Below, piece after piece: positions 1 through 64,000 of a stretch of DNA of 64,000 bases. Position numbers and translations under genes: made by a program. The stretch is taken from the NCBI RefSeq assembly GCF_022761125.1, contig NZ_JAKWJR010000002.1:186001-250000 (forward strand), in the 5' to 3' direction. This DNA is from Nocardioides sp. SR21 (GTDB taxonomy: Bacteria > Actinomycetota > Actinomycetes > Propionibacteriales > Nocardioidaceae). Position 1 is the stretch's first letter, and the number at the start of each line of letters is the position of its first letter. A model generated the notes under the pieces. It saw only the letters and a list, made by a program, of their open reading frames with translations. It did no database searches and was not told where the DNA came from.

Positions 1-764
1 GACTCGTCGTCGTCCTCGTAGTAGCGCTTCGCGATCTCGACGACCAGACGGCCGGCCTCCTCGAAGAGCCTGCGGCGCGAGCTGTGGGTCGCCAGCGTCG
101 AGCCGTTGCCCGGCAGGGACAGGCCGATCGCCTCGGTCAGGCAGTTCATCGAGTTCGCGGTGAACATGCCGGAGCAGGAGCCGCAGGTGGGGCAGGCCGA
201 CCGCTCGACGATGTCGAGCTGCTCGTCGGTGACCTGGTCGTTCACGGCCAGCACCATCGCGTCGACCAGGTCGAGCTTGGAGTGGACGATGCCCTCGATC
301 GCCTCGGTCTTGCCGGCCTCCATCGGCCCACCGGAGACGAACACGACGGGGATGTCGAGCCGGAGCGCCGCCATCAGCATGCCGGGCGTGATCTTGTCGC
401 AGTTGGAGATGCAGACGAGCGCGTCGGCGCAGTGCGCGTTGACCATGTACTCGACGGCGTCGGCGATCAGCTCGCGGCTGGGCAGCGAGTAGAGCATGCC
501 GGCGTGGCCCATCGCGATGCCGTCGTCGACGGCGATCGTGTTGAACTCCTTGGCGACGCCACCCGCGGCGGCGACCTGCTCGGCGACGATCTTCCCCAGG
601 TCGCGCAGGTGCACGTGGCCGGGGACGAACTCCGTGAACGAGTTGGCGATCGCGACGATCGGCTTCCCGAAGTCGGAGTCGGTCATCCCGGTCGCGCGCC
701 AGAGGGCGCGCGCACCGGCCATGTTGCGGCCCGAGGTCGACGTTGCGGAGCGGAGGATCGGCAT
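1..764 (-). CDS. ilvD: Dihydroxy-acid dehydratase, E. coli-type (3' end cut by window edge)
   Basis: Converts 2,3-dihydroxy-isovalerate or -methylvalerate to the 2-keto acid in valine/isoleucine synthesis. The N-terminal 254 codons are present; the E. coli-type enzyme is about 615 residues, so roughly 40% is visible. Reading from 764 the protein starts [20 protein letters not shown], followed by the family blocks [18 protein letters not shown] (C122) and [10 protein letters not shown] (C191, C194, C197). This clade differs from the divergent IlvD at 810, which has a TPCN motif that is absent here. The ATG at 764 has no Shine-Dalgarno sequence, but a TACCCT -10-like hexamer lies 7 nt upstream, suggesting a leaderless transcript. 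The family call is certain; why two IlvDs exist is not. Confidence 0.95.
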
Positions 765-809
765 GCTGCACAGGGTATGCGGAGACCGATGAGCCTCTAG
801 CCTGAGTCC
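765..809. promoter_or_regulatory. Divergent promoter region between two ilvD genes
   Basis: Only 45 bp separate the two start codons. On the minus strand TACCCT (772-777) ends 7 nt before the ATG at 764. On the plus strand TAGCCT (798-803) ends 6 nt before the ATG at 810. Neither start has a purine-rich ribosome site, so both are best explained as leaderless transcripts with -10 boxes set to start at the ATG. The -35 regions would overlap, so expression of the two genes may be mutually exclusive or co-regulated. Confidence 0.45.
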
Positions 810-2486
810 ATGACGGACGCTCCTGACATCAAGCCCCGCTCCCGCGACGTCACCGACGGCCTCGAGCGAGCCGCCGCGCGCGGCATGCTCCGCGCGGTCG
901 GCATGGGGGACGAGGACTTCGCGAAGCCGCAGATCGGGGTGGCCTCGAGCTGGAACGAGATCACCCCCTGCAACCTCTCGCTCGACCGGCTCGCCAAGGC
1001 CGTGAAGAACGGTGTGCACGCGGCCGGTGGGTACCCGCTCGAGTTCGGCACCATCTCGGTGTCCGACGGCATCGCGATGGGCCACGAGGGCATGCACTTC
1101 TCGCTGGTCTCGCGCGAGGTCATCGCCGACTCGGTCGAGACCGTGATGATGGCCGAGCGCCTCGACGGCTCGGTGCTGCTCGCCGGCTGCGACAAGTCGC
1201 TGCCCGGCATGATGATGGCCGCCGCCCGCCTCGACCTCGCCAGCGTCTTCCTGTACGCCGGCTCGATCATGCCCGGCCAGGTGGACGGCAACGACGTCAC
1301 GATCATCGACGCCTTCGAGGCGGTCGGTGCCTGCCTGGCCGGCAAGATCACCCGCGAGGAGGTCGACCGCATCGAGCGGGCGATCTGCCCGGGCGAGGGT
1401 GCGTGCGGCGGCATGTACACCGCGAACACGATGGCCGCGGTCGCCGAGGCGATCGGCATGTCGCTGCCCGGCTCGGCCGCCCCGCCGGCCGTGGACCGTC
1501 GCCGCGACGGGTTCGCCCACCGCTCCGGCGAGGCCGTGGTCAACCTGCTCCGGCACGGCATCACCGCGCGCCAGATCATGACCAAGGAGGCGTTCGAGAA
1601 CGCGATCACCGTGGTGATGGCGCTCGGCGGCTCGACCAACGCCGTGCTGCACCTGCTCGCGATGGCCCGCGAGGCCGACGTCGACCTGACCATCGACGAC
1701 TTCAACCGCGTGGGCGACAAGGTCCCGCACCTCGCCGACCTCAAGCCGTTCGGCCGCTACGTGATGAACGACGTCGACAAGATCGGCGGCATCCCGGTGG
1801 TCATGAAGGCGCTGCTCGACGCGGGCCTGATGCACGGCGACTGCCTCACCGTCACCGGCAGGACGATGGCCGAGAACCTCGAGCAGCTGGCCCCGCCCGG
1901 ACTCGACGACGACGTGATCCGCAAGCTCGACCGCCCGATCCACGCGACCGGCGGTCTCACGATCCTCAAGGGCTCCCTGGCGCCCGAGGGTGCGGTCGTG
2001 AAGACCGCCGGCTTCGACGACTCCGTGTTCACCGGCACCGCCCGCGTCTTCGACGGCGAGCGCGCCGCGATGGACGCGCTCGAGCGCGGCGAGATCGAGC
2101 CGAGGGACGTCGTGGTGATCCGCTACGAGGGCCCCAAGGGCGGCCCGGGCATGCGCGAGATGCTCGCGATCACCGGTGCCATCAAGGGCGCCGGCCTCGG
2201 CAAGGACGTCCTGCTGATCACCGACGGACGCTTCTCCGGCGGTACGACCGGCCTGTGCGTCGGCCACATCGCGCCCGAGGCGGTGGACGGCGGCCCGATC
2301 GCGTTCCTGCGCGACGGCGACCGGATCACCTTGGACGTCGCGAACCGCAGCCTCGAGTTCGAGGCCGACGACTGGGAGTCCCGCAAGGACGGCTGGGAGC
2401 CGTTGCCGCCGAAGTACACCCGCGGCGTCCTCGGCAAGTACGCCAAGATCGTGCAGTCAGCGGCTCACGGCGCCATCACGAGCTGA
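810..2486 (+). CDS. ilvD: Dihydroxy-acid dehydratase, mycobacterial/plant-type
   Basis: A full-length 558-residue IlvD/Edd-family dehydratase. The three cysteines expected to hold a [2Fe-2S] cluster in the plant/mycobacterial clade are present: C54 in TPCN, C127 in AGCDKSLPG and C199 in [14 protein letters not shown]. The C-terminal block [15 protein letters not shown] is the conserved active-site loop. It acts in the cytoplasm in the third common step of branched-chain amino acid synthesis. It is divergent from the other ilvD and ends 1 bp before the convergent epimerase. A role in sugar-acid dehydration is possible for IlvD paralogues, and the neighbouring sugar genes make that worth keeping open, but the sequence is typical of true DHAD. 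Confidence 0.93.
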
Positions 2487-2487
2487 C

Positions 2488-3378
2488 CTAGCAGCCGAGC
2501 CGGAACCACGCCCGGTGCGTCTCGCCGGGCTGCAGCACGACCAGGTCGATGCCGGTGTTGAACGACTCCGGCGGGCAGGTCATCGGCTCCAGCCCGAGCG
2601 TGGCGCGGTGCTGCGCGCCCTCGTGCGGGTCCGAGCTGAACAGGTGCACCCAGCCGAAGCCGTCGCCGAGCTCCATCCGGACCTGCCGGCCGCTGGCCGG
2701 GTCGGCGAGCGTCACGACGTCGGACCCCAGGTCGGTGAACGGGTGGTCGAGCACCACGTCGCCGATCGGCCGGCCGCCGCGGAAGTCGAACTCCGTGCCG
2801 TCCACCGGCCGCGGCGCCTCGGGCAGGCACCGCTCGTCCATCGGGCAGTACGTCGCCGCCTCCATCGTCAGCACGAGGTCGTCGAGCCGCCGGTCGAGCG
2901 TCACGTACGGGTGGTGCCCCGTCCCGTACGGCGCCGCCGTCGTGCCGGCGTTGGTCGCGCTGAGCGTGCACCGCAGGCCCTCGTCGGTCAGCTCGTAGTC
3001 GGCGGTGAGGTCGAGGGTGAACGGGTAGCCGGTCTGCGGCGGCAGCTCGTAGCGCAGCGACGCGCGGGTGTCGTCGTGGTCAACGATCTCCCACTCGGCC
3101 CAGCCGGTGAGGCCGTGGAGCGCGTGCCCACGCGCCGGCTCGGTCAGCGCCAGCTGGTGCGACGTACCGTCGAACGACCACCGGCCGTCGGCGATCCGGT
3201 TGGGGAACGGCATCATGATCCAGCCGCGGTACTGCGGGTTGATCTCGCCCACCGGCCAGCCGGCGACGATGTCCTGGTCGCCGTGGGTCAGGGACCGCAG
3301 GGTGGCGCCGACGGTGACCACCTCGGCCCGGTACGACGAGTTGCTGAGGACCAGGTTCCGGCCGGACGGATCGCGCAT
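2488..3378 (-). CDS. Aldose 1-epimerase family protein (GalM-like)
   Basis: A 296-residue galactose mutarotase-like protein that would interconvert the alpha and beta anomers of a hexose or pentose. Family marks are [10 protein letters not shown] near residue 58, HALHGLTGW near 85 (first catalytic His region), GTGHHPY near 150 (second His) and [15 protein letters not shown] near 264 (catalytic Glu region). The short, beta-sandwich-only length fits the bacterial GalM-like subfamily. It is transcribed away from xylulokinase with 25 bp between the starts, so the two probably share a control region and a sugar (xylose is the simplest guess). Exact substrate unknown. Confidence 0.88.
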
Positions 3379-3403
3379 GGAGGAAGACTGTCAGAATCCG
3401 GGC

Positions 3404-4816
3404 ATGCCGTACGTCGCCGGGATCGACTCGTCCACCCAGTCCTGCAAGGTCGTCGTCTGCGACGCCGAGACCGGTGAGCTGGTCCGTAGCGGCAGCGCCC
3501 CGCACCCCGAGGGCACCGAGGTGCACCCCGACGCGTGGTGGGACGCCCTGCAGCAGGCGATCGAGGCGGCCGGGGGACTCGACGACGTCGCGGCGATCGC
3601 GGTCGGCGGCCAGCAGCACGGCATGGTCTGCCTCGACGAGGACGGCGGCGTCGTACGCCCGGCGCTGCTCTGGAACGACACCCGCTCCGCGCAGGCCGCG
3701 CTCGACCTGATCGACGAGCTCGGTGGGCCGCAGCCGTGGGTGGACGCGGTCGGGCTGGTGCCGGTCGCGTCGTTCACGGTCACCAAGCTGCGCTGGCTGC
3801 GCGACCACGAGCCGGAGAACGCCGCGCGCGTCGCGGCCGTCTGCCTGCCGCACGACTGGCTGACCTGGAAGCTGTCCGGCGCCGAGAGCCTCGACACGCT
3901 CGTCACCGACCGCGGTGATGCGAGCGGCACCGGCTACTGGTCGCCGGCCGCTGGCCAGGGAGATCTAGGGGAGTACCGCCGCGACCTGCTCGAGCTCGCC
4001 CTCGGCCACGACGCCGTGCTGCCGCGCGTGGTCGGGCCGGCCGAGGTGGCGGCCCACACGCCGCAGGGTCAGCCGCTCGGCCCCGGCACCGGCGACAACG
4101 CCGCGGCCGCCCTCGGTCTCGGCGCGGTCAGCGGCGACGTCGTCCTCTCGATCGGCACGTCGGGCGTTGCCTGCGCGGTCGCCGAGGAGCCGGTCGGCGA
4201 CGTGACCGGCGCGGTCGCCGGGTTCGCCGACGCGACCGGCCGGTTCCTCCCGCTGGTCGCCACCCTCAACGCCGCGCGGGTCCTCGACGCGGCCGCCCGG
4301 ACGCTCGCGGTCTCGCACGCCGAGCTCTCGGTCCTCGCGCTGTCCGCGCCGGCCGGCGCCGGCGGCATGGTGCTGGTGCCGTACCTCGAGGGCGAGCGCA
4401 CCCCCAACAAGCCCGACGCCACCGGAGCGATCCACGGGCTCCGGCTCGAGACCGCGACCCCGGCGTACCTCGCCCGCGCGTTCGTCGAGGGCATGATCTG
4501 CGGGCTCGCCGACGGCCTGGACGCCGTCCGCGCGCTCGGGACGCCGGTCGAGCGGGTCGTGATGGTCGGCGGTGCCGCCCGCTCGCAGGCGGTGCAGGAG
4601 ATCGCCTCCGCGGTCCTCGGCCTGCCGGTCACCGTCCCCCAGCCGGGCGAGTACGTCGCCCGTGGTGCGGCGCGGCAGGCCGCGTGGATCCTCGCGGGTG
4701 GCGCCGAGCCGCCGCACTGGCCGCTGGCCGACGTCGTCGAGACCGAGGTGGAGCCGACGCCGTTCGTGCGGGAGCGCTATGCGAGCGTGCGTGACCTCAC
4801 AGCGAACCGGATCTGA
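3404..4816 (+). CDS. xylB: Xylulokinase (FGGY carbohydrate kinase)
   Basis: Phosphorylates D-xylulose to xylulose 5-phosphate with ATP, feeding the pentose phosphate pathway. 470 residues, slightly short of the 480-500 typical of XylB. The N-terminal phosphate loop [10 protein letters not shown], the substrate loop [10 protein letters not shown], the catalytic-base segment GTGDNAA and the ATP-site segment VGGAARS are all visible. The ATG at 3404 is chosen although the frame is open upstream, because homology begins at [17 protein letters not shown] hexamer (3392-3397) ends 6 nt upstream, suggesting a leaderless start. No xylose isomerase or transporter is adjacent, so related kinases (for example of other ketopentoses) cannot be excluded. 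Confidence 0.88.
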
Positions 4817-4834
4817 CGAATTCCCGCATTCGGA

Positions 4835-4854
4835 CCCTCTACGACCGTAGAGGG
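4835..4854. promoter_or_regulatory. Perfect 9-bp inverted repeat upstream of the giant adhesin
   Basis: CCCTCTACG, a 2-nt spacer (AC), then CGTAGAGGG. It lies in the 80-bp gap between the xylB stop and the TTG start of the adhesin. There is no T-run after it, and a 2-nt loop is too tight for a good RNA hairpin. A protein-binding operator is therefore more likely than a terminator, though a factor-independent actinobacterial terminator is possible. Confidence 0.4.
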
Positions 4855-4896
4855 TGGCAGGCTGGGCGCTTCCGTCTGTCGATCACGGGGGATTCG

Positions 4897-7800
4897 TTGC
4901 GGAAGCTGGTCTCGGGACTCGTCCCGATCGTCGTCGTCGCTTGCCTGCTGACCGTCGTCGGGGTGTCCCCGGCAGCGGCCCACGCTCCGAAGAAGAAGGC
5001 GCGCGGCGTCCTCGAGGTCGTCTGCGTCGACCGCGGTGACCAGTCGCTCCGGGTGCCGGCCGCGGGCTGTGCGCGTGGCGAGGACCGGGTCCGGGTCTCC
5101 GTGGCCGAGCGGCTGCGGGTGCGCCGCGGGCTGCTGGTGCCCAACAACGAGGGCGCGTGGTTCTGCGCCGCGCCCCGCGGCGGCGCGCTCCGCGAGATCG
5201 ACCGCCCCGGCCAGTGCAGGAAGGGCCGCGCCCTCGAGTCGCGCAACCACCGCCCCGGCCCGCCGGAGCTCTCCGACACCGAGGTCCCCGAGAACGTGCC
5301 GGTCGGCACCGCGGTCGGCGCGCTGACCGCCGCCGACAAGGACGCCGCGGACCGGATGACCTACCGCCTCGTCGGCGGCGACACCGACGTGTTCCAGATC
5401 GCCGGCGGCGCCCTCGTGACCGCCGCGCCGCTCGACTTCGAGACTCGCACGGGCTACCGGGTGCGGGTCCAGGTCACCGACCTGCTCGGCCTGTCGCGCG
5501 CCGCGACGTACGACGTCGCCGTGGTGGACGCCCAGGAGAACCGCCCGCCGACCGACGTCTCCCTCGACGGCTCCGCGATCGACGAGAACCTGCCGGCAGG
5601 CAGCCTGGTCGGGCACCTGGGCGCCACCGACCCGGACACCGCGGACGAGCACACCTACACGCTGGTGACCGCGGCGGGCGTCGGCAACGACAACCCGCTC
5701 TTCAGCGTCGCCGGCGACGAGCTGCGCACGGTGGCGCCGTTCGACTTCGAGGAGCGCGCCCAGCTGACGATCCGGGTCCGCGCCGACGACGGCGCGGGCG
5801 GCAGCTTCGAGAAGGACCTGGCGGTCGCGGTCACCGACGCGCCGGACGCGCCCACCGCCGTCGGACTGGCGCCCGGCACGATCCGCGAGAACACCACCGG
5901 CGAGGTCGGCGCGCTGAGCGCCACCGACCAGGACGAGAACGAGCAGCACACGTTCAGCCTGGTCGCCGGCGAGGGCGACCGGGACAACGGGAGGTTCGCG
6001 ATCAGCGGGGACCGGCTCAGCCTGGTCTCCCCGGCCGACTTCGAGTCGCGATCCGCGCTCACCGCGCGCGTCCGCGTGACCGACAAGGACGGGCGGACCT
6101 ACGACCAGGCGGTCTCGGTCTCGGTGACCAACGCGGCCGAGGCGCCCACCGGGCTCTCGCTCTCGCCGGCGTCGGTGCCGGAGAACGAGCCGGCCGGCAC
6201 CCGGGTCGGCACGCTGGCGATCTCCGACCCGGACGGCTCGGACGCCGGGCGCTTCGAGCTCGTCAGCGGCACCGGCGGTGACGACAACGCCGCGTTCCGC
6301 ATCGAGGGCAACGCCCTCGTGACCGACGAGACCTTCGACTACGAGGCCGACGCGAGCCGGACCGTGCGCGTGCGTGGCTCCGACGTGTCGGGCATGTCCG
6401 TCGAGTCCGCGCTGACGGTCTCGGTCGTGAACAGGAACGAGGCGGCGACGCGCCTCGACCTCTCGAACAGCACCGTCGACGAGGACGCCGAGATCGGCGC
6501 CGTCGTCGGCACGCTGTCGACTGACGACCCGGACCTCGACGACCCGATCACCTACACGCTGACCGAGGACGTCGACGGCGTGTTCGCGGTGGAGGGCGAC
6601 GAGCTGGTCACGGCCGGCGATCTCGACCGTGAGGTCGCGACGTCGCACACCGTCGAGGTCCGCGCCGAGGACGCCGGCGGCGAGACCGTCGACGCGACGT
6701 TCGTGATCTCCGTGGTGAACATCAACGAGGCGCCCTCGGCGCCGAGCATCAACGACGACACCGTCGACGAGAACCTCGCGCCGGGCGCCGAGGTCGGCCA
6801 GCTCACCGCGACCGACCCCGACGGTGGCGACACCCTGGCGTACGCGCTCGTCGCGGGAGAGGGTGACGACGACAACGCGGCCTTCGAGCTCACCGGCACC
6901 ACGCTCACCACCGCCGCGCGCTTCGACTTCGAGGCGAAGGCGACGTACTCGATCCGGGTCCGCGTGACCGACTCCGGGACCCCGTCGCTGTCGACCGACG
7001 CCGTCCTCACGATCCACGTGGCCGACGTCAACGAGGCGCCGGCAGCGCCGTCGCTCGACCCGTCCAGCATCGCCGAGAACAAGGCGCCCGGCGCCCTGGT
7101 CGGCTCGCTCTCGGCGATCGACCCGGACACCGGGGACACGCTGTCGTACACGCTCCTCGACGACCTGGACAGCGACCACTTCCAGGTGACGGGCGCCGGC
7201 GTCTACGCACTGGACGCCTTCGACTTCGAGGACCAGGACAGCTACGAGATCCGTGTCGAGGTCTCGGACGGTCACGGCGAGAGCGCGGACGCGACGCTGA
7301 CGATCACCGTCACCGATGCGAACGACGCCCCGAGCGATCTCTCCCTCTCGAACGACGAGCTCGACGAGAACACCCCGTCCGATGCGATCGGCACCCTGTC
7401 CACCACCGACGAGGACGCCGGCGACAGCCACACCTACACGCTGCCCGAGGACGAGGCTGACAACGACGAGTTCCTGGTCGTCGGCGACGAGCTGCGCGCC
7501 GCCGGGCCGTTCGACCACGAGACCCAGCCGACGCTCGACGTGCTGGTCCGCTCGACGGACGAGGCCGGCGCGTCGTACGAGCGCACGTTCACGATCACGG
7601 TCGACGACGTCAACGAGGCGCCGACCGCGATCTCGCTGTCGGACGACGAGGTCGACGAGAACGTCGCGACCCAGGACGTCGGCACGCTCTCGGCGGCCGA
7701 TCCCGAGGGCGGGAGCATGACCTATGCCCTCGTCAACGGTGCCGGCGACCACGACAACGGGTCGTTCGAGATCAACGGCACCACGCTGCGCGCGACCGCC

Positions 7801-10800
7801 GCGTTCGACTTCGAGACCGAACCGACCCTCACCGTGCGGGTCCGCGTCACCGACGCCGGCGGCCTCAGCCACGTGCAGGCGCTCACGGTGGACGTCGTCG
7901 ACGTCGACGACCTGCCCACCGGGCTGATCTTCCGGTCCGGCGGATCCGTCGCCGAGAACCTGGCCGCCGGCACCGAGGTCGGCTGGCTCGACATCGTCGA
8001 CGTGGACGGTCAGGACACCGTGGAGTACTCGATCGTCGACGGCGCCGGGAAGTTCGCGGTGAGCGCGGCGGGAGAGATGACCACCACCGGTGCGCTCGAC
8101 TTCGAGACGACCCCGGACGTGACGGTCCGCGTCGCGGTCTCCGACGGAGCCGTGACCACCTACACCGGTGACGTCGTCGTCACCGTCACCAACCGCAACG
8201 AGAGCCCGTCCCGGGTGGACCTGTCGTCGACGTCGGTGGACGAGAACGAGCCTGCGGGCACCGTCGTCGGCACGCTCTCGGCGGTCGACCCGGACGTCGA
8301 GTCGGAGGACCCGACGTTCGAGCTCGTGCAGGGCGGCGCCCAGTTCGAGATCGACGGCGACGAGCTGGTCACGAAGGCGGCGTTCGACCACGAGGCGACC
8401 GCGTCGTACACCATCCGCGTCCGCGCGACCGACGCCGGCGACGAGAGCGTCGAGACCCCGATCACGGTCACGGTCGGTCAGGTCAACGAGGCGCCGTCGG
8501 TCACGGCACCGACGGGCCTCTCGGTCGACGAGAACCGGCCGGCAGGCACGGCCGTCGGCACGATCACGGCCACGGACCCGGAGTCCGACGCGCTGACGTG
8601 GAGCCTCGCGAGCGGTGCCGGATCCGCGGACAACGCCAAGTTCGCGATCTCGTCCGCCGGCGAGCTGACGACCGCCGCAGGCCTCGACTTCGAGGCCCAG
8701 GACACGATGCACGTCCGGGTCCGAGTCTCCGACGGCACGCTCACCGACGAGCGCGAGCTCACGGTGACCGTCCTCGACGTGAACGACCCTCCGACCGTGG
8801 TCGCGGACTCCTACACGGGCGTCGTGGGCAACACCTTCGCGCAGCTCGGCAGCGTCTCGAACGAGGGTCCGACGGTGGTCCTGGCCGGCACCGTGCCGCT
8901 CGCCAACGACCACGACCAGGACGGTGACCCGATCTCCGTCGTCGCCGCGAGCTCTCGGCCGACCGCCCTGAACGGACATGTCACGATCTACGCCGACGGA
9001 TCGTTCGTCTACCTGCCGCCGGTTGGGGTCAAGGACCGGACCGACACGTTCGAGTACACCGTGACCGACGGCGAGAGCCAGAGCACCGGCACCCTCTCCC
9101 TGGTCATCGCGGATCGCTTGGTCTGGTACCTCGGTGACAACGGCAGCGGGGTGCAGAACGGAACGGCACTGTGGCCGCTCGTCACCCTCTCGTCGTTGAA
9201 CCGGGCCAACGACCTCGATGGCCCCGGAGACGAGCTGTACCTCTTCGGCGGCGGATACGCCGACAGGATCAACCTGGGCACCTTCACGTTGGAGAAGGAC
9301 CAGAAGCTGATCGGCGCCGGTGTCGCGCTGCCGGGCATCCTGCCCGCCGGAAGCACGCCGACCACGTCGGCGAGGCTCACGCTGGCCGACGGGACGTCGA
9401 TCGACGGAGTCGTCCTCACCGCCAGCTCGAGCGACGACACGAGCACGGTCACCGCCAACGGCGTCGACAGCTTCACGATCGGGTCTTCGACCACGGTCCG
9501 CAACATCGGCGTCGCGGCTCCGGTCTCGATCGTCGGCGGTGCCGGTGACATCTCCGTCGGCGCTGCCATCGAAGCCACGGGCGGCGGTCCGGTACGGGTG
9601 AACAACCGCACGGCCGGCACGGTGACGTTCACCGGCCCGATCAGCACGGTCAGCACGGCGGCCCGGGCGATCTCGGTGACCGGCAACACCGGCGCCACCG
9701 TCCGGTTCAGCGGGGGGCTGACCTTGAGCACCGGGAGCAATCCGGCGTTCTCGGTGTCCGGCGGCGGGACCGTCGAGGTCACCGGGGCCGGCAACACCAT
9801 CACGACGACGTCCGGCACCCCGCTCAGAGTGTCCGACACGGTGATCGGAGCGGCCGGGCTGACCTTCCGGTCCATCTCGTCGTCGGGTGCCGCCAACGGG
9901 ATCGTGCTCCAGAACACCGGTACGTCCGGCTCGCTCACGGTCACCGGGAACTCGTCGGGAGCGTGCGGCGGAACCCTGACCACCCAGGGCGCTCCCAACG
10001 CGAACCCGACCACGTCCGACTGCACGGGCGGCACGATCTCGGCCTCGACCGGCGCGGGCATCTCACTCGAGAACACCAAGGCGCCGTCGTTCACGCGGAT
10101 CCACGTCACCGGCTCCGCCGACGACGGTGTGTCCGCGCGGAGCGTCAGCGGTCTGACGATCGTGAACAGCTACATCAGCTCGAACGGCGACGCGATCGGT
10201 GAGAACGGTGTCGACCTCGGCGGCTCCGAGGCAACGTCGTACGCCGGTGTCACCGGCACCGTGTCGATCACCGACACGACGATCGGCGGCTCCGGCGACA
10301 CGAACCTGTTCTCCGGCACGTCGAGCGGCACCACGACGTTGTCACTGCTGCGGAACCGGGTCTTCGGGCGTACGCCCGGCACCGGTCTCGGTGCCAAGGA
10401 CGGCATCCGGGTCGAGGCGGCGTCCGGTGGCACGGTCGACCTGACCGTGACCGGCAGCTTCCTCACCGCGAACGAGGGCGACCAGCTGCAGGTGGTCGCG
10501 AGGGGCTCCGGCAAGATCCAGAACGCAGCGATCACGCGGAACTCGACGTGGGCCGGCAACCGCGGCGTCCAGGTCGCGGCCGGCGGGACACCGTTCACCG
10601 GCGCGCTCGCGTTCGACATCGCCAACAACGCGATCCGGGGCATCACCGGTCCCGCGATCGCGGTGATCGGCACCAACGTGAACGGCACCGGGTACGTCGG
10701 GCACGTCCGGAGCAACCTGGTCGGGTCCAGCTCCGCCGCGGCCTCCTGCGCCACCGCCGGTGACGGCATCCTCGTCTCCACCGAGGACGGCACCGGCTCG

Positions 10801-11229
10801 CTCACCGTGGACGTGTCGGACAACCTCGTGAACCAGTGCGTCGGTCGGGGCATCGTGGTCGAGGCGACCGGCGGCGCCGCTGCGGTCAACGCCGCGGTCC
10901 TGAACAACCGGGTCTACCTCGACAGCTCGTCCGTGTCGGAGGCTCTCCGTCTCGACCTCAACCCGCAGCCGACCGACACCGGTACGTCGTGCGTCCAGAT
11001 CGCGACGAACACCCTCTCGCCCGGTACCTCACCGGCGAACGGCGTCTCGTTCCGACTCGACCACGGGTACGGCACGCTCCAGGCGGTCACAACGGCGATC
11101 GGCAATCTCGGGGACACCTACGAGGCCCGGCTCGCCCACACCAACACCATCACCGGTGGCGTGCTGGCCTACCGCCCGGCCGGCAGCACCCACACCGGCG
11201 TCGCGTCCTGCCCCACGGCACCGAACTGA
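4897..11229 (+). CDS. Giant secreted cadherin-repeat / beta-helix surface protein
   Basis: A 2110-residue exported protein. A signal peptide (MRKLVSGLVPIVVVACLLTV, cleavage near APAAAHA-like residues 25-29) leads to a short Cys-containing N-domain. Twelve cadherin-type repeats of about 98 residues follow (DNA about 5266-8790), each opening with a (V/I)xEN motif and carrying calcium-type DxD, LDFE and DxNEAP segments. Next is one Ig/VCBS-like domain (8790-9110). Residues from about 1410 to the end form a Ser/Thr/Gly/Asn-rich right-handed beta-helix. There is no LPxTG-type sorting signal or C-terminal membrane anchor. Start TTG is supported by GGGG at 4887-4890. The first collar gene begins 7 nt after the stop, suggesting one operon. 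Likely an adhesin or extracellular polysaccharide-binding protein; ligand unknown. Confidence 0.85.
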   Translation: MRKLVSGLVPIVVVACLLTVVGVSPAAAHAPKKKARGVLEVVCVDRGDQSLRVPAAGCARGEDRVRVSVAERLRVRRGLLVPNNEGAWFCAAPRGGALREIDRPGQCRKGRALESRNHRPGPPELSDTEVPENVPVGTAVGALTAADKDAADRMTYRLVGGDTDVFQIAGGALVTAAPLDFETRTGYRVRVQVTDLLGLSRAATYDVAVVDAQENRPPTDVSLDGSAIDENLPAGSLVGHLGATDPDTADEHTYTLVTAAGVGNDNPLFSVAGDELRTVAPFDFEERAQLTIRVRADDGAGGSFEKDLAVAVTDAPDAPTAVGLAPGTIRENTTGEVGALSATDQDENEQHTFSLVAGEGDRDNGRFAISGDRLSLVSPADFESRSALTARVRVTDKDGRTYDQAVSVSVTNAAEAPTGLSLSPASVPENEPAGTRVGTLAISDPDGSDAGRFELVSGTGGDDNAAFRIEGNALVTDETFDYEADASRTVRVRGSDVSGMSVESALTVSVVNRNEAATRLDLSNSTVDEDAEIGAVVGTLSTDDPDLDDPITYTLTEDVDGVFAVEGDELVTAGDLDREVATSHTVEVRAEDAGGETVDATFVISVVNINEAPSAPSINDDTVDENLAPGAEVGQLTATDPDGGDTLAYALVAGEGDDDNAAFELTGTTLTTAARFDFEAKATYSIRVRVTDSGTPSLSTDAVLTIHVADVNEAPAAPSLDPSSIAENKAPGALVGSLSAIDPDTGDTLSYTLLDDLDSDHFQVTGAGVYALDAFDFEDQDSYEIRVEVSDGHGESADATLTITVTDANDAPSDLSLSNDELDENTPSDAIGTLSTTDEDAGDSHTYTLPEDEADNDEFLVVGDELRAAGPFDHETQPTLDVLVRSTDEAGASYERTFTITVDDVNEAPTAISLSDDEVDENVATQDVGTLSAADPEGGSMTYALVNGAGDHDNGSFEINGTTLRATAAFDFETEPTLTVRVRVTDAGGLSHVQALTVDVVDVDDLPTGLIFRSGGSVAENLAAGTEVGWLDIVDVDGQDTVEYSIVDGAGKFAVSAAGEMTTTGALDFETTPDVTVRVAVSDGAVTTYTGDVVVTVTNRNESPSRVDLSSTSVDENEPAGTVVGTLSAVDPDVESEDPTFELVQGGAQFEIDGDELVTKAAFDHEATASYTIRVRATDAGDESVETPITVTVGQVNEAPSVTAPTGLSVDENRPAGTAVGTITATDPESDALTWSLASGAGSADNAKFAISSAGELTTAAGLDFEAQDTMHVRVRVSDGTLTDERELTVTVLDVNDPPTVVADSYTGVVGNTFAQLGSVSNEGPTVVLAGTVPLANDHDQDGDPISVVAASSRPTALNGHVTIYADGSFVYLPPVGVKDRTDTFEYTVTDGESQSTGTLSLVIADRLVWYLGDNGSGVQNGTALWPLVTLSSLNRANDLDGPGDELYLFGGGYADRINLGTFTLEKDQKLIGAGVALPGILPAGSTPTTSARLTLADGTSIDGVVLTASSSDDTSTVTANGVDSFTIGSSTTVRNIGVAAPVSIVGGAGDISVGAAIEATGGGPVRVNNRTAGTVTFTGPISTVSTAARAISVTGNTGATVRFSGGLTLSTGSNPAFSVSGGGTVEVTGAGNTITTTSGTPLRVSDTVIGAAGLTFRSISSSGAANGIVLQNTGTSGSLTVTGNSSGACGGTLTTQGAPNANPTTSDCTGGTISASTGAGISLENTKAPSFTRIHVTGSADDGVSARSVSGLTIVNSYISSNGDAIGENGVDLGGSEATSYAGVTGTVSITDTTIGGSGDTNLFSGTSSGTTTLSLLRNRVFGRTPGTGLGAKDGIRVEAASGGTVDLTVTGSFLTANEGDQLQVVARGSGKIQNAAITRNSTWAGNRGVQVAAGGTPFTGALAFDIANNAIRGITGPAIAVIGTNVNGTGYVGHVRSNLVGSSSAAASCATAGDGILVSTEDGTGSLTVDVSDNLVNQCVGRGIVVEATGGAAAVNAAVLNNRVYLDSSSVSEALRLDLNPQPTDTGTSCVQIATNTLSPGTSPANGVSFRLDHGYGTLQAVTTAIGNLGDTYEARLAHTNTITGGVLAYRPAGSTHTGVASCPTAPN

Positions 11230-11236
11230 GGACCCC

Positions 11237-11737
11237 ATGAGTCAACCCTTCCTCGCCGAGATCCGGATGTTCTCGTTCCCGTTCCCCCCGTCCGGGTGGG
11301 CCCTGTGCAACGGAGGGCTGCTTCCGATCAACCAGAACCAGGGGCTGTTCTCCCTGCTCGGCACCACGTTCGGCGGCGACGGCCGCGTGAACTTCGCCCT
11401 CCCGGACCTGCGCGGCCGGATCCCGATCCACGTGGGCGCGTGGCACACCCTGGGCGAGCAGGGGGGAACCCAGTCCCACACGCTCACGGTCAGTCAGCTG
11501 CCCACGCACACGCACGCGCTCCGGGTGACGTCCGCTGCCGCGGTGGCGCAGGCCGGTGACGGCGCGACGCTCGCCACCGGCAGCCAGGACCTCTACGCCA
11601 ACCCGGGCGACCTGGTCGCGCTGCACCCCTCGTCGATCCCGGCGGTCGGTGGCTCACAGCCGCACCTGAACATGCAGCCCTTCCTGTCCGTGAACTACTG
11701 CATCGCGACCGCGGGCGTGTTCCCGTCGCCGACCTGA
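11237..11737 (+). CDS. Phage-tail-collar domain protein 1 (MdpB type)
   Basis: 166 residues. The collar fold shows in the N-terminal EIRMFSFPFPPSGWALCNGG, the LLGTTFGGDG segment, LPDLRGRIPI, and the C-terminal NMQPFLSVNYCI. This matches the phage tail collar (PF07484) proteins known as microcystin-dependent protein MdpB, which occur as tandem triplets outside phages. There is no signal peptide. It shares about a third of its residues with the next two genes and is clearly paralogous. Start ATG at 11237 follows GAGGA (11228-11232); the frame is open upstream but homology starts at MSQPFLAEI. The partner of the giant adhesin locus is inferred; the biochemical role is unknown. Confidence 0.85.
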   Translation: MSQPFLAEIRMFSFPFPPSGWALCNGGLLPINQNQGLFSLLGTTFGGDGRVNFALPDLRGRIPIHVGAWHTLGEQGGTQSHTLTVSQLPTHTHALRVTSAAAVAQAGDGATLATGSQDLYANPGDLVALHPSSIPAVGGSQPHLNMQPFLSVNYCIATAGVFPSPT

Positions 11738-11746
11738 GGAGGACCC

Positions 11747-12256
11747 GTGGCCAACCCCTACATCGGTGAGATCCGCATCTTCTCCGGCACCTTCGCCCCC
11801 GTCGGCTGGTTGCTCTGCGACGGGCAGGACCTGCCGATCTCCCAGTACGAGACGCTCTTCCAGCTCATCGGCACGACGTACGGCGGAGACGGCCAGGAGA
11901 CGTTCCGGCTCCCCGACCTGCGCGGGCGCGTCGCGCTCGGCCAGGGCAACGGGTTCGTCCTCGCGGAGTTCGGCGGGGCCGAGGAGGTCACGTTGACGAC
12001 CCAGCAGATGCCGTCCCACCAGCACGCGCTGCTCGCCAGCAGCGCGCCGGCGACGACCGGCTCCCCCGAGGGGAAGGTGCTCGCCGCCTCGCCGTACACC
12101 AAGCACTACGTCGAGGGGCCCGCGAACACGAACGCCGCCCTGGTGTCCACGCAGCCGGTCGGCGGCAGCGAGCCGCACGAGAACCGGCAACCGCTGCTGT
12201 GCGTCAACCACATCATCAGCTACGAGGGAATCTTCCCGCATTCGGCAACGATCTGA
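11747..12256 (+). CDS. Phage-tail-collar domain protein 2 (MdpB type)
   Basis: 169 residues, second of three paralogues. Motifs: GEIRIFSGTFAPVGWLLCDG, LIGTTYGGDGQETF, LPDLRGRVALG, and C-terminal NRQPLLCVNHII. The GTG start is preceded by GAGGA (11737-11741) and lies 9 nt after the preceding stop. It differs from its neighbours in the middle loop (about residues 95-145), the variable tip region in collar proteins. No capsid, tail tube, baseplate or lysis genes are nearby, so this is not a phage tail. Function in this setting is unknown. Confidence 0.85.
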   Translation: MANPYIGEIRIFSGTFAPVGWLLCDGQDLPISQYETLFQLIGTTYGGDGQETFRLPDLRGRVALGQGNGFVLAEFGGAEEVTLTTQQMPSHQHALLASSAPATTGSPEGKVLAASPYTKHYVEGPANTNAALVSTQPVGGSEPHENRQPLLCVNHIISYEGIFPHSATI

Positions 12257-12266
12257 GGACCAGACC

Positions 12267-12791
12267 ATGAGCGAGCCATTCCTCGGCGAGATCCGCGCGT
12301 TCTCGTTCAACTTCGCCCCGAAGGGGTGGGCGTGGTGCGACGGACAGCTGCTGCCGATCGCCCAGAACACCGGGCTCTTCGCGCTCCTCGGCATCAACTA
12401 CGGCGGCGACGGCAAGTCGACGTTCGCGCTGCCCGACCTGCAGGGCCGGGTGCCGATGCACCCCGGCTGGGGCCCGGGCCTGTCGGAGTACGCCGTCGGC
12501 GAGTCCCTCGGCGCGGAGACCGTGACGCTGACCCAGGCGCAGATGCCGGCGCACGCCCACCTCGTCGCGTCGTCGAACGCCACCGCGACGACCCGGGTCC
12601 CGTCCGCCGGCCGGGTGCTGGCCCAGCCGCCCGCGCCTGCCGCGGTCCACGCACCGCCGGGCACCGTGGTGTGGCCCTCGTCGGACACGATCCACCCGAC
12701 CGGCGGCGATCAGCCGCACAACAACATGCAGCCCTACCTGACGTTCTACTACGCCATCGCCCTCCAGGGCGTGTTCCCTCAGCGGCCATGA
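12267..12791 (+). CDS. Phage-tail-collar domain protein 3 (MdpB type)
   Basis: 174 residues, third paralogue. Motifs: GEIRAFSFNFAPKGWAWCDG, LLGINYGGDGKSTF, LPDLQGRVPMHPG and NMQPYLTFYYAIALQG. The ATG follows GAGGA (12256-12260). Its stop overlaps the acetyltransferase start by 4 nt (ATGA), indicating translational coupling. It carries a longer Ala/Pro-rich middle insertion (about residues 112-140) than the other two. Three non-identical collars side by side suggest a hetero-oligomeric fibre or complex, but this is inference only. Confidence 0.85.
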   Translation: MSEPFLGEIRAFSFNFAPKGWAWCDGQLLPIAQNTGLFALLGINYGGDGKSTFALPDLQGRVPMHPGWGPGLSEYAVGESLGAETVTLTQAQMPAHAHLVASSNATATTRVPSAGRVLAQPPAPAAVHAPPGTVVWPSSDTIHPTGGDQPHNNMQPYLTFYYAIALQGVFPQRP

Positions 12792-13258
12792 TGATGCGAC
12801 CAGCCACCCCCGAGGACGCCGACTTCCTCCGAGGGCTGTTCTCCGACGTGCGAGGTGCCGACCTCGTCTCGGTCGAGCCCGTCCAGCGGCGCACCCTGCT
12901 CGCCATCCAGTGGCGGGGACGGGAGACGCAGTACGCCGCGGCGTACCCGCGCGCCGTCGACCACATCATCGAGGCCGAGGGCCGCCCGGCCGGCCGGATC
13001 CTGGTCGACGAGACCGCCGACGACGTCCACGTCGTCGACATCGCGGTAGCCGCGGACGCGCGTGGTCGCGGCCTGGGTGGTGCTGCGCTGCGCGCCTGGT
13101 GCGACCGCGCCGACGAGTCGGGCCGCACACTCTCGCTCACGGTCGCGCCCGGCAACCCGGCGCGCCGGCTCTACGAACGGCTCGGCCTGGAGGCCGTCGC
13201 CGAGGACCAGACCGCCGTCCGGATGCGACGGCAGCCCAAGGAGGACATCCGTGCTTGA
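12788..13258 (+). CDS. GNAT-family N-acetyltransferase
   Basis: 156 residues, cytoplasmic, transferring acetyl from acetyl-CoA to an amine of an unknown acceptor. It begins MMMRPATPEDADFLRGLF (beta1-alpha1). The acetyl-CoA pyrophosphate loop VAADARGRGLGGAALRAWCD is near residues 85-105 (R/Q-x-x-G-x-G/A pattern), and NPARRLYERLGL is the C-terminal helix block. It overlaps the third collar stop by 4 nt and the binding-protein start by 8 nt, so it belongs to the adhesin-collar operon. It could modify the collar proteins; no direct evidence. Confidence 0.85.
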   Translation: MMMRPATPEDADFLRGLFSDVRGADLVSVEPVQRRTLLAIQWRGRETQYAAAYPRAVDHIIEAEGRPAGRILVDETADDVHVVDIAVAADARGRGLGGAALRAWCDRADESGRTLSLTVAPGNPARRLYERLGLEAVAEDQTAVRMRRQPKEDIRA

Positions 13259-14345
13259 TCTGACGCGCCGTGCCGTCGTGGCCGGTGGCGGGACCGCAGT
13301 GGCACTCGCAGGTGTCCCGGCACTCGCCGCCACGACGACGCCCCTGTCCATCGGCGTCCTCACCCCGGCCAACACCAGCCGGCCCGGCAGCGGGCAGGCG
13401 CTCCTCGACGGGTTGACGGCCGGCTTCGCCGCCGCCGGCCGGAAGGTCGCGCTGACCGAGCGTCCGATCGCGTTCGGCTTCGCCGGAGCCGCCGACGCGG
13501 CGACCGAGCTCGCCGCGGGAGGCGCCCAGGTCGTGGTCGCAAGCGTCTCGACGCTCTCGGCCCGCGAGGTAGCCGCTGCGTGCGCCGAGGCCGGAGTCGG
13601 GCTGGTGGTCGCCAACGTCGGCGCCCAGGTCGTCGACGAGCCGCTCGCCGGCGCCGTCCAGGCGTCGCTCCAGCACTGGCAGTCGTCGCTGCGGATGGGG
13701 GAGTGGGCGGCCGGCCACCTCGGCCACCGCCTGTTCGCGATCGTCGCAGCACCGGACGCGGGTTACGACACGGTGTACGCCGTGCGCCGCGGCTTCACGT
13801 CCGCCGGCGGCCGCTTCGAGGGCCTCGCGCTCACCCACGGCGCCGACAGCGGCACCGTCGAGCAGGCTGCCCGCGCTGCCAAGCGCAGCGGCGCGGACGT
13901 GGTCGCGATCAGCGCCACCGGGCGCCGCGCCGAGCAGATCCTGCGCGCCTGCCGCGCCGCCGGGCTGCGCGCCGAGATCGTCCTCGACTCGCTCGCGGTC
14001 GACGCGCTCGGCCGTGCGGCGCGGGGCACGTACTCGGTCGCGTCCTGGGCCGGACGGACCGACGCGTTCGAGATGCTGGGCCGCGACGCGGCGCTGCTCG
14101 TCGCCGAGGGCGAGAAGCGGCTCGCCGGCCGCGGGTGGGACCGCCTCGGCGACGCCCTGGCCGGCCGCACGGTCAACGGCCTGGTCGTGGACAAGCGACT
14201 GCGCACGGTCAGCAAGCCGCTCGTCGTACGGCGTGCGACGTCGTCGGTCGCCACGCGACCGGCCGTCCGCGGTGTGCCCGCGTCGATGCGGACGATCGAC
14301 CCCGACCGGGTCGCCGGCTACGTCAACGAGTACCTCGCGACGTAG
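13251..14345 (+). CDS. Tat-type exported periplasmic binding protein, type 1 fold
   Basis: 364 residues starting GTG at 13251, overlapping the GNAT stop by 8 nt. The N-terminus has the twin-arginine pattern DLTRRAVVAGGGTAVALAG and an Ala-x-Ala site near residue 25, so it should be exported, probably by Tat. The remainder reads like a branched-chain-amino-acid/amide-type binding protein (Peripla_BP_6 fold): IGVLTPANT near residue 32, VVVASVSTLSAREVAAAC, AAPDAGYDTVYAVRRGF and GADVVAISATGRRAEQI. No permease or ATPase genes follow, so it is an orphan receptor, perhaps extracellular sensing or surface display within the collar locus. No lipobox is present. Confidence 0.75.
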   Translation: MLDLTRRAVVAGGGTAVALAGVPALAATTTPLSIGVLTPANTSRPGSGQALLDGLTAGFAAAGRKVALTERPIAFGFAGAADAATELAAGGAQVVVASVSTLSAREVAAACAEAGVGLVVANVGAQVVDEPLAGAVQASLQHWQSSLRMGEWAAGHLGHRLFAIVAAPDAGYDTVYAVRRGFTSAGGRFEGLALTHGADSGTVEQAARAAKRSGADVVAISATGRRAEQILRACRAAGLRAEIVLDSLAVDALGRAARGTYSVASWAGRTDAFEMLGRDAALLVAEGEKRLAGRGWDRLGDALAGRTVNGLVVDKRLRTVSKPLVVRRATSSVATRPAVRGVPASMRTIDPDRVAGYVNEYLAT

Positions 14346-14351
14346 CCCGGG

Positions 14352-14624
14352 CTAGCCGAAGACCGCCTCGTAGGTCCGCTGCGTGCCGTCGTCCCCGACC
14401 GGCACGATGAACAGCACGCCCTCGCCGTGCTCGGCGTGCCGGATGGGGTAGGTGCCCTGGCCGAACGCCGGGTCCGACGGCCCGACGAGCACGACCGTGC
14501 CTCCGGTGCCCCCCTCGTTCGGGGTGGCGCGGGCGATCCGCAGCGTCCCGGTGACGTCTTCGGCAGCGGTGATCTCGAGGTCCTCGCCGACCAGGTCGGT
14601 GAGCAGGTCGAAGGAGACGTCCAC
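14352..14624 (-). CDS. DUF6916-like small protein
   Basis: 90 residues from a GTG start at 14624: VDVSFDLLTDLVGEDLEI, then a TLRIARATP strand, VVLVGPSDPAFGQGTYPIRH and a C-terminal FIVPVGDDGTQRTYEAVF. The GTY-x-RH-x4-G-x-x-x-FIVPVG-x-YEAVF layout is what I recall for DUF6916, a small beta-rich family often placed near MdpB-type collar genes. It is convergent with the binding protein; the 12-bp palindrome TAGCCCGGGCTA (14343-14354) contains both stop codons. It lies 33 bp from the divergent kynureninase start. Probably an accessory part of the collar locus; function unknown. Confidence 0.6.
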   Translation of the reverse strand: MDVSFDLLTDLVGEDLEITAAEDVTGTLRIARATPNEGGTGGTVVLVGPSDPAFGQGTYPIRHAEHGEGVLFIVPVGDDGTQRTYEAVFG

Positions 14625-14657
14625 GGGCCGAAAGTACCGTGCGCCAGACTGTGCGCC

Positions 14658-15857
14658 ATGACCGACCTGGACCTCGCCGACCCGCTCGCGTCGTACCGCG
14701 ACCGCTTCGTCGGAGCCGACGAGCCGCTCGTCTACTTCGACGGCAACTCGCTGGGGCGGCCGTTGCGGGTGACCGGCCCGCGGCTCGCCCGGTTCGTCGA
14801 GGAGGAGTGGGGCGGGCGGCTGATCCGCGGGTGGGACGAGCGCTGGTTCGACCTGCCGCGCACGATCGGCGACGACCTCGGCCGCGTCGTGCTCGGCGCC
14901 GCTCCGGGACAGGCCGCGGTCGGCGACTCGACGACCGTGCTGCTCTACAAGCTGATGCGCGCCGCGGTCGCCGCGCGACCCGGCCGCACCGAGATCGTCA
15001 TCGACCGGGACAACTTCCCCACGGACCGGTACGTCGCCGCCGGGATCGCCGAGGAGTGCGGGCTGACCCTGCGCTGGATCGACGTCGACACGACCGCCGG
15101 CGTGACCGCCGAGCTGCTGTCGGCCGCGGTCTCCGAGAGGACCGCGCTGGTCGTGGTCTCCCACGTCGCCTACCGCTCGGCCTGGCTCGCGGACCTCCCC
15201 GAGCTGACCCGGATCGCCCACGACGCCGGGGCCCTGGTGCTCTGGGACCTCTGCCACTCGGTCGGCTCGGTGCCGCTGGAGCTCGACGCGTGGGGCGTCG
15301 ACCTCGCGGTCGGCTGCACGTACAAGTACCTCAACGGCGGACCCGGCGCCCCGGCGTTCTGCTACGTCGCGGAGCGCCACCTCGAGGAGCTCACCCAGCC
15401 GATCCAGGGCTGGATGGGCGCTGTCGACCCGTTCCTGATGGGGCCGAGCTACGCGCCGGCGCAGGGCATCCGGCGGTTCCTGTCCGGCACGCCGGCCATC
15501 GTCGGGATGCTCGCGCTGCAGGACATGCTGGCGCTGATCGAGTCGGCCGGGATGGACGCGGTGCGCGCCAAGTCGGTCGCGCTGACGTCGTACGCGATCG
15601 ACGTCGCCGACCGCCTGCTCGCGGATGCCGGCGTCGTCGTCTCGTCGCCGCGCGACCCGCAGTGGCGTGGCGGTCACGTGACCCTCAACCATCCGCTGAT
15701 GCGCGAGGCCACCGCGGCGCTGTGGGAGCGCGACGTGATCCCGGACTACCGCGACCCGCACGGACTGCGGCTCGGGCTCTCGCCGCTCTCGACGTCGTTC
15801 GACGAGGTCGACCGCGGCCTCGTCCAGGTGCACGAGGTGCTGAGCGGCCTTGCCTGA
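14658..15857 (+). CDS. kynU: Kynureninase
   Basis: A 399-residue PLP enzyme cleaving kynurenine to anthranilate and alanine in tryptophan breakdown. FDGNSLGRP near residue 27, the PLP-phosphate site region, the Asp of LWDLCHSVG (D197) and the Schiff-base lysine K223 in GCTYKYLNGGPG are present, as is GWMGAVDPF. Length is typical. The frame is open upstream of the chosen ATG (14658) but homology begins at MTDLDLADPL. No tryptophan dioxygenase or formamidase is next to it, unlike many kyn operons. The downstream GNAT start overlaps its stop by 8 nt. Confidence 0.93.
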   Translation: MTDLDLADPLASYRDRFVGADEPLVYFDGNSLGRPLRVTGPRLARFVEEEWGGRLIRGWDERWFDLPRTIGDDLGRVVLGAAPGQAAVGDSTTVLLYKLMRAAVAARPGRTEIVIDRDNFPTDRYVAAGIAEECGLTLRWIDVDTTAGVTAELLSAAVSERTALVVVSHVAYRSAWLADLPELTRIAHDAGALVLWDLCHSVGSVPLELDAWGVDLAVGCTYKYLNGGPGAPAFCYVAERHLEELTQPIQGWMGAVDPFLMGPSYAPAQGIRRFLSGTPAIVGMLALQDMLALIESAGMDAVRAKSVALTSYAIDVADRLLADAGVVVSSPRDPQWRGGHVTLNHPLMREATAALWERDVIPDYRDPHGLRLGLSPLSTSFDEVDRGLVQVHEVLSGLA

Positions 15858-16548
15858 GACGAACGACCACGGCCAGCAGGTGGGCGACCTGGTGACCGGC
15901 TGGACGACGCGGCCACGCGCCGAGGCGGTGCTGCTCACCGGGCGCTACGTGCGGCTCGAGCCGCTCAGCACCGCGCACGCCCCGGCGCTGCACGCCGCCC
16001 TCTGCAACCCGGGCGACGACGAGCTCTGGACCTACCGGCCGACCGACCCGCCGGCCGACGTACCCGCGATGGAGGCGCTGGTCGAGGCGACGCTGGCCGC
16101 ACCCGACATGGAGACGTTCGCGCTGGTCCCGGCCGGTGAGCCCGCGCAGGGCATCGCGTCGTACATGCGCATCGAGCCGACGACCGGCCAGGTCGAGATC
16201 GCCGGCGTGCTCTACGCGAAGTCGCTGCAGCGCACGCGTGCGGCGACCGAGGCGATCCACCTGAGCATGCGGCACGCGTTCGACGGCCTCGGCTACCGCC
16301 GCTTCGAGTGGAAGTGCGACAGCCTCAACGAGCCGTCCCGGCGCGCCGCGCGCCGGTTGGGCTTCACCTACGAGGGCCGCTTCCGCAACCACATGGTCAC
16401 GAAGGGCCGCAACCGCGACACGGACTGGTTCTCGGTCACCGACGCCGAGTGGCCGGCCGTCAAGGCGGCACACGAGCGCTGGCTGGACCCCGCCAACTTC
16501 GACGCGGCCGGAACTCAGTTGACCTCGTTGAGCGACCTGACAGGCTGA
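15850..16548 (+). CDS. GNAT N-acetyltransferase, RimJ/RimL-like
   Basis: A 232-residue acetyltransferase of the RimJ/RimL type. The LLTGRYVRLEPLSTAHAPAL opening, the central beta strands IEPTTGQVEIAGVLYA, and the CoA-contact/helix region SLNEPSRRAARRLGFTYEGR with FRNHMVTKGRNRDTDWFSVT are characteristic. Such proteins acetylate N-termini, amino acids or small amines. Start is TTG at 15850, overlapping the kynU stop, so it is probably co-translated with kynureninase; this start is tentative. Substrate unknown. Confidence 0.82.
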   Translation: MPETNDHGQQVGDLVTGWTTRPRAEAVLLTGRYVRLEPLSTAHAPALHAALCNPGDDELWTYRPTDPPADVPAMEALVEATLAAPDMETFALVPAGEPAQGIASYMRIEPTTGQVEIAGVLYAKSLQRTRAATEAIHLSMRHAFDGLGYRRFEWKCDSLNEPSRRAARRLGFTYEGRFRNHMVTKGRNRDTDWFSVTDAEWPAVKAAHERWLDPANFDAAGTQLTSLSDLTG

Positions 16549-16552
16549 GCGC

Positions 16553-17566
16553 ATGATCTTCCCGCGACCGCTCCAGCCCGGCGACACGATCGGCGTCACG
16601 GCCCCGTCGAGCGGAGTGCCGGACGCGTTGAAGCCGCGCTTCGACGTCGCGGTGCGTGCCCTGGAGGAGCGCGGGTACGACGTCGTGGTCGGTGAGTGCC
16701 TCGGCGCCCCGTCCGTGGTGTCGGCGCCCAAGGGTCAGCGCGCCGCGGAGCTGACCGCGATGCTGACCGACCCGTCCATCCGCGCCGTCGTACCCCCGTG
16801 GGGAGGCGAGCTCGCGATCGATCTGCTCGATCTGCTCGACTGGGACGCGATCGCCGCCGCCGAGCCGACCTGGCTGGTCGGCTTCAGCGATGTGACCACG
16901 GTGATGATCCCGCTGACCCTCCGGACCGGGTGGGCCACCCTGCACGGCAGCAACCTGATGGACACGCCGTTCCTGCCGCCTGACGGCATCCTGCACTGGG
17001 CCGACGTCGCCGCCGGTTCCGGGCCGTTCGTGCAGCGCAGCCCGGGTCGCTACCGGGACACCGGGTGGGTCGACTACGCCGAGCACCCCGCGGTCTCGCG
17101 GTTCACGCTCGACGGCGAAGGGACCTGGCAGGTGCTCGGCGGTGGCTCCGTCGACGTCTCGGGCCGGCTGATCGGCGGCTGCATCGAGACCGTCGGTCCG
17201 CTCGCCGCCACGCCGTACGGCGACGTCGCGGCGTTCGGTCGCCAGCACGCCGACGACGGGCTCGTCGTCTACCTCGAGGCGTGCGAGGACAACGCCTACA
17301 CGATCGCGCGCACCCTGCACTCGCTTCGCTACGCGGGCTGGTTCGAGCACGCCAACGGCGTGCTCATCGGCCGCACGAAGGCCGCGGACACCCCGGACAT
17401 GACCCAGCACGGCGCGGTGGTCGACGCCCTCGGCGACCTCGGCATCCCGATCGTGCTCGACGTCGAGTGCGGCCACGTCGCGCCGTACCTCTCGCTTGTC
17501 AACGGCGCGCTCGCGCGGGTGGTCGTCGACGGGGACCGGCGGGAGATCACCCAGACGCTGGCGTGA
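16553..17566 (+). CDS. S66-family peptidase, MccF-like
   Basis: A 337-residue serine carboxypeptidase-like protein of the LD-carboxypeptidase/MccF family. The Ser-Glu-His triad can be placed: S112 in VGFSDVTTV, E242 in VVYLEACED and H308 in DVECGHVAP. This spacing matches MccF, which hydrolyses processed microcin C, rather than LdcA with its shorter middle loop. The protein is cytoplasmic (no signal peptide), so detoxification of peptidyl nucleotides or cell-wall peptide recycling are both possible. The ATG at 16553 lies 4 nt after the preceding stop. It abuts the convergent zinc-finger gene with no gap. Confidence 0.88.
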   Translation: MIFPRPLQPGDTIGVTAPSSGVPDALKPRFDVAVRALEERGYDVVVGECLGAPSVVSAPKGQRAAELTAMLTDPSIRAVVPPWGGELAIDLLDLLDWDAIAAAEPTWLVGFSDVTTVMIPLTLRTGWATLHGSNLMDTPFLPPDGILHWADVAAGSGPFVQRSPGRYRDTGWVDYAEHPAVSRFTLDGEGTWQVLGGGSVDVSGRLIGGCIETVGPLAATPYGDVAAFGRQHADDGLVVYLEACEDNAYTIARTLHSLRYAGWFEHANGVLIGRTKAADTPDMTQHGAVVDALGDLGIPIVLDVECGHVAPYLSLVNGALARVVVDGDRREITQTLA

Positions 17567-17917
17567 TCACTCGTGGATGTGCGACTGCCAGTCGTCGGGG
17601 ACCCGGCCGGCCGGGCCGGGGACCGTCTGCGCGTCCGGCCGTGACAGCGGCGGCGTGAGCTGCGGGCCCAGGAAGCCGCTCTCGGTCGTGTAGTCCCAGA
17701 ACCAGTCCTCGCCCGGCTCGAAGCTGGTGATCACCGTGTGCCCGGTCTCGCGCCAGTGCGCGGTCGCGTGCTGCGACGGCGAGGTGTCGCAGCAGCCGAT
17801 GTGGCCGCACTGCGTGCAGCGGCGCAGGTGCACCCACCAGCCGCGCTCCTCCTCGCACTCGACGCAGCCGGTGCCGCTGGGGGAGACGGACGGGTCGATG
17901 TCAGCGCGCTCGGCCAT
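17567..17917 (-). CDS. UBP-type zinc-finger protein
   Basis: A 116-residue protein built around a UBP-type zinc finger. Candidate ligands are C18, C21, C34, C37, C42 and histidines H50, H54 and H60 in the order CVEC, CTQCGHIGCC, SQHATAHWRETGH. The Trp/Phe-rich tail (GEDWFWDYTTESGF) follows. In eukaryotes this domain binds the C-terminus of ubiquitin; in actinobacteria it is a common stand-alone protein of unknown role. It converges exactly on the S66 peptidase stop and diverges from the CPBP protease with 23 bp between starts. Confidence 0.82.
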   Translation of the reverse strand: MAERADIDPSVSPSGTGCVECEEERGWWVHLRRCTQCGHIGCCDTSPSQHATAHWRETGHTVITSFEPGEDWFWDYTTESGFLGPQLTPPLSRPDAQTVPGPAGRVPDDWQSHIHE

Positions 17918-17940
17918 GCTCCGACGGTACCGGCCCTACG

Positions 17941-18540
17941 GTGTGCGTCGTGACCAGACGTCGTCAGCTCCTGCTGGGAGTGGCCATCGGTGCGGCGGGC
18001 ATCGCGGTCACCGCGGCGCTGATGGCGATCACGGGCGACGTGCACTCGGCCGGCTTCGAGCTCGACCTCGGCGTGCTGGTCGTGGCCCTGGTGATCCTGG
18101 GTGCGGCCGCGGTCGTCGAGGAGCTCGTGTTCCGCGCGCTGGTCCTCGGCGGTCTGCTGCGGCTGACCGGGTCGGCCGTGCTCGCGCTGGTCGTGTCGTC
18201 GGCGGCCTTCGGCCTGCTGCACCTCGTCACCACCGCGGACGCGACCACGCTCTCGGTCCTGAGCACCACGGCGGGCGGTGTGATGTACGGCCTGGCGTAC
18301 CTGCGCACCGGCCGCATCTGGCTCGGCGTGGGCATCCACTTCGCGTGGAACTTCGTGCAGGCGACCGTCCTCGGCTTCACGATGAGCGGCACCGACGACT
18401 ACAGCGGCGCCCTGTGGCACCTCGACGGCGGCGGTGACTACGGACCCGAGGGCACCGTGTGGTCACTGGTCGGCCGGGCGGTCGTCATCGCTCTCGTCCT
18501 GGTGGTCACTCGCCCCCGAGACCCTCGTCCCGCGCCTTGA
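17941..18540 (+). CDS. CPBP-family intramembrane metalloprotease
   Basis: 199 residues with about six membrane helices. The CPBP (CAAX protease and bacteriocin-processing) motifs are in order: EELVFRALVLGGLL (EExxxR), FGLLHL, and GIHFAWNFVQ (HxxxN/B-type). These supply the metal ligands inside the membrane. Two in-frame GTG starts compete, 17941 and 17950; the second (MTRRRQLLL) places the positive charges directly before the first helix and is equally likely. Its last 35 bp overlap the 3' end of the convergent response regulator. Substrate unknown. Confidence 0.85.
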   Translation: MCVVTRRRQLLLGVAIGAAGIAVTAALMAITGDVHSAGFELDLGVLVVALVILGAAAVVEELVFRALVLGGLLRLTGSAVLALVVSSAAFGLLHLVTTADATTLSVLSTTAGGVMYGLAYLRTGRIWLGVGIHFAWNFVQATVLGFTMSGTDDYSGALWHLDGGGDYGPEGTVWSLVGRAVVIALVLVVTRPRDPRPAP

Positions 18541-19156
18541 TGATCGCGGCGGCCCGGTCGGGCACCCGAAGCTTGGTGAGCACGTTGGAGACGTGGTTGC
18601 GCACGGTCTTGGGGGAGAGCACCATCCGCCGCGCGATCGTCGCGTTGTCGTAGCCGCGCGCGAGCATGTCGAGCACCTCGCGCTCGCGGTCGGACAGCTC
18701 CGGGAACGGCAGCCGTACGGCGGTCCGCCCGGACGTCAGCGTCGCCATCGCGCGCATCGCGACCTGCGGGCCGAGGATCGCCTCGCCGTTGGCGACCGCG
18801 CGGATGCCCCGCTCGACCTCCTCGGGCGACGCGCTCTTGAGCAGGTAGCCGCGCGCGCCGGAGCGCACCGCCGCGACGACCGACTCGTCGTCCTCGTCCA
18901 TCGTGATCACGAGCACCGCGAGGTCGGGGAGCCGGGCGATCAGCGCGCGGGTCGTCTCGATGCCGGAGTCCTCGCCGAGGTGCAGGTCCATCAGCACCAC
19001 GTCGACGGTCTCGTCGACGACCGCCATCGCCTGCTCGGCGTCCTCGGCCTGCCCGGCCACCTCGATCCCGTCGAGGGAGGCGAGCAGCCCGACCATCCCG
19101 AGCCGGAAGACGGGGTGGTCGTCGACCACCGCCACGCGCAGCGTCCGTTCAGCCAT
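18506..19156 (-). CDS. NarL/LuxR-family response regulator
   Basis: 216 residues: a receiver domain (residues 1-120) with acidic pocket VVDDH and phospho-acceptor D57 in VLMDLHL, conserved K in YLLKSA, then a GerE/LuxR DNA-binding domain (about 150-210) with LSDREREVLDMLARGYDN and KTVRNHVSNVLTKL. It overlaps the stop of the sensor kinase gene by 8 nt, so the two are translationally coupled and form a pair. Targets are unknown; no obvious operator copies were recognised nearby. Confidence 0.93.
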   Translation of the reverse strand: MAERTLRVAVVDDHPVFRLGMVGLLASLDGIEVAGQAEDAEQAMAVVDETVDVVLMDLHLGEDSGIETTRALIARLPDLAVLVITMDEDDESVVAAVRSGARGYLLKSASPEEVERGIRAVANGEAILGPQVAMRAMATLTSGRTAVRLPFPELSDREREVLDMLARGYDNATIARRMVLSPKTVRNHVSNVLTKLRVPDRAAAIIKARDEGLGGE

Positions 19157-21152
19157 GGGTCATCACCAGCGGAAGCGTCGCACGGACCTCGGTGCCGCCG
19201 CCCTGGCGGGGCCGGACGTCGAGCGAGCCGCCCTGCTCCTCGGCGCGCTCGCGCATCGAGCTGGTCCCGACGCCGGGCCTGACGACGGTGTCGACCCCGC
19301 GGCCGTCGTCGGCGATCACCAGCAGCAGGAACCCGTCGACGTGCCGGACGGCCGAGATCCAGCAGTGCGTCGCGTCGGCGTGCCGGGCGACGTTGGTCGT
19401 GGCCTCGCTCGCGATGCCGTACGCCGCCGCCGCGAGCTGCGGGTCGAGCCCCTCGAACCGGTCGCACTCGACGTCGACCTGCAGCCCGGTCCCGTCGTAC
19501 CGCCCGGACAGCTCGGTGAGCGCCGCGCCGAGCCCGAGCTCGTCGAGCACCGGGGGCAGCAGGTGGTGGGACAGGCTGCGGACGTTGTCGGTCGCGGCGT
19601 CGAGCTCGGCCTGGAGCCGGGCGAGCAGCGCCTGCCCGGCCTCGGGGTCGGTCTTGAGGAGGTTGCGCGCGCCCTGGAGGCCGAGCCGGATGCCGGCCAG
19701 CGACGGGCCGAGGCCGTCGTGGATCTCGCGGCGGAGCACCCGACGCTCCTCCAGGCGCGCCGCGGCCAGCCGGACCCGCAGCTCGGTGAGGTCGGCGCCC
19801 GCGCGGGCGACCGCGACGGCAGCGGCGACGACGGAGGAGAGGTCGCGGAGCGTAGTGAGGTCGCGTGCCGACAGCGCCTCGCCCGGCAGCGGGGACACCT
19901 CGAGCACGCCCACGCGCTCGCCGCGGTGCCGCAGGTCGATGCTCGTCGGCGCCTCGGTCGGGCGGCCCCAGCGCACGGGGTCGATGCCGTCCGCGTCGAC
20001 GGTCACCGACTCCAGTCGCATGGAGCGGCCGATGTCCTCGGTGACGCCGCCGAGCAGCTCCTCCACGGACGTGCTGCCGACGAGCTGCGAGCCGAGGCGG
20101 CGTACGACGCGCGCGGGATCGGAGGAGTCGCCGTACACGAGCGCGTGCACCCGCCGCGCCGCGGCCAGGCGCGCGGGCTGCACGGCGACCGCGACCGCGC
20201 CGGCCGCCAGCAGCTGGGCGAGGCCGTCGCTCGACGGCAGCAGCCGGGTGAGCACCAGCGTCACGAGGACGTAGAGGACGAGGAGCCCGGTCGCCAGGAG
20301 ACCGGCGAGCACCGCACGGCTGACGACCAGGCGCAGGCCCCACATCCGGTTGCGCAGCACCGCGACCAGCACGGCCGCGGGGAAGACGGTCTGGGAGACG
20401 AGGTGGAGGACCGGCGTCATCCAGAACGGCAGCCACGTCCACGGCGAGAGCACGGGGACGAACGACACCGCGAGGATCGCCGTACCGATCGCCAGCCAGC
20501 CGAGGCCGTTGCGCTCCTCGGCGGGTCCGAAGCGGCGCCGGAGCTCGACGGCGGCCGCGGTGACGAGACCGAGACCGATCGAGAGCCAGTAGAGGTCGCT
20601 CAGCCGCACCCACTCCAGGATCGCGCCGACGGTGATCGTGGCCGTGAGCGCGCTGCCCGCGAGCACGCCGAGCCACTCCCAGCGGAGCGGGTGGTCGCGC
20701 ACCAGCCAGGGCACGACGAGGAAGAGCGCGAGGGTGCCCGGCACCCAGGCGGTGTTCTGGAGCATCCCGATCGTCTCGTTCGGGTCCAGTCCGCCGGGCC
20801 GGAACGAGTAGACGTCGTACGCGTAGCCGAAGGCAGCCAGGCCGCCGCCGATCGCGGCCAGGCCGAGCAGCCACGGCACCGGGTGGGCGCGGCGGCTCAG
20901 CGTGACCGCGGCGACGGTGCCGTAGACGCAGGCGACCGACGCGTCCACGACGAAGAACCAGAGCAGCTCGTCGATGGCCGGACGGCCGACGACCATCAGG
21001 ACGACCGCCACGACGGCCAGCGCCCAGGAGACCACGGCGATCGCCGCGGCCGCCCGGGCGCGCCCCGCGCCGGGGTGCTGCCGGGAACCGCCCTCGGTGA
21101 GCAGAATCACCGGTCGGGGATGGGCGGAGGAGGGGGTCGTGTCCACGCTCAT
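19149..21152 (-). CDS. Membrane sensor histidine kinase (NarL-partner type)
   Basis: 667 residues. About eight to ten hydrophobic segments occupy residues 34-330. A GAF-like region follows (about 345-445), then a HisKA_3 dimerisation domain with phospho-acceptor H478 in RREIHDGLGPSLAG, then an HATPase_c domain with ASEATTNVARHADA (N box), ADDGRGVD and GTSSMRERAEEQGG. This is the type that pairs with LuxR-like regulators, as here. Start MSVDTT (ATG at 21152) is chosen because upstream in-frame sequence shows no homology. The multi-helix N-terminus suggests sensing of a membrane or lipophilic signal. The membrane protein upstream (25 bp gap) is probably co-transcribed. Confidence 0.9.
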   Translation of the reverse strand: MSVDTTPSSAHPRPVILLTEGGSRQHPGAGRARAAAAIAVVSWALAVVAVVLMVVGRPAIDELLWFFVVDASVACVYGTVAAVTLSRRAHPVPWLLGLAAIGGGLAAFGYAYDVYSFRPGGLDPNETIGMLQNTAWVPGTLALFLVVPWLVRDHPLRWEWLGVLAGSALTATITVGAILEWVRLSDLYWLSIGLGLVTAAAVELRRRFGPAEERNGLGWLAIGTAILAVSFVPVLSPWTWLPFWMTPVLHLVSQTVFPAAVLVAVLRNRMWGLRLVVSRAVLAGLLATGLLVLYVLVTLVLTRLLPSSDGLAQLLAAGAVAVAVQPARLAAARRVHALVYGDSSDPARVVRRLGSQLVGSTSVEELLGGVTEDIGRSMRLESVTVDADGIDPVRWGRPTEAPTSIDLRHRGERVGVLEVSPLPGEALSARDLTTLRDLSSVVAAAVAVARAGADLTELRVRLAAARLEERRVLRREIHDGLGPSLAGIRLGLQGARNLLKTDPEAGQALLARLQAELDAATDNVRSLSHHLLPPVLDELGLGAALTELSGRYDGTGLQVDVECDRFEGLDPQLAAAAYGIASEATTNVARHADATHCWISAVRHVDGFLLLVIADDGRGVDTVVRPGVGTSSMRERAEEQGGSLDVRPRQGGGTEVRATLPLVMTHG

Positions 21153-21177
21153 GACAGCGGGCACTCTAGTTTCCCGA

Positions 21178-21894
21178 TCAGCGCCCCGTGCGGAATCGGC
21201 GGTCTCCGAAGCCGAAGCCGAGACCGAGCAGGAGGACGAGCACCGGACCGGTGAACCCGGCCATGTACTGCAGCGGCGAGAGGCCGAAGAGCAGCGTGAT
21301 GCCACCGAGGACGGCGGCGACCCAGCCGATCCAGCGCGGCGCCGCTTGGTGCCGGAGGCTGGCGACCGCGACCGCGACGCCGGTGACGCCGGCACCGATC
21401 CACAGCCAGGGCACCGTGCCGATCCAGTGGCCGACGACCGCGGCGAACTCCGGGTCGATCGGGACCTCGGTCTCCTCCAGCCCGAAGACGATCTCCGTCG
21501 TGAACGCGCCGCCCATCAGCGCGGCCACGGAGGTGAGCAGCAGGCCGCCGGCCGCGACCGCGGGGAGCAGGCTGCCGTGCGGCGCCTGCGCCTCGAGCCG
21601 GCGGCGGAGCCCGGCCGCGAAGACCAGCAGCAGGACGGCGGCGGTCATCGTCGCGACGTGCAGCACCAGGATGTGCGGGACGAAGTCGCCGAGCCGGTCG
21701 GCGATGGTCTCCGCGTCGCCGGCGTACTTCTCGTTGTAGACGGCGTCGACGGACAGGGACGCCTGCATCGCGACCACGCCGGCGAGGCCGGCCGCGGCGC
21801 CGACGAAGGCCCAGGTGCGGGCGACGGCCGGGGCGACCCGGCGCGGGCGACCGTCGAGCTCGTCGCGGTGGGCGGTGCTGGTGGACACGGGCAT
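21178..21894 (-). CDS. Membrane protein of unknown function upstream of the two-component system
   Basis: 238 residues with about six predicted membrane helices: 29-46, 73-95, 110-126, 145-175 and two near the C-terminus ending in GLGFGFGDRRFRTG. A loop of about residues 47-72 (SVDAVYNEKYAGDAETIADR) should face outside. No catalytic motif is visible. Its place 25 bp ahead of the histidine kinase, same strand, suggests it works with the sensor or is its signal source. I do not recognise a named family with confidence. Confidence 0.75.
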   Translation of the reverse strand: MPVSTSTAHRDELDGRPRRVAPAVARTWAFVGAAAGLAGVVAMQASLSVDAVYNEKYAGDAETIADRLGDFVPHILVLHVATMTAAVLLLVFAAGLRRRLEAQAPHGSLLPAVAAGGLLLTSVAALMGGAFTTEIVFGLEETEVPIDPEFAAVVGHWIGTVPWLWIGAGVTGVAVAVASLRHQAAPRWIGWVAAVLGGITLLFGLSPLQYMAGFTGPVLVLLLGLGFGFGDRRFRTGR

Positions 21895-22007
21895 CTCCTC
21901 GGGTCGGGGCTGATGCCGGAAGGCTCCGCCGCCCGGCGTCCCGGTCGGCAGGGCAGGGTGTCCCGACTTGCCGGGAGGCTGTCGGCCGGGTGTGCCAAGG
22001 TGGTGGA

Positions 22008-22424
22008 GTGGACCAGCGGATCAGCTTCGTGACCCTGGCGGTGCGCGACCTGGACCGGACCCGTGCGTTCTACGTCGACGGGCTCGGCTGGGAGGCAGCG
22101 CTCGACGTGGCCGGCGACGTGCTGATGATCCAGGTCGGCCAGCACGTCGTGCTCTCCCTGTGGGTCGACGATCACTTCGAGGCCGAGGTGGGGCCGATCG
22201 TGCGCGGCGAGGGGGTCTTCCCGATCACGCTCGCGCACAACGTGCCGACCCGCGAGGACGTCGACGCGGTGCTCGCGACCGCCCGCGCCGCCGGCGCCGA
22301 CCCCGTCCACGACGCGGTGGAGCGCGACTGGGGCGGGTACACCGGCTACTTCGGCGACCCCGACGGCTACCGCTGGGAGATCGCGTACAACCCCGGACCG
22401 ATCGGACAGGTGGTTCTTCCATGA
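22008..22424 (+). CDS. VOC-family (glyoxalase/dioxygenase-fold) protein
   Basis: 138 residues with two beta-alpha-beta-beta-beta modules of the vicinal oxygen chelate fold: ISFVTLAVRDLDRTRAFYVD at the start and GYFGDPDGYRWEIAYNPG at the end. The metal-site Glu is E in WEIAY; the usual N-terminal His is replaced by Thr/Leu (FVTLAV), so metal binding may be incomplete. GTG start at 22008 after GGTGGA. Its stop overlaps the next gene's ATG by 4 nt. Function unresolved; the family includes lyases, dioxygenases and resistance proteins. Confidence 0.82.
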   Translation: MDQRISFVTLAVRDLDRTRAFYVDGLGWEAALDVAGDVLMIQVGQHVVLSLWVDDHFEAEVGPIVRGEGVFPITLAHNVPTREDVDAVLATARAAGADPVHDAVERDWGGYTGYFGDPDGYRWEIAYNPGPIGQVVLP

Positions 22425-23095
22425 GCGATGCAAAGCAGGTGCTGCGTTACCCGGCCGTGGTGGCCGAGGGCCTCGACGACTGGCGCTTCTTCCTGATGAG
22501 GCTGCACGCCCGCTTCGAGACCGGCAGCTTCGTGAAGGGCCTCGAGCTCGTCACCCGCATCACGGAGGCGGCCGAGGACGCCAACCACCACCCGGACGTC
22601 GTGCTGACCTACCCGCACGTCGACGTCGACCTGCACAGCCACGACGTGCACGGTGTGACCAGCCGCGACATCGCCCTGGCCCGCCGGATCACCGCGATCG
22701 CCGCGGAGCTCGGCATCGCGTCGGCCCCGCGCGACGTCTCCACGCTGGAGCTGGCGCTGGACGTGCCGGACGCCGAGGAGGTCAAGCCGTTCTGGCGGAC
22801 CGTGCTCGGGTACGCCGACCAGCAGGACTGGCCCGAGGTCATGGACCCCGCCGGCCGCAACAACACGCTGTGGTTCCAGGAGGCGCCGGAGGCGTCGGGG
22901 GAGGTGCAGCAGCGCTTCCACCTCGACATCGTGGTGCCGCGGGAGGTGGCGGAGGAGCGGGTGGCCGCGGCCGTCGCCGCGGGCGGCACGCTGGTGACCG
23001 AGGAGTTCGTCCCGGCGTTCTGGGTGCTCGCGGACAAGCACGGCAACAAGGTCTGCGTGTGCACCGCCGACGGTCGGGAGCCCGCCGAGGGATGA
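22421..23095 (+). CDS. Pterin-4a-carbinolamine dehydratase fused to a VOC domain
   Basis: 224 residues. The first ~100 form a pterin dehydratase (PCD/DCoH) domain with the diagnostic EDANHHPDVVLTYPHVDVDL (active-site His pair HH and the second His of THDV-like SHDVHGVT). Residues ~110-220 form a VOC-like domain with FHLDIVVPREVAEERV and FWVLADKHGNKVCVCT. This PCD-VOC fusion is widespread in actinobacteria. The PCD part would dehydrate 4a-hydroxytetrahydrobiopterin; no pterin-dependent hydroxylase is nearby, so the true role is unclear. It is coupled to the preceding VOC gene and is the last gene before the ilvB leader. Confidence 0.85.
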   Translation: MSDAKQVLRYPAVVAEGLDDWRFFLMRLHARFETGSFVKGLELVTRITEAAEDANHHPDVVLTYPHVDVDLHSHDVHGVTSRDIALARRITAIAAELGIASAPRDVSTLELALDVPDAEEVKPFWRTVLGYADQQDWPEVMDPAGRNNTLWFQEAPEASGEVQQRFHLDIVVPREVAEERVAAAVAAGGTLVTEEFVPAFWVLADKHGNKVCVCTADGREPAEG

Positions 23096-23099
23096 GACT

Positions 23100-23122
23100 G
23101 GCGTCCCAGATGTTGGGACGCC
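23100..23122. promoter_or_regulatory. Perfect 9-5-9 inverted repeat upstream of the ilvB leader
   Basis: GGCGTCCCA, spacer GATGT, TGGGACGCC. It starts 4 nt after the stop of the PCD-VOC gene and lies about 50 nt upstream of the leader peptide. There is no T-run, so it may be either an operator for a dimeric regulator of ilvBNC or the terminator of the upstream pair. Distance and symmetry favour neither strongly. Confidence 0.45.
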
Positions 23123-23170
23123 TGTCACACTCGGGTGCGAGCGGCTGGGTCGTGCGGCTACGGTGGTGCC

Positions 23171-23212
23171 ATGCGCAAGGACATTCTTGTAGCCACGCGG
23201 CGTGTGAGCTGA
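23171..23212 (+). CDS. ilvB leader peptide (attenuation sensor)
   Basis: A 13-codon reading frame encoding [13 protein letters not shown] and a TGA stop. The consecutive codons ATT-CTT-GTA specify Ile-Leu-Val, the three end products of the pathway, using codons rare in this G+C-rich genome, which makes the ribosome sensitive to shortage. It is followed 27 nt later by a strong terminator hairpin and then ilvB. A TACGGT -10-like hexamer (23159-23164) ends 6 nt before the ATG, so the transcript may begin at the AUG (leaderless). This is the same logic as the known ilvB leader of Corynebacterium glutamicum. Confidence 0.85.
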
Positions 23213-23239
23213 GTCAGCACCGACTCCGCACGCACGTCA

Positions 23240-23274
23240 CCCCTCGCCGCCCACTGCGGGCCGAGGGGTTTTTT
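23240..23274 (+). terminator. ilvBNC attenuator (intrinsic terminator)
   Basis: CCCCTCG (23240-23246) pairs with CGAGGGG (23262-23268) and GCCC with GGGC inside, followed immediately by six T residues (23269-23274). It is a classical factor-independent terminator located between the Ile-Leu-Val leader peptide and ilvB. The G+C-rich segment over the leader stop (CACGCGGCGTGTG) can pair with CGCACGC at 23227-23236, giving alternative folds as expected for transcription attenuation. Confidence 0.88.
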
Positions 23275-23309
23275 GTTGGCCAGGCAAGACAACCAAGACA
23301 GGAAGCACG

Positions 23310-25058
23310 ATGAGCGAGCAGATGACAGGCGCCCAGAGCCTGATCAGGTCGCTGGAGGCCGCGGGGACGACCGAGATCTTCGGCATCCCGGGCGGCGCCA
23401 TCCTCCCGGCGTACGACCCCCTGATGGACTCCTCGATCCGGCACATCCTGGTACGCCACGAGCAGGGCGCGGGCCACGCCGCGCAGGGGTATGCCGCCGC
23501 CACCGGCCGGGTCGGCGTCTGCATGGCCACCTCGGGCCCCGGCGCGACGAACCTGGTCACGCCGCTCGCCGACGCGCACATGGACTCGGTCCCGATCGTC
23601 GCGGTCACCGGCCAGGTCGGCGCCAAGTCGATCGGCACCGACGCCTTCCAGGAGGCCGACATCCGCGGCATCACGATGCCGATCACCAAGCACAACTTCC
23701 TGGTCACCGACCCCGCGGACATCCCGCGCACGGTCGCCGAGGCTTTCCACATCGCCTCGACCGGTCGCCCCGGCCCGGTGCTCGTCGACGTCGCGAAGTC
23801 GGCACTCCAGGCGATGACGACGTATGCCTGGCCGACCGAGCTGCTGCTGCCCGGCTACCGCCCGGTGACCAAGCCGCACTCGAAGCAGATCCGCGAGGCG
23901 GCGAAGCTGATCCTCGAGTCGCGCCGTCCGGTCCTGTACGTCGGCGGCGGCACGATCCGCGCCGGCGCGGCCAAGGAGCTGCGCGTCCTCGCCGAGCTCA
24001 CCGGCATGCCGGTGGTCACCACGCTGATGGCGCGCGGCGCGTTCCCGGACAGCCACCCGCAGCACCTCGGCATGCCGGGCATGCACGGCACCGTCGCCGC
24101 GGTCGCCGGCCTGCAGCGCAGCGACCTGATCATCAGCCTCGGCGCCCGCTTCGACGACCGCGTGACCGGCAACCTGGACTCCTTCGCCCCGGGCGCCCGC
24201 GTCATCCACGCCGACATCGACCCGGCCGAGATCGGCAAGAACCGCGCGGTCGACGTCCCGATCGTGGGCGACTGCCGCGAGGTGATCAGCGACCTCATCG
24301 TGGCGCTGAAGGCCGAGGCCGACCTCGGCCACACCGGCGACTTCGAGGCCTGGGTGGAGTTCCTGGCCGGCGTGAAGAAGAAGTACCCGCTGGGGTACGA
24401 CGTCCCGAAGGGCGAGCTCGCGCCGCAGTACGTCATCGAGCGCCTCGGCGCGATCGCCGGCCCCGAGGCGATCTACGCCGCCGGCGTCGGCCAGCACCAG
24501 ATGTGGGCCGCGCAGTTCGTGGGCTACGAGAATCCGAACACGTGGATCAACTCCGGCGGCCTCGGCACCATGGGGTACGCCGTTCCCGCCGCCATGGGTG
24601 CCAAGGTCGGCATGCCCGGCAGCACGGTGTGGGCGATCGACGGCGACGGCTGCTTCCAGATGACCAACCAGGAGCTGGCCACCTGCGCGATCAACGACAT
24701 CCCGATCAAGGTCGCGGTGATCAACAACGAGTCGCTCGGCATGGTCCGGCAGTGGCAGTCGCTCTTCTACAACGAGCGCTACTCCAACACCGACCTGCAC
24801 TCGAAGCGGATCCCGGACTTCGTGAAGCTCGCCGACGCCTACGGCTGCGTGGGCCTGGCCTGCGAGAGCCCGGACGACGTGGACGCCACCATCGACAAGG
24901 CGATGGAGATCAACGACGTCCCGGTGGTCGTGGACTTCCGCGTCCACCGCGACGCGATGGTCTGGCCGATGGTCGCGGCCGGCACCAGCAACGACGACAT
25001 CAAGTACGCGCGCGACATGGCACCGCGCTTCGACGACGACGCCGAGACGGAGCTCTGA
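23310..25058 (+). CDS. ilvB: Acetolactate synthase, large (catalytic) subunit
   Basis: A 582-residue ThDP enzyme joining two pyruvates (or pyruvate and 2-oxobutyrate) in the first common step of Val/Leu/Ile synthesis. The catalytic Glu lies in [13 protein letters not shown], the FAD region is the central domain ([13 protein letters not shown]), and the ThDP-binding [12 protein letters not shown] with [12 protein letters not shown] is at residues ~445-480. Length is typical. The ATG is preceded by AGGAAG at 23298-23303. It is controlled by the upstream attenuator and followed 4 nt later by ilvN, so the subunits are coupled. Confidence 0.97.
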
Positions 25059-26702
<1,644 letters not shown>

Positions 26703-26718
26703 TCGCCTGCTGACGCAT

Positions 26719-26770
26719 CGAGTCGTCCGCCTCTCGACGGTGAATTCACCCGTGAGAGGCGGACGACTCG
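26719..26770. terminator. Long hairpin after ilvC
   Basis: A perfect 17-bp stem (26719-26735 with 26754-26770) continues inward through ACGG/CCGT around a GTGAATTCAC core, making one of the strongest secondary structures in the window. No T-run follows on either strand. It probably ends ilvBNC transcription by a factor-independent mechanism lacking a U-tract, and insulates the catabolic operon starting at 26830. The near-perfect symmetry means it would act in both directions. Confidence 0.6.
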
Positions 26771-26806
26771 GCATTTCGGGGGCCGGGACTCGCCTCACCG
26801 AAATGC
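26771..26806. repeat. 9-bp inverted repeat between the ilvC hairpin and the CoA-transferase promoter
   Basis: GCATTTCGG (26771-26779) is exactly complementary to CCGAAATGC (26798-26806), with an 18-nt spacer. It adjoins the ilvC hairpin on one side and the AT-rich promoter on the other. It could extend the terminator structure or bind a regulator of the downstream operon. Confidence 0.4.
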
Positions 26807-26829
26807 GTATCTGATATACGATCTGGCGC
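26807..26829 (+). promoter_or_regulatory. AT-rich promoter/operator of the CoA-transferase operon
   Basis: CGTAT-CTGAT-ATACG (inverted repeat, about 26806-26820) overlaps GATATACGAT (26813-26822), whose reverse complement ATCGTATATC matches the core found at 37006 and 59025. TACGAT (26817-26822) ends exactly 7 nt before the ATG at 26830, which has no ribosome site, so a leaderless transcript is likely. Operator and -10 box would coincide, which suits repression by the GntR regulator. Confidence 0.5.
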
Positions 26830-28026
26830 ATGACGACTGCAGGGCCGCTCGCCGGCGTACGCGTGCTCGAGGCCGGCCAGCTGCTGGCAGGGCCGTTCGC
26901 GGCGACGCTGATGGCTGACCAGGGTGCCGACGTGATCAAGGTGGAGGCGCCCGGTGTCGGCGACCCGATGCGGCAGTGGGGCCGCACCGACGGCACGTCC
27001 CTGTGGTGGCCGGTCGTCGGCCGCAACAAGCGCACCGTGACGCTGAACCTGCGCGAGGAGGCGGGCCAGGAGCTCTTCCTGCAGCTCGTCGCGAAGTCCG
27101 ACATCATCGTCGAGAACTTCCGGGCCGGCACCTTCGAGAAGTGGAACCTCTCCTACGAGCGGCTGCGCGAGGTCAACCCGGGCATCATCCTGGTCCGCGT
27201 GACCGGCTACGGCCAGACCGGTCCGTACTCCTCGCGGGCGGGCTACGGCTCGATCGGCGAGGCGATGGGCGGCCTGCGCTACATCCTGGGTGACCCCGAC
27301 CGGCAGCCGTCGCGTGCCGGCATCTCCATCGGCGACTCGCTGGCCGCGATGCACGCCACCGTGGGCGCGCTCTCGGCGCTCCAGCACCGCAACGCCACCG
27401 GCGAGGGCCAGGTCGTCGACGCCTCGATCTACGAGTCGGTCCTCGCGATGATGGAGTCGCTGGTCACCGAGTGGGACCAGGCCGGCTACCAGCGCGAGCG
27501 CACCGGTGCGATCCTGCCGAACGTGGCGCCCTCGAACGTCTACCCGACCAAGGACGACCAGCTCATCCTGATCGCGGCCAACCAGGACTCGGTCTCCTCC
27601 CGCCTGTTCACGATGATGGGTCACCCGGAGTGGTCCGAGCCGGGCCACCCGTACTCCACCCACGTCGGGCGCGGCAAGGACCAGACCCACCTCGACGAGC
27701 TGATCTCGGAGTGGACCGCCACCGTCGACGCCGAGGAGCTCCTCGAGATGATGGACTCCGGCGGCGTACCGGCCGGACGCATCTACAAGGCCGCCGACAT
27801 GCTCGCCGACCCGCACTTCAAGGCGCGCGACTCCATCGTCCAGGTCCCCGACCAGACCTTCGGCACGCTGAAGATGCAGAACGTCGTCCCGAAGCTCTCG
27901 GCGACGCCCGGCTCGATCCGGTGGACCGGCGCCGACCTCGGCCAGTTCAACGACCAGGTGTACGGCGACCTCCTCGGCATCGACGAGGCGACGCGCGCCG
28001 AGCTCGCCGCGAACGGGATCATCTGA
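26830..28026 (+). CDS. Class III (CaiB/BaiF) CoA-transferase
   Basis: 398 residues. Moves CoA between carboxylic acids via an aspartyl-CoA anhydride/thioester. The catalytic Asp is D169 in GISIGDSLAAMHA, at the same number as in formyl-CoA transferase. The N-terminal VRVLEAGQLLAGPFAATLMA, DVIKVEAPGVGDPMR and NKRTVTLNL blocks are classic. It probably activates an acid from the degradation pathway (for example a succinate, mesaconate or methylmalate type product). It overlaps the next gene by 1 nt and starts the first unit of the catabolic island. Confidence 0.92.
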   Translation: MTTAGPLAGVRVLEAGQLLAGPFAATLMADQGADVIKVEAPGVGDPMRQWGRTDGTSLWWPVVGRNKRTVTLNLREEAGQELFLQLVAKSDIIVENFRAGTFEKWNLSYERLREVNPGIILVRVTGYGQTGPYSSRAGYGSIGEAMGGLRYILGDPDRQPSRAGISIGDSLAAMHATVGALSALQHRNATGEGQVVDASIYESVLAMMESLVTEWDQAGYQRERTGAILPNVAPSNVYPTKDDQLILIAANQDSVSSRLFTMMGHPEWSEPGHPYSTHVGRGKDQTHLDELISEWTATVDAEELLEMMDSGGVPAGRIYKAADMLADPHFKARDSIVQVPDQTFGTLKMQNVVPKLSATPGSIRWTGADLGQFNDQVYGDLLGIDEATRAELAANGII

Positions 28027-28658
28027 TGGACCGCGACGCCGACTACGAGGCGGTGGGCTTCCGCGGCCGGATCGGCTTCGGCGAGCGACCGGCCGTCGTG
28101 GTCGTCGACGTGGTCCGGGCCTATCTCGACGGCCCGCTGACCGACGCGGACGGCCGCTTCGAGAGCGCCCGCGCCAGCGCTGCCCGGATCGTCGACGCGG
28201 CCCGCGCGGCCGGCCACCCGGTCATCTTCACGGCCGTGAAGATCGCTCCCGGAGGCGCCGACGCCGGCTGGTTCGCGGTCAAGGTGCCCGGGCTCTCGGT
28301 GTTCGAGGAGGGCTCGCCGTACGCCGCCTTCCCCGAGGCGCCCGCGCCGCAGCCCGGCGAGGTCGTGGTGACGAAGCAGTACGCCTCGTCGTTCTTCGGC
28401 ACCAGCCTGGCCGCGACCCTCAACGCGCAGCGCGTGGACACCGTGATCGTGCTGGGCTTCTCGACCAGCGGCTGCGTGCGGGCCACCGCGCTCGACGCGC
28501 TGCAGCACGGCTTCCGTCCGATCGTGGCCGCCGACGCGTGCGGCGACCGCGACCAGGCGACGCAGGACCAGAACCTCTTCGACCTCGACAGCAAGTACGC
28601 CGACGTGCTCCCCGAGCAGGACGTCGTGGCCTACCTGACCTCTGGAGCTACCGCATGA
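28026..28658 (+). CDS. Isochorismatase-fold cysteine amidohydrolase (maleamate/N-carbamoylsarcosine-like)
   Basis: 210 residues. The Asp-Lys-Cys triad is visible: D28 in VVVVDVVRAY, K117 in VVTKQYASSF and C150 in GFSTSGCVRATALDAL. The pattern with STSGCVRATALDALQHGFRP is that of N-carbamoylsarcosine amidohydrolase and maleamate amidohydrolase rather than true isochorismatase. It should hydrolyse an amide to an acid and ammonia. Placed between the CoA-transferase (1-nt overlap) and a cupin (4-nt overlap), it suggests that an amide intermediate such as a maleamate derivative is deaminated, then activated with CoA. The substrate is inference. Confidence 0.85.
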   Translation: MDRDADYEAVGFRGRIGFGERPAVVVVDVVRAYLDGPLTDADGRFESARASAARIVDAARAAGHPVIFTAVKIAPGGADAGWFAVKVPGLSVFEEGSPYAAFPEAPAPQPGEVVVTKQYASSFFGTSLAATLNAQRVDTVIVLGFSTSGCVRATALDALQHGFRPIVAADACGDRDQATQDQNLFDLDSKYADVLPEQDVVAYLTSGATA

Positions 28659-29230
28659 CCACGACGGACCTCAACGGCGACCTGACCTGGATCGAGCACA
28701 CCGTCTCGGGCTCGGACAAGCCGACCCGGATGGTGATGCTGCACGCCAGCGCCGAGCGCAACACGCGCACGGTGCTCGTCGAGTTCCCGCCGAGCTGGAC
28801 CCGCGACGCCGTCGGCCACCAGCCGTCGGGGGAGGAGATGGTGATCCTCGCGGGCTCGCTGTCGATCAGTGGCCACACCGCGCCCGCGGGCTCCTACCTG
28901 CTCGTCGAGCCGCGCGCGACCCGCTCGGCCACCTCGGTCGAGGACGGCACCCGCGCGCTGGTGTGGTTCTCCGGCCCCGGTGGCGGCTGGACCGACGGCT
29001 CCGCCGAGGACGCCGGCGCGATCACCACCGGCCCGGTCGAGGTCGGCCTGAGCCGCGCGCCGAGCGACCGGATGCCCGGCTCGGTCTCGGTGCACATCGA
29101 CCTCGCCGAGCAGACGTTCCCGACCGATGTCGACGTGCTCTGGACCGATCACGGCCGCTGGGCGCACGTCGCCTCCGGCGACGTGGTCCCGGGCCTGACC
29201 GGCACCGCCGTCGTACGCCACTGGGGCTAG
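28655..29230 (+). CDS. Cupin-domain protein
   Basis: 191 residues with a cupin core: SGEEMVILAGSLSISGHTAPAG resembles cupin motif 1/2 (G-x5-E-x-x-x-x-L-x-G) and the later HIDLAEQTFPTDVDVLWTDH region starts a second, partial cupin-like stretch. Metal-ligand histidines are few, so it may be a binding or isomerase-like cupin rather than a dioxygenase. It overlaps the amidohydrolase by 4 nt and is the last gene of the operon beginning at 26830. Function unknown. Confidence 0.75.
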   Translation: MTTTDLNGDLTWIEHTVSGSDKPTRMVMLHASAERNTRTVLVEFPPSWTRDAVGHQPSGEEMVILAGSLSISGHTAPAGSYLLVEPRATRSATSVEDGTRALVWFSGPGGGWTDGSAEDAGAITTGPVEVGLSRAPSDRMPGSVSVHIDLAEQTFPTDVDVLWTDHGRWAHVASGDVVPGLTGTAVVRHWG

Positions 29231-29375
29231 CCCGGGGCGCTCCCTCAGCATCGGTCCGGAGCGGCCGATGGGACCTCCAGTGACGAGTCACACGTCGTCG
29301 CCGTTGTGACCGGGCCGCTGCCGGCCTGGAACCATGGGCATGCGAATTCGATGAGCTGTCTCGGGAGGAACATCA

Positions 29376-30425
29376 GTGCCACGCTCTGCGATCCGCGCGC
29401 TCCTGCCTGCCCTCGCGGCGCTGCTGGTGACCGGCGTCGCCGGTCTGCTGACGGCCGCTCCGGCTGGGGCCGCCGAGGCTGCCCCGACCAGGCTGAAGCC
29501 GCTCCTGACCGGTGTGATCGACCGCAACGGACCCCCGCCGGCCGACCTGAGCGACGTCGTCGACGCCTACGTCGTGCAGGTGACCTGGGCGCAGCTCCAG
29601 CCGAAGCGCCGCGCGTTCCGCCCCGGTGTCCTCGACCGCGCCTTCGAGGAGGCGAGCCGCTCGGGCTCGCGGGTCAAGCTCCGCGTGCTCGCCGGCATCC
29701 ACGCCCCGGCCTGGGCCAAGCGGCTCGGGGGTGCTCCGGTGGCGCTCCACGACCCGCACGACCACCAGCGCGGCACCGTGCCGCGGTTCTGGACCGGCGC
29801 CTTCGGCTCGGCGTACGCCGACCTGCAGCAGCGCCTGGCGAAGCGCTACGACGCCGACCCGACGCTGGCCGAGGTCGTCGTCTCCCGGTGCACCACCTTC
29901 TACGCCGAGCCGTTCGTGCGCCAGACGTCGGACACCGGCTCCCGCCGCGCCCTGCTCCGCGCCGGCTACACCGCGGCCAAGGACAAGCAGTGCCACCGCC
30001 AGCAGGTCGTCGCGCACCGGGCGTGGAAGCAGACCCGCTCGGGCCTGACCCTGAACCCCGCCCAGCTGGTCACCCGTGACGGCGGCCGGACCGTCGACAG
30101 CGACTTCACGATCGCGATGATGCGCTACTGCACCCGGACCCTGGCGGAGCGGTGCGTCCTGGAGAACAACTCCATCCGCTCGCCGATCACGTCACTGGAC
30201 GCCGGCTCGAAGGTCAAGCACTACCAGCGGATGTACGCCGCCATGGCGACGTACGCGCCCTCGATCGCCTTCCAGACCGCTACCGCGGAGCGGATGGGCA
30301 GCTGCTCGGCCACCCTCGACTGGGCCGCCGACCGCGGCGCGTCGTACGTCGAGCTCCCGTGGAACGCCGCTGAGGCCGGTTGCACCGAGCAGGTGCTCTC
30401 CCAGTTCTCCCGGCGCGTCGGCTGA
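29376..30425 (+). CDS. Secreted TIM-barrel (glycoside-hydrolase-like) protein
   Basis: 349 residues. A clear signal peptide (residues 1-33, ending PAGAAEA) precedes a domain whose pattern resembles a beta/alpha barrel of the GH-A type: LTGVIDRNGPPP, YVVQVTWAQLQPKR, KLRVLAGIHAPAWAKR, EVVVSRCTTFYAEPF and YVELPWNAAEAGC at the expected strand ends. An acidic pair (E in FYAEPF and E in YVELPWN) could be the acid/base and nucleophile. Five or six Cys may form disulfides. GTG start with GGGAGG at 29363-29368. It stands alone, 145 bp after the cupin; enzymatic activity not proven. Confidence 0.65.
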   Translation: MPRSAIRALLPALAALLVTGVAGLLTAAPAGAAEAAPTRLKPLLTGVIDRNGPPPADLSDVVDAYVVQVTWAQLQPKRRAFRPGVLDRAFEEASRSGSRVKLRVLAGIHAPAWAKRLGGAPVALHDPHDHQRGTVPRFWTGAFGSAYADLQQRLAKRYDADPTLAEVVVSRCTTFYAEPFVRQTSDTGSRRALLRAGYTAAKDKQCHRQQVVAHRAWKQTRSGLTLNPAQLVTRDGGRTVDSDFTIAMMRYCTRTLAERCVLENNSIRSPITSLDAGSKVKHYQRMYAAMATYAPSIAFQTATAERMGSCSATLDWAADRGASYVELPWNAAEAGCTEQVLSQFSRRVG

Positions 30426-30437
30426 GCCCGCAGGGCG

Positions 30438-30572
30438 TCACTTCTTCTTCGACGGATGGATCTTGTCGGAGAAGGTCTCCTCGGTCCCCTTGTCGCGCTT
30501 CGCTGCGCGCTTCTCCTTGATGGACTTGCCGGACTTCTTCGACATGCTCTGGCGCGGCGACTTGTCGCTCAT
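30438..30572 (-). CDS. Small lysine-rich conserved protein (44 aa)
   Basis: MSDKSPRQSMSKKSGKSIKE then a basic tail ending in KIHPSKKK; 44 residues with 16 Lys/Arg. The MSDKSPRQxMSKKSGKS start is a small protein family I recall from many actinobacteria, function unknown. The ATG at 30572 is preceded by AGAGAGAT. It converges with the secreted protein gene (12 bp between stops). Confidence 0.75.
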   Translation of the reverse strand: MSDKSPRQSMSKKSGKSIKEKRAAKRDKGTEETFSDKIHPSKKK

Positions 30573-30643
30573 GGGGATCTCTCTGAGAGGAAGCCTGAAC
30601 GGCTCCGTGTTCAGACAGTACGCCCCAGCCGGTCGCGTCCCCG

Positions 30644-31243
30644 TCAGCCCAGCTGCGCGCGCAGTCCGGCGATCAGCGTCTCGACCCCGAAGGTCCAGAC
30701 GTACTCGTAGTCGGCGACGTCCTTCTCGATGGCCCGCACGAGCGGGAAGGACTCCTCGGGCAGGTCGTCGAGATGCGTCTCGAGGATCTCGCCGCGGGCG
30801 ACCATGCTGCGCTCCATGCCGATCATCAGCGCGAGGTACGACGCCGACTTGATCGCGGCGAAGCCGTCGTTCGTGCTGAAGCCGGCGTCGGCGAAGGCGG
30901 CCATCGCGACCTCGAACGATGCCGCGGCGCGGGCGCCCTGGACCGGGCGCTGCTGCAGGGCGTGGAAGGCGCCGGGGTGGGTGGCGGCGATCCCGGTGAC
31001 GCCGTCGACGTACTGACGCACCCAGTCGTCCCAGGCGACCTGGCCGGTGGGCAGCTTCGCCTCGTCGAGCAGCATCTCGACGATCCCGTCGGTGACCGCG
31101 TCGCGGGTCGGGACGTGGTTGTAGAGCGAGGTGACGTGGACCCCGAGCTCGCCGGCGATCTTGCGCAGCGTGACCGCGTCCGGACCGTCCTGGTCGGCCA
31201 GCCTCACCGCCGTCCGCAGGATCGCGTCGCGGGTCAGTGCCAT
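30644..31243 (-). CDS. TetR-family transcriptional regulator
   Basis: 199 residues. N-terminal helix-turn-helix (about 6-50): AILRTAVRLADQDGPDAVTL with LRKIAGELGVHVTSLYNHV; the C-terminal part resembles TetR_C effector domains (WDDWVRQYVDGVTGIAATHP). The ATG at 31243 follows AGGAGG, better than the longer open frame to 31264. It is divergent from a serine hydrolase, and the 74-bp gap holds two matching palindromes, so it very likely represses both. Effector unknown. Confidence 0.9.
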   Translation of the reverse strand: MALTRDAILRTAVRLADQDGPDAVTLRKIAGELGVHVTSLYNHVPTRDAVTDGIVEMLLDEAKLPTGQVAWDDWVRQYVDGVTGIAATHPGAFHALQQRPVQGARAAASFEVAMAAFADAGFSTNDGFAAIKSASYLALMIGMERSMVARGEILETHLDDLPEESFPLVRAIEKDVADYEYVWTFGVETLIAGLRAQLG

Positions 31244-31263
31244 GCGTCCTCCTCTTGACAGCA

Positions 31264-31300
31264 AACCTACGCTGTAGGTTACCTTACCTACACTGTAGGT
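31264..31300. promoter_or_regulatory. Twin TetR operators
   Basis: Two related palindromes: AACCTAC-GCT-GTAGGTT (31264-31280, 7-3-7 perfect) and ACCTAC-ACT-GTAGGT (31286-31300, 6-3-6 perfect). Their centres are 21 bp apart, two helical turns, so two TetR dimers could bind the same DNA face. They occupy the shared promoter of the tetR gene and the serine hydrolase. Confidence 0.85.
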
Positions 31301-31317
31301 CTCACCGAGGAGGAACC

Positions 31318-32712
31318 GTGTCGCTCACCCAGGCAGATCTCGAGAAGAAGCTCACCGAGCTCATCGACGTCCATCACGTCCCCGGCGCCCAGCTCGCGGT
31401 GCTGGACGGCGACACCATCACCGAGGTCGGGGCGGGTGTGCTCAGCATCCGCACCGGCTGCCCGGTGTCCACCGACGCGTTGTTCCTGCCGGGCTCGATC
31501 GGCAAGCTCTACACCGCGACGCTCGTGCTGATGCTCGCCGACGAGGGGAAGGTCGACCTCGACCTGCCGGTGAAGACCTACCTGCCGGACTTCCAGGTGC
31601 GCGACGTCCACGCCCGCGACACCGTCACGGTGCGCGACCTGCTGCGCCACACGAGCGGCTTCGACGGCGACGTCTTCATCGACACCGGCCGCGGCGACGA
31701 CGCGCTGCCGCGCTACATGGACGAGATCCGCGACCTGCCGCAGATCGCCGAGCCGGGCCAGATCTGGAGCTACAGCAACAGCGGGTTCTCCATCCTCGGC
31801 CGGCTGGTCGAGGTCGTCGGCGGCACCGTCTTCGAGACCGCGCTGCGCGAGCGCCTGTTCGAGCCGCTCGGCCTGCAGAGCACGGTGGCGTTCGCCGAGG
31901 AGGTCATCGGGCACCCGAACTCGGTCGGTCACGTGCCGGACCCGGAGGACCCGGACTCGCTCATGGTCAGCCCGCAGTGGGGGCTCTACCGCTCGTGCGG
32001 CCCGATGGGGGCGTCGGTGGTCGCCAGCGCGGGCGACGTGCTCCGGTTCGTGAAGCTGCACCTCGACGGCGGCGTCGCGGCCGACGGTGCCCGCCTGCTG
32101 TCGGCCGAGCTGGTCGCAGCCGCCCAGGAGCCGCAGATCGACCTCGTCGACGACACCGTGCTGGGGGAGTCCTGGGGCCTCGGCTGGATCCTCGACCACT
32201 TCGGCGACGTCAAGGTCATCGGCCACGACGGCAACTCGCTCGGCCAGAACGCGTTCATGCGCGTCGCGCCCGAGCAGCGCTTCGGCTTCTGCCTGCAGAC
32301 GAACGTCGAGAGCGCGATGCTGATGTACCGCGAGCTCGCCGACTGGCTCTTCGAGCAGCGTCTCGACGTCACGCTCCGCCAGGATCCCGAGCCGACCGCG
32401 ACGCAGGTCGTCGAGGACCCGAGCCGGTACGTCGGCACCTACGCCCGCGAGGGCATGGCGTTCGAGATCGCGGCGGCCGACGACGGCTCGCTGCTCGCGA
32501 GCCTCAACGCCACCCACGCGGCCGCCGAGATGCAGGGGCTGCCGCCGATGGACGACCTGCCGCTGGTGCGCGTCGAGCGGGACGACTCGTTCCTGCTCGA
32601 GCTGCCGATCGCCGACGCCGCGCTGCTGGCGGTGTTCTTCAACCCCGCCGACGCGTCAGCGGCGCCGACGTACCTGCACTTCGGTGGTCGCGCCCACAAG
32701 CGGGTGAGCTAG
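31318..32712 (+). CDS. Serine beta-lactamase/esterase-family hydrolase
   Basis: 464 residues, class C beta-lactamase/DD-peptidase fold without a signal peptide, hence cytoplasmic. Catalytic motifs: S60-I-G-K63 in FLPGSIGKLYTA, Y152-S-N154 in IWSYSNSGFS and HDGNS replacing KTG near residue 302. These proteins are usually esterases or amidases. Residues ~370-464 form an extra beta-rich C-terminal domain common in this group. GTG start with GAGGAGGAA. Controlled by the adjacent TetR. It converges with the MFS transporter gene; stops overlap by 3 nt. A role in hydrolysing an ester or amide of the imported substrate is plausible. Confidence 0.88.
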   Translation: MSLTQADLEKKLTELIDVHHVPGAQLAVLDGDTITEVGAGVLSIRTGCPVSTDALFLPGSIGKLYTATLVLMLADEGKVDLDLPVKTYLPDFQVRDVHARDTVTVRDLLRHTSGFDGDVFIDTGRGDDALPRYMDEIRDLPQIAEPGQIWSYSNSGFSILGRLVEVVGGTVFETALRERLFEPLGLQSTVAFAEEVIGHPNSVGHVPDPEDPDSLMVSPQWGLYRSCGPMGASVVASAGDVLRFVKLHLDGGVAADGARLLSAELVAAAQEPQIDLVDDTVLGESWGLGWILDHFGDVKVIGHDGNSLGQNAFMRVAPEQRFGFCLQTNVESAMLMYRELADWLFEQRLDVTLRQDPEPTATQVVEDPSRYVGTYAREGMAFEIAAADDGSLLASLNATHAAAEMQGLPPMDDLPLVRVERDDSFLLELPIADAALLAVFFNPADASAAPTYLHFGGRAHKRVS

Positions 32713-34106
32713 CCGGCGAGCGCCGCCTGGGCATCGGCGTCGTAGGTCTTGCGGATCCGGGCCGCGACGCCGATGCAGATGAAGACGGGCGGGAGCAGGG
32801 TCAGCATCGCGTACTGCAGCGACTGGGCCTTGTTCAGGTCGAAGAGGTCGCCGAGCAGGGTGGAGACCACGCCGATGAGCAGCGGCCCGGCGGACCCGCC
32901 GAGGGTGACGAGGAAGGTGAGGACCGCGAAGCCCATGCCGCGACCGTTGGCCGGCACCACGTCGGCGTTGGCGGCCGTCATGTTCGGGATGGCGGCGGCG
33001 AAGCCGACGCAGGCCAGCGCGATCATCGTGCTGCGGACGGCGACGCCGGGCAGGACGACGGCGCCGAGGAGGCCGAGCGCACCGACGAGCAGGAACATCG
33101 CGGAGACCTGGATCCGCCAGCCCGGGCGCAGCCCGTGGTACTTGTCGCCGAACTTCGAGCCGAGCACGATGCCGAGCACGATGCCGGTACCGCCGACGGC
33201 GCCGGCGAGGGAGGAGGCGGTGGCCTCGCTCACGCCCTCGACGCGGACGAGGAAGGTCGGCATCCAGTAGAAGAGCCCGGCGACGCCGAGCGACAGCATC
33301 GCCAGGGCGATGGTCACGCCGCGCAGGGTCGGGATCCGCAGCAGGTCGGCGGTCTGGGCCCGGATGGAGCGGGTGTCGACCGCGGTCGGCGTCTCGGCGA
33401 CCTGCCCGTCGCCCAGGCGGGCCATCTCGATCCGGTCACCGACGCCGCGGATCGGGTCCTTGATGGTCAGGACGAGCAGGGCGACGAGGATGCCGGGGAT
33501 GGCGGCGACGAAGAAGACGGTGCGCCAGTCGTAGGCGTCGGCGATGGCACCGCCGAGGATGACACCCGCGGGCAGGCCCATGTAGTAGCCCGCGCGCTCG
33601 AAGCCGTACGCCTTGGAGCGGCTCCGACCCGGGTAGTAGTCGGCCAGCAGCGACGAGGCCGGCGGGTTGTACAGCTGTCCGGCGCCGCCGATGAGGACGC
33701 GGACCGCGAAGAACATCAAGAAGCTGGTCGCCAGGCCGCTCGCGACCGAGCAGAGCGCCCAGATCAGGACGACGGCGGAGATCGTCAGGACACGCGGTCC
33801 GCGGTCGGCCAGGCGGCCGGCGGGAAGCACGAGGAGGGCGCCGGCCAACGATGCGGCGGTCGGGATCGCGCCCGCCCAGGTGTCGCTGAACCCGAAGTGG
33901 TCCTGGATCTTGGGCAGCGCGCCGGCGATCAGGTTCACCTCCACCCGGTCGACGAACGCCACGAGTGCGATGACGACGGCGGCCCACCAGCCGAACGGCG
34001 CGGCACGGTCGAGACTGACGGGGACGGGGGCGCGATTCCGGAACGCCGCCACCTCCACGACGCTCTCCGCCGGGGTCAGGGACTGATCGCGAGTCGCTTC
34101 CGACAT
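32709..34106 (-). CDS. MFS transporter
   Basis: 465 residues with about twelve membrane helices, a central loop near 200-245 and the MFS signature GRLADRGPRV between TM2 and TM3. A D-R-V-E in TM1 (VAFVDRVEVNLIAGALPKIQ) and the charged pattern resemble the aromatic-acid/anion-cation symporter or Spinster-like groups. It would import or export an organic anion across the cytoplasmic membrane. The gene diverges from the nitrilase with 76 bp between starts containing the AT-rich motif at 34159, so both may be co-regulated. Confidence 0.88.
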   Translation of the reverse strand: MSEATRDQSLTPAESVVEVAAFRNRAPVPVSLDRAAPFGWWAAVVIALVAFVDRVEVNLIAGALPKIQDHFGFSDTWAGAIPTAASLAGALLVLPAGRLADRGPRVLTISAVVLIWALCSVASGLATSFLMFFAVRVLIGGAGQLYNPPASSLLADYYPGRSRSKAYGFERAGYYMGLPAGVILGGAIADAYDWRTVFFVAAIPGILVALLVLTIKDPIRGVGDRIEMARLGDGQVAETPTAVDTRSIRAQTADLLRIPTLRGVTIALAMLSLGVAGLFYWMPTFLVRVEGVSEATASSLAGAVGGTGIVLGIVLGSKFGDKYHGLRPGWRIQVSAMFLLVGALGLLGAVVLPGVAVRSTMIALACVGFAAAIPNMTAANADVVPANGRGMGFAVLTFLVTLGGSAGPLLIGVVSTLLGDLFDLNKAQSLQYAMLTLLPPVFICIGVAARIRKTYDADAQAALAG

Positions 34107-34158
34107 CCGGCCTGCTCCTACTGTTCGAGGGGTTCATGTGCAACGCTTGGGGTGAAGC

Positions 34159-34172
34159 GTAGATCATATATA
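34159..34172. promoter_or_regulatory. Shared AT-rich promoter motif, variant B
   Basis: GTAGATCATATATA. The same 14-mer with one change (GTACATCATATATA) lies upstream of the RCCR-like operon at 44629. It lies just upstream of GGAG and the ATG of the nitrilase gene, in the divergent region with the MFS gene. It may combine a -10 element and a GntR operator. Confidence 0.5.
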
Positions 34173-34182
34173 GGAGTAGTGA

Positions 34183-35808
34183 ATGTCGATCTTGCGTGTG
34201 GCCGCCGTCCAGTTCGCCGTGACCGAGGATGTCGACGAGAACCTCGCGACCTGCCTGCGGATGACCGACCGGGCGGCCGCCGAGGGCGCTCAGGTCGTGG
34301 TGCTGCCGGAGTTCTGCAACCACGTCTCCTGGTACGACGGCCGTGAGCACGCGCGCAGCAAGGCGCTCACCCTCGACGGCCCGTTCGTGGCCGCGCTGGC
34401 CGCCAAGGCCGCCGAGCACGGCATCCACCTGATGGCCAACGTGACGCTGGCCCGCGAGGACGGCCGCACCACCGGCAGCAACGTGCTGTTCGCCCCGGAC
34501 GGCGCGATCCTCGGCGTCACCGACAAGCAGGTGCTGATGGGCAGCGAGCGCGACCACCTCGATCCCGCGATCGCCGCGTCGCCGATCATCGAGACGTCGT
34601 TCGGCCGGGTCGGCCTCTACTCCTGCATGGACGGCGTCATCAACGAGACCCCGCGGATGCTCGCCGTCGGCGGCGCGCAGGTGCTGCTCAACAGCCTGAA
34701 CTCGTTCGCGCTCGACGAGGCCTCGCTGCACATCCCGGTCCGCGCGGTCGAGAACCGCGTCTGGGTCGTGGCCGCCAACAAGGTCGGCCCGCTGGTCCCG
34801 GAGCGCAGCATCCACATGGTCGCCGAGCGGGTCGGCGTACCCGCCGAGCGTCTGCACGGTGCGGGGGAGAGCCAGATCGTGGCGCCCGACGGCACCGTGG
34901 TCGCGATGGCGCCGCGCTCCGGTGAGGCGGTGATCGTCGCCGACATCGACGTCGACCTCGCCGACGACAAGCGCCGCCCCGACGGCACCGACGTGATGAG
35001 CTCGCGTCGCCCCGACATCTACGGCCCGATCCTCGACGCGCCCCGCGGCCGCCAGCGCCCGGCCGGCGCCGACGAGCTGGTCACCGCCGTCATCAGCCCG
35101 TCCGACGGCGACGACGTGCTCACCCTGCTGAAGGAGGCCGTGGCCACCGGCGCCGGCCTGGTCGTCCTTCCCGAGCTCGCCGACGTGGACCGCGACGCGA
35201 TCACCGCCGCGCTCTCCGGCACCGACACCCTGGTCGCGACCAGCGTCGCCGAGGGCGACGCGCACATCGGCCTGGTGCTCGGCGCCGACCGCGTGGTGCT
35301 GCGCCAGCCGACCCTGCACCCGTGCGCGCGCACGCCGTGGGCGACCGCGCTCGGCGACGGCATCGCGGTCGCGGACCTGCCGTGGGGCCGGCTCGCGCTG
35401 GTCGTCGGCGACGACGCGCTCTACCCCGAGACGTTCCGCCTCGCGGCGCTCCAGGACGTCGATGTCGTCGCGGTCCCGTTCACCACCCAGGCCGGCGCGG
35501 ACCTCGACCCGCTGCTGCTCGAGCGGGCGGCGGAGAACCGGCTGAACGTCGCGGTCGGCAGCAGGCGCGGCGAGCAGGGCGGGGGAGCGATCTTCCCGCT
35601 GTCGTCCGACTTCACGCTGTGGGCGCCGGACCGCGCCCCGTTCTCCGGCATCATCAGCCGGCCGGACCCGGTGCTCGCCGCCGGCCCGGTCGAGGTCGCC
35701 ACGCTGCGCCCGGCGCAGGCCGTGAACCGGTTCGTCAGCAAGGGCACCGACCTCGTCGACGGCCGGCCGTGGGACCTCGCGCAGGTGCTCGTCTCCTCCT
35801 CGAAGTGA
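34183..35808 (+). CDS. Nitrilase-superfamily protein with two CN-hydrolase domains, second degenerate
   Basis: 541 residues, about twice the usual length. Domain 1 (1-295) has the Glu-Lys-Cys triad E43 (VVLPEFCNH), K115 (GVTDKQVLMG) and C148 (GLYSCMDGVI). Domain 2 (about 305-535) retains the fold pattern (VVLPELADV, VAVPFTTQAG, ERAAENRLNVAVG), but the Lys position reads Arg/Gln (VVLRQPTLH) and the Cys position reads VVGDDA, so it should be inactive and may be structural. The active half would hydrolyse an amide or nitrile. It is next to the SnoaL-like gene (1 nt apart) and the GntR regulator, in the catabolic island. Confidence 0.88.
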   Translation: MSILRVAAVQFAVTEDVDENLATCLRMTDRAAAEGAQVVVLPEFCNHVSWYDGREHARSKALTLDGPFVAALAAKAAEHGIHLMANVTLAREDGRTTGSNVLFAPDGAILGVTDKQVLMGSERDHLDPAIAASPIIETSFGRVGLYSCMDGVINETPRMLAVGGAQVLLNSLNSFALDEASLHIPVRAVENRVWVVAANKVGPLVPERSIHMVAERVGVPAERLHGAGESQIVAPDGTVVAMAPRSGEAVIVADIDVDLADDKRRPDGTDVMSSRRPDIYGPILDAPRGRQRPAGADELVTAVISPSDGDDVLTLLKEAVATGAGLVVLPELADVDRDAITAALSGTDTLVATSVAEGDAHIGLVLGADRVVLRQPTLHPCARTPWATALGDGIAVADLPWGRLALVVGDDALYPETFRLAALQDVDVVAVPFTTQAGADLDPLLLERAAENRLNVAVGSRRGEQGGGAIFPLSSDFTLWAPDRAPFSGIISRPDPVLAAGPVEVATLRPAQAVNRFVSKGTDLVDGRPWDLAQVLVSSSK

Positions 35809-35809
35809 C

Positions 35810-36181
35810 GTGAGCATCGAGGAGACGCGGGCCCTCGCGGAGCGCTGGCTTCCGGCGTTCCTCGAGGGGCGCCGCGCCGACGACGACGTGTACGCCGACG
35901 GCGTCACGACCTGGCACAACATCGGCGAGCGCGAGGCGGAGATCCAGCGCACGCCGTCCCGCACCCGTCAGGTGCAGGCGGGCGCGGACCTCCGCGTCGA
36001 GGACGTCCGGCTCCGTGTGTTCGAGGACGGCTGGGTCCTGCAGGCGACCACGGTCGGCTCCACCGCGACCGGCGCGCCGGTGCGGGTGCCCACCTGCCTG
36101 GTGGTCACGCTGCGCGACGGCAGGATCGCGCGCTTCGAGGAGTACGCCGACTCGCGGGCGGCGGAGGCTCTGTTCGCCTAG
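35810..36181 (+). CDS. SnoaL/NTF2-like protein
   Basis: 123 residues with the cone-shaped alpha+beta (NTF2/SnoaL-like) pattern: an N-terminal helix (TRALAERWLPAFLEG), VYADGVTTWHNIGER, VRLRVFEDGWVLQATTVG and VTLRDGRIARFEEYADSRAA. Such small proteins act as isomerases, hydrolases or ligand binders. GTG start directly after the nitrilase stop, so the two are co-translated. A 10-bp tandem duplication (CTAGTCCCGG twice, 36178-36197) covers its stop and the convergent gntR stop. Confidence 0.78.
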   Translation: MSIEETRALAERWLPAFLEGRRADDDVYADGVTTWHNIGEREAEIQRTPSRTRQVQAGADLRVEDVRLRVFEDGWVLQATTVGSTATGAPVRVPTCLVVTLRDGRIARFEEYADSRAAEALFA

Positions 36182-36187
36182 TCCCGG

Positions 36188-36880
36188 CTAGTCCCGGCTG
36201 CCGAGCGCGGCGGCGAGGGCGTTCTCGCTGCCCTCGAGGTGCGCGATCCAGGCGGCGTGCAGCTCCTCGGTCTTGCCGGCGATCGCGAGGTCCAGCAGGT
36301 GCCGGTGCTCGTCGATGCGCCCCTCGGTGGTCTCCGCGCCCCGGTCGAGGCCGGTGATCAGCAGGTGCAGGTAGCGGTCGGCCGCGTGCCAGAGCAGCTC
36401 GAGCACGCGCCGGTCGGCAGCGCCGGCGGCGTCGTCGATCAGCGCGGCGTGGAACGCGTGGTGGGCGGCGGCCAGCGCGGCCGGCTCCCGCTCGATCTCG
36501 GCGTACTCGTCGAGGGCGTCCTGGGCCAACGCGAGCCGCTCGTCGGTCATCGTGGCCATCGCACGGAGGACGAGGTCGCCCTCGATCAGCTTGCGCAGCC
36601 GGTAGATGTCGGCGAGGTCCTCGGGGCTGAGCGAGGCGACCAGTGCGGAGCGCCCGGGGCGGAGGCTGACCAGCCCCTCGCTCTCCAGGCGGCGCAGCGC
36701 CTCGCGCACCGGGATGTGGGAGACGTCGAACTGCTCGCAGAGCTCCACGATCGACACGGCCGATCCCGGCTGGATGTCGCCGTTGAGGATCGCGCGGTGC
36801 AGCTCGTCCGTGACCCGGTCGACCAGCGACTGGTGCGCGATCGGCCGCACCGGCGTTGCCGTTCCTGGGCGTCGAGCCAT
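36188..36880 (-). CDS. GntR-family regulator, FCD (FadR/VanR) type
   Basis: 230 residues. Winged helix (about 15-75) with LVDRVTDELHRAILNGDIQPG and DVSHIPVREALRRLESEGLV; the C-terminal FCD domain (95-220) holds the metal/effector residues D/H in HHAFHAAL, HAADRYLHLL and DEHRHLLDLAIAG. FCD regulators respond to organic acids and mostly repress catabolic genes. The ATG at 36880 is preceded by GGGAGA; an upstream extension lacks homology. It diverges from the flavin-reductase fusion, whose promoter holds an ATATCGTATAT element. It is the best candidate regulator of the whole island. Confidence 0.88.
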   Translation of the reverse strand: MARRPGTATPVRPIAHQSLVDRVTDELHRAILNGDIQPGSAVSIVELCEQFDVSHIPVREALRRLESEGLVSLRPGRSALVASLSPEDLADIYRLRKLIEGDLVLRAMATMTDERLALAQDALDEYAEIEREPAALAAAHHAFHAALIDDAAGAADRRVLELLWHAADRYLHLLITGLDRGAETTEGRIDEHRHLLDLAIAGKTEELHAAWIAHLEGSENALAAALGSRD

Positions 36881-37002
36881 CGTGTTCTCTCCCTGATTCG
36901 TTCTCGTCCTGCTCCCACCGGCGGACAGCTGACCCACCGGTAGCCCAATCGTTGCATGCAGCAAACCTCGCCGACGGCACCGTTCCGCTTCCGCACCTAT
37001 CG

Positions 37003-37020
37003 GATATCGTATATTCTCTA
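37003..37020. promoter_or_regulatory. Shared AT-rich promoter motif, variant A
   Basis: GATATCGTATATTCTCTA. The same 18-mer with one change (GATATCGTATATTGTCTA) is found at 59022 before the ABC transporter. It lies in the divergent region between gntR and the flavin-reductase fusion gene (start 37039) and includes a TATATT -10-like hexamer. Likely a GntR operator overlapping the promoter. Confidence 0.6.
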
Positions 37021-37038
37021 ACGCCTAGGGAGGTGTTC

Positions 37039-38319
37039 ATGGTCGACCCGTCGACGTTCCGCAACGTGCTGAGCCAGTGGCCCAGCGGTGTCACTGTCGT
37101 GACGACGCTGGTCGACGGCGTGCGCCACGGCATGACGGCCAGCTCGTTCTCGAGCGTCAGCGCCGAGCCGCCGCTGGTCTCCGTGTGCCTCTCGCGCCAC
37201 CTCTACTCGCACGAGCTGATCGCGAGCAGCGGGGTCTTCGGCATCAACATGCTCGCCAAGGACCAGGCCGAGGTCGCCCGCCGCTTCGCCGGCATGGTGC
37301 CCGACGTCGAGGACCGCTTCGCGGGCGAGAGCTGGACGACCGCCGAGACCGGCGTGCCGCTGCTCGACTCCGCGCTGGGCTGGCTCGACTGCAAGGTCGT
37401 GCACGAGTACCCCGGTGGCGACCACACGATCTTCGTCGGCGAGGTCCTCGCCGGCCACGCCGCTCCGCGTACGGCGCCGCTGCTGTTCCACTCGCGCAGC
37501 TGGGGTCAGTTCGCCGACGTGCTCCCGACCGCGGCCACCGTCGCCGACGGTGGCGTCGTGGCGTCGCTGCGCGCCCGGTCGCACCCGATCAGCAAGATCT
37601 TCGGGACCGTCCGCGAGCTGGCGGCCGCCGGCGTCCGCGTCCGGCTCCTCGACCTCACGCGCGACGAGCCGCCGGTCGCCGTACCGGAGGAGCTGAAGGA
37701 CCGCGGCACCGCGCTGGTGGACACCATCGAGCAGCGCGACCGCGCCCTCGAGCTCGGTCTGTCGACCGTCGAGGTCACCGTCGACCCCGCGAACCTCGCC
37801 GACCTGGACCGCGTCCTGGCGATCGCGGACGGCGCGCCCGGCAGTGTCGTCGTGATCCTCGACGACGCGTTCGACCCCGCGCGCAACGACGTCGTGCTCG
37901 GCTCGATCGTCGCGCTGTCCTCGGCCGGTGTCGCCGAGATCGGCCTGTCCGAGAAGGGCGACACCGCGAACCCGCTGCGCGTGCGCTCGCTGCTGCAGGA
38001 CGCCGTCGGCCTGGCCCGGCCGGTGCCGCTGCGCATGCACCTGCGCAACCACGACCGGCTCGGGCTGGTCAAGGCGATCGTCGCGCTCAAGAGCGGCGTG
38101 CACCACTTCGACACCACCCTGTCCGGCCTGGACGGAACCGTCGCCACCGAGGACCTCGTCCGCCTGTTCGGCGGCGTCGAGGTGGACTCCCCGGCCGACC
38201 CCGACCTCGTCGACAACGCCGCCGCCGCGCTGCGCCTCGCGCTCGCGCCCACCGGCGTCACCCCCACTGACCTCGCGACCGAGCCGGTCGCGACCAACCC
38301 CGTAGGAGCCGCAGGATGA
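37039..38319 (+). CDS. Flavin reductase fused to a degenerate DRE-TIM (HMG-CoA-lyase-like) domain
   Basis: 426 residues. Residues 1-160 are an HpaC/ActVB-like flavin reductase that would supply reduced flavin (FRNVLSQWPSGVTVVTTLVD, MTASSFSSVSAEPPLVSVCL, VFGINMLAKDQ, DHTIFVGEVL). Residues ~180-405 resemble the C-terminal part of an HMG-CoA lyase/isopropylmalate-synthase TIM barrel: LRMHLRNHDRLGLVKAIVAL, VHHFDTTLSGL and VATEDLVRLF. The metal-binding HxH reads HLR and the N-terminal catalytic RDG motif is not seen, so this part may be structural or altered. ATG at 37039 after AGGGAGG. The next gene, an ACAD-fold flavoprotein, is its probable oxygenase partner (4-nt overlap). Confidence 0.8.
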   Translation: MVDPSTFRNVLSQWPSGVTVVTTLVDGVRHGMTASSFSSVSAEPPLVSVCLSRHLYSHELIASSGVFGINMLAKDQAEVARRFAGMVPDVEDRFAGESWTTAETGVPLLDSALGWLDCKVVHEYPGGDHTIFVGEVLAGHAAPRTAPLLFHSRSWGQFADVLPTAATVADGGVVASLRARSHPISKIFGTVRELAAAGVRVRLLDLTRDEPPVAVPEELKDRGTALVDTIEQRDRALELGLSTVEVTVDPANLADLDRVLAIADGAPGSVVVILDDAFDPARNDVVLGSIVALSSAGVAEIGLSEKGDTANPLRVRSLLQDAVGLARPVPLRMHLRNHDRLGLVKAIVALKSGVHHFDTTLSGLDGTVATEDLVRLFGGVEVDSPADPDLVDNAAAALRLALAPTGVTPTDLATEPVATNPVGAAG

Positions 38320-39602
38320 CGGGCAAGCTGACCGCCGAGTACCTCCTTCCGGACCTGACCGACGCGGAGCGCGAGCGCGCCGCCCGGGTCGAGTCCGTGC
38401 TGCCGGCGATCGCCGCCGCCGCCCAGTCCGCGGACGAGGCCGCAGCGCTGCCCGAGGGGCACATCAAGCTCCTCGCCGACGCGGGCCTGCTCGGCCTCGT
38501 CGTCCCGGAGGAGTTCGGTGGCCTGGGTGGCGGGCTCCGCGACCTCGCGGCCACGACGTACACCCTCGGCACCGTCTGCGGCTCGACCGCGCTGGCGTTC
38601 TTCTTCCACTGCTCCTCGTCCTCGCGCGGCATGCTGCCGCTGGCCGCGCTCGACGCGGGCCTCTACAACGAGGAGGAGGCGCCGGTCGTGCGCGCCTTCG
38701 CCGAGAAGGTGCTGCACCTGATGGGCACCGACCAGAAGGCGATCGGCAACTTCGCCAGCGAGGCCGTGAAGGCGTCGAACGCGAACGTGCTGATCCGCAC
38801 GACCGCGACCCGCACCGAGGGCGGCTGGCTGCTCAACGGCGAGAAGTCGTTCGGGTGCCTGTCGGGCACCGCCGACTACTACCTGGTCACCGCCCGTCGT
38901 GAGGACGTCGAGGGCCTCGACGCCCTGACGCTGTTCCTCGTGCCGCGCGAGACCGAGGGCTCGCGCCCGCGGTCGGCGTGGCTCGGCCTCGGCATGCGCG
39001 CCTCGGACAACAACGGCCTGATCATGGAGAACTGCTTCGTCCCCGACGAGCTCTCGCTGGCCGTGCCCGGTGCGTTCACCCGCGCCACCTCGATGTCGCG
39101 CGGCTCCTGGGTCGGCAACCAGATCGCCATCGCCGCGATCTACGCCGGCATCGCGCAGGGCGTGTGGGACTACGCGCTCGGCCGCACGATGGGCGCGAAG
39201 TTCGCCGACACCGGCAAGCCGATCGCGTCGAGCCCGATGCACCAGGTCCTCATCGGTGACGGCGAGCAGCACCTGGCCGAGGCGCACCTGTGGCTGCGCC
39301 GCCAGATCGAGCTCGAGGCCAGCGACCCGCCGATCCTGCCGAAGAACGAGGTCGTCAAGAGCTGGAAGCTCGCCAAGGGCGCCATCTGCGAGCACGCCCA
39401 CCAGGTCTCCCTGGCGGCGCTCAAGATGTGCGGTACGTCGGGTGCGCTGATGGGCAACGAGATCGGCCGAGCCGTCCGCGACACCGCCATGGGCCTGGTC
39501 CAGGCCTTCCCGGCCGAGCGCGGCAAGCTGGACCTGGCGAAGATGATTGTGGACGACGAGGGCTACGCGGGCCTCACGACCACCGACAGCTTCAAGAAGT
39601 AG
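38316..39602 (+). CDS. Acyl-CoA-dehydrogenase-fold flavoprotein, probable FMN-dependent monooxygenase
   Basis: 428 residues with three acyl-CoA dehydrogenase domains: N-terminal helices with LADAGLLGLVVPEEFGGLGG, a beta domain with RTEGGWLLNGEKSFGCLSGT, and C-terminal helices ending GLTTTDSFKK. The region that carries the catalytic Glu in true dehydrogenases is not recognisable, and the gene is translationally coupled to a flavin reductase, so a two-component monooxygenase of the DszC/group D type is more likely than beta-oxidation. It would hydroxylate an aromatic or heterocyclic substrate. A real acyl-CoA dehydrogenase cannot be excluded. Confidence 0.78.
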   Translation: MTGKLTAEYLLPDLTDAERERAARVESVLPAIAAAAQSADEAAALPEGHIKLLADAGLLGLVVPEEFGGLGGGLRDLAATTYTLGTVCGSTALAFFFHCSSSSRGMLPLAALDAGLYNEEEAPVVRAFAEKVLHLMGTDQKAIGNFASEAVKASNANVLIRTTATRTEGGWLLNGEKSFGCLSGTADYYLVTARREDVEGLDALTLFLVPRETEGSRPRSAWLGLGMRASDNNGLIMENCFVPDELSLAVPGAFTRATSMSRGSWVGNQIAIAAIYAGIAQGVWDYALGRTMGAKFADTGKPIASSPMHQVLIGDGEQHLAEAHLWLRRQIELEASDPPILPKNEVVKSWKLAKGAICEHAHQVSLAALKMCGTSGALMGNEIGRAVRDTAMGLVQAFPAERGKLDLAKMIVDDEGYAGLTTTDSFKK

Positions 39603-39610
39603 GAGCAGCG

Positions 39611-41095
39611 TTGAGCACGAACCGCCTGGAACTGCCCGAGCCCGGCCAGCTGGTCGCGGGCACCTGGTCGGTGCCGACCGGCGCCCTCGACCTGAAGCTC
39701 GAGGACTCCTTCACCGGTACGACGGTCGGCGTGGCCGCCGAGTCCGACGCGGACTCGGTCGAGCGGGCCGCGGCCGCCGCGTGGGCGGCGTACGAGAACG
39801 GCAGCTGGCTGGAGCTCGGTCCCGAGGGGCGCGCGACGATCCTCGAGGCCGTCGCCGACGCGCTGGAGCCCGAGCTCGAGCGGCTGTGCGCGCTGGAGTC
39901 CTTCGCGACCGGCGTGCCGGTCCGGCAGACCTCGATCGTCGGCATCATCGTGCCCGGCGCGTTCCGGCTCGCCGCCGGCATGCTCCGCGCCGGCGTGCTG
40001 TCCGACCAGCTCACCTCCGACGCGGGCTACACCGTCGAGGTGCACCGCCTCCCGCTCGGCCCGGCCCTGTGCCTGGTGCCGTGGAACGCGCCGGCCCCGA
40101 TGGCGGCCCACAAGGTCGCCAGCGCGCTGGCCGCCGGCGCCCCGGTGATCCTCAAGCCGAGCGAGTACGCGCCGTACGGCACCTCGGAGCTGGCCCGCGT
40201 GATCGGTCGCGTGCTCGCCGAGCACGACGTCGACCCGGGCGTCTTCCAGCTCGTGCAGGGCGGCTCGTCCGTCGGTGGCCGGCTGGTGCGCGACGCGCGG
40301 ATCCGCGCGGTCTCGTTCACCGGTGGTGCGATGGGCGGCAAGGCCGTCGCTGCGGCCTGCGCCGAGGACTTCACCGCGCTGCAGCTCGAGCTCGGCGGCA
40401 ACAACCCGCTCGTGATCATGCCCGACGCCGACCCGGCCGCCGCCGCACGCGCTGCTGCCGATCTGCTCACGACGCTCAACGGCCAGTGGTGCCGCGCGCT
40501 CGGGCGTCTGGTGCTGCCTGCCGCCATCGCCGACGAGGTCGTCGAGCTGACGCTGGAGCGGCTGGCCGCGCTGAACGTCGGCGACCCGCTCGACCCCGAG
40601 ACCGACCTCGGCCCGATCGTGCACTCCGGCCACCTGGCCCGGCTGCGCGAGGAGATCGGCACCCGCGAGGGCGCCGGCGGCGTCGCGCACTCCAGCACCG
40701 TGCTGCCCGACGGCCCGGGCGCGTTCCTCGCGCCGACGCTGCTCACCGGCGTCCCGTCGGACGCCGCGACCGAGGAGATGTTCGGCCCGGTCGCGACCGT
40801 GCACACCTACGAGACCGAGGACGAGGCGCTCGCGCTGGCCAACGGCACGCCGTTCGGCCTCGAGGGGTACGTCGTCGGCGCCGACACCGACCGCGCCCTG
40901 GCGCTGGCCCGCAAGGTCCGCGCCGGCGAGGTCAAGGTCAACGGCTCGACGATCATGAGCCTGCACCTGATGTCGCCGCGTCCGGCCTGGGGCTTCTCCG
41001 GCCTGGGCGAGGAGGGCACGGTCGAGACGATCCGCATCTTCACCGGCGCGCGCGTCGTCGGCGTCGAGGGCATGACGGCTCTGCACGGCCGATGA
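39611..41095 (+). CDS. NAD(P)-dependent aldehyde dehydrogenase
   Basis: 494 residues. The ALDH signature is complete: VPWNAPAPMAAHKVASALAA, KPSEYAP, SFTGGAMGGK, general base E260 in LELGGNNP and catalytic C294 in NGQWCRALGR. It oxidises an aldehyde to an acid. TTG start at 39611 preceded by AGGAG (39601-39605). It belongs to the six-gene run beginning at 37039, followed with a 4-nt overlap by the lyase-family gene. Substrate unknown; probably an aldehyde released by monooxygenase cleavage. Confidence 0.92.
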   Translation: MSTNRLELPEPGQLVAGTWSVPTGALDLKLEDSFTGTTVGVAAESDADSVERAAAAAWAAYENGSWLELGPEGRATILEAVADALEPELERLCALESFATGVPVRQTSIVGIIVPGAFRLAAGMLRAGVLSDQLTSDAGYTVEVHRLPLGPALCLVPWNAPAPMAAHKVASALAAGAPVILKPSEYAPYGTSELARVIGRVLAEHDVDPGVFQLVQGGSSVGGRLVRDARIRAVSFTGGAMGGKAVAAACAEDFTALQLELGGNNPLVIMPDADPAAAARAAADLLTTLNGQWCRALGRLVLPAAIADEVVELTLERLAALNVGDPLDPETDLGPIVHSGHLARLREEIGTREGAGGVAHSSTVLPDGPGAFLAPTLLTGVPSDAATEEMFGPVATVHTYETEDEALALANGTPFGLEGYVVGADTDRALALARKVRAGEVKVNGSTIMSLHLMSPRPAWGFSGLGEEGTVETIRIFTGARVVGVEGMTALHGR

Positions 41096-41976
41096 GCAGC
41101 CAGCGCTTCCGGGAGATCCTGGCCGGGCCCGACCTGGTCCACTTCCCGGGCGTGTACGACGCGGTCAGCGCGCGCCTCGCGGCGCGCGCCGGTGTCGTCG
41201 GCGCGCACCTGTCCGGGGCGGTCGCCTCGGCGGTGCAGCTCGGGCTGCCCGACCTCGGCTACGTGCACGCGACCGACATCGTCCGGGTCGCGCAGACCGT
41301 CGTACCGGCGCTCGACGGCCTGCCGCTGCTGGCCGACGCCGACACCGGCTACGGCAATGCGCTCCAGGCCCGCGCCACCGCGCGCGCCTATGCCGCCGCC
41401 GGCATCGGCGGGCTGCACCTCGAGGACCAGGTCGCGCCGAAGCGCTGCGGCCACCTCGCCGGCAAGCAGGTCATCGACGTGGACGAGGCCGTGGCCCGCG
41501 TACGCGCGATGGTCGAGGCCCGCCCAGGGGACGGCGACAGCGGCATCGTGGTCGTCGCCCGCACCGACGCGCTCAGCGTCGAGGGCATCGGCTCGGCCAT
41601 CGAGCGCTGCGCCGGGTTCGCCGAGGCCGGCGCCGACGCGGTCTTCGTCGAGGGCGCCGACGTCGAGGACATCGCCCGCGTCGTCGAGGCCGTCGAGAAC
41701 TGCCCGCCGATGGTGTTCAACCGGTCCGAGGCCGCCGGCAACGGCGCCGCCCCCGACTGGACCGCGCTGCAGGACCTCGGCGTCCGCGTCGTGATCCACC
41801 CCGTGTCCGCGCTGCTCGCCGCCGCGCAGGCGCAGGCCGCCGTGTACGCCGCCGTCGCGGCCCACGGGGACGCCGGGCAGACCGCCCGGATGGGCTGGGG
41901 CGAGCTCACCGAGCTGCTCGGCCTTCCCGACCTCCTCACCCTCGAGCAGCGGTACGCCGCAGGAGATCCCTCATGA
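41092..41976 (+). CDS. PEP mutase/isocitrate lyase superfamily lyase
   Basis: 294 residues. An (alpha/beta)8 barrel with metal-binding D82 and D84 (LLADADTGYG), E111-D112 in HLEDQ and the signature K117-RCGH121 (APKRCGHLAGK), as in 2-methylisocitrate lyase, oxaloacetate decarboxylase-like proteins and 2,3-dimethylmalate lyase. It would split a C-C bond of a malate-type acid to give pyruvate (or glyoxylate) and a smaller acid. A dimethylmalate-like substrate would suit breakdown of alkyl-maleates from pyrrole rings; this is inference. It is coupled by 4-nt overlaps on both sides. Confidence 0.85.
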   Translation: MSSQRFREILAGPDLVHFPGVYDAVSARLAARAGVVGAHLSGAVASAVQLGLPDLGYVHATDIVRVAQTVVPALDGLPLLADADTGYGNALQARATARAYAAAGIGGLHLEDQVAPKRCGHLAGKQVIDVDEAVARVRAMVEARPGDGDSGIVVVARTDALSVEGIGSAIERCAGFAEAGADAVFVEGADVEDIARVVEAVENCPPMVFNRSEAAGNGAAPDWTALQDLGVRVVIHPVSALLAAAQAQAAVYAAVAAHGDAGQTARMGWGELTELLGLPDLLTLEQRYAAGDPS

Positions 41977-43178
41977 CTCACGTCCTTGTTGCAGGTGCCG
42001 GCCCCGTCGGCATGACCGCGGCGCTGCTGATGGCGCGCGGTGGCGTGCAGGTCACCGTGCTCGAGGCCGGCGAGTCGCTGGCCGGTGAGTCGCGGGCGTC
42101 GACGTTCCACCCGCCGAGCCTGGAGATGCTCGACGACCTCGGCGTGCTCGAGCCCGTCATGGAGCGAGGCCTGGTGTCGACCGGGTTCCAGTACCGCGAC
42201 CGTCGTACCGGCCCGATCGCCGACCTCGACCTCGGCGTGCTGTCCGAGGACACCCGCTTCCCGTTCCGCGTCCAGCTCGAGCAGTCGAAGCTGACGCCGA
42301 TCGTGCTCGAGATCCTCCAGGGCATGGACAACGTGACGGTCCACTTCGGCCAGCGCGTCGTGCAGGCCGAGACCGACGGCACGACCGCGACCGTGACCAC
42401 CGAGGCCGGCGACACGTTCACCGCCGACTGGGTGCTCGGTGCCGACGGTGCGAACTCGCAGGTGCGCCAGACCGCCGGCTTCACGTTCGAGGGGATGACC
42501 TACCCCGAGCGGTTCCTGGTCGCCTCGACCACCGAGGACCTCGAGTCGATCCTGCCGGGCATCTCGGCGGTCAACTACGTCTTCGACCCGACCGAGTGGC
42601 TGGTGCTGCTGCGCACGCCGGAGCACTGGCGGGTGCTGTTCCCGACCGACCCGGAGACCCCGGACGAGGTCGAGAGCGACCCGGCCCGGGTCCAGGAGCG
42701 GATGCGCGGCGTGGCCGACCTCGGTCGCGACTGGGACGTCCTGCACACCACGCTCTACCGCGTGCACCAGCGCGTCGCCGACACGTTCCGCAAGGGCCGG
42801 CTGCTGCTCATGGGCGACGCCGCGCACATCAACAACCCGCTGGGCGGGATGGGCATGAACAGCGGTCTCCACGACGCGTACGTCGAGACCAAGGCCCTGC
42901 TCGCGCTGATCCAGGGCGAGGGCACGCTCGAGGAGCTGGACGAGGCGTGCGAGGCGCGCCGCCAGGTCGCGCTGTCGTACGTCAAGACGATCACCCACGA
43001 CAACTGGGAGAAGCTGCGCCAGGACGACCCCGAGGCGATCAAGGCGTACCACGACGAGCTGCGTGAGCTGGCCGCCGACCGCGAACGGATGCGCAAGCAC
43101 CTGCTCAACACCTCGATGATCAACTCGCTGCGCGGTGTCGGCGTCGTCGACATGGTCGGCGTCAAGGCGCAGGGATGA
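41973..43178 (+). CDS. Class A FAD-dependent monooxygenase
   Basis: 401 residues with the FAD site GAGPVGMTAALLMARGG, the second FAD/NADPH DG motif VLGADGANSQVRQ and the GDAAHINNPLGGMGMNSG motif (aromatic-ring hydroxylase class). These enzymes use NAD(P)H and O2 to hydroxylate or cleave aromatic and heteroaromatic rings; some open pyridine rings. The protein shows no C-terminal thioredoxin-like domain. It is coupled with the lyase-family gene and the second aldehyde dehydrogenase. Likely attacks a pyrrole or other ring intermediate; substrate not known. Confidence 0.9.
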   Translation: MTHVLVAGAGPVGMTAALLMARGGVQVTVLEAGESLAGESRASTFHPPSLEMLDDLGVLEPVMERGLVSTGFQYRDRRTGPIADLDLGVLSEDTRFPFRVQLEQSKLTPIVLEILQGMDNVTVHFGQRVVQAETDGTTATVTTEAGDTFTADWVLGADGANSQVRQTAGFTFEGMTYPERFLVASTTEDLESILPGISAVNYVFDPTEWLVLLRTPEHWRVLFPTDPETPDEVESDPARVQERMRGVADLGRDWDVLHTTLYRVHQRVADTFRKGRLLLMGDAAHINNPLGGMGMNSGLHDAYVETKALLALIQGEGTLEELDEACEARRQVALSYVKTITHDNWEKLRQDDPEAIKAYHDELRELAADRERMRKHLLNTSMINSLRGVGVVDMVGVKAQG

Positions 43179-44614
43179 CCATCCAGCGGGAGAACCCGGC
43201 GCGCACCGACGAGCTCGTCGGCAGCATCGTCGCGGCCACCCCGTCGGAGGTCGACCTCGTCGTCGCCAACGCCCGCAAGGCGCAGCCCGAGTGGGCGGCG
43301 CTCGACGTGGACTCGCGGGCGACCGCGGTCCGCACCGGCGCCGAGCGGATCGTCGCCGAGGTCGACCAGCTCGCGGAGCTGATGGCCCGCGAGACCGGCA
43401 AGGTGCTGGGGGACTGCCGCGGCGAGCTGCTGTTCTCCGCGTCCGTGCTGCGCTGGGCCGCGGACCGCGCGCCCGCGCTGCTCGCCGACCACGTGATCGA
43501 CGACGACGCCGGCCGGCTGCTGATGCGCCGCCGTCCGTACGGCGTGGTCGCGGCGGTGACGCCGTGGAACGCGCCGGTCATCCTGGCGGTCCTCAAGCTC
43601 GGCCCGGCCCTGGTCGCCGGCAACGCCGTCATCGTGAAGCCGTCGCCGTTCGCGCCGTTCGCGATCGCCCGCGTGGTCGAGCTGCTCGGCGGATGGATGC
43701 CCGACGGCACGGTCCAGGTCGTGCAGGGCGAGGCCGAGACCGCGACCGCGCTGGTCGGCCACGCGGGTGTCGACCGGGTCGCGTTCACCGGCGGCGAGAA
43801 CGCCGGCCGCGCGCTGGCCGCGATCGCCGGCCAGGCGCTGACGCCGGCGCTGATGGAGCTCGGCGGCAACGACCCGGCGATCCTCCTCGACGACGCCGAG
43901 CTCGGCCCCGACGCGATGGACCGCCTGGTGATGGCGAGCTTCGCCACCTCCGGCCAGGTGTGCATGGCGGTCAAGCGCCTGTTCGTCCCGCGCCGCCGCT
44001 ACGACGAGGTCGTCGACGCCTACCGCGCGGCGGCCGACCGCGTGCTGCGCATCGGCGACCCGCTGTTCGACGGCGTCACCCTCGGCCCGGTCGTGACCGC
44101 GGCGTCGGCGACGCGGGTGCGGGGGATGGTCGAGGATGCCGTCGCGTCCGGAGCCGAGGCGATGCTGCTCGGCGAGAGCGACGCGCACACCGACCTCGGT
44201 CGCGGGCACTTCCTGCGGCCGACGCTGGTGCTGGGCGCGTCCGACTCCGACCGGCTGGTCAACGAGGAGCAGTTCGGCCCGACCGTCCCGCTGCTGGCCT
44301 ACGACACGCTCGACGAGGCCGTCGCCCGGGCCAACGCCGGCGACCTCGGCCTCGGCGCCTCGGTGTGGTCGGCCGACGAGGACCGCGCGTTCGCCGTCGC
44401 GACGCGGCTCGAGGCGGGCTTCACCTTCGTCAACACCCACAACCGCACGGGCATGGCGCTGCGAGCGCCGTTCGGTGGGATCAAGCGCTCCGGCTGGGGC
44501 CGGGAGTACGGCGACGAGGGACTCGTCGAGCACACTCAGACGTGTGTCGTGCATGCCCCCGGCGCGTTCCGTCCGGGCGGGTCCGGGCTCGGGGCAGCTG
44601 CTTACCCCGTCTGA
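43175..44614 (+). CDS. NAD(P)-dependent aldehyde dehydrogenase (second)
   Basis: 479 residues with TPWNAPVILAVLKLGPALVA, KPSPFAP, FTGGENAG, E228 in MELGGNDP and catalytic C263 in SGQVCMAV, and the C-terminal PFGGIKRSGWGREYG. It differs clearly from the ALDH at 39611 (about one third identical by eye), so the two serve different aldehydes. The ATG overlaps the monooxygenase stop by 4 nt. It is the last gene of the run that starts at 37039. Confidence 0.93.
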   Translation: MTIQRENPARTDELVGSIVAATPSEVDLVVANARKAQPEWAALDVDSRATAVRTGAERIVAEVDQLAELMARETGKVLGDCRGELLFSASVLRWAADRAPALLADHVIDDDAGRLLMRRRPYGVVAAVTPWNAPVILAVLKLGPALVAGNAVIVKPSPFAPFAIARVVELLGGWMPDGTVQVVQGEAETATALVGHAGVDRVAFTGGENAGRALAAIAGQALTPALMELGGNDPAILLDDAELGPDAMDRLVMASFATSGQVCMAVKRLFVPRRRYDEVVDAYRAAADRVLRIGDPLFDGVTLGPVVTAASATRVRGMVEDAVASGAEAMLLGESDAHTDLGRGHFLRPTLVLGASDSDRLVNEEQFGPTVPLLAYDTLDEAVARANAGDLGLGASVWSADEDRAFAVATRLEAGFTFVNTHNRTGMALRAPFGGIKRSGWGREYGDEGLVEHTQTCVVHAPGAFRPGGSGLGAAAYPV

Positions 44615-44628
44615 CCTTCCGTTGCGAC

Positions 44629-44642
44629 GTACATCATATATA
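44629..44642. promoter_or_regulatory. Shared AT-rich promoter motif, variant B (RCCR-like operon)
   Basis: GTACATCATATATA, one mismatch from the motif at 34159. It lies in the 60-bp gap before the RCCR-like gene (start 44675, ribosome site GAGCGAGGAG). It places the eight-gene tetrapyrrole-type operon under the same candidate control as the rest of the island. Confidence 0.55.
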
Positions 44643-44674
44643 CTTCGGTCCACCCGACCCGAGCGAGGAGCACG

Positions 44675-45490
44675 ATGAGCCAGACCCTGAAGTCCGTGCG
44701 GGAGTTCTACGACGAGGCGCCGCCGACCGACATCACGGAGATCTTCGGCACCTGGATGGAGCTCGTCGACGGCCTCAAGGCGAAGGTCGCGGACCGCTTC
44801 GACCTCACGCGGGACCCCTCCAGCGACGTCCTCGAGAGCTTCGGCGGCGAGAACGGCGGCCCGACCGGCCGGATCCGTGCGTACGCCGGCCCGGAGATCG
44901 ACTGGATGGTGCACTCCTACATGGAGAACGCCAAGGTCGGCTTCGCGAACATCCACCTGACGATCTGGCTCGGCCCGCAGGTGAAGGTGCCGCACTTCGG
45001 TCTCGCGCTCGGCGCGTTCCCGCAGGCCTGGATCTTCGTCGACTCCGTGCCGCGGACCAACCTGCTCACCGACACCGACTCGTTCGACCGGTACTACGGC
45101 CCGCTCAACTCCGAGTGGGAGCAGGTCCAGCAGGAGAACGACTTCCTCTCCCCGTTCGTCAGCCGCAGCGGCTTCGTCCGCGCGAGCCTGTCGCCGATGG
45201 CGCACGCCTACACCGCGCCGACCGACGGCCGCACCACCGACGTGGTCACCAAGCTCGCGACCGACCACCTCGACCGCTGGCTGCGCTGGGTCGACGAGGC
45301 CGAGCGGGTGCCGGTCGAGGAGCAGGCCGCGCTGGCCGCCGACGACCTCGCGACCCGTCGCAACATCGCCGACCGCGACCCGGCCAACGAGATGGGCGAC
45401 CGGTTCTTCGGCAAGGACCTCACCAACACCCTGGTCCGTGCCCTCTGGGGTGGCGACCGCCAGCTCCCGCGCGCCCACGAGCAGGGCTGA
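44675..45490 (+). CDS. Red chlorophyll catabolite reductase (RCCR) homologue
   Basis: 271 residues. Recalling plant RCCR, the order and spacing of its blocks match: PEIDWMVHSYMEN (cf. SPIDFVIGSW), then PHFGLALGAF with AWIFVDSVPRTNLLTD (cf. LVLILDLPHRKDLVLN) and FDRYYG, then FLSPFVSRSGFVRASLSP (cf. NPYVSPSLFVRSAFSP), and finally ADRDPANEMGDRFFGKDLTN (cf. EDDLDLQFPRMFGEEVSS), which keeps the conserved acidic residue. RCCR is a ferredoxin-dependent bilin-reductase-fold enzyme that reduces the opened chlorophyll product. No ferredoxin gene is in the window. First gene of the eight-gene operon; ATG after GAGCGAGGAG. Confidence 0.75.
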   Translation: MSQTLKSVREFYDEAPPTDITEIFGTWMELVDGLKAKVADRFDLTRDPSSDVLESFGGENGGPTGRIRAYAGPEIDWMVHSYMENAKVGFANIHLTIWLGPQVKVPHFGLALGAFPQAWIFVDSVPRTNLLTDTDSFDRYYGPLNSEWEQVQQENDFLSPFVSRSGFVRASLSPMAHAYTAPTDGRTTDVVTKLATDHLDRWLRWVDEAERVPVEEQAALAADDLATRRNIADRDPANEMGDRFFGKDLTNTLVRALWGGDRQLPRAHEQG

Positions 45491-45491
45491 C

Positions 45492-46478
45492 ATGGCCCTG
45501 GTCCGAAGCCTGCGCGCCGCCGTGCGCATCCCGGGTGCGGAGGCGCCGTACGACACGGCGCACCTGACCGTGCGCTACCCGGCCCGGCCCCCGCAGGACT
45601 CCGTCGAGGAGATGAGCGGGATGCTGCAGGCCGACCCGGAGGGCGCGCCCTTCCCGGTCGTGGTGCTCGTGTCCGGCGTCAACGTCGCGGCCGACTCCTA
45701 CCGCTGGCTGGCCTTCGAGCTGGTCGAGGCGGGCTTCGTCGTCGTCGGCTACGACTGGGTCGGGGAGCTGTTCCCGGGCCAGTACGGCCTGACGCCGGGC
45801 GTCGACATCGTCGCCGCCGGCCCGGACCACTACGGCGAGCGGCCGACGAGCCCGGCGCTGGCGCCGGTGCTCGAGGCGGTCGCCGCGCTCAACGAGTCCG
45901 GCCAGCTGGCCGGTCTGCTCGACCTCGAGAACGTCGCGCTCTTCGGCCACTCCGCCGGCGGCACCGTGGTGCTGCAGTCGTCGCGACCGAGCTGGTTCCC
46001 GAACGTGCGGGCCGTCGTCACCTACGGCGCCCACACCATGGCCTCGCAGATGCTCGGCTACCCGCCGGGCATGCTGCTGCCGGTCCCCGTCGGCGCGCCG
46101 ACCATGCTGATCGCCGGCACGAACGACGGCGTCGTCGCCGCCAGCGCGATCCGCTACGGCGAGGACCCGTCCTCGCCCGACCACAACCCGATCGAGCGCA
46201 CCTGGCGCGAGGCGCTGCCCGAGACCACCGAGTCCTGGCTGGTGAAGCTCGCCGACGCCGGGCACCTGCTGGCCGCCTACCCGGAGGACCCGTCCACCGC
46301 GCGTGGCTTCCTCGAGACGCCCACCGACGCCGACCCGGAGCGGTTGCGCGCGGTGCTCTCGGACGTCGTCATCACCTTCCTCAAGGCTCACCTCGCCGGC
46401 GACCCGGCTGCCAAGGACCGGCTGGCGAGCCTTGCCGAGAACCACCCGACCGACATCGCCGACGTACGTCGTCGCTAG
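45492..46478 (+). CDS. Alpha/beta hydrolase, chlorophyllase-like
   Basis: 328 residues. Layout resembles chlorophyllases and related esterases: FPVVVLVSGVNVAADSYRWL (oxyanion region), LVEAGFVVVGYDWVG, nucleophile in LFGHSAGGTVVLQS (GHSxGG), acid in IAGTNDGVV and His in LADAGHLLA. Chlorophyllase removes the phytol chain from chlorophyll. The GHSAGG motif and this layout are shared with dienelactone-type and polyester hydrolases, so the specific activity rests on the neighbours (RCCR-like 1 nt upstream, Rieske oxygenase 10 nt downstream). No signal peptide, so it acts inside the cell. Confidence 0.7.
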   Translation: MALVRSLRAAVRIPGAEAPYDTAHLTVRYPARPPQDSVEEMSGMLQADPEGAPFPVVVLVSGVNVAADSYRWLAFELVEAGFVVVGYDWVGELFPGQYGLTPGVDIVAAGPDHYGERPTSPALAPVLEAVAALNESGQLAGLLDLENVALFGHSAGGTVVLQSSRPSWFPNVRAVVTYGAHTMASQMLGYPPGMLLPVPVGAPTMLIAGTNDGVVAASAIRYGEDPSSPDHNPIERTWREALPETTESWLVKLADAGHLLAAYPEDPSTARGFLETPTDADPERLRAVLSDVVITFLKAHLAGDPAAKDRLASLAENHPTDIADVRRR

Positions 46479-46488
46479 GAGGAGACCC

Positions 46489-47721
46489 ATGTTCAAGAAC
46501 TTCTGGTACGCCGTCGAGTTCAGTGACGACGTCAAGCCGGGCAAGCCGATGAAGGTCAAGGTCCTCGGTCAGCAGCTGGTGCTCTACCGCAAGACCAGCG
46601 ACAACTCCGTGGTCGCGATGTCGGACCTCTGCGTGCACCGCGGTGCCGCGCTGTCCGGCGGCACGATCAAGGACGACTGCATCGTCTGTCCGTACCACGG
46701 CTGGGAGTACAAGCCGAACGGCGAGGTGCAGAAGATCCCCGCGCACCCCGACAAGGGCATCCCGCGCAAGGCGCGCATCGACTCCTACCCGGTGGTCGAG
46801 AAGTACATGTTCGTGTGGGTCTACATGGGCGACCTCCCCGAGGAGGAGCGGCCGCCGATCCCGGACTGGTCCGACATCGACGACACCGAGACCTACCGCG
46901 CCGTCACCGGCTCCTTCCTCTGGAAGTCCAACTACGAGCGCATCCTCGAGAACGGCGTCGACGTCGCGCACACGCCGTTCGTGCACGGCGGCGTCTTCGG
47001 CAACCGCGAGAAGCCCGAGGTGCCGGAGTTCGAGATCGACAGCTCGCCGTGGCACTGCAAGGTCTCGGTCGTGCTCAACCCGCCGAACTCCAAGGGCATC
47101 TGGGGCATGCTCAACCCCAACAAGACCAAGAACCTCAAGGAGCGCCCGCCGGTCCCGGTCTCGACGACCTGGTACCTGCCGAACCTCCTGCTGCTCGACG
47201 TCGGCACGCCGATGGGCCAGCTCAAGATCTTCGACGTGAACATCCCGATCGACGAGGAGACCACGCTGGTCAAGTTCGTCGCGCTGCGCACGTTCTTCAA
47301 GGGCAAGTGGGCCGACGGCGACGCCCGCCGCCGCGTGTTCAAGGTCCTCTACGAGGACCAGGCCGTGGTCGACGAGGTTCGCCCGGAGCTGCTGCCGTTC
47401 GACCTCTCGGACGAGCTCCACGTGAAGAGCGACATCAACGCGGTGCTCTACCGCCGTCGCCGCCAGGAGCTCATCGACGCCGGCTGGAGCGTCGAGGGCA
47501 ACACGATCGTGGGCGAGGGCCCGGCGCGGGTCGAGGCGCGGGTCATCCCGTCGCCGATCCGCAAGGAGGTCCCCGAGCTCGCCAGCGCGTGGAACTTCAA
47601 GGAGGTCCGCAGCCGGCAGATCAAGTCCGGCATCGACGAGCGCGAGGCGCGCGGCGACGTACCCCGCACCGACAGCACGTCTTCTTCCAACGGCTCGACC
47701 ATCGAGGAGATCAAGGCATGA
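46489..47721 (+). CDS. Rieske non-heme iron oxygenase, candidate macrocycle-opening enzyme
   Basis: 410 residues. The Rieske centre is C48-x-H50 ... C67-x2-H70 (LCVHRGAAL, CPYHGWEY). The mononuclear iron facial triad starts D158-x2-H161-x4-H166 (NGVDVAHTPFVHGG). This is the oxygenase alpha type without beta subunit, the class that includes plant pheophorbide a oxygenase (PaO), which opens the chlorophyll ring. The plant C-terminal CxxC and membrane anchor are not seen. No reductase or ferredoxin is adjacent. The ATG at 46489 is preceded by AGGAGGAG. Vanillate-demethylase-type activity remains an alternative. Confidence 0.85.
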   Translation: MFKNFWYAVEFSDDVKPGKPMKVKVLGQQLVLYRKTSDNSVVAMSDLCVHRGAALSGGTIKDDCIVCPYHGWEYKPNGEVQKIPAHPDKGIPRKARIDSYPVVEKYMFVWVYMGDLPEEERPPIPDWSDIDDTETYRAVTGSFLWKSNYERILENGVDVAHTPFVHGGVFGNREKPEVPEFEIDSSPWHCKVSVVLNPPNSKGIWGMLNPNKTKNLKERPPVPVSTTWYLPNLLLLDVGTPMGQLKIFDVNIPIDEETTLVKFVALRTFFKGKWADGDARRRVFKVLYEDQAVVDEVRPELLPFDLSDELHVKSDINAVLYRRRRQELIDAGWSVEGNTIVGEGPARVEARVIPSPIRKEVPELASAWNFKEVRSRQIKSGIDEREARGDVPRTDSTSSSNGSTIEEIKA

Positions 47722-48482
47722 CCAGCCTGTCCGGAACCCTGTGCCACGGCACGCTCGACACGATCGTCGAGCGGGGCAACCTCACCGAGGTGACGTCCGC
47801 CGACGGCGGCCCGCTCATCGAGCTGGTGTCGGAGGCCTTCGGCCCGGTCGGTGAGGCCCGCGTCTTCTCCGGCGAGCGGGTCGCCAAGGCCGTGTACGTC
47901 GGCCTCGCGGTCCCGGCGATCGGCCTCGACAGCCACATGGTCTTCGCGTTCAGCCCGGCCGGCGTCCCGGTCCCGCACTTCACGCTGGACTCGGTGTTCG
48001 GCCAGGGCACCTACGCCTTCCACCTCGACCTGATCCCGCGGGTCGACATCGGCACGCACCTGTCGTACCTCGACTGGGCGCACACCCCGCTGGACGCGAC
48101 GTTCGACGAGGTCACCAGCCGACCCGGCCTGACCAAGACCGCGATCGGTCCGCGCCAGTTCTCGCTGATGTCGCCGTGGATGCTGGTGCAGCGCGCCGAC
48201 GAGGAGGCCTTCCGCGGTATGGACGGCGCCGTGAAGTCGTACCTCGACCACTGGTTCAGCCTGGTCGAGGGTGAGGTTCCGGACGCCGTCCTCGCGGACG
48301 TGTCGGACACCGACCTCCCGACCCGCGACGAGCGCAACCGCGCGCTGGTCTTCAGCCCCGACGTCGACAAGGTCTGGGCCCAGGTGGAGCAGCTCATCGG
48401 CGCCGAGCAGACCGAGGCCGTGCGCACCCTCCTCCTCGACAACACGCTGCCCCAGGTCCCGGGCAAGGCGGTGACCGCATGA
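47718..48482 (+). CDS. Second RCCR/bilin-reductase-like protein
   Basis: 254 residues. It repeats the RCCR-type order in diverged form: VYVGLAVPAIGLDSHMVFAF, then PVPHFTLDSVFGQGTYAFHL with LDLIPRVDIGTHLSYLD (cf. PHFGLALGAF and FVDSVPRTNLL in the first), LMSPWMLVQRADEEAFRG (cf. VSRSGFVRASLSP) and a C-terminal VDKVWAQVEQLIGAEQTEAV. The common core PxPHFxLxxxFGxxxxxxHxDLIPR supports the same ferredoxin-dependent bilin reductase fold. It is coupled to the Rieske gene by a 4-nt overlap. It could reduce a later bilin or be a scaffold. Homology to RCCR is weaker than for the 44675 gene. Confidence 0.55.
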   Translation: MTSLSGTLCHGTLDTIVERGNLTEVTSADGGPLIELVSEAFGPVGEARVFSGERVAKAVYVGLAVPAIGLDSHMVFAFSPAGVPVPHFTLDSVFGQGTYAFHLDLIPRVDIGTHLSYLDWAHTPLDATFDEVTSRPGLTKTAIGPRQFSLMSPWMLVQRADEEAFRGMDGAVKSYLDHWFSLVEGEVPDAVLADVSDTDLPTRDERNRALVFSPDVDKVWAQVEQLIGAEQTEAVRTLLLDNTLPQVPGKAVTA

Positions 48483-49432
48483 GCAACGCCGAGACCAGCG
48501 AGTGGCAGAAGCGCATCGAGGGGGAGTGGCACGGTCGTCCGGGCCTCTTCGACGCCGAGGGCAACCACGTCGGCTTCGAGCGCGTCGACCGCGCGAGCGT
48601 CGTCGAGGACGGCGTCTCCCGCTACTGGATGCACACCTCGCTCGAGGGTGCGGGTCCGCTGCGCAACCGCTTCGAGCTGGGCGCGCACTTCGACTTCGGC
48701 ATCGTCGACTCCGACCAGAACCGTGTCTACTGCGGCCCTGACTTCTACGGCACCGGCCAGCCCTACGGCCTGTTCGTCGAGGCCAACTACTACTCGCCCG
48801 GCTGGCAGGCGGACCTCCGCACCTGGAACCAGGTGCTGCCCGACGGCGAGACCCAGGTCTACTCCTCGGTGCTGCACGACGGCTGGGCCGTGTGCGCGGT
48901 GTTCAACGGCATCTACAAGCGCACGTTCGACCACAAGACCAACCCGGAGACGCAGAAGTTCGTCGACGAGTGGATCGCGCTCGAGACCGAGCGCGGCTCG
49001 CGCCCGCAGGTGCTGCCGACCAAGGAGAAGGGCGCCTGGAAGGGCGAGCTCTTCCTCAACCCGGTCGACCAGAGCGACGCCGGCAAGGTCGACGTCGTCA
49101 TCGAGCACGACCCGCTGTCGCTGCGTCGCGCCCGCCAGCAGATCACCTGGAGCGGCGACCTCGAGCGCAGCTACGGCTTCGAGCGGCTCCGCGACGGCGC
49201 CCGCACGCAGTACGAAGGCCCGGACGTCTGGGGCAACGCGATCTCCTACGGCCGCGCGCTCTTCACGACGCAGCACATCATGAACGCCGACTCGCGTGGC
49301 GTGGAGAAGATCCGCGGCCGTGAGGTGCTCATCGACGCCGACACCCGCGAGCTCGCGGTCGTCTGGCAGCTGATGAGCGGCGAGACCACCACGCACTTCG
49401 TGCACGGTCTGCTGACCTGGGAGAGCGCGTGA
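48479..49432 (+). CDS. Conserved protein of unknown function in the RCCR operon, calycin-like pattern
   Basis: 317 residues, no signal peptide or membrane segment. It is predicted to be beta-rich: WQKRIEGEWHGRPGLFDAEG at the start resembles the W-x-G opening of lipocalin/nitrobindin-like barrels, followed by many short strands with paired aromatic residues (YWMHTSLEGAGPLRNRFELG, VYCGPDFYGTGQPYGLFVEA, and HFVHGLLTWESA at the end). A barrel that binds a tetrapyrrole or lipid is a guess from context. I do not recognise a named family. Coupled by 4-nt overlaps on both sides, so it belongs with the neighbouring enzymes. Confidence 0.6.
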   Translation: MSNAETSEWQKRIEGEWHGRPGLFDAEGNHVGFERVDRASVVEDGVSRYWMHTSLEGAGPLRNRFELGAHFDFGIVDSDQNRVYCGPDFYGTGQPYGLFVEANYYSPGWQADLRTWNQVLPDGETQVYSSVLHDGWAVCAVFNGIYKRTFDHKTNPETQKFVDEWIALETERGSRPQVLPTKEKGAWKGELFLNPVDQSDAGKVDVVIEHDPLSLRRARQQITWSGDLERSYGFERLRDGARTQYEGPDVWGNAISYGRALFTTQHIMNADSRGVEKIRGREVLIDADTRELAVVWQLMSGETTTHFVHGLLTWESA

Positions 49433-50238
49433 GCGCCGGCCAAGGCCGCGTCGTCGTCATCACCGGCGGCACTCGCGGCATCGGCCTCGGCCTGGCGCGC
49501 GAGCTCCTGGCGCGCGACTGCCGGGTCGTGATCTGCGGCCGCTCGGAGGCCGCTGTCACCAAGGCGCTCGGCGAGCTGGACGCCGGCATCAAGGCGACCG
49601 GCATCCCCGCGGACGTCACGTCCCGGGAGTCGGTGCAGGCACTCTGGGACCACGCGGTGGCGACGTACGGCCACGTGGACATCTGGATCAACAACGCCGG
49701 CATCTCCGCGCCGCGCCGCCCGCTGACCGAGGTGTCGCAGGACACCGTCGCGTCCGTGGTCGCGACGAACCTGTTCGGCGCCACCAACGGCAGCGTGGTC
49801 GCGATGGCCGGACTGCAGCAGCAGGCGGCCGGCGGCTGGATCTGGAACATGGAGGGCTTCGGCTCGACCGGCCAGGTGCAGCCCGGGATGGCGGCGTACG
49901 GCGCCTCGAAGCGGGCCGTGACCTACCTGACCGAGACGCTGGTCAAGGAGGCCAAGGACACCAACGTGAAGGTCGGCTTCCTGTCGCCCGGCATCGTGGC
50001 GACCGACCTGCTGATGGACGACTACGACGGTCAGCCCGAGGCGATGGAGAAGGCGAAGAAGATCTTCAACATCCTCGGTGACCGCGTCGAGACCGTGACG
50101 CCGTACCTCGCCGACGGCGTGCTCGCCGCGACGAAGTCCGGCAGCCGCGTCGCCTGGCTGACCAAGGCCAAGGCGATGGGACGGTTCGCGACCGCGGGCT
50201 TCAAGAAGCGTGACATCTTCGCTGAGGGTGCTGCCTGA
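49429..50238 (+). CDS. Short-chain dehydrogenase of the NYC1/NOL (chlorophyll b reductase) type
   Basis: 269 residues. Rossmann motif GGTRGIGLGLAREL, NNAG, and YGASK as the catalytic Tyr/Lys. Beyond general SDR features, NYC1/NOL-specific blocks occur: GGWIWNMEGFGSTG (cf. GGHIFNMDGAGSGG in NYC1), VGFLSPGIVATDLLM (cf. SPGMVLTELLL), KIFNILGDRVETVTPYLADG (cf. QMFNIICELPETVARTLVPR). In plants this enzyme reduces the formyl group of chlorophyll b, the entry step of its breakdown. The neighbourhood with RCCR, Rieske and chlorophyllase-like genes strengthens the call. GTG start overlapping the preceding stop by 4 nt. Substrate could be another formyl-tetrapyrrole. Confidence 0.72.
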   Translation: MSAGQGRVVVITGGTRGIGLGLARELLARDCRVVICGRSEAAVTKALGELDAGIKATGIPADVTSRESVQALWDHAVATYGHVDIWINNAGISAPRRPLTEVSQDTVASVVATNLFGATNGSVVAMAGLQQQAAGGWIWNMEGFGSTGQVQPGMAAYGASKRAVTYLTETLVKEAKDTNVKVGFLSPGIVATDLLMDDYDGQPEAMEKAKKIFNILGDRVETVTPYLADGVLAATKSGSRVAWLTKAKAMGRFATAGFKKRDIFAEGAA

Positions 50239-50918
50239 TGGCGGTCGATCCCTGCACGGAGTACGGCCTGGCGCTCGCCATCGAGGACTTCGTCCCGGTG
50301 CTGCTCGCCGGCTCCGGGTCCGTGGTGCTCGCGCAGGCCGCCGGCCGGGTGCTGCCCGCCGTCCGCATCCCCGCGCTGCTCGCCGGCATGCTGGTCACCC
50401 TGGGTGGCTTCTGCAAGGCGCTCTGGAAGACCCTCGTCGCGGCCGAGCCGTGCCGTGACTACCCGTTCCTCGAGGGCATGCTGTTCCCGTGCCTGGCCTT
50501 CGGCTTCGCGGGCATCGCCTGCGCGCTGGTCGGCGTGTGGCGCGGCCAGCAGGTGCCGTGGTGGCCGTTCCTGGTCGTCCCCGGCGTCGGCGCCGTCGTG
50601 GCGCTGTCGGTGGGGGACACCTGGCCGCTGCTGGTCGTCGCCGCCATCGGTGCGGTGTTCGTCGGCATCCTCGGGATCCGGCTCTCACGCCGCTACGGCT
50701 TCACCGCCGGCATCGCCTTCTACGTGGTCTACATCGTCGGCACGCTCGTGCTGCCGCCGCTGGCCGCCCGGCCGCACCAGTCGGAGGAGGTGCAGTGGGC
50801 GGAGCAGCTGACGAACTCCGTCGTCCAGCTGTGCTTCCTGCTCGGCGCGATCGGCATCCGGAGGCGCGTGACGCAGACCGACGCCCCCACTCCCGTCGAC
50901 GCAGGAGCTCGTACGTGA
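50238..50918 (+). CDS. Polytopic membrane protein of unknown function (RCCR operon)
   Basis: 226 residues with about seven predicted membrane helices between residues 12 and 205, short loops and a short basic C-terminus. Four Cys occur in or near membranes (C6, C58, C73, C83, with PC before TM3). It shares its start codon A with the SDR stop and overlaps the next gene's start by 4 nt. Possible roles are a transporter of the tetrapyrrole or its product, or a membrane partner of the redox enzymes. No family recognised. Confidence 0.7.
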   Translation: MAVDPCTEYGLALAIEDFVPVLLAGSGSVVLAQAAGRVLPAVRIPALLAGMLVTLGGFCKALWKTLVAAEPCRDYPFLEGMLFPCLAFGFAGIACALVGVWRGQQVPWWPFLVVPGVGAVVALSVGDTWPLLVVAAIGAVFVGILGIRLSRRYGFTAGIAFYVVYIVGTLVLPPLAARPHQSEEVQWAEQLTNSVVQLCFLLGAIGIRRRVTQTDAPTPVDAGART

Positions 50919-51661
50919 CCGACCGCCTCGGCTACCGCCGCAAGTTCGGCGTGATCGCCCCGAGCACGAACACCATCGTGCAGCCCGAGTTCGACATGAT
51001 GCGGGTCCCCGGCGTCACCTCGCACTACGGCCGGATCCTGATCCGGGACGGCCGGATCGGCGACGACGAGGGCATGGAGGCGCTGCTCGAGCAGATCCGC
51101 GCGTCCATGGCCGACTGCGTCGAGGGCATCATGACCATGCAGCCCGACTACATGGTCATGGGCATGAGCGCCGAGACGTTCTGGGACGGCGTCGAGGGCA
51201 ACCGGCAGTTCGTCGCACAGATCAAGGAGCTGTCCGGCGGTCTCGACGTCGCGACCGGCGCCGAGGCCTGCGAGCGGGCGCTGAAGCTCTTCGGTGCCAA
51301 GAAGATCGGCGTGGTCACGCCGTACACGCCCATCGGCGACGCGAACGTCCGCAAGTTCTTCACTGAGCTCGGCTTCGAGGTCGGCAAGATCAAGGGGCTG
51401 GCCTGCGAGAGCGCGGTCGCGATCGCGCACGTGTCGGAGCAGACCCTGCGCGAGGCGATCATCGAGGTCAACGAGCCCGACGTCGACGCGATCGTGCAGT
51501 GCGGCACCAACCTCTGCATGACCGAGCTCGCCGACGAGGCCGAGCGCTGGCTGGGCAAGCCGGTGATCGCGATCAACGCCGCCACCTGGTGGATGGCGCT
51601 GCGCGACAACGGCATCGAGGAGAAGCTGTACGGGTACGGCTCGCTCCTGCGCGACCACTGA
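50915..51661 (+). CDS. Asp/Glu racemase superfamily protein (maleate isomerase/arylmalonate decarboxylase-like)
   Basis: 248 residues. It resembles maleate cis-trans isomerase (FGVIAPSTNTIVQPEFDMMR at the start, VVTPYTPIGDANVRKFFTEL, ALRDNGIEEKLYG). The second catalytic Cys is present (C196 in IVQCGTNLC), but the position of the first Cys is occupied by Met-Ser (M84-S85 in VMGMSAETFW). That single-Cys state is seen in arylmalonate decarboxylase, so the reaction may be decarboxylation or a modified isomerisation of a maleate-type acid. GTG start, overlapping the preceding stop. It closes the eight-gene operon and fits a maleimide/maleate fate of pyrrole rings. Confidence 0.78.
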   Translation: MTDRLGYRRKFGVIAPSTNTIVQPEFDMMRVPGVTSHYGRILIRDGRIGDDEGMEALLEQIRASMADCVEGIMTMQPDYMVMGMSAETFWDGVEGNRQFVAQIKELSGGLDVATGAEACERALKLFGAKKIGVVTPYTPIGDANVRKFFTELGFEVGKIKGLACESAVAIAHVSEQTLREAIIEVNEPDVDAIVQCGTNLCMTELADEAERWLGKPVIAINAATWWMALRDNGIEEKLYGYGSLLRDH

Positions 51662-51677
51662 GTTCTAGGCTCGTCAC

Positions 51678-51836
51678 GTGTACGCCGCGCTCTGGCGCCT
51701 GCTCCCTGGCCCTGTGTGGCTGAAGGTGGTCGAGGCGCTCGTCCTGGTCGGTCTCGTCCTGTGGGTGCTGCTCGCCCTGGTCTTCCCGGCCGTCGAGCCG
51801 CTGCTGCCGTTCGACCGCATCGCGGTGGGGGACTAG
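51678..51836 (+). CDS. Small membrane protein (52 aa)
   Basis: GTG start at 51678; one membrane helix (residues ~13-36, VWLKVVEALVLVGLVLWVLL) then VFPAVEPLLPFDRIAVGD. This pattern (WRLLPGP, helix, P-x-x-EPLLPF) is a recurring tiny actinobacterial protein of unknown role. It starts 16 bp after the operon's last stop and has no visible strong ribosome site, so it may be transcribed with the operon or independently. Too short for certainty. Confidence 0.6.
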   Translation: MYAALWRLLPGPVWLKVVEALVLVGLVLWVLLALVFPAVEPLLPFDRIAVGD

Positions 51837-51865
51837 GTCTGCTGCTCGTGGGGTAGGACGGACCC

Positions 51866-52024
51866 ATGACGTACTGGATCATCGCCGCCGTCATCGTCGC
51901 CGCGCTCCTCCTCGCGCTCGCGTGGTGGAGCAGCGGGCGGTCTCGTGGTCGTGCTGCCCGTCCTGACGCGGCCTCCGAGAACGACCGCAGCCGGGGCAAC
52001 CTGTACGACCGCGGCACCATGTAG
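51866..52024 (+). CDS. Small membrane-anchored protein (52 aa)
   Basis: ATG at 51866 after GTAGGACGGACCC; MTYWIIAAVIVAALLLALAW forms one membrane helix, followed by a hydrophilic Arg/Ser/Asp tail (SSGRSRGRAARPDAASENDR). The frame is intact for 52 codons. No family recognised. It lies 29 bp after the previous small gene and 10 bp before the YqeY gene, so a short operon is possible. Confidence 0.55.
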   Translation: MTYWIIAAVIVAALLLALAWWSSGRSRGRAARPDAASENDRSRGNLYDRGTM

Positions 52025-52034
52025 CGTCCCTCCC

Positions 52035-52397
52035 GTGCCGGATCTCCAAGCCCGCCTGCGCGAGGACCTCACCACCGCGCTGCGCGCCCGCGACCGGGTG
52101 ACCGCAGGGGTGCTGCGCACCGCGCTCTCCGCCATCGCGAACGCCGAGGCCCAGCCCGCGCCTGCCGACACTCCCGTGAGCCTGCGAACCGAGGGCGTCA
52201 TCGCCGGCGCTGCCACCGGCCTCGGCGCCGCCGATGTCGCTCGCCGCGAGCTCACCGCCGCCGACGTGCGCACGATCGTCGCCGGGGAGCGCGACGAGCG
52301 GCTCGCCTCCGCTGCCGACCTCGACGCGCGCGGTGCCGCCGAGGCGGCTGCGGCGCTGCGTACCGAGGCGGCGTTGCTCGACCAGTACCTGGACTGA
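52035..52397 (+). CDS. YqeY/GatB-like protein
   Basis: 120 residues, helical. N-terminal LQARLREDLTTALRARDRVT with RTALSAIANAEAQ, and the C-terminal EAAAALRTEAALLDQYLD helices are the GatB/YqeY pattern (the family resembles the tRNA-binding domain of GatB). Found widely in bacteria; role not established. GTG at 52035 is preceded by a weak site. Stops 16 bp before the first hairpin repeat. Confidence 0.75.
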   Translation: MPDLQARLREDLTTALRARDRVTAGVLRTALSAIANAEAQPAPADTPVSLRTEGVIAGAATGLGAADVARRELTAADVRTIVAGERDERLASAADLDARGAAEAAAALRTEAALLDQYLD

Positions 52398-52413
52398 CCG
52401 GCCGCCGGGCACG

Positions 52414-52455
52414 GTGGTTGAGGAAGGCGCGCTGGCGCCTGTCCCGAAACCACCT
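52414..52455. repeat. REP-like hairpin element, copy 1
   Basis: Begins GGTGGTTGAGG and ends CCCGAAACCACC, with an inner perfect stem AGGCGC/GCGCCT. It is 35/42 identical to the element at 52617-52658 and shares the same GGTGGTT...AACCACC ends with the inverted copy at 54343-54381. Confidence 0.8.
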
Positions 52456-52507
52456 GCCTGTGCTCGATCTTCGGCGTCCTTCCGGCGCTCGATTGTCTGT
52501 CCCGGCC

Positions 52508-52558
52508 GGTGGCCGTCAAGGGTTCCCTTCGGCGGCTTCGCCGCCCTTGACCGCCACC
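52508..52558. repeat. 51-bp near-perfect palindrome
   Basis: GGTGGCCGTCAAGGG pairs with CCCTTGACCGCCACC (one mismatch); between them lies a second stem GGCG-GCTT-CGCC. It resembles a mobile palindromic element rather than a terminator, as no T-run follows. Confidence 0.7.
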
Positions 52559-52616
52559 GCCCGGAACAGAAGAACGCACCTATCGGAATGACGCCGACCC
52601 GTGGTCGGCAGGCGTC

Positions 52617-52658
52617 GGTGGTAGAGGCGAGCGCGCTGCCGCCTGTCTCGAAATCACC
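52617..52658. repeat. REP-like hairpin element, copy 2 (diverged)
   Basis: Same length as copy 1, seven mismatches: starts GGTGGTAGAGG and ends CTCGAAATCACC. The inner stem is partly broken. Confidence 0.7.
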
Positions 52659-52677
52659 AGATCGTCGTGGTCTCTTT

Positions 52678-52774
52678 CAGCGGTGACCACAGCGGTCGAA
52701 CACGGCGGACCCGCAAGCCGGCGACGCGCCGCCACTACCTACGGGTGACCACAGACCGCGGTGACCACGTATTC
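52678..52774. repeat. 97-bp direct repeat, left copy, flanking the DUF222/HNH gene
   Basis: From CAGCGGTGACCACAGCGGTC to GCGGTGACCACGTATTC. Aligns without gaps to 54152-54248 with 75 of 97 positions identical by my count; both ends are best conserved. Confidence 0.75.
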
Positions 52775-52897
52775 CGTCAACCGCTACCGCAACCCACCGG
52801 GAACCCGAAGGTAAAATCTCAAGAGAGTTCTCCACATCCCTGCCATACAAGGGGATTCTCGGGTCTGACTGTCGGTGGTCGGTGCTTGGGTTGAACC

Positions 52898-54145
52898 ATG
52901 ACAGCGATCGCCACTCCGAGACACCGAGTGTCGGTGGCGACCGCGCACGTCCAGTCGGAGCTCGACGCCGTTGCCGACGCATCGGTGTGGTCGATGGACG
53001 CCGCGGAGACCGCTGACACCCTGGTCGCGCTGACCCGCGTCGAGGCCAAGCTGGCCGAGCTGAAGGCACGCGTGGCTGCGCATGCCGATGACCTGCGCGT
53101 CGGGCAGGAGGTCGGCGCTTCATCTGCGGCGAGCTGGCTGGCGCACACCACGAGGACCACCCGGCCGGCGGCGGCCGGCACCGTGAGACTCGGCCATGCG
53201 CTCGAGGAGCACCCGCAGACCCGGGACGCGCTGGCCCACGGCGAGGTGCTGCTGGAGCAGGCACGGGTGATCGTGCACGCCGTCGACCAGCTCCCCGACG
53301 ACATCGACCGCGCCCTCGTCGCCAAAGCCGAAGCCCAGCTGGTCGCCGAAGCAGCCCACCACGACGCGAAAGCCCTCCGCATCCTGGGCAAGCACCTGTT
53401 CGAGGTCATCGCCCCTGACGAGGCCGACGCCCGTGAAGCCGCGATCCTCGAGGCCGAGGAGAAGACCGCCGCCAAGGCGTGTCACCTGTCGATGTACGAC
53501 GACGGGCACGGCAAGACCCACGGCCGGTTCACCCTCCCCACCGCGGTCGAGGGCGCGCTGCTGCGCAAGATCCTGATGGCGATCGCCGCACCCAAGCACC
53601 AGCACGCTGTCGAGGGCGCTGGTGTCGAGCGGCCGGCCACGCCTGAGGCGATGGGGCGGGCCCTGTGTGAGTTCATCACCCGATTCCCCAGAAACAAGCT
53701 GCCCAGGGCCGGCGGACTTCCCGCGACCCTGCTGGTCCTCATCGACGAGGACAGCCTGTTCGGCCGGGTCGAGAAGGCCGGGGTCCTCGACACCGGGGAG
53801 AAGGTCAGCCCCGGCATGGCCCGTCGCCTGCTGTGCGAGGCCGAGGTCATCCCCGTCGTCCTCGGCGGGGACTCCCAGCCCCTGGACGTCGGCCGGGCGC
53901 GGCGGCTGCACACCAAGGCCCAGCGGTACGCGATGCTCGTGCGCGACCGAGGCTGTCGCGCCGAGGGCTGCGACCGCACCCACACCCTGCAAGCCCACCA
54001 TCAGACCCGATGGGTCGACGGCGGCGACACCAACGTCAAGGACGGCGTCACCCTGTGCCACTGGCACCACCAGCGTGCCCACGACGCCAGCTACGAGACG
54101 ACCTACCGGCCCAATGGGGCAGTCACCTTCCATCGACGCCAATAG
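52898..54145 (+). CDS. DUF222 / HNH endonuclease protein (13E12 repeat family)
   Basis: 415 residues. The N-terminal DUF222 domain (about 25-300; helical, TLVALTRVEAKLAELKARVA) is followed by a C-terminal HNH nuclease: CRAEGCDRTHTLQAHHQTRW, then VTLCHWHHQRAHDA, giving Cys pairs and the H-H...N-like/H residues. These genes are repeated many times in actinobacterial genomes (13E12 family) and are suspected mobile or group I-intron-like homing units. Here the gene is flanked by 97-bp direct repeats and hairpin elements. Start ATG at 52898 follows GGGTTGAACC without a strong site. Confidence 0.92.
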   Translation: MTAIATPRHRVSVATAHVQSELDAVADASVWSMDAAETADTLVALTRVEAKLAELKARVAAHADDLRVGQEVGASSAASWLAHTTRTTRPAAAGTVRLGHALEEHPQTRDALAHGEVLLEQARVIVHAVDQLPDDIDRALVAKAEAQLVAEAAHHDAKALRILGKHLFEVIAPDEADAREAAILEAEEKTAAKACHLSMYDDGHGKTHGRFTLPTAVEGALLRKILMAIAAPKHQHAVEGAGVERPATPEAMGRALCEFITRFPRNKLPRAGGLPATLLVLIDEDSLFGRVEKAGVLDTGEKVSPGMARRLLCEAEVIPVVLGGDSQPLDVGRARRLHTKAQRYAMLVRDRGCRAEGCDRTHTLQAHHQTRWVDGGDTNVKDGVTLCHWHHQRAHDASYETTYRPNGAVTFHRRQ

Positions 54146-54151
54146 GTCTTG

Positions 54152-54248
54152 CAGCAGTGACCACAACGGTCGACCACGACGAACCCGCAAGCCGAGCAGC
54201 AACCGCAACCATCCCCCCGTAACCACAGACTGCGGTGACCCCGTATTC
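54152..54248. repeat. 97-bp direct repeat, right copy
   Basis: From CAGCAGTGACCACAACGGTC to GCGGTGACCCCGTATTC. Begins 6 bp after the stop of the DUF222/HNH gene. Same orientation and length as the left copy; the middle third is most diverged. Confidence 0.75.
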
Positions 54249-54342
54249 GAGAACCGAAGAACTGGTACCGCCCACGAGCCCGTAGGCCGCCCGGCCGCCG
54301 AAGTCTGCGCAGGCCGTCAGGCGCCGCGTCGCTCAGCTGCGC

Positions 54343-54381
54343 GGTGGTTTCGAGGCTCGCTCCGCTCGCACCTCAACCACC
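54343..54381. repeat. REP-like hairpin element, inverted copy
   Basis: GGTGGTTTCGAGGCTCGCTC then CGCTCGCACCTCAACCACC; inverted relative to the element at 52414. It overlaps the last codons of the minus-strand gene ending at 54373, where GGT-GGT-TGA supplies the final Gly-Gly and stop. Confidence 0.8.
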
Positions 54382-54996
54382 CTGAGCCAGCGCCGCGACG
54401 CCGGGACCATCCAGCTCGGGGAGCACCCCACTCCGCCCGGACACCGCGAGCAGCAACGACAGTGCCGGGCCGCGCACCTCGGGGCCGTCGCCGATGACCA
54501 GGTGCTCGTCCGTGGCGACGAGCTGGATGCCGGCGACCCGCTCCTTCGCGCCGCCGAAGGAGGCGGGCGTCCGAGTCTGCAGCTGCAGTGCGCGGAGCAC
54601 CGCTTCGGACGAGTACTCGCGGACGATGCCCAAGGGACGTCGGACGTCCTCGCCGTGCACGACCTCCTCGACGAAGCGGGTGTCGAGCGAACCGGGAGGA
54701 GCAGATGTCCGCGACGCGACGGAGCGCAGCCGCTCGAGCGTGTCCGCGGGGGAGGGGCCTCGCTCACGCACGACCCCGCGCGCGTTCTGCCGGTCGAAGT
54801 CGAAGCCGGCGCGCGCGAGCCCCAGGAAGAAGCCGACCCTGGTGGTCCGCGCCGAGTCGACGAGGTGGGCCGCGACGTCGTGCACCGTCCAGCCGTCGCA
54901 GAGCGAGGGCTGATCCCACTGCTCGTCCGTGAGGCGGGAGAGATCCTCGATGAGGGCCGCACGCTCGGCGTGCACCAGGGGCCAGACGTAAGTCAC
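54373..54996 (-). CDS. Mycothiol-dependent maleylpyruvate isomerase-family protein (DinB fold)
   Basis: 207 residues of the MDMPI/DinB four-helix fold. The metal ligands can be placed: H44 in GWTVHDVAAHLVD and E110-x3-H114 in FVEEVVHGEDVRR. Family members use mycothiol, found only in actinobacteria. The true substrate of most homologues is unknown. The ATG at 54996 is preceded by a weak site. Its C-terminus (AQGG) is written by the start of a REP-like hairpin, so a longer ancestral C-terminus may have been cut. Confidence 0.85.
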   Translation of the reverse strand: MTYVWPLVHAERAALIEDLSRLTDEQWDQPSLCDGWTVHDVAAHLVDSARTTRVGFFLGLARAGFDFDRQNARGVVRERGPSPADTLERLRSVASRTSAPPGSLDTRFVEEVVHGEDVRRPLGIVREYSSEAVLRALQLQTRTPASFGGAKERVAGIQLVATDEHLVIGDGPEVRGPALSLLLAVSGRSGVLPELDGPGVAALAQGG

Positions 54997-55035
54997 GGGT
55001 GGGCAGACCGCGCGGACGCCGGCAACTCATCGACG

Positions 55036-55404
55036 TCAGTTCAGGTGGAGCGCCGAGCCGGTCATCAGCAGCACCGTGTAGAGGATGCCGACCGATGCCA
55101 GCACCACCGCGCTGCGGGCGAGGACCAGCTCCCAGGCGGCCGCGCCGTCAGTGATGATTGCTCGGCGGGCGAGCATGATGCTGGCCACGGCGGGCACGAG
55201 TGCGCCCAGCGTCCATCCGGTGATGAACGAGGCCAACCCGGTGTCCGGGACGTAGAAGGAGTTGAAGAGCGCCAACGCGCCGTTGGCCATCTGGTTGCTG
55301 GCCATCAGCACCAGCACTGCCAGGACGAAGGCGACCACCGCGCTCGATCCGGGGCGGAGCAGCTCCTCGGGGTGCCACCAGGACTTCCTGGTCAGATCGC
55401 TCAT
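55036..55404 (-). CDS. Small membrane protein, three or four helices
   Basis: 122 residues: SSAVVAFVLAVLVLMASNQM, LASFITGWTLGALVPAVASI and LVLARSAVVLASVGILYTVL form membrane segments, with MSDLTRKSWWHPEELLRPG at the N-terminal cytoplasmic side. Its start overlaps the stop of the pseudouridine synthase by 4 nt (ATGA), so the two form an operon. Function unknown. Confidence 0.7.
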   Translation of the reverse strand: MSDLTRKSWWHPEELLRPGSSAVVAFVLAVLVLMASNQMANGALALFNSFYVPDTGLASFITGWTLGALVPAVASIMLARRAIITDGAAAWELVLARSAVVLASVGILYTVLLMTGSALHLN

Positions 55405-56321
55405 GTCCGGAGGGTACGCAGCGGGAGCGTCCGCCGGCTGACGAAGCGCCGCGGCACGCCGTCGACCGGATCCACGAACTCGATCTCGCTCGCGAGCAGC
55501 TGGAGCGGCCGGCTGAAGTCGTCGATCGAGACGTCGAGCTCGGTGGGGTAGAGCGGGTCGTCGACGATCGGGATGCCGAGATCGTTGAGGTGCACGCGGA
55601 GCTGGTGAGTGCGACCGGTGCGCGGCGACAGCCGGTAGACGGCCAGCGCGCCGTCGACCGACTCGAGCTCGACGAGCGTCTCGGCGTTGACCGGGGCGCC
55701 GGGCACCACCTCGGCGCGCATGACGCCGCGCTCCTTGCGGATGTGGTTGCGGACGGTGCGTGGCAGCGACAGGTCGTCGCGGAAGGGCGCGAGCGCGCGG
55801 TAGGTCTTCGTCACCGTGCCGTGCTCGAACATCGACTGGTACGGCCCGCGCCACCGGCGCGCGGTCGTCAGGACGAGCACGCCGGACGTGATCCGGTCCA
55901 GCCGGTGCACCGGCGAGAGCTCGGGGAGGTCGAGCTCGTCGCGCAGCCGGACGACGACGCTCTCGCGCACGTGCATGCCGCGCGGGATCGTCGAGAGGAA
56001 CGGCGGCTTGTCCACGACCACGAGCCGCTCGTCGCGGTGCAGCACCGGGAGCGAGCCCGGCACCGGAGGTTCCTCACGCAGGTCCCGGTGGAACCACACG
56101 AACGTCTGGGGGACGTAGGGATCGTCCTCGCGGACCGGTCGCAGGTCGTCGTACACGAACCGCTCGGCCTCGAGCATCCCGCCGATGTCGACGCCGGCCT
56201 TCAGCCGGTCACGCAACCAGGCGCCCATCGTGGGCCACGGGGCCGGCTGGTGGTGGTCCAGCGTGCGGACCCAGGCGGCGTTCAGCCCGTGGCGCTGGGG
56301 CAACGGGGAGCGGGGCGGCAC
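55401..56321 (-). CDS. RluA-family pseudouridine synthase
   Basis: 306 residues. The catalytic Asp is D142 in SPVHRLDRITSGVLVL; the other family blocks are VVVDKPPFLSTIPR, KTYRAL, and RTGRTHQLRVHLNDLGIPI. It isomerises uridine in rRNA or tRNA. An N-terminal extension of ~80 residues (no S4 domain) and the HVRESVVVRL segment suggest the RluA/TruC side of the family. Target base unknown. The sortase gene lies 9 bp beyond its start on the same strand. Confidence 0.9.
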   Translation of the reverse strand: MPPRSPLPQRHGLNAAWVRTLDHHQPAPWPTMGAWLRDRLKAGVDIGGMLEAERFVYDDLRPVREDDPYVPQTFVWFHRDLREEPPVPGSLPVLHRDERLVVVDKPPFLSTIPRGMHVRESVVVRLRDELDLPELSPVHRLDRITSGVLVLTTARRWRGPYQSMFEHGTVTKTYRALAPFRDDLSLPRTVRNHIRKERGVMRAEVVPGAPVNAETLVELESVDGALAVYRLSPRTGRTHQLRVHLNDLGIPIVDDPLYPTELDVSIDDFSRPLQLLASEIEFVDPVDGVPRRFVSRRTLPLRTLRT

Positions 56322-56330
56322 CCGCCGATG

Positions 56331-57011
56331 CTAGGTCAGGACGTCGGGCGGACCGGCGGTCGGGCCGCGGCGCTCGACGAGCTGGGTGCCGATCACCAGC
56401 CGCTCGCTGGAGCCCCAGCGCGGGTGGCAGGTCACCAGCGTCATGGTGCGCTGCTCGGCCTCTTCGCCGGGGTGACCGGCGACGGGGTCGAGGACCTCGG
56501 TCGCGCTCGGGGCGAGGATCCGCTCCCACGTCACCTGGTAGGTCAGCCAGCCGTCGACGGTCTCGACGACGACGGTGTCGCCGACCTCGAGCCGGTCGAG
56601 GTTCGCGAACGGCTCGCCGTGCGTCGAGCGATGACCGGCGACCGCGAAGTTGCCGACCTGGCCCGGCATGGCCGTGCCGGGGAAGTGGCCGGGACCCTTC
56701 GCGAGGTCGTCGTCGGTGACGCCCTCGACGATGACCCACTCCCAGTCCTGGCCGAGCGCGGGGATGTGCAACACGCCGAGGCCGTCGCCGGACTCCGGCT
56801 TCTCAGCCGCGTCCTTGCCGCCGTTCTTCTTGACGTGCTCCTTCTCGGCGTGGAAGTCGTCGAGGAGGCTGTCCTGCGCCTGAGCGGTCTGGTGGTTCGT
56901 CCAGACCAACAGGTAGAAGACGAACGCCGCGAGGATCACTCCGGCGGTGATCGCGAGCTCCGCGCCGAGACGGATCGTGAACCGAAGTGCGGATCCGACC
57001 CCCGAAGTCAT
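56331..57011 (-). CDS. Class E sortase
   Basis: 226 residues. One N-terminal membrane helix (18-37) faces the catalytic domain outward. Catalytic residues: H127 in AVAGHRST, C195 in TLVTCHPRWG and R204 in GSSERLVIG. Class E sortases are actinobacterial and usually recognise LAxTG. A leaderless start is suggested by TATATT (reverse strand) ending 7 nt before the ATG. The divergent surface protein gene could be its client, but I see no LAxTG in it. Confidence 0.92.
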   Translation of the reverse strand: MTSGVGSALRFTIRLGAELAITAGVILAAFVFYLLVWTNHQTAQAQDSLLDDFHAEKEHVKKNGGKDAAEKPESGDGLGVLHIPALGQDWEWVIVEGVTDDDLAKGPGHFPGTAMPGQVGNFAVAGHRSTHGEPFANLDRLEVGDTVVVETVDGWLTYQVTWERILAPSATEVLDPVAGHPGEEAEQRTMTLVTCHPRWGSSERLVIGTQLVERRGPTAGPPDVLT

Positions 57012-57090
57012 GGCAAGGAATATATCATCGCGTCATTGCGGTGCCCCGGTTCCGCTCCCACGCCTGCCGAACCCCATGGAGGATGCCCGC

Positions 57091-59022
57091 ATGAGGACTG
57101 CTCGCACCGCCGCTGCGCTGCTGCTGGTCGGCGTGACCGCGGGCGCCGGAGTGGTTATCGCCGCGCAGCCGGGTGCGGCCGCCGCCGCGCCGACGGGCGG
57201 CTGCTGGACCTACGTCCCCGAGCCGTACGCCGACGTCTCCACCGGGCTCGAGCCGTGGACCGTCGAGGACGGCCAGATCCTCATGGGCACCACCGGCGCG
57301 ACCACGACCGGCGGTACCCGCGAGGTCGTCATCGGCCTGTCCAGCGGCCCGGTCGTCTCCGACCTGCCTGCGGTGGGCACCGCGTCCTTCCTCATCGAGG
57401 TCGACGGCGCACCGGTCGAGACCCCGCTCACGACGGAGTACGCCGCCGAGGCCGGCGAGCCGGTCCGCGACGTCGTCGTGCGGGGCGAGATCCCGGTGGG
57501 CGCCGCGGGCGACCACGTGGTCCGGCTCGCGTCGGTCACGTTCGACGTACCGGCCGAGGGCGTCGCGGTCACCTGCAACGGCCAGACCGAGGGCGTGCCC
57601 GGGGGCGCGAACCCGGCGACCGAGCCGCTCCCGACCGACGTCACCGCCCCGTTCACCGTGGTCGGCGGATCCGCCGCCGAGGTCACGCGCGTGGTCGGAC
57701 AGAAGGTCACGACCGCCGCGCGGGCCGGCAACGAGGTCGTCGTCGACGTCACGGGCTTCCCGAGCTCGGCGCCGTCCGTCGCGCGCCTGTGCGACGAGGA
57801 CGCCTGCGGCCGCGACGTCCGCGTCTGGATCGGCCAGGACGGCACCGGCCGCGCCGAGCTGTCCGTCCCGGACGACCTCGCCGCCGGCGACGGCAGGGTC
57901 GAGGTCACCGACGGCGCGACGAGCGCGAGCGCGGAGATCACGCTGCTCGGCGAGCCCGCGCTGGCCGCCGCCGAGGAGCCCGGCACCGACACCACCTCGG
58001 TCGACGTCACCGGCACGAGCTTCGACCCGGAGAAGAAGGTCACCGTCCGCGGCTACGACGCCGACGGAGAGCCGACGTCCGACCAGGCGGTCACCGCGAC
58101 GCCTGACGGCGCCGGCGGCTTCACCGCGACGTTCGTCGTCAGCGACCCGGCCACCGAGACCATCACCGCGACCCAGGCCGGCGGCGTGCTGAGCGCCAGC
58201 TACGCGTTCTCCGGTCAGATCGGCACGACGCCCGTCGACCCGGTCGACCCACCGGTCGTCGTGCCGCCGGTCGTCCCGCCGGTCGAGGAGCCGATCGAGC
58301 CGCCGGTCGACATCCCGCCGCCGACCGACATCCCCATCGACGAGGTCCCGGGCGAGGAGCCCCCGGTGGTCGCGCCGGTCGACGAGGAGCAGCTGACGGT
58401 CACCGAGGCCCGCCTCGCCGGCAACGCCACGCTGGCCGAGCTGTTCGGCGGTGCGGTCCGCCGTGACCTCCTGTTCCTGGTCACCAACGTCGGCGAGTCC
58501 ACGGTCGAGAACCCGGTCGTCCGGGTCTCGGTCGGCCGCTCCACCGACCTCGAGCCCGAGATCGTCGCCGCCGAGGTCGGCGTGCTCGACCCCGGCGACG
58601 AGGCCGTCGTGACGGTGCCGCTCGAGCTGCCGATGGCGGCGTTCGGCACGTACCACGTGGTCGGCCAGGTCGGGGACAGCGAGACCGGGTCCTTCGACCT
58701 CGAGTGGACCACCTACCCGTGGGGCCTGTTCGCGCTCAACGCGCTCGGCGCGATCCTCATCGTCTGGGGTGTACGCCGCCGCCTGGAGGCCAAGCGCCCG
58801 GCGCCGTACAGCCCGGCGATCGCCGCCACCGGGGACGACTCGGTCGTCGACCTGGCGGCCGCCGCGAACTGGTGGGCGTACCGCGACGGCACCCTCCCGA
58901 TCACCGGCGTGCCGATCGCGCCGCCGATGGAGCAGGTCCCGCTCGACGCCGTCGTGGACCTGGACGCAGCAGAGAAGTGGTGGGCGCGACGCGCTCCGGA
59001 CAAGCCTTCCCAGGCTTCGTAG
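57091..59022 (+). CDS. Cell-surface protein with Ig-like repeats, membrane anchor and tail repeat
   Basis: 643 residues. Signal peptide (1-33, ending GAAAAA), two or three Ig/neocarzinostatin-like segments (about 60-370), a Pro/Val/Asp-rich linker (380-440), another beta domain, and one membrane helix near 545-562 (WGLFALNALGAILIVWGVRR) followed by a basic stop. The intracellular tail carries two copies of VVDLxAAxxWWA (VVDLAAAANWWA and VVDLDAAEKWWA). It diverges from class E sortase; no sorting motif is evident. ATG at 57091 has GGAGG at 57077. A transmembrane surface anchor or sensor-like protein; function unknown. Confidence 0.75.
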   Translation: MRTARTAAALLLVGVTAGAGVVIAAQPGAAAAAPTGGCWTYVPEPYADVSTGLEPWTVEDGQILMGTTGATTTGGTREVVIGLSSGPVVSDLPAVGTASFLIEVDGAPVETPLTTEYAAEAGEPVRDVVVRGEIPVGAAGDHVVRLASVTFDVPAEGVAVTCNGQTEGVPGGANPATEPLPTDVTAPFTVVGGSAAEVTRVVGQKVTTAARAGNEVVVDVTGFPSSAPSVARLCDEDACGRDVRVWIGQDGTGRAELSVPDDLAAGDGRVEVTDGATSASAEITLLGEPALAAAEEPGTDTTSVDVTGTSFDPEKKVTVRGYDADGEPTSDQAVTATPDGAGGFTATFVVSDPATETITATQAGGVLSASYAFSGQIGTTPVDPVDPPVVVPPVVPPVEEPIEPPVDIPPPTDIPIDEVPGEEPPVVAPVDEEQLTVTEARLAGNATLAELFGGAVRRDLLFLVTNVGESTVENPVVRVSVGRSTDLEPEIVAAEVGVLDPGDEAVVTVPLELPMAAFGTYHVVGQVGDSETGSFDLEWTTYPWGLFALNALGAILIVWGVRRRLEAKRPAPYSPAIAATGDDSVVDLAAAANWWAYRDGTLPITGVPIAPPMEQVPLDAVVDLDAAEKWWARRAPDKPSQAS

Positions 59023-59039
59023 ATATCGTATATTGTCTA
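59022..59039. promoter_or_regulatory. Shared AT-rich promoter motif, variant A (ABC transporter)
   Basis: GATATCGTATATTGTCTA, one mismatch from 37003-37020 and nowhere else noticed in the window. It starts on the last base of the surface protein gene and lies 47 nt before the GTG start of the binding protein. Links the transporter to the catabolic island. Confidence 0.6.
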
Positions 59040-59085
59040 GGAGTTGTGGTGTGGGGCACGTTGAGGACACAGGGGTGAGTCGCTC

Positions 59086-60456
59086 GTGACGGGCAAGCAG
59101 AACTGGTTCCGGGACCGGTCGGCGCTGGTGCGCCTCGGAGCGGTCGTGGGCGGTCTCGCCCTGGCGGTCGCGGGATGCGGCACGATGATGCCGGGCGGCA
59201 ATACGTCGGGGCAGGACCTCGCGACCCAGGCCACCGCCGGCCCCGGCCCGGGCGTCAGCGACGACTCGGTCAAGGTCGTGTTCGTCGCCGTCGACCTCGA
59301 CGCGATCAAGGAGTACACCGGCTTCAACACCGCCTCGGTCGGTGACCAGGAGGCGCAGGTCCAGGCCCTCGAGGACTGGGTGAACGACAACGGCGGCATC
59401 GACGGTCGCCAGTTGGACGCCGTCTTCCGGCTGTACGACGCCCAGGCGGACTCGCCGGCTGCCGAGGAGCAGCTGTGCAACCAGATCACCCAGGACGACC
59501 AGGCGTTCGCGGTCGTGATGACCGGGCAGTACCAGACCAACGCCCGGCCCTGCTACGCCGACCGGCAGACGCTCGTCCTCGACGCCTCGCTGTACGCGAT
59601 GAGCACCGACTACCTCGAGAAGTACTCGCCGTACCTCTGGACCGCGAGCTTCCCGGAGTACGACTCGTTCGTCCGCTCGTACGTGACGGTGCTCGACGAC
59701 CAGGGCTTCTTCGAGGGCGAGGAGGGCATCGGCGTCGTCGCCGCTGACTCCCCGGTCAACCGCGACACGATCGAGAACCTCGCCGTACCGCTGCTCAAGG
59801 AGCACGGCATCGAGCCCGAGATCGCGTGGGTCGACACCACCGACACCGGCACGCTCTTCCAGGGCCTCGAGCAGGGCGCGATCACGTTCCGCAGCAAGGG
59901 CATCGAGCGCGTGATGTTCCTCGGCGGCTCGCGGATGGCGTCGGTGTTCGCGACCGTCGCGGGCTCGCAGGACGGCTTCAAGCCGCGCTACGCGATCTCC
60001 AGCTTCGACAACCCGTCGTTCTTCGTGAACAACGACGAGACGATCCCGCCCGACACGATGAACGGGATGGTCGGCATCGGGTTCCACCCGCCGCAGGACG
60101 TCCCGGTCTCGCAGTTCCCGTTCCCGACCGGCGACGCCGAGACCGAGTGCCTCGACATCTACGGCGCCGCCGGCATCGAGTTCGAGTCGCGCGAGTCCGC
60201 CCGTGTGGCGCTGCCGTACTGCGACGCCGTCCGGCTGCTCAAGCTCGGCGGCGACGCCCTCGACGGCGAGCTCAACGCCGCCGCCTGGGCGCAGGCCGTG
60301 GACCGCGTCGGCGCCACCTTCCAGAGCGCGTCGGGCCCGGGCAACGCCCTCGGCGACGGCGGTCGCGCCGCGATCGGCAGCTACCGCGTGCTCAAGTTCG
60401 ACGAGGCGCTGGGCAACTTCGTGTACGAGGGTGACGAGGTCCCGTTCGATGAGTGA
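59086..60456 (+). CDS. Lipoprotein substrate-binding protein of a Liv-type ABC importer
   Basis: 456 residues. N-terminal signal with lipobox LAVAGC near residue 30, so it should be lipidated and face outside. The body is a type I periplasmic binding fold (VKVVFVAVDLDAIKEYTGF, WVNDNGGIDGRQL, VVMTGQYQTNARPCYADRQT, MVGIGFHPPQ). The unusual Cys pairs and acidic face differ from true leucine-binding proteins, suggesting another ligand such as an aromatic acid, urea or amide, or a tetrapyrrole product. GTG start at 59086. ATPase and permease genes follow immediately. Confidence 0.85.
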   Translation: MTGKQNWFRDRSALVRLGAVVGGLALAVAGCGTMMPGGNTSGQDLATQATAGPGPGVSDDSVKVVFVAVDLDAIKEYTGFNTASVGDQEAQVQALEDWVNDNGGIDGRQLDAVFRLYDAQADSPAAEEQLCNQITQDDQAFAVVMTGQYQTNARPCYADRQTLVLDASLYAMSTDYLEKYSPYLWTASFPEYDSFVRSYVTVLDDQGFFEGEEGIGVVAADSPVNRDTIENLAVPLLKEHGIEPEIAWVDTTDTGTLFQGLEQGAITFRSKGIERVMFLGGSRMASVFATVAGSQDGFKPRYAISSFDNPSFFVNNDETIPPDTMNGMVGIGFHPPQDVPVSQFPFPTGDAETECLDIYGAAGIEFESRESARVALPYCDAVRLLKLGGDALDGELNAAAWAQAVDRVGATFQSASGPGNALGDGGRAAIGSYRVLKFDEALGNFVYEGDEVPFDE

Positions 60457-61186
60457 CGCCCCCGCGCTGAGCTGTACCGGCATCCGGGCCTCCTACGGCC
60501 CGGTGCAGGTGCTGTTCGACGCCGGTCTCACCGTCGGTGCGGGGGAGATGGTCGCGCTCCTCGGCCCGAACGGCGTCGGCAAGAGCACGCTGCTCAAGGT
60601 GATCGCGGGGCTGCTGAAGCCCGACGCCGGCACGGTGACGCTCGGCGGCATCGACGTCACCGGCTACAACACCCGCAAGCGGGTCGGCCTCGGGCTGTGC
60701 CAGGTCGTCGGGCAGGCGACGTTCCCGTCGCTCACCGTGACCGAGAACCTCACGATGCACGGCTACGCCACGTCCGACAAGCGCTGGACGAAGGACGCCG
60801 TCGAGGCCGCGCTGTCGGTGTTCCCCCGGCTGCACGCGCGCCGCAACCAGCCCGCCTCGAACCTCTCCGGCGGCGAGCGGCAGATGCTCGCGCTGGCCAA
60901 GTCGATCGTCGTCGAGCCGAAGGTGCTCGTCATCGACGAGTTCTCGCTCGGGCTCGCGCCCGTCGTCGTCGGTGGCCTGATGGACCTGGTCCGCCGGCTC
61001 AACGAGCGCGGCAGCGCCGTGCTCGTCGTCGAGCAGTCGGTCAACGTCGCGCTCTCGCTCGTCGACCGCGTCTACATGATGGAGAAGGGCGAGATCATCG
61101 CTGAGGAGACCGCGGCGGACCTGGCGAAGGACCCCGAGCGGGTCCGCGCGCTGATGCTCGGCGGGCACGTGGCGGTGGAGCACTGA
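60449..61186 (+). CDS. ABC transporter ATPase, LivF-like
   Basis: 245 residues. Walker A GPNGVGKST, ABC signature LSGGERQ, Walker B VLVIDEFSLGL (E in place after D), and H-loop replaced by Gln/Ser (VVEQSVNVAL), typical of LivF-type ATPases. It pairs with the ATPase domain fused to the permeases. The ATG overlaps the binding protein stop by 8 nt and its stop overlaps the next start by 1 nt, so the three genes are tightly coupled. Confidence 0.93.
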   Translation: MSDAPALSCTGIRASYGPVQVLFDAGLTVGAGEMVALLGPNGVGKSTLLKVIAGLLKPDAGTVTLGGIDVTGYNTRKRVGLGLCQVVGQATFPSLTVTENLTMHGYATSDKRWTKDAVEAALSVFPRLHARRNQPASNLSGGERQMLALAKSIVVEPKVLVIDEFSLGLAPVVVGGLMDLVRRLNERGSAVLVVEQSVNVALSLVDRVYMMEKGEIIAEETAADLAKDPERVRALMLGGHVAVEH

Positions 61187-63996
61187 TGGGCAACTTCGAC
61201 TTCGGGATCGACCGTCTGGTCATCGGCCTGTTCACCGGCCTGACCTACGGCATGCTCGCCGTCGGCCTGGTGCTCGTCTACCGCTCCAGCCGGTTCGTGA
61301 ACTTCGCGCACGGCTCGGTCGGCGCGTTCGGCGCCTCCGTTCTCGCGCTCTTCGTCGTCGACTGGGGCCTGCCGTACTGGATCGCCTTCGTCGTCGCGAT
61401 GGGCGTCTCCGCGGCGCTCTCCGGCGCGATCGAGGTCGTCGTCGTCCGCCGTCTCGAAGGGCGTCCGAGCCTGGTCGGCATGATCGCGACGCTGGGCCTG
61501 TCCCAGCTGATCGTCGTGATGGCGCTGCTCATCAACAGCGACGGCGTCAGCGGGTTCACCTATCCCGAGCCGACGCTGCTGCCGACGTTCGAGGTCTCCG
61601 GCCTGCCGATCGGCACGCCGTACGTCGCGATGCTCGTGCTCGCGCCGGTGCTGCTCGTCGGCCTCGGCTGGTTCCTGCGGCACCACCGCATGGGCATGGC
61701 GATCCGCGCGGCTGCGGACGACCCGGACACCGCCCGGCTCGAGGGTATCCCCGCGCGCTGGATGGCCACCCTGGCCTGGGCGATCGCCGGTGGTATCGCG
61801 GCGTTCTCCGCGATCCTCGTGACGCCCACGACCGCCGGCGCCGGCATGGACGGCCTCGGCCCGGACCTGCTGCTCAAGGGTCTGGCCGGTGCGGTGATCG
61901 CGCGGATGACCTCGATCCCGATCGCCATCGCCGCGTCGCTGGGCATCGGCGTGATCGAGCAGATCCTGCTGTCGAACCCCGACACCCGCGGCCTGGTCAC
62001 CGTCGTGATCGCGCTGATCATCGTCGTCGCCCTGCTCCGCCAGCCGGGGCTCGGCCGCGCCGGGCAGGACAAGGGCCGCTGGCGCCGCGTCGTGCTCCCG
62101 CCGCTGCCGGAGCAGTACCGCCAGGTCCGCTCGATCGTCTGGTTGCCGCGGGTCCTGGTCGCGATCGGCATCGGCGTCGCCGCCGGCCTCGCGTACGTCG
62201 TCAGCAACGACACCGCCTCGGTGCTCACGCTGGTCGCGGGCTACACGCTCGTCGGCCTCAGCGTGGGCCTGCTCACCGGAGTCTCGGGCCAGCTGTCGCT
62301 CGGCCAGTTCGCGTACGCCGGCATCGCGGCGGCAGCCTCGGTGCACGTCGCCGACTCGAGCGGCAACTTCCTGTTCGGCCTGCTGTGCGGCGTCATCACC
62401 GCGGCGGTCGCCTCGGCGCTGGTCGGCATCCCGGCGATGCGCCTCAAGGGCCTCGCGCTGGCGGTGTCCACCCTCGCGTTCGCCCTCGCCACGTCGACCT
62501 GGCTGCTGCGCCAGGACCTCTTCCTGGGTGACGGCCTCACGCCGCCCAAGCCGACCTGGTGGGACTACCCGCTGTCGTACGCCGTCGACTACTACCTGTT
62601 CGCGTTGCTGGTGCTCTGCATCGGCGTGTGGATCACCAACAACCTGCGGCACGGCGGCTTCGGCCTCCAGCTCCAGGCGCTGCGCGACAACGAGCACGCC
62701 GCGCGCGCGTTCACGGTGCCGAACCGGACGCGGATGCTGCAGCTCTACTCGATCTCCGGTGCGCTCGCCGGCCTCGGCGGCATCGTGATCGGCCACGGCC
62801 AGTCGCAGCTCACCGTGAACTCCTTCCCGGCGGACGCGAGCATCGAGGTCGTCGCGGTCACCGTGGTCGGCGGTCTCACCGTCACCCTCGGCCCGCTCAT
62901 CGGCGCCCTGCTCCTCGTCGGTATCCCGGCGATGTACGGCCTCGGCATGGTCGGCGAGGCCGCGCTGGCGGTCGGCTGGCTGCTGGTCGTGATCTTCCTG
63001 CCCGACGGTCTGGGCGGCATCCTCGTGCAGGGCCGCGAGCGCCTGTACGACGCGCTCGCCCGGCGCAAGGGCATCGACCCCATGCTCGCCCGGCACGGCG
63101 TGGTCGAGGACGGCGACGCGAAGTCGCCGCTGCACCAGGCGCCGCGCCTCGAGGGACTGTTCGACCGCGCTCCGGCGCCGGAGTCCGGCGGCAACCGGCC
63201 GATCCTCACCGTGTCCGCGCTGTCGCGCCGCTTCGGGGGCGTGGTCGCGGTCGACCACGTGGACTTCCAGGTCCTGCCGGGGGAGATCCTCGGCGTGATC
63301 GGCCCGAACGGCGCCGGCAAGACCACCTGCTTCGAGATGGTCGCGGGCTTCACGAAGCCCGACACCGGCAAGGTCGTCTTCGACGGCACCGACGTCACCC
63401 GGGCGACGCCCGAGCAGCGTGCCCAGCAGGGCCTGGTGCGGTCGTTCCAGGACGCCGCGCTGTTCCCGACGCTGACCGTGCGCGAGACGCTGATGGTCGC
63501 CCAGGAGCGTGCCCTCCCGACCCGGCTCTGGGAGTCCGCCCTCGGCGTGCCCACCAGTGAGCGGGCGAAGGCGGCGGCCGCCGACGAGATCCTCGAGCGG
63601 ATGCGACTGACCCGCCACGCCACCCACGCCGTCGGCGAGCTGTCGACCGGCACGCGGCGCGTGGTGGAGCTCGGCTGCCTGCTGACGCTGGAGCCGCGGG
63701 TGCTGCTGCTCGACGAGCCCAGCGCCGGCATCGCGCAGAGCGAGAGCGAGGCGCTGGGTGACCTGCTGCTCGCGATCCGGCGCGAGCTCGGCACGACGAT
63801 GGTGGTGATCGAGCACGATCTGCCACTTCTCTCGCGACTTTCGGACAAGATGCTGGCCATGAACCTCGGCCGCGTCATCGCGACCGGCACGCCCGACGAG
63901 GTCCGCAACGACCCCGCTGTCGTCCGGTCCTACCTCGGCGCCGACCAGGCCGCCATCCAACGCTCGGGCCTGCACCTGGCCGCCACCAACGGCTGA
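61186..63996 (+). CDS. Three-part fusion: LivH-like permease, LivM-like permease and LivG-like ATPase
   Basis: 936 residues. Segment 1 (about 1-290) is a LivH-type permease with YRSSRFVNFAHGSVGAFGA; segment 2 (about 320-625) is a LivM-type permease with SLGQFAYAGIAA and QALRDNEHAARAF; segment 3 (about 660-936) is a LivG-type ATPase with Walker A GPNGAGKTT, signature LSTGTRR and Walker B VLLLDEPSAGI. In most operons these are three genes. With the upstream binding protein and LivF-like ATPase it forms a complete importer. Promoter motif upstream of the operon matches the catabolic island. It ends 4 nt before the window edge. Confidence 0.9.
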   Translation: MGNFDFGIDRLVIGLFTGLTYGMLAVGLVLVYRSSRFVNFAHGSVGAFGASVLALFVVDWGLPYWIAFVVAMGVSAALSGAIEVVVVRRLEGRPSLVGMIATLGLSQLIVVMALLINSDGVSGFTYPEPTLLPTFEVSGLPIGTPYVAMLVLAPVLLVGLGWFLRHHRMGMAIRAAADDPDTARLEGIPARWMATLAWAIAGGIAAFSAILVTPTTAGAGMDGLGPDLLLKGLAGAVIARMTSIPIAIAASLGIGVIEQILLSNPDTRGLVTVVIALIIVVALLRQPGLGRAGQDKGRWRRVVLPPLPEQYRQVRSIVWLPRVLVAIGIGVAAGLAYVVSNDTASVLTLVAGYTLVGLSVGLLTGVSGQLSLGQFAYAGIAAAASVHVADSSGNFLFGLLCGVITAAVASALVGIPAMRLKGLALAVSTLAFALATSTWLLRQDLFLGDGLTPPKPTWWDYPLSYAVDYYLFALLVLCIGVWITNNLRHGGFGLQLQALRDNEHAARAFTVPNRTRMLQLYSISGALAGLGGIVIGHGQSQLTVNSFPADASIEVVAVTVVGGLTVTLGPLIGALLLVGIPAMYGLGMVGEAALAVGWLLVVIFLPDGLGGILVQGRERLYDALARRKGIDPMLARHGVVEDGDAKSPLHQAPRLEGLFDRAPAPESGGNRPILTVSALSRRFGGVVAVDHVDFQVLPGEILGVIGPNGAGKTTCFEMVAGFTKPDTGKVVFDGTDVTRATPEQRAQQGLVRSFQDAALFPTLTVRETLMVAQERALPTRLWESALGVPTSERAKAAAADEILERMRLTRHATHAVGELSTGTRRVVELGCLLTLEPRVLLLDEPSAGIAQSESEALGDLLLAIRRELGTTMVVIEHDLPLLSRLSDKMLAMNLGRVIATGTPDEVRNDPAVVRSYLGADQAAIQRSGLHLAATNG

Positions 63997-64000
63997 ACCA

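Follow-up and report, generated by a model that had tools for sequence, protein, structure and literature searches.

The synthesis and destruction of chlorophyll are processes of global scale. To our knowledge, the microbial completion of its breakdown is not known at gene level, and we know of no described bacterial operon for breaking down chlorophyll- or heme-derived pigments. A search of the available literature for bacterial operons degrading bilins or chlorophyll products found none, which agrees with the initial annotation of the present locus as an operon of undescribed make-up. The well-described plant route, the PaO/phyllobilin pathway, ends in bilins (phyllobilins) according to the available text of PMC8219035, and some one- and two-ring chlorophyll breakdown products are also reported in the available part of PMC7318184. 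Outside plants, the available text of PMC10151467 places bilin-reductase relatives in non-photosynthetic, heterotrophic bacteria within pre-PcyA gene clusters, together with V4R, bilin-binding globin and heme oxygenase genes. Among the sequences it names is an RCCR-like outgroup from Ca. Schekmanbacteria; a word search of that text returned no 'actinobacter'.

The window analysed here is a stretch of 64,000 nucleotides of Nocardioides sp. SR21, to which all coordinates refer; genes are named by their start positions and lie on the forward strand unless otherwise stated. It contains an operon-like run of 14 genes (37033-51661) that overlap at 9 of the 13 junctions. Together with an upstream nitrilase-family gene, this conserved run is likely to break down open-chain tetrapyrroles (bilins) as food, a reading favoured with modest confidence, and the degraded bilins are plausibly chlorophyll-derived. 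The initial annotation described eight overlapping genes; the compactness is borne out, the extent is not. Closely packed runs with two RCCR relatives, oxygenases and hydrolases are kept in many actinobacteria. Among 32 named loci, collected with 44675 as query and including named Nocardioides, Micromonospora and Streptosporangium strains, the nitrilase-type hydrolase 34198, the Rieske oxygenase 46489, the reductase 47718 and the two-barrel protein 48479 each occur near a 44675 relative in 30, against 0-2 for eight unrelated window genes used as control. The gene combination, held in the initial annotation to be hard to explain otherwise, is conserved. The flavin reductase gene 37033 is near in 11 of the 32. 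Searches for plasmid carriage in PLSDB (44675 at E 1e-5, 46489 at E 1e-60) and for anti-phage defence with PADLOC (three proteins tried) gave no match.

The core of the run is formed by its reductases. The product of 44675 (44675..45490) is an RCCR-family reductase, assigned to clade A by the tree, which matches PF06405 with 46.8 bits (cut-off 24.9) and plant RCCR in profile comparison (E 2e-19); its score for the FDBR model PF05996 is under the cut-off. In the case of 47718 (47718..48482, clade U), no Pfam model matched at E 1, neither PF06405 nor PF05996, and a predicted FDBR/RCCR fold comes from its AlphaFold model (pLDDT 94), whose best matches are plant RCCR, PcyA, HY2, PebA and PebB. The early call of two RCCR/FDBR-type reductases in one run is upheld, for 44675 by its profile and for 47718, where no Pfam model matched, by structure prediction; the core of the observation stands, and the observation as a whole is partly confirmed. 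A third RCCR paralogue (68163-68990; PF06405 50.1 bits) is located about 17 kb downstream of the run, just outside the window, among CoA-dependent degradation genes. An ABM protein beside it was considered as an IsdG-type heme-degrading enzyme and rejected, as it has no relevant solved relative.

The reductase tree was built from 28 of the 34 loci with PF06405 matches (L006-L011 and L021-L048, omitting L021, L032, L033, L042, L043 and L046), together with 12 loci from the named set of 32 and 6 plant proteins out of 120 listed; the cyanobacterial loci L104-L110 are not part of it. The residue table additionally omits the long-branch rows L044 and L045. Support for group A is only 81/69, and the placement of group U and PcyA relative to plant RCCR was dropped, the branches being too long for trust. 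At the site of Asp291 (Arabidopsis RCCR numbering), Asp is found in 58 of 59 rows, including all 51 of groups A, B and U, and the sole exception is a plant row. The Glu154 site (same numbering) reads Ala in 26/26 rows of group A, Val in 11/11 of group B and Asp in 14/14 of group U. Group U thus carries Asp at both acid sites, central and second, in all 14 rows, and the central Asp is of the PcyA type; at the column of PcyA His88 these rows have Met, with His one position earlier. Judged from the alignment, there are three paralogue clades in which one catalytic Asp is common to all and the second acid site differs. The run resembles the plant pathway in having an RCCR-family reductase with the Asp291 equivalent kept, but has three paralogues nearby where the plant route has a single RCCR step, and Glu154 is replaced in groups A and B.

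These residues also bear on the origin of the bilin. In one special case of the bilin reading, with a probability that overlaps that of the whole, the operon would degrade bilins of heme origin (biliverdin, bilirubin, urobilin), either by themselves or together with chlorophyll-derived ones; this appears possible, if on the unlikely side. In its favour, biliverdin is a substrate of the FDBR relatives, the central Asp of group U is of the PcyA type, and a heme oxygenase gene exists on the same contig. However, this gene lies outside the cluster, about 195 kb away, and both 44675 and 68163 exceed the RCCR cut-off, with 44675 failing that of FDBR. Unlike FDBRs (PcyA, PebA, PebB, HY2), the two reductases of the run are surrounded by catabolic rather than chromophore-making genes. 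The pre-PcyA clusters differ as well: the scanned genes of the window and of locus L005 include none of the neighbours given for them in the available text (V4R, bilin-binding globin, heme oxygenase).

The gene 48479 (48479..49432) codes for a double beta-barrel protein of DUF3598/BFA1-like fold, a predicted tetrapyrrole carrier; BFA1 is a plant plastid protein. The protein shows the DUF3598 fold and differs from DUF3598/BFA1 double-barrel proteins in having no Pfam match at E 1, DUF3598 included. Three of eight cyanobacterial RCCR loci possess a parallel quartet composed of RCCR, a CN-hydrolase, an aldehyde dehydrogenase and a DUF3598-type protein, a link drawn from fold and Pfam and not from direct similarity to 48479. 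The 48479 profile found nothing among the longest-ORF proteins of the cyanobacterial loci, a result uninformative for the GC-rich L111 and L112, where the ORF calls are wrong and where 48479 relatives do exist but were missed by this calling. Re-use of the reductase fold for a non-tetrapyrrole, in an ordinary operon for aromatic, steroid-like or other heterocyclic compounds, is rather doubtful. The remaining enzyme families are common in aromatic catabolism, groups A and B no longer have the central acid, and the fold has a non-reductase use in a plastid motor complex; against this stand three paralogues of the bilin-reductase superfamily, the near-invariant catalytic Asp and the linkage of a DUF3598-type barrel in two phyla.

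The other equivalences with the plant pathway fare less well. The oxygenase 46489 (46489..47721) combines a Rieske domain (PF00355, 89.7 bits) with a VanA-type C-terminal domain (PF19112), its nearest solved relatives are SxtDIOX and SxtT, and its metal-binding residues C48, H50, C67, H70, H161, H166 and D290 are kept in 93% or more of the 31 rows. It shares with VanA/NdmA/SxtT-type oxygenases the Rieske and VanA_C domains, the CxH and CxxH motifs and the mononuclear-iron His residues, and differs from them by its association with the reductases (30 of 32 loci). The PaO role first given to it was rejected on domain, motif and hydropathy: PF08417 has no match at E 1 (elsewhere in the genome, two weak matches are both under the cut-off), and the C-terminal CxxC and membrane segment, both present in 3/3 Nostoc PaO homologues, are absent. 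The tree agrees, with 46489 falling outside these three homologues, although the branch dividing the Rieske family from the PaO rows has support of only 55/80 and deep splits are weak; nor are the Rieske rows of the operon united in one supported group.

The alpha/beta hydrolase 45492 (45492..46478; PF12146 28.8 bits, cut-off 27) had been read as a chlorophyllase, a label not retained given 19.5 bits for PF07224 (cut-off 26) and a putative depolymerase (E 0.004) as sole solved structure at E <=0.01. The short-chain dehydrogenase 49429 (49429..50238; PF00106 148 bits) looks generic, the best models and structures listed being many generic SDRs, in a comparison containing no NYC1/NOL sequence. 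As for the Mg-dechelatase (SGR), correctly noted as missing from the window, the whole genome has no Staygreen-family match at E 1. Beyond these absences, the locus departs from the plant pathway by its extra amidases, lyases and CoA-dependent degradation genes. A bacterial copy of that pathway, in which chlorophyll b reductase and chlorophyllase act first, the Rieske enzyme opens pheophorbide and two reductases act on RCC, would account for the RCCR homology and for the joint presence of oxygenase, hydrolase and SDR genes in one run. It is nevertheless improbable in view of the missing PaO features, the low chlorophyllase score, the generic-looking SDR, the lack of a Staygreen family and the replacement of plant Glu154 by Ala in group A. 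The initial interpretation is partly supported, its plant-pathway reading being right only in part.

The remaining genes are those of a degradative setting, as initially proposed. The run begins with a flavin reductase domain bearing an extra C-terminal part (37033..38319, PF01613) and an acyl-CoA-dehydrogenase-fold protein (38316..39602, PF02770/PF02771), predicted to be a two-component flavin monooxygenase because the flavin reductase gene adjoins. It continues with two aldehyde dehydrogenases (39611..41095 and 43175..44614, PF00171), a lyase of the isocitrate-lyase/PEP-mutase superfamily (41092..41976, PF13714; TIGR02317 220 bits, below the cut-off of 354) and an FAD-dependent monooxygenase (41973..43178, PF01494 198 bits). 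It ends with a hydrophobic, likely membrane protein (50238..50918; hydropathy, no Pfam match above cut-off) and an Asp/Glu-racemase superfamily member resembling maleate isomerase and arylmalonate decarboxylase (50915..51661; PF17645 67 bits, 2xed E 7e-10, 3dtv E 2e-9). Maleate isomerase uses two catalytic cysteines; 50915 has Cys196 only, the first site reading GMSAETFW, so that this assignment was rejected and a decarboxylase or a one-base isomerase is equally likely.

Upstream, the CN-hydrolase 34198 (34198..35808, PF00795 156 bits), a predicted amidase of the nitrilase superfamily whose second half has no assigned role, keeps Glu38 (27/27), Lys110 (31/31) and Cys143 (32/32) in rows reaching the column. 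It is followed by a SnoaL-like protein (35810..36181; PF12680 27.0 bits, at the cut-off of 27; 61-64% identity to relatives in L092 and L094) and, on the reverse strand, a GntR/FCD regulator (36188..36850, PF00392, PF07729). Loci L012, L015 and L018 have at the same place a family III CoA-transferase (26830..28026, PF02515), matched there via the paralogue at 71626 only (28%) since 26830 was outside the query set, a cupin-like protein (28655..29230; PF12973 28.1 bits, cut-off 27) and a reverse-strand MFS transporter (32709..34058, PF07690). In the same three loci, the operon adjoins an isochorismatase-family hydrolase, a predicted amidase (28026..28658, PF00857 123 bits; 47-48% identity to relatives in L090 and L092). 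Downstream are found an ABC-transporter substrate-binding protein (59086..60456, PF13458; kept in 3 related genomes), an ABC ATPase (60449..61186; a gene call conserved in the related-genome comparison), presumably LivF-like from its sequence, and a fused branched-chain-type permease and ATPase (61186..63996, PF02653, PF00005). Oxygenases and reductases are also found in biosynthetic clusters, but synthesis of a bilin-derived pigment, signal or tailored antibiotic is very improbable given the uptake-type transporters and the degradative character of the CoA-transferase, amidases and lyases; nor do the scanned genes include the globin, V4R or heme oxygenase genes given for pre-PcyA clusters. 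The reductases, the conserved combination and this catabolic setting make a bilin-degrading operon likely, while the other three plant equivalences (PaO, chlorophyllase, NYC1/NOL) are unsupported.

From the observed gene content, the family of 44675, the predicted fold of 47718, the residue patterns and the conservation, a substrate, an order of steps and the individual reactions may be proposed. The ABC or MFS transporter would take up a bilin, for which a phyllobilin derived from chlorophyll in plant or algal debris is the most plausible candidate, and the insoluble pigment might be held by the double-barrel protein 48479. Each of the reductase paralogues 44675, 47718 and 68163-68990 would reduce a double bond of its own, after which the Rieske and flavin monooxygenases could cut the reduced chain into pieces of one or two rings. 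The trimming of side chains and formyl groups would fall to the alpha/beta hydrolase, the SDR and the aldehyde dehydrogenases; lactam or imide rings would be opened by the nitrilase- and isochorismatase-family amidases, giving free ammonia; and substituted maleate-like acids might reach central metabolites via the racemase-superfamily enzyme, the lyase, the CoA-transferase and hydratase genes. We tentatively extend this, at somewhat less than even confidence, to a complete bacterial mineralisation of open-chain tetrapyrroles. In this scheme the three RCCR-type reductases, each with its own fixed active site, would reduce a chlorophyll-derived bilin stepwise, oxygenases would cut it down to single rings, and these would be converted to central metabolites and ammonia by amidases, lyases and CoA-dependent enzymes.

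The locus supplies candidate genes in named strains of Nocardioides, Micromonospora and Streptosporangium, which makes the question of how microbes finish chlorophyll breakdown directly testable. 47718 adds a reductase group missed by Pfam, and the three paralogues, with their differing active sites, offer a way to learn what decides which double bond a bilin reductase attacks. Proof of the catabolic function would make the pathway categorically new, and a complete mineralisation pathway, if true, would be a missing end of chlorophyll turnover.

The genome of Nocardioides sp. SR21 that holds the window measures 4.8 Mb, the window being positions 186001-250000 of contig 12. Its closest named relatives belong to Nocardioides, where the RCCR-family reductase 44675 is found at 93-94% identity. 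All eight genes that the initial annotation placed in a candidate plant-like chlorophyll-breakdown operon (44675..51661) are found in the window. The tight same-strand packing extends further, from 37033 to 51661, and comprises 14 genes. At 9 of its 13 junctions the neighbouring genes share 1 or 4 bases, and gaps reach at most 60 bases. Just upstream of this run lie a CN-hydrolase on the plus strand (34198) and a GntR/FCD regulator on the minus strand (36188). The ferredoxin and the oxygenase reductase described as missing from the window were likewise not recognised among the scanned genes. Within the run, the flavin reductase (37033-38319) is extended at its C-terminus by ∼270 residues, for which the sole match is a weak, HMGL-like one.

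Conservation of the run was followed in 32 named loci, retrieved with 44675 as the sole query (its presence is thus by construction). These loci cover Nocardioides, Micromonosporaceae, Streptosporangiaceae, Thermomonosporaceae, Nocardia, Acidimicrobiia and one Nostoc. A partner was counted if it occurred within 10 kb of the 44675 homologue at ≥35% identity over ≥40% of its length. Four core partners, namely the CN-hydrolase, the Rieske oxygenase, the predicted FDBR/RCCR-fold reductase of the 47718 type and the DUF3598/BFA1-like double beta-barrel protein of the 48479 type, each accompany it in 30 of the 32 loci; at this distance and identity threshold, none of the four was found in the Nostoc locus and in one Nonomuraea locus. 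The SDR (29/32), the hydrolase of the 45492 type (27/32), the racemase-like protein (25/32), the second aldehyde dehydrogenase (23/32) and the FAD monooxygenase (21/32) follow. Next come the first aldehyde dehydrogenase (20/32), the acyl-CoA-dehydrogenase-like protein (15/32), the lyase (14/32), the flavin reductase (11/32) and the membrane protein (9/32). As loci end at 10 kb or at contig ends, the low counts are lower bounds. The same count for eight other genes of the window gave 0, 0, 0, 0, 1, 0, 2 and 0. Among the eight is the isochorismatase 28026, which in closer relatives does form part of a wider locus but is located outside the compared stretches.

This wider locus includes a third RCCR paralogue and a CoA-dependent degradation cluster, located beyond the window at 68163-80407 (L005:164-12408, the downstream continuation). 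The related genomes G019, G002 and G017 share it in near-identical order. With families named from Pfam matches, the order in these three genomes begins with a CoA-transferase, an isochorismatase-type hydrolase, a cupin, an MFS protein, the CN-hydrolase, the whole run and an ABC transporter. It continues with the third reductase, an epimerase-like protein, an ABM protein, a second hydrolase, a MaoC protein and a luciferase-like monooxygenase, then a CoA-transferase, PrpD, a RidA-fusion, two further MaoC-like proteins and a thiolase, and ends with an OB protein, an acyl-CoA dehydrogenase and a CitE-type lyase. The order differs slightly among the three genomes, and G017 has one extra reading frame ahead of MaoC. 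In the window, both acetolactate synthase subunits, large and small, and ketol-acid reductoisomerase are encoded at 23310-26702, directly upstream of the CoA-transferase. Between the two clusters, the gene at 52994-54145 resembles an HNH endonuclease, presumably of the kind often repeated in actinobacteria, and a homologue of it immediately follows the operon in one other locus (L050).

In the sample of genomes tallied, with the centre genome counted each time, PF06405 matches occur in 4 of 39 relatives, at class level in 15 of 394 genomes, and in the class to which the Nostoc genome belongs in 8 of 145. Across the phylum, 3 of 296 genomes have a match to the 47718 profile (at most nine candidates scored per genome). 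Among the eight cyanobacterial-class RCCR loci, three (L113, L114 and L116) have, after the RCCR gene, genes for a CN-hydrolase, an aldehyde dehydrogenase and a protein of 148 residues, an arrangement not seen in the other five. The Nostoc copy of the 148-residue protein has a DUF3598_N match above cut-off, and the other two are its BLAST homologues. Here RCCR is for a second time accompanied by an amidase-type enzyme, an aldehyde dehydrogenase and a barrel protein of DUF3598 type. The Nostoc RCCR (L079:9983-10768) scores 94 bits against PF06405 versus 46.8 for 44675. At the site of plant Glu154 (Arabidopsis RCCR numbering), six of the eight cyanobacterial-class RCCRs (L079, L104-L110) retain Glu, and the remaining two share the Ala of group A, the group of 44675.

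The simplest reading of the run, as predicted from its genes, is catabolism of open-chain tetrapyrroles. A bilin substrate is suggested by the family history of the reductases, and a role in breakdown by the presence of amidases, lyases and CoA enzymes. Oxidation of beta-substituted pyrrole rings yields substituted maleimides. These would then undergo hydrolysis, isomerisation, CoA activation and cleavage by families like those encoded here. In leaves, mono- and dipyrrolic chlorophyll products are reported (PMC7318184). Bilins of chlorophyll origin would be the favoured substrates, given the kinship to RCCR and their abundance. Heme-derived bilins are a possible substrate as well, since a heme oxygenase is encoded 195 kb away in the same genome; the odds of this alternative overlap with those of the main bilin reading. 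Fold and family membership are not proof of activity, and the functions of the run are predicted; a plastid motor subunit has the same fold as the reductases. A literature search, with most subscription journals outside its reach, found no such bacterial operon described.

Many genes of the wider locus also occur, spread over several pieces, in three assemblies of just 1.4-1.7 Mb (G042, G070 and G121; loci L090-L096), with the 47718 type in several copies and the 48479 type twice in L096. The pathway may be of great importance to the family of these genomes.
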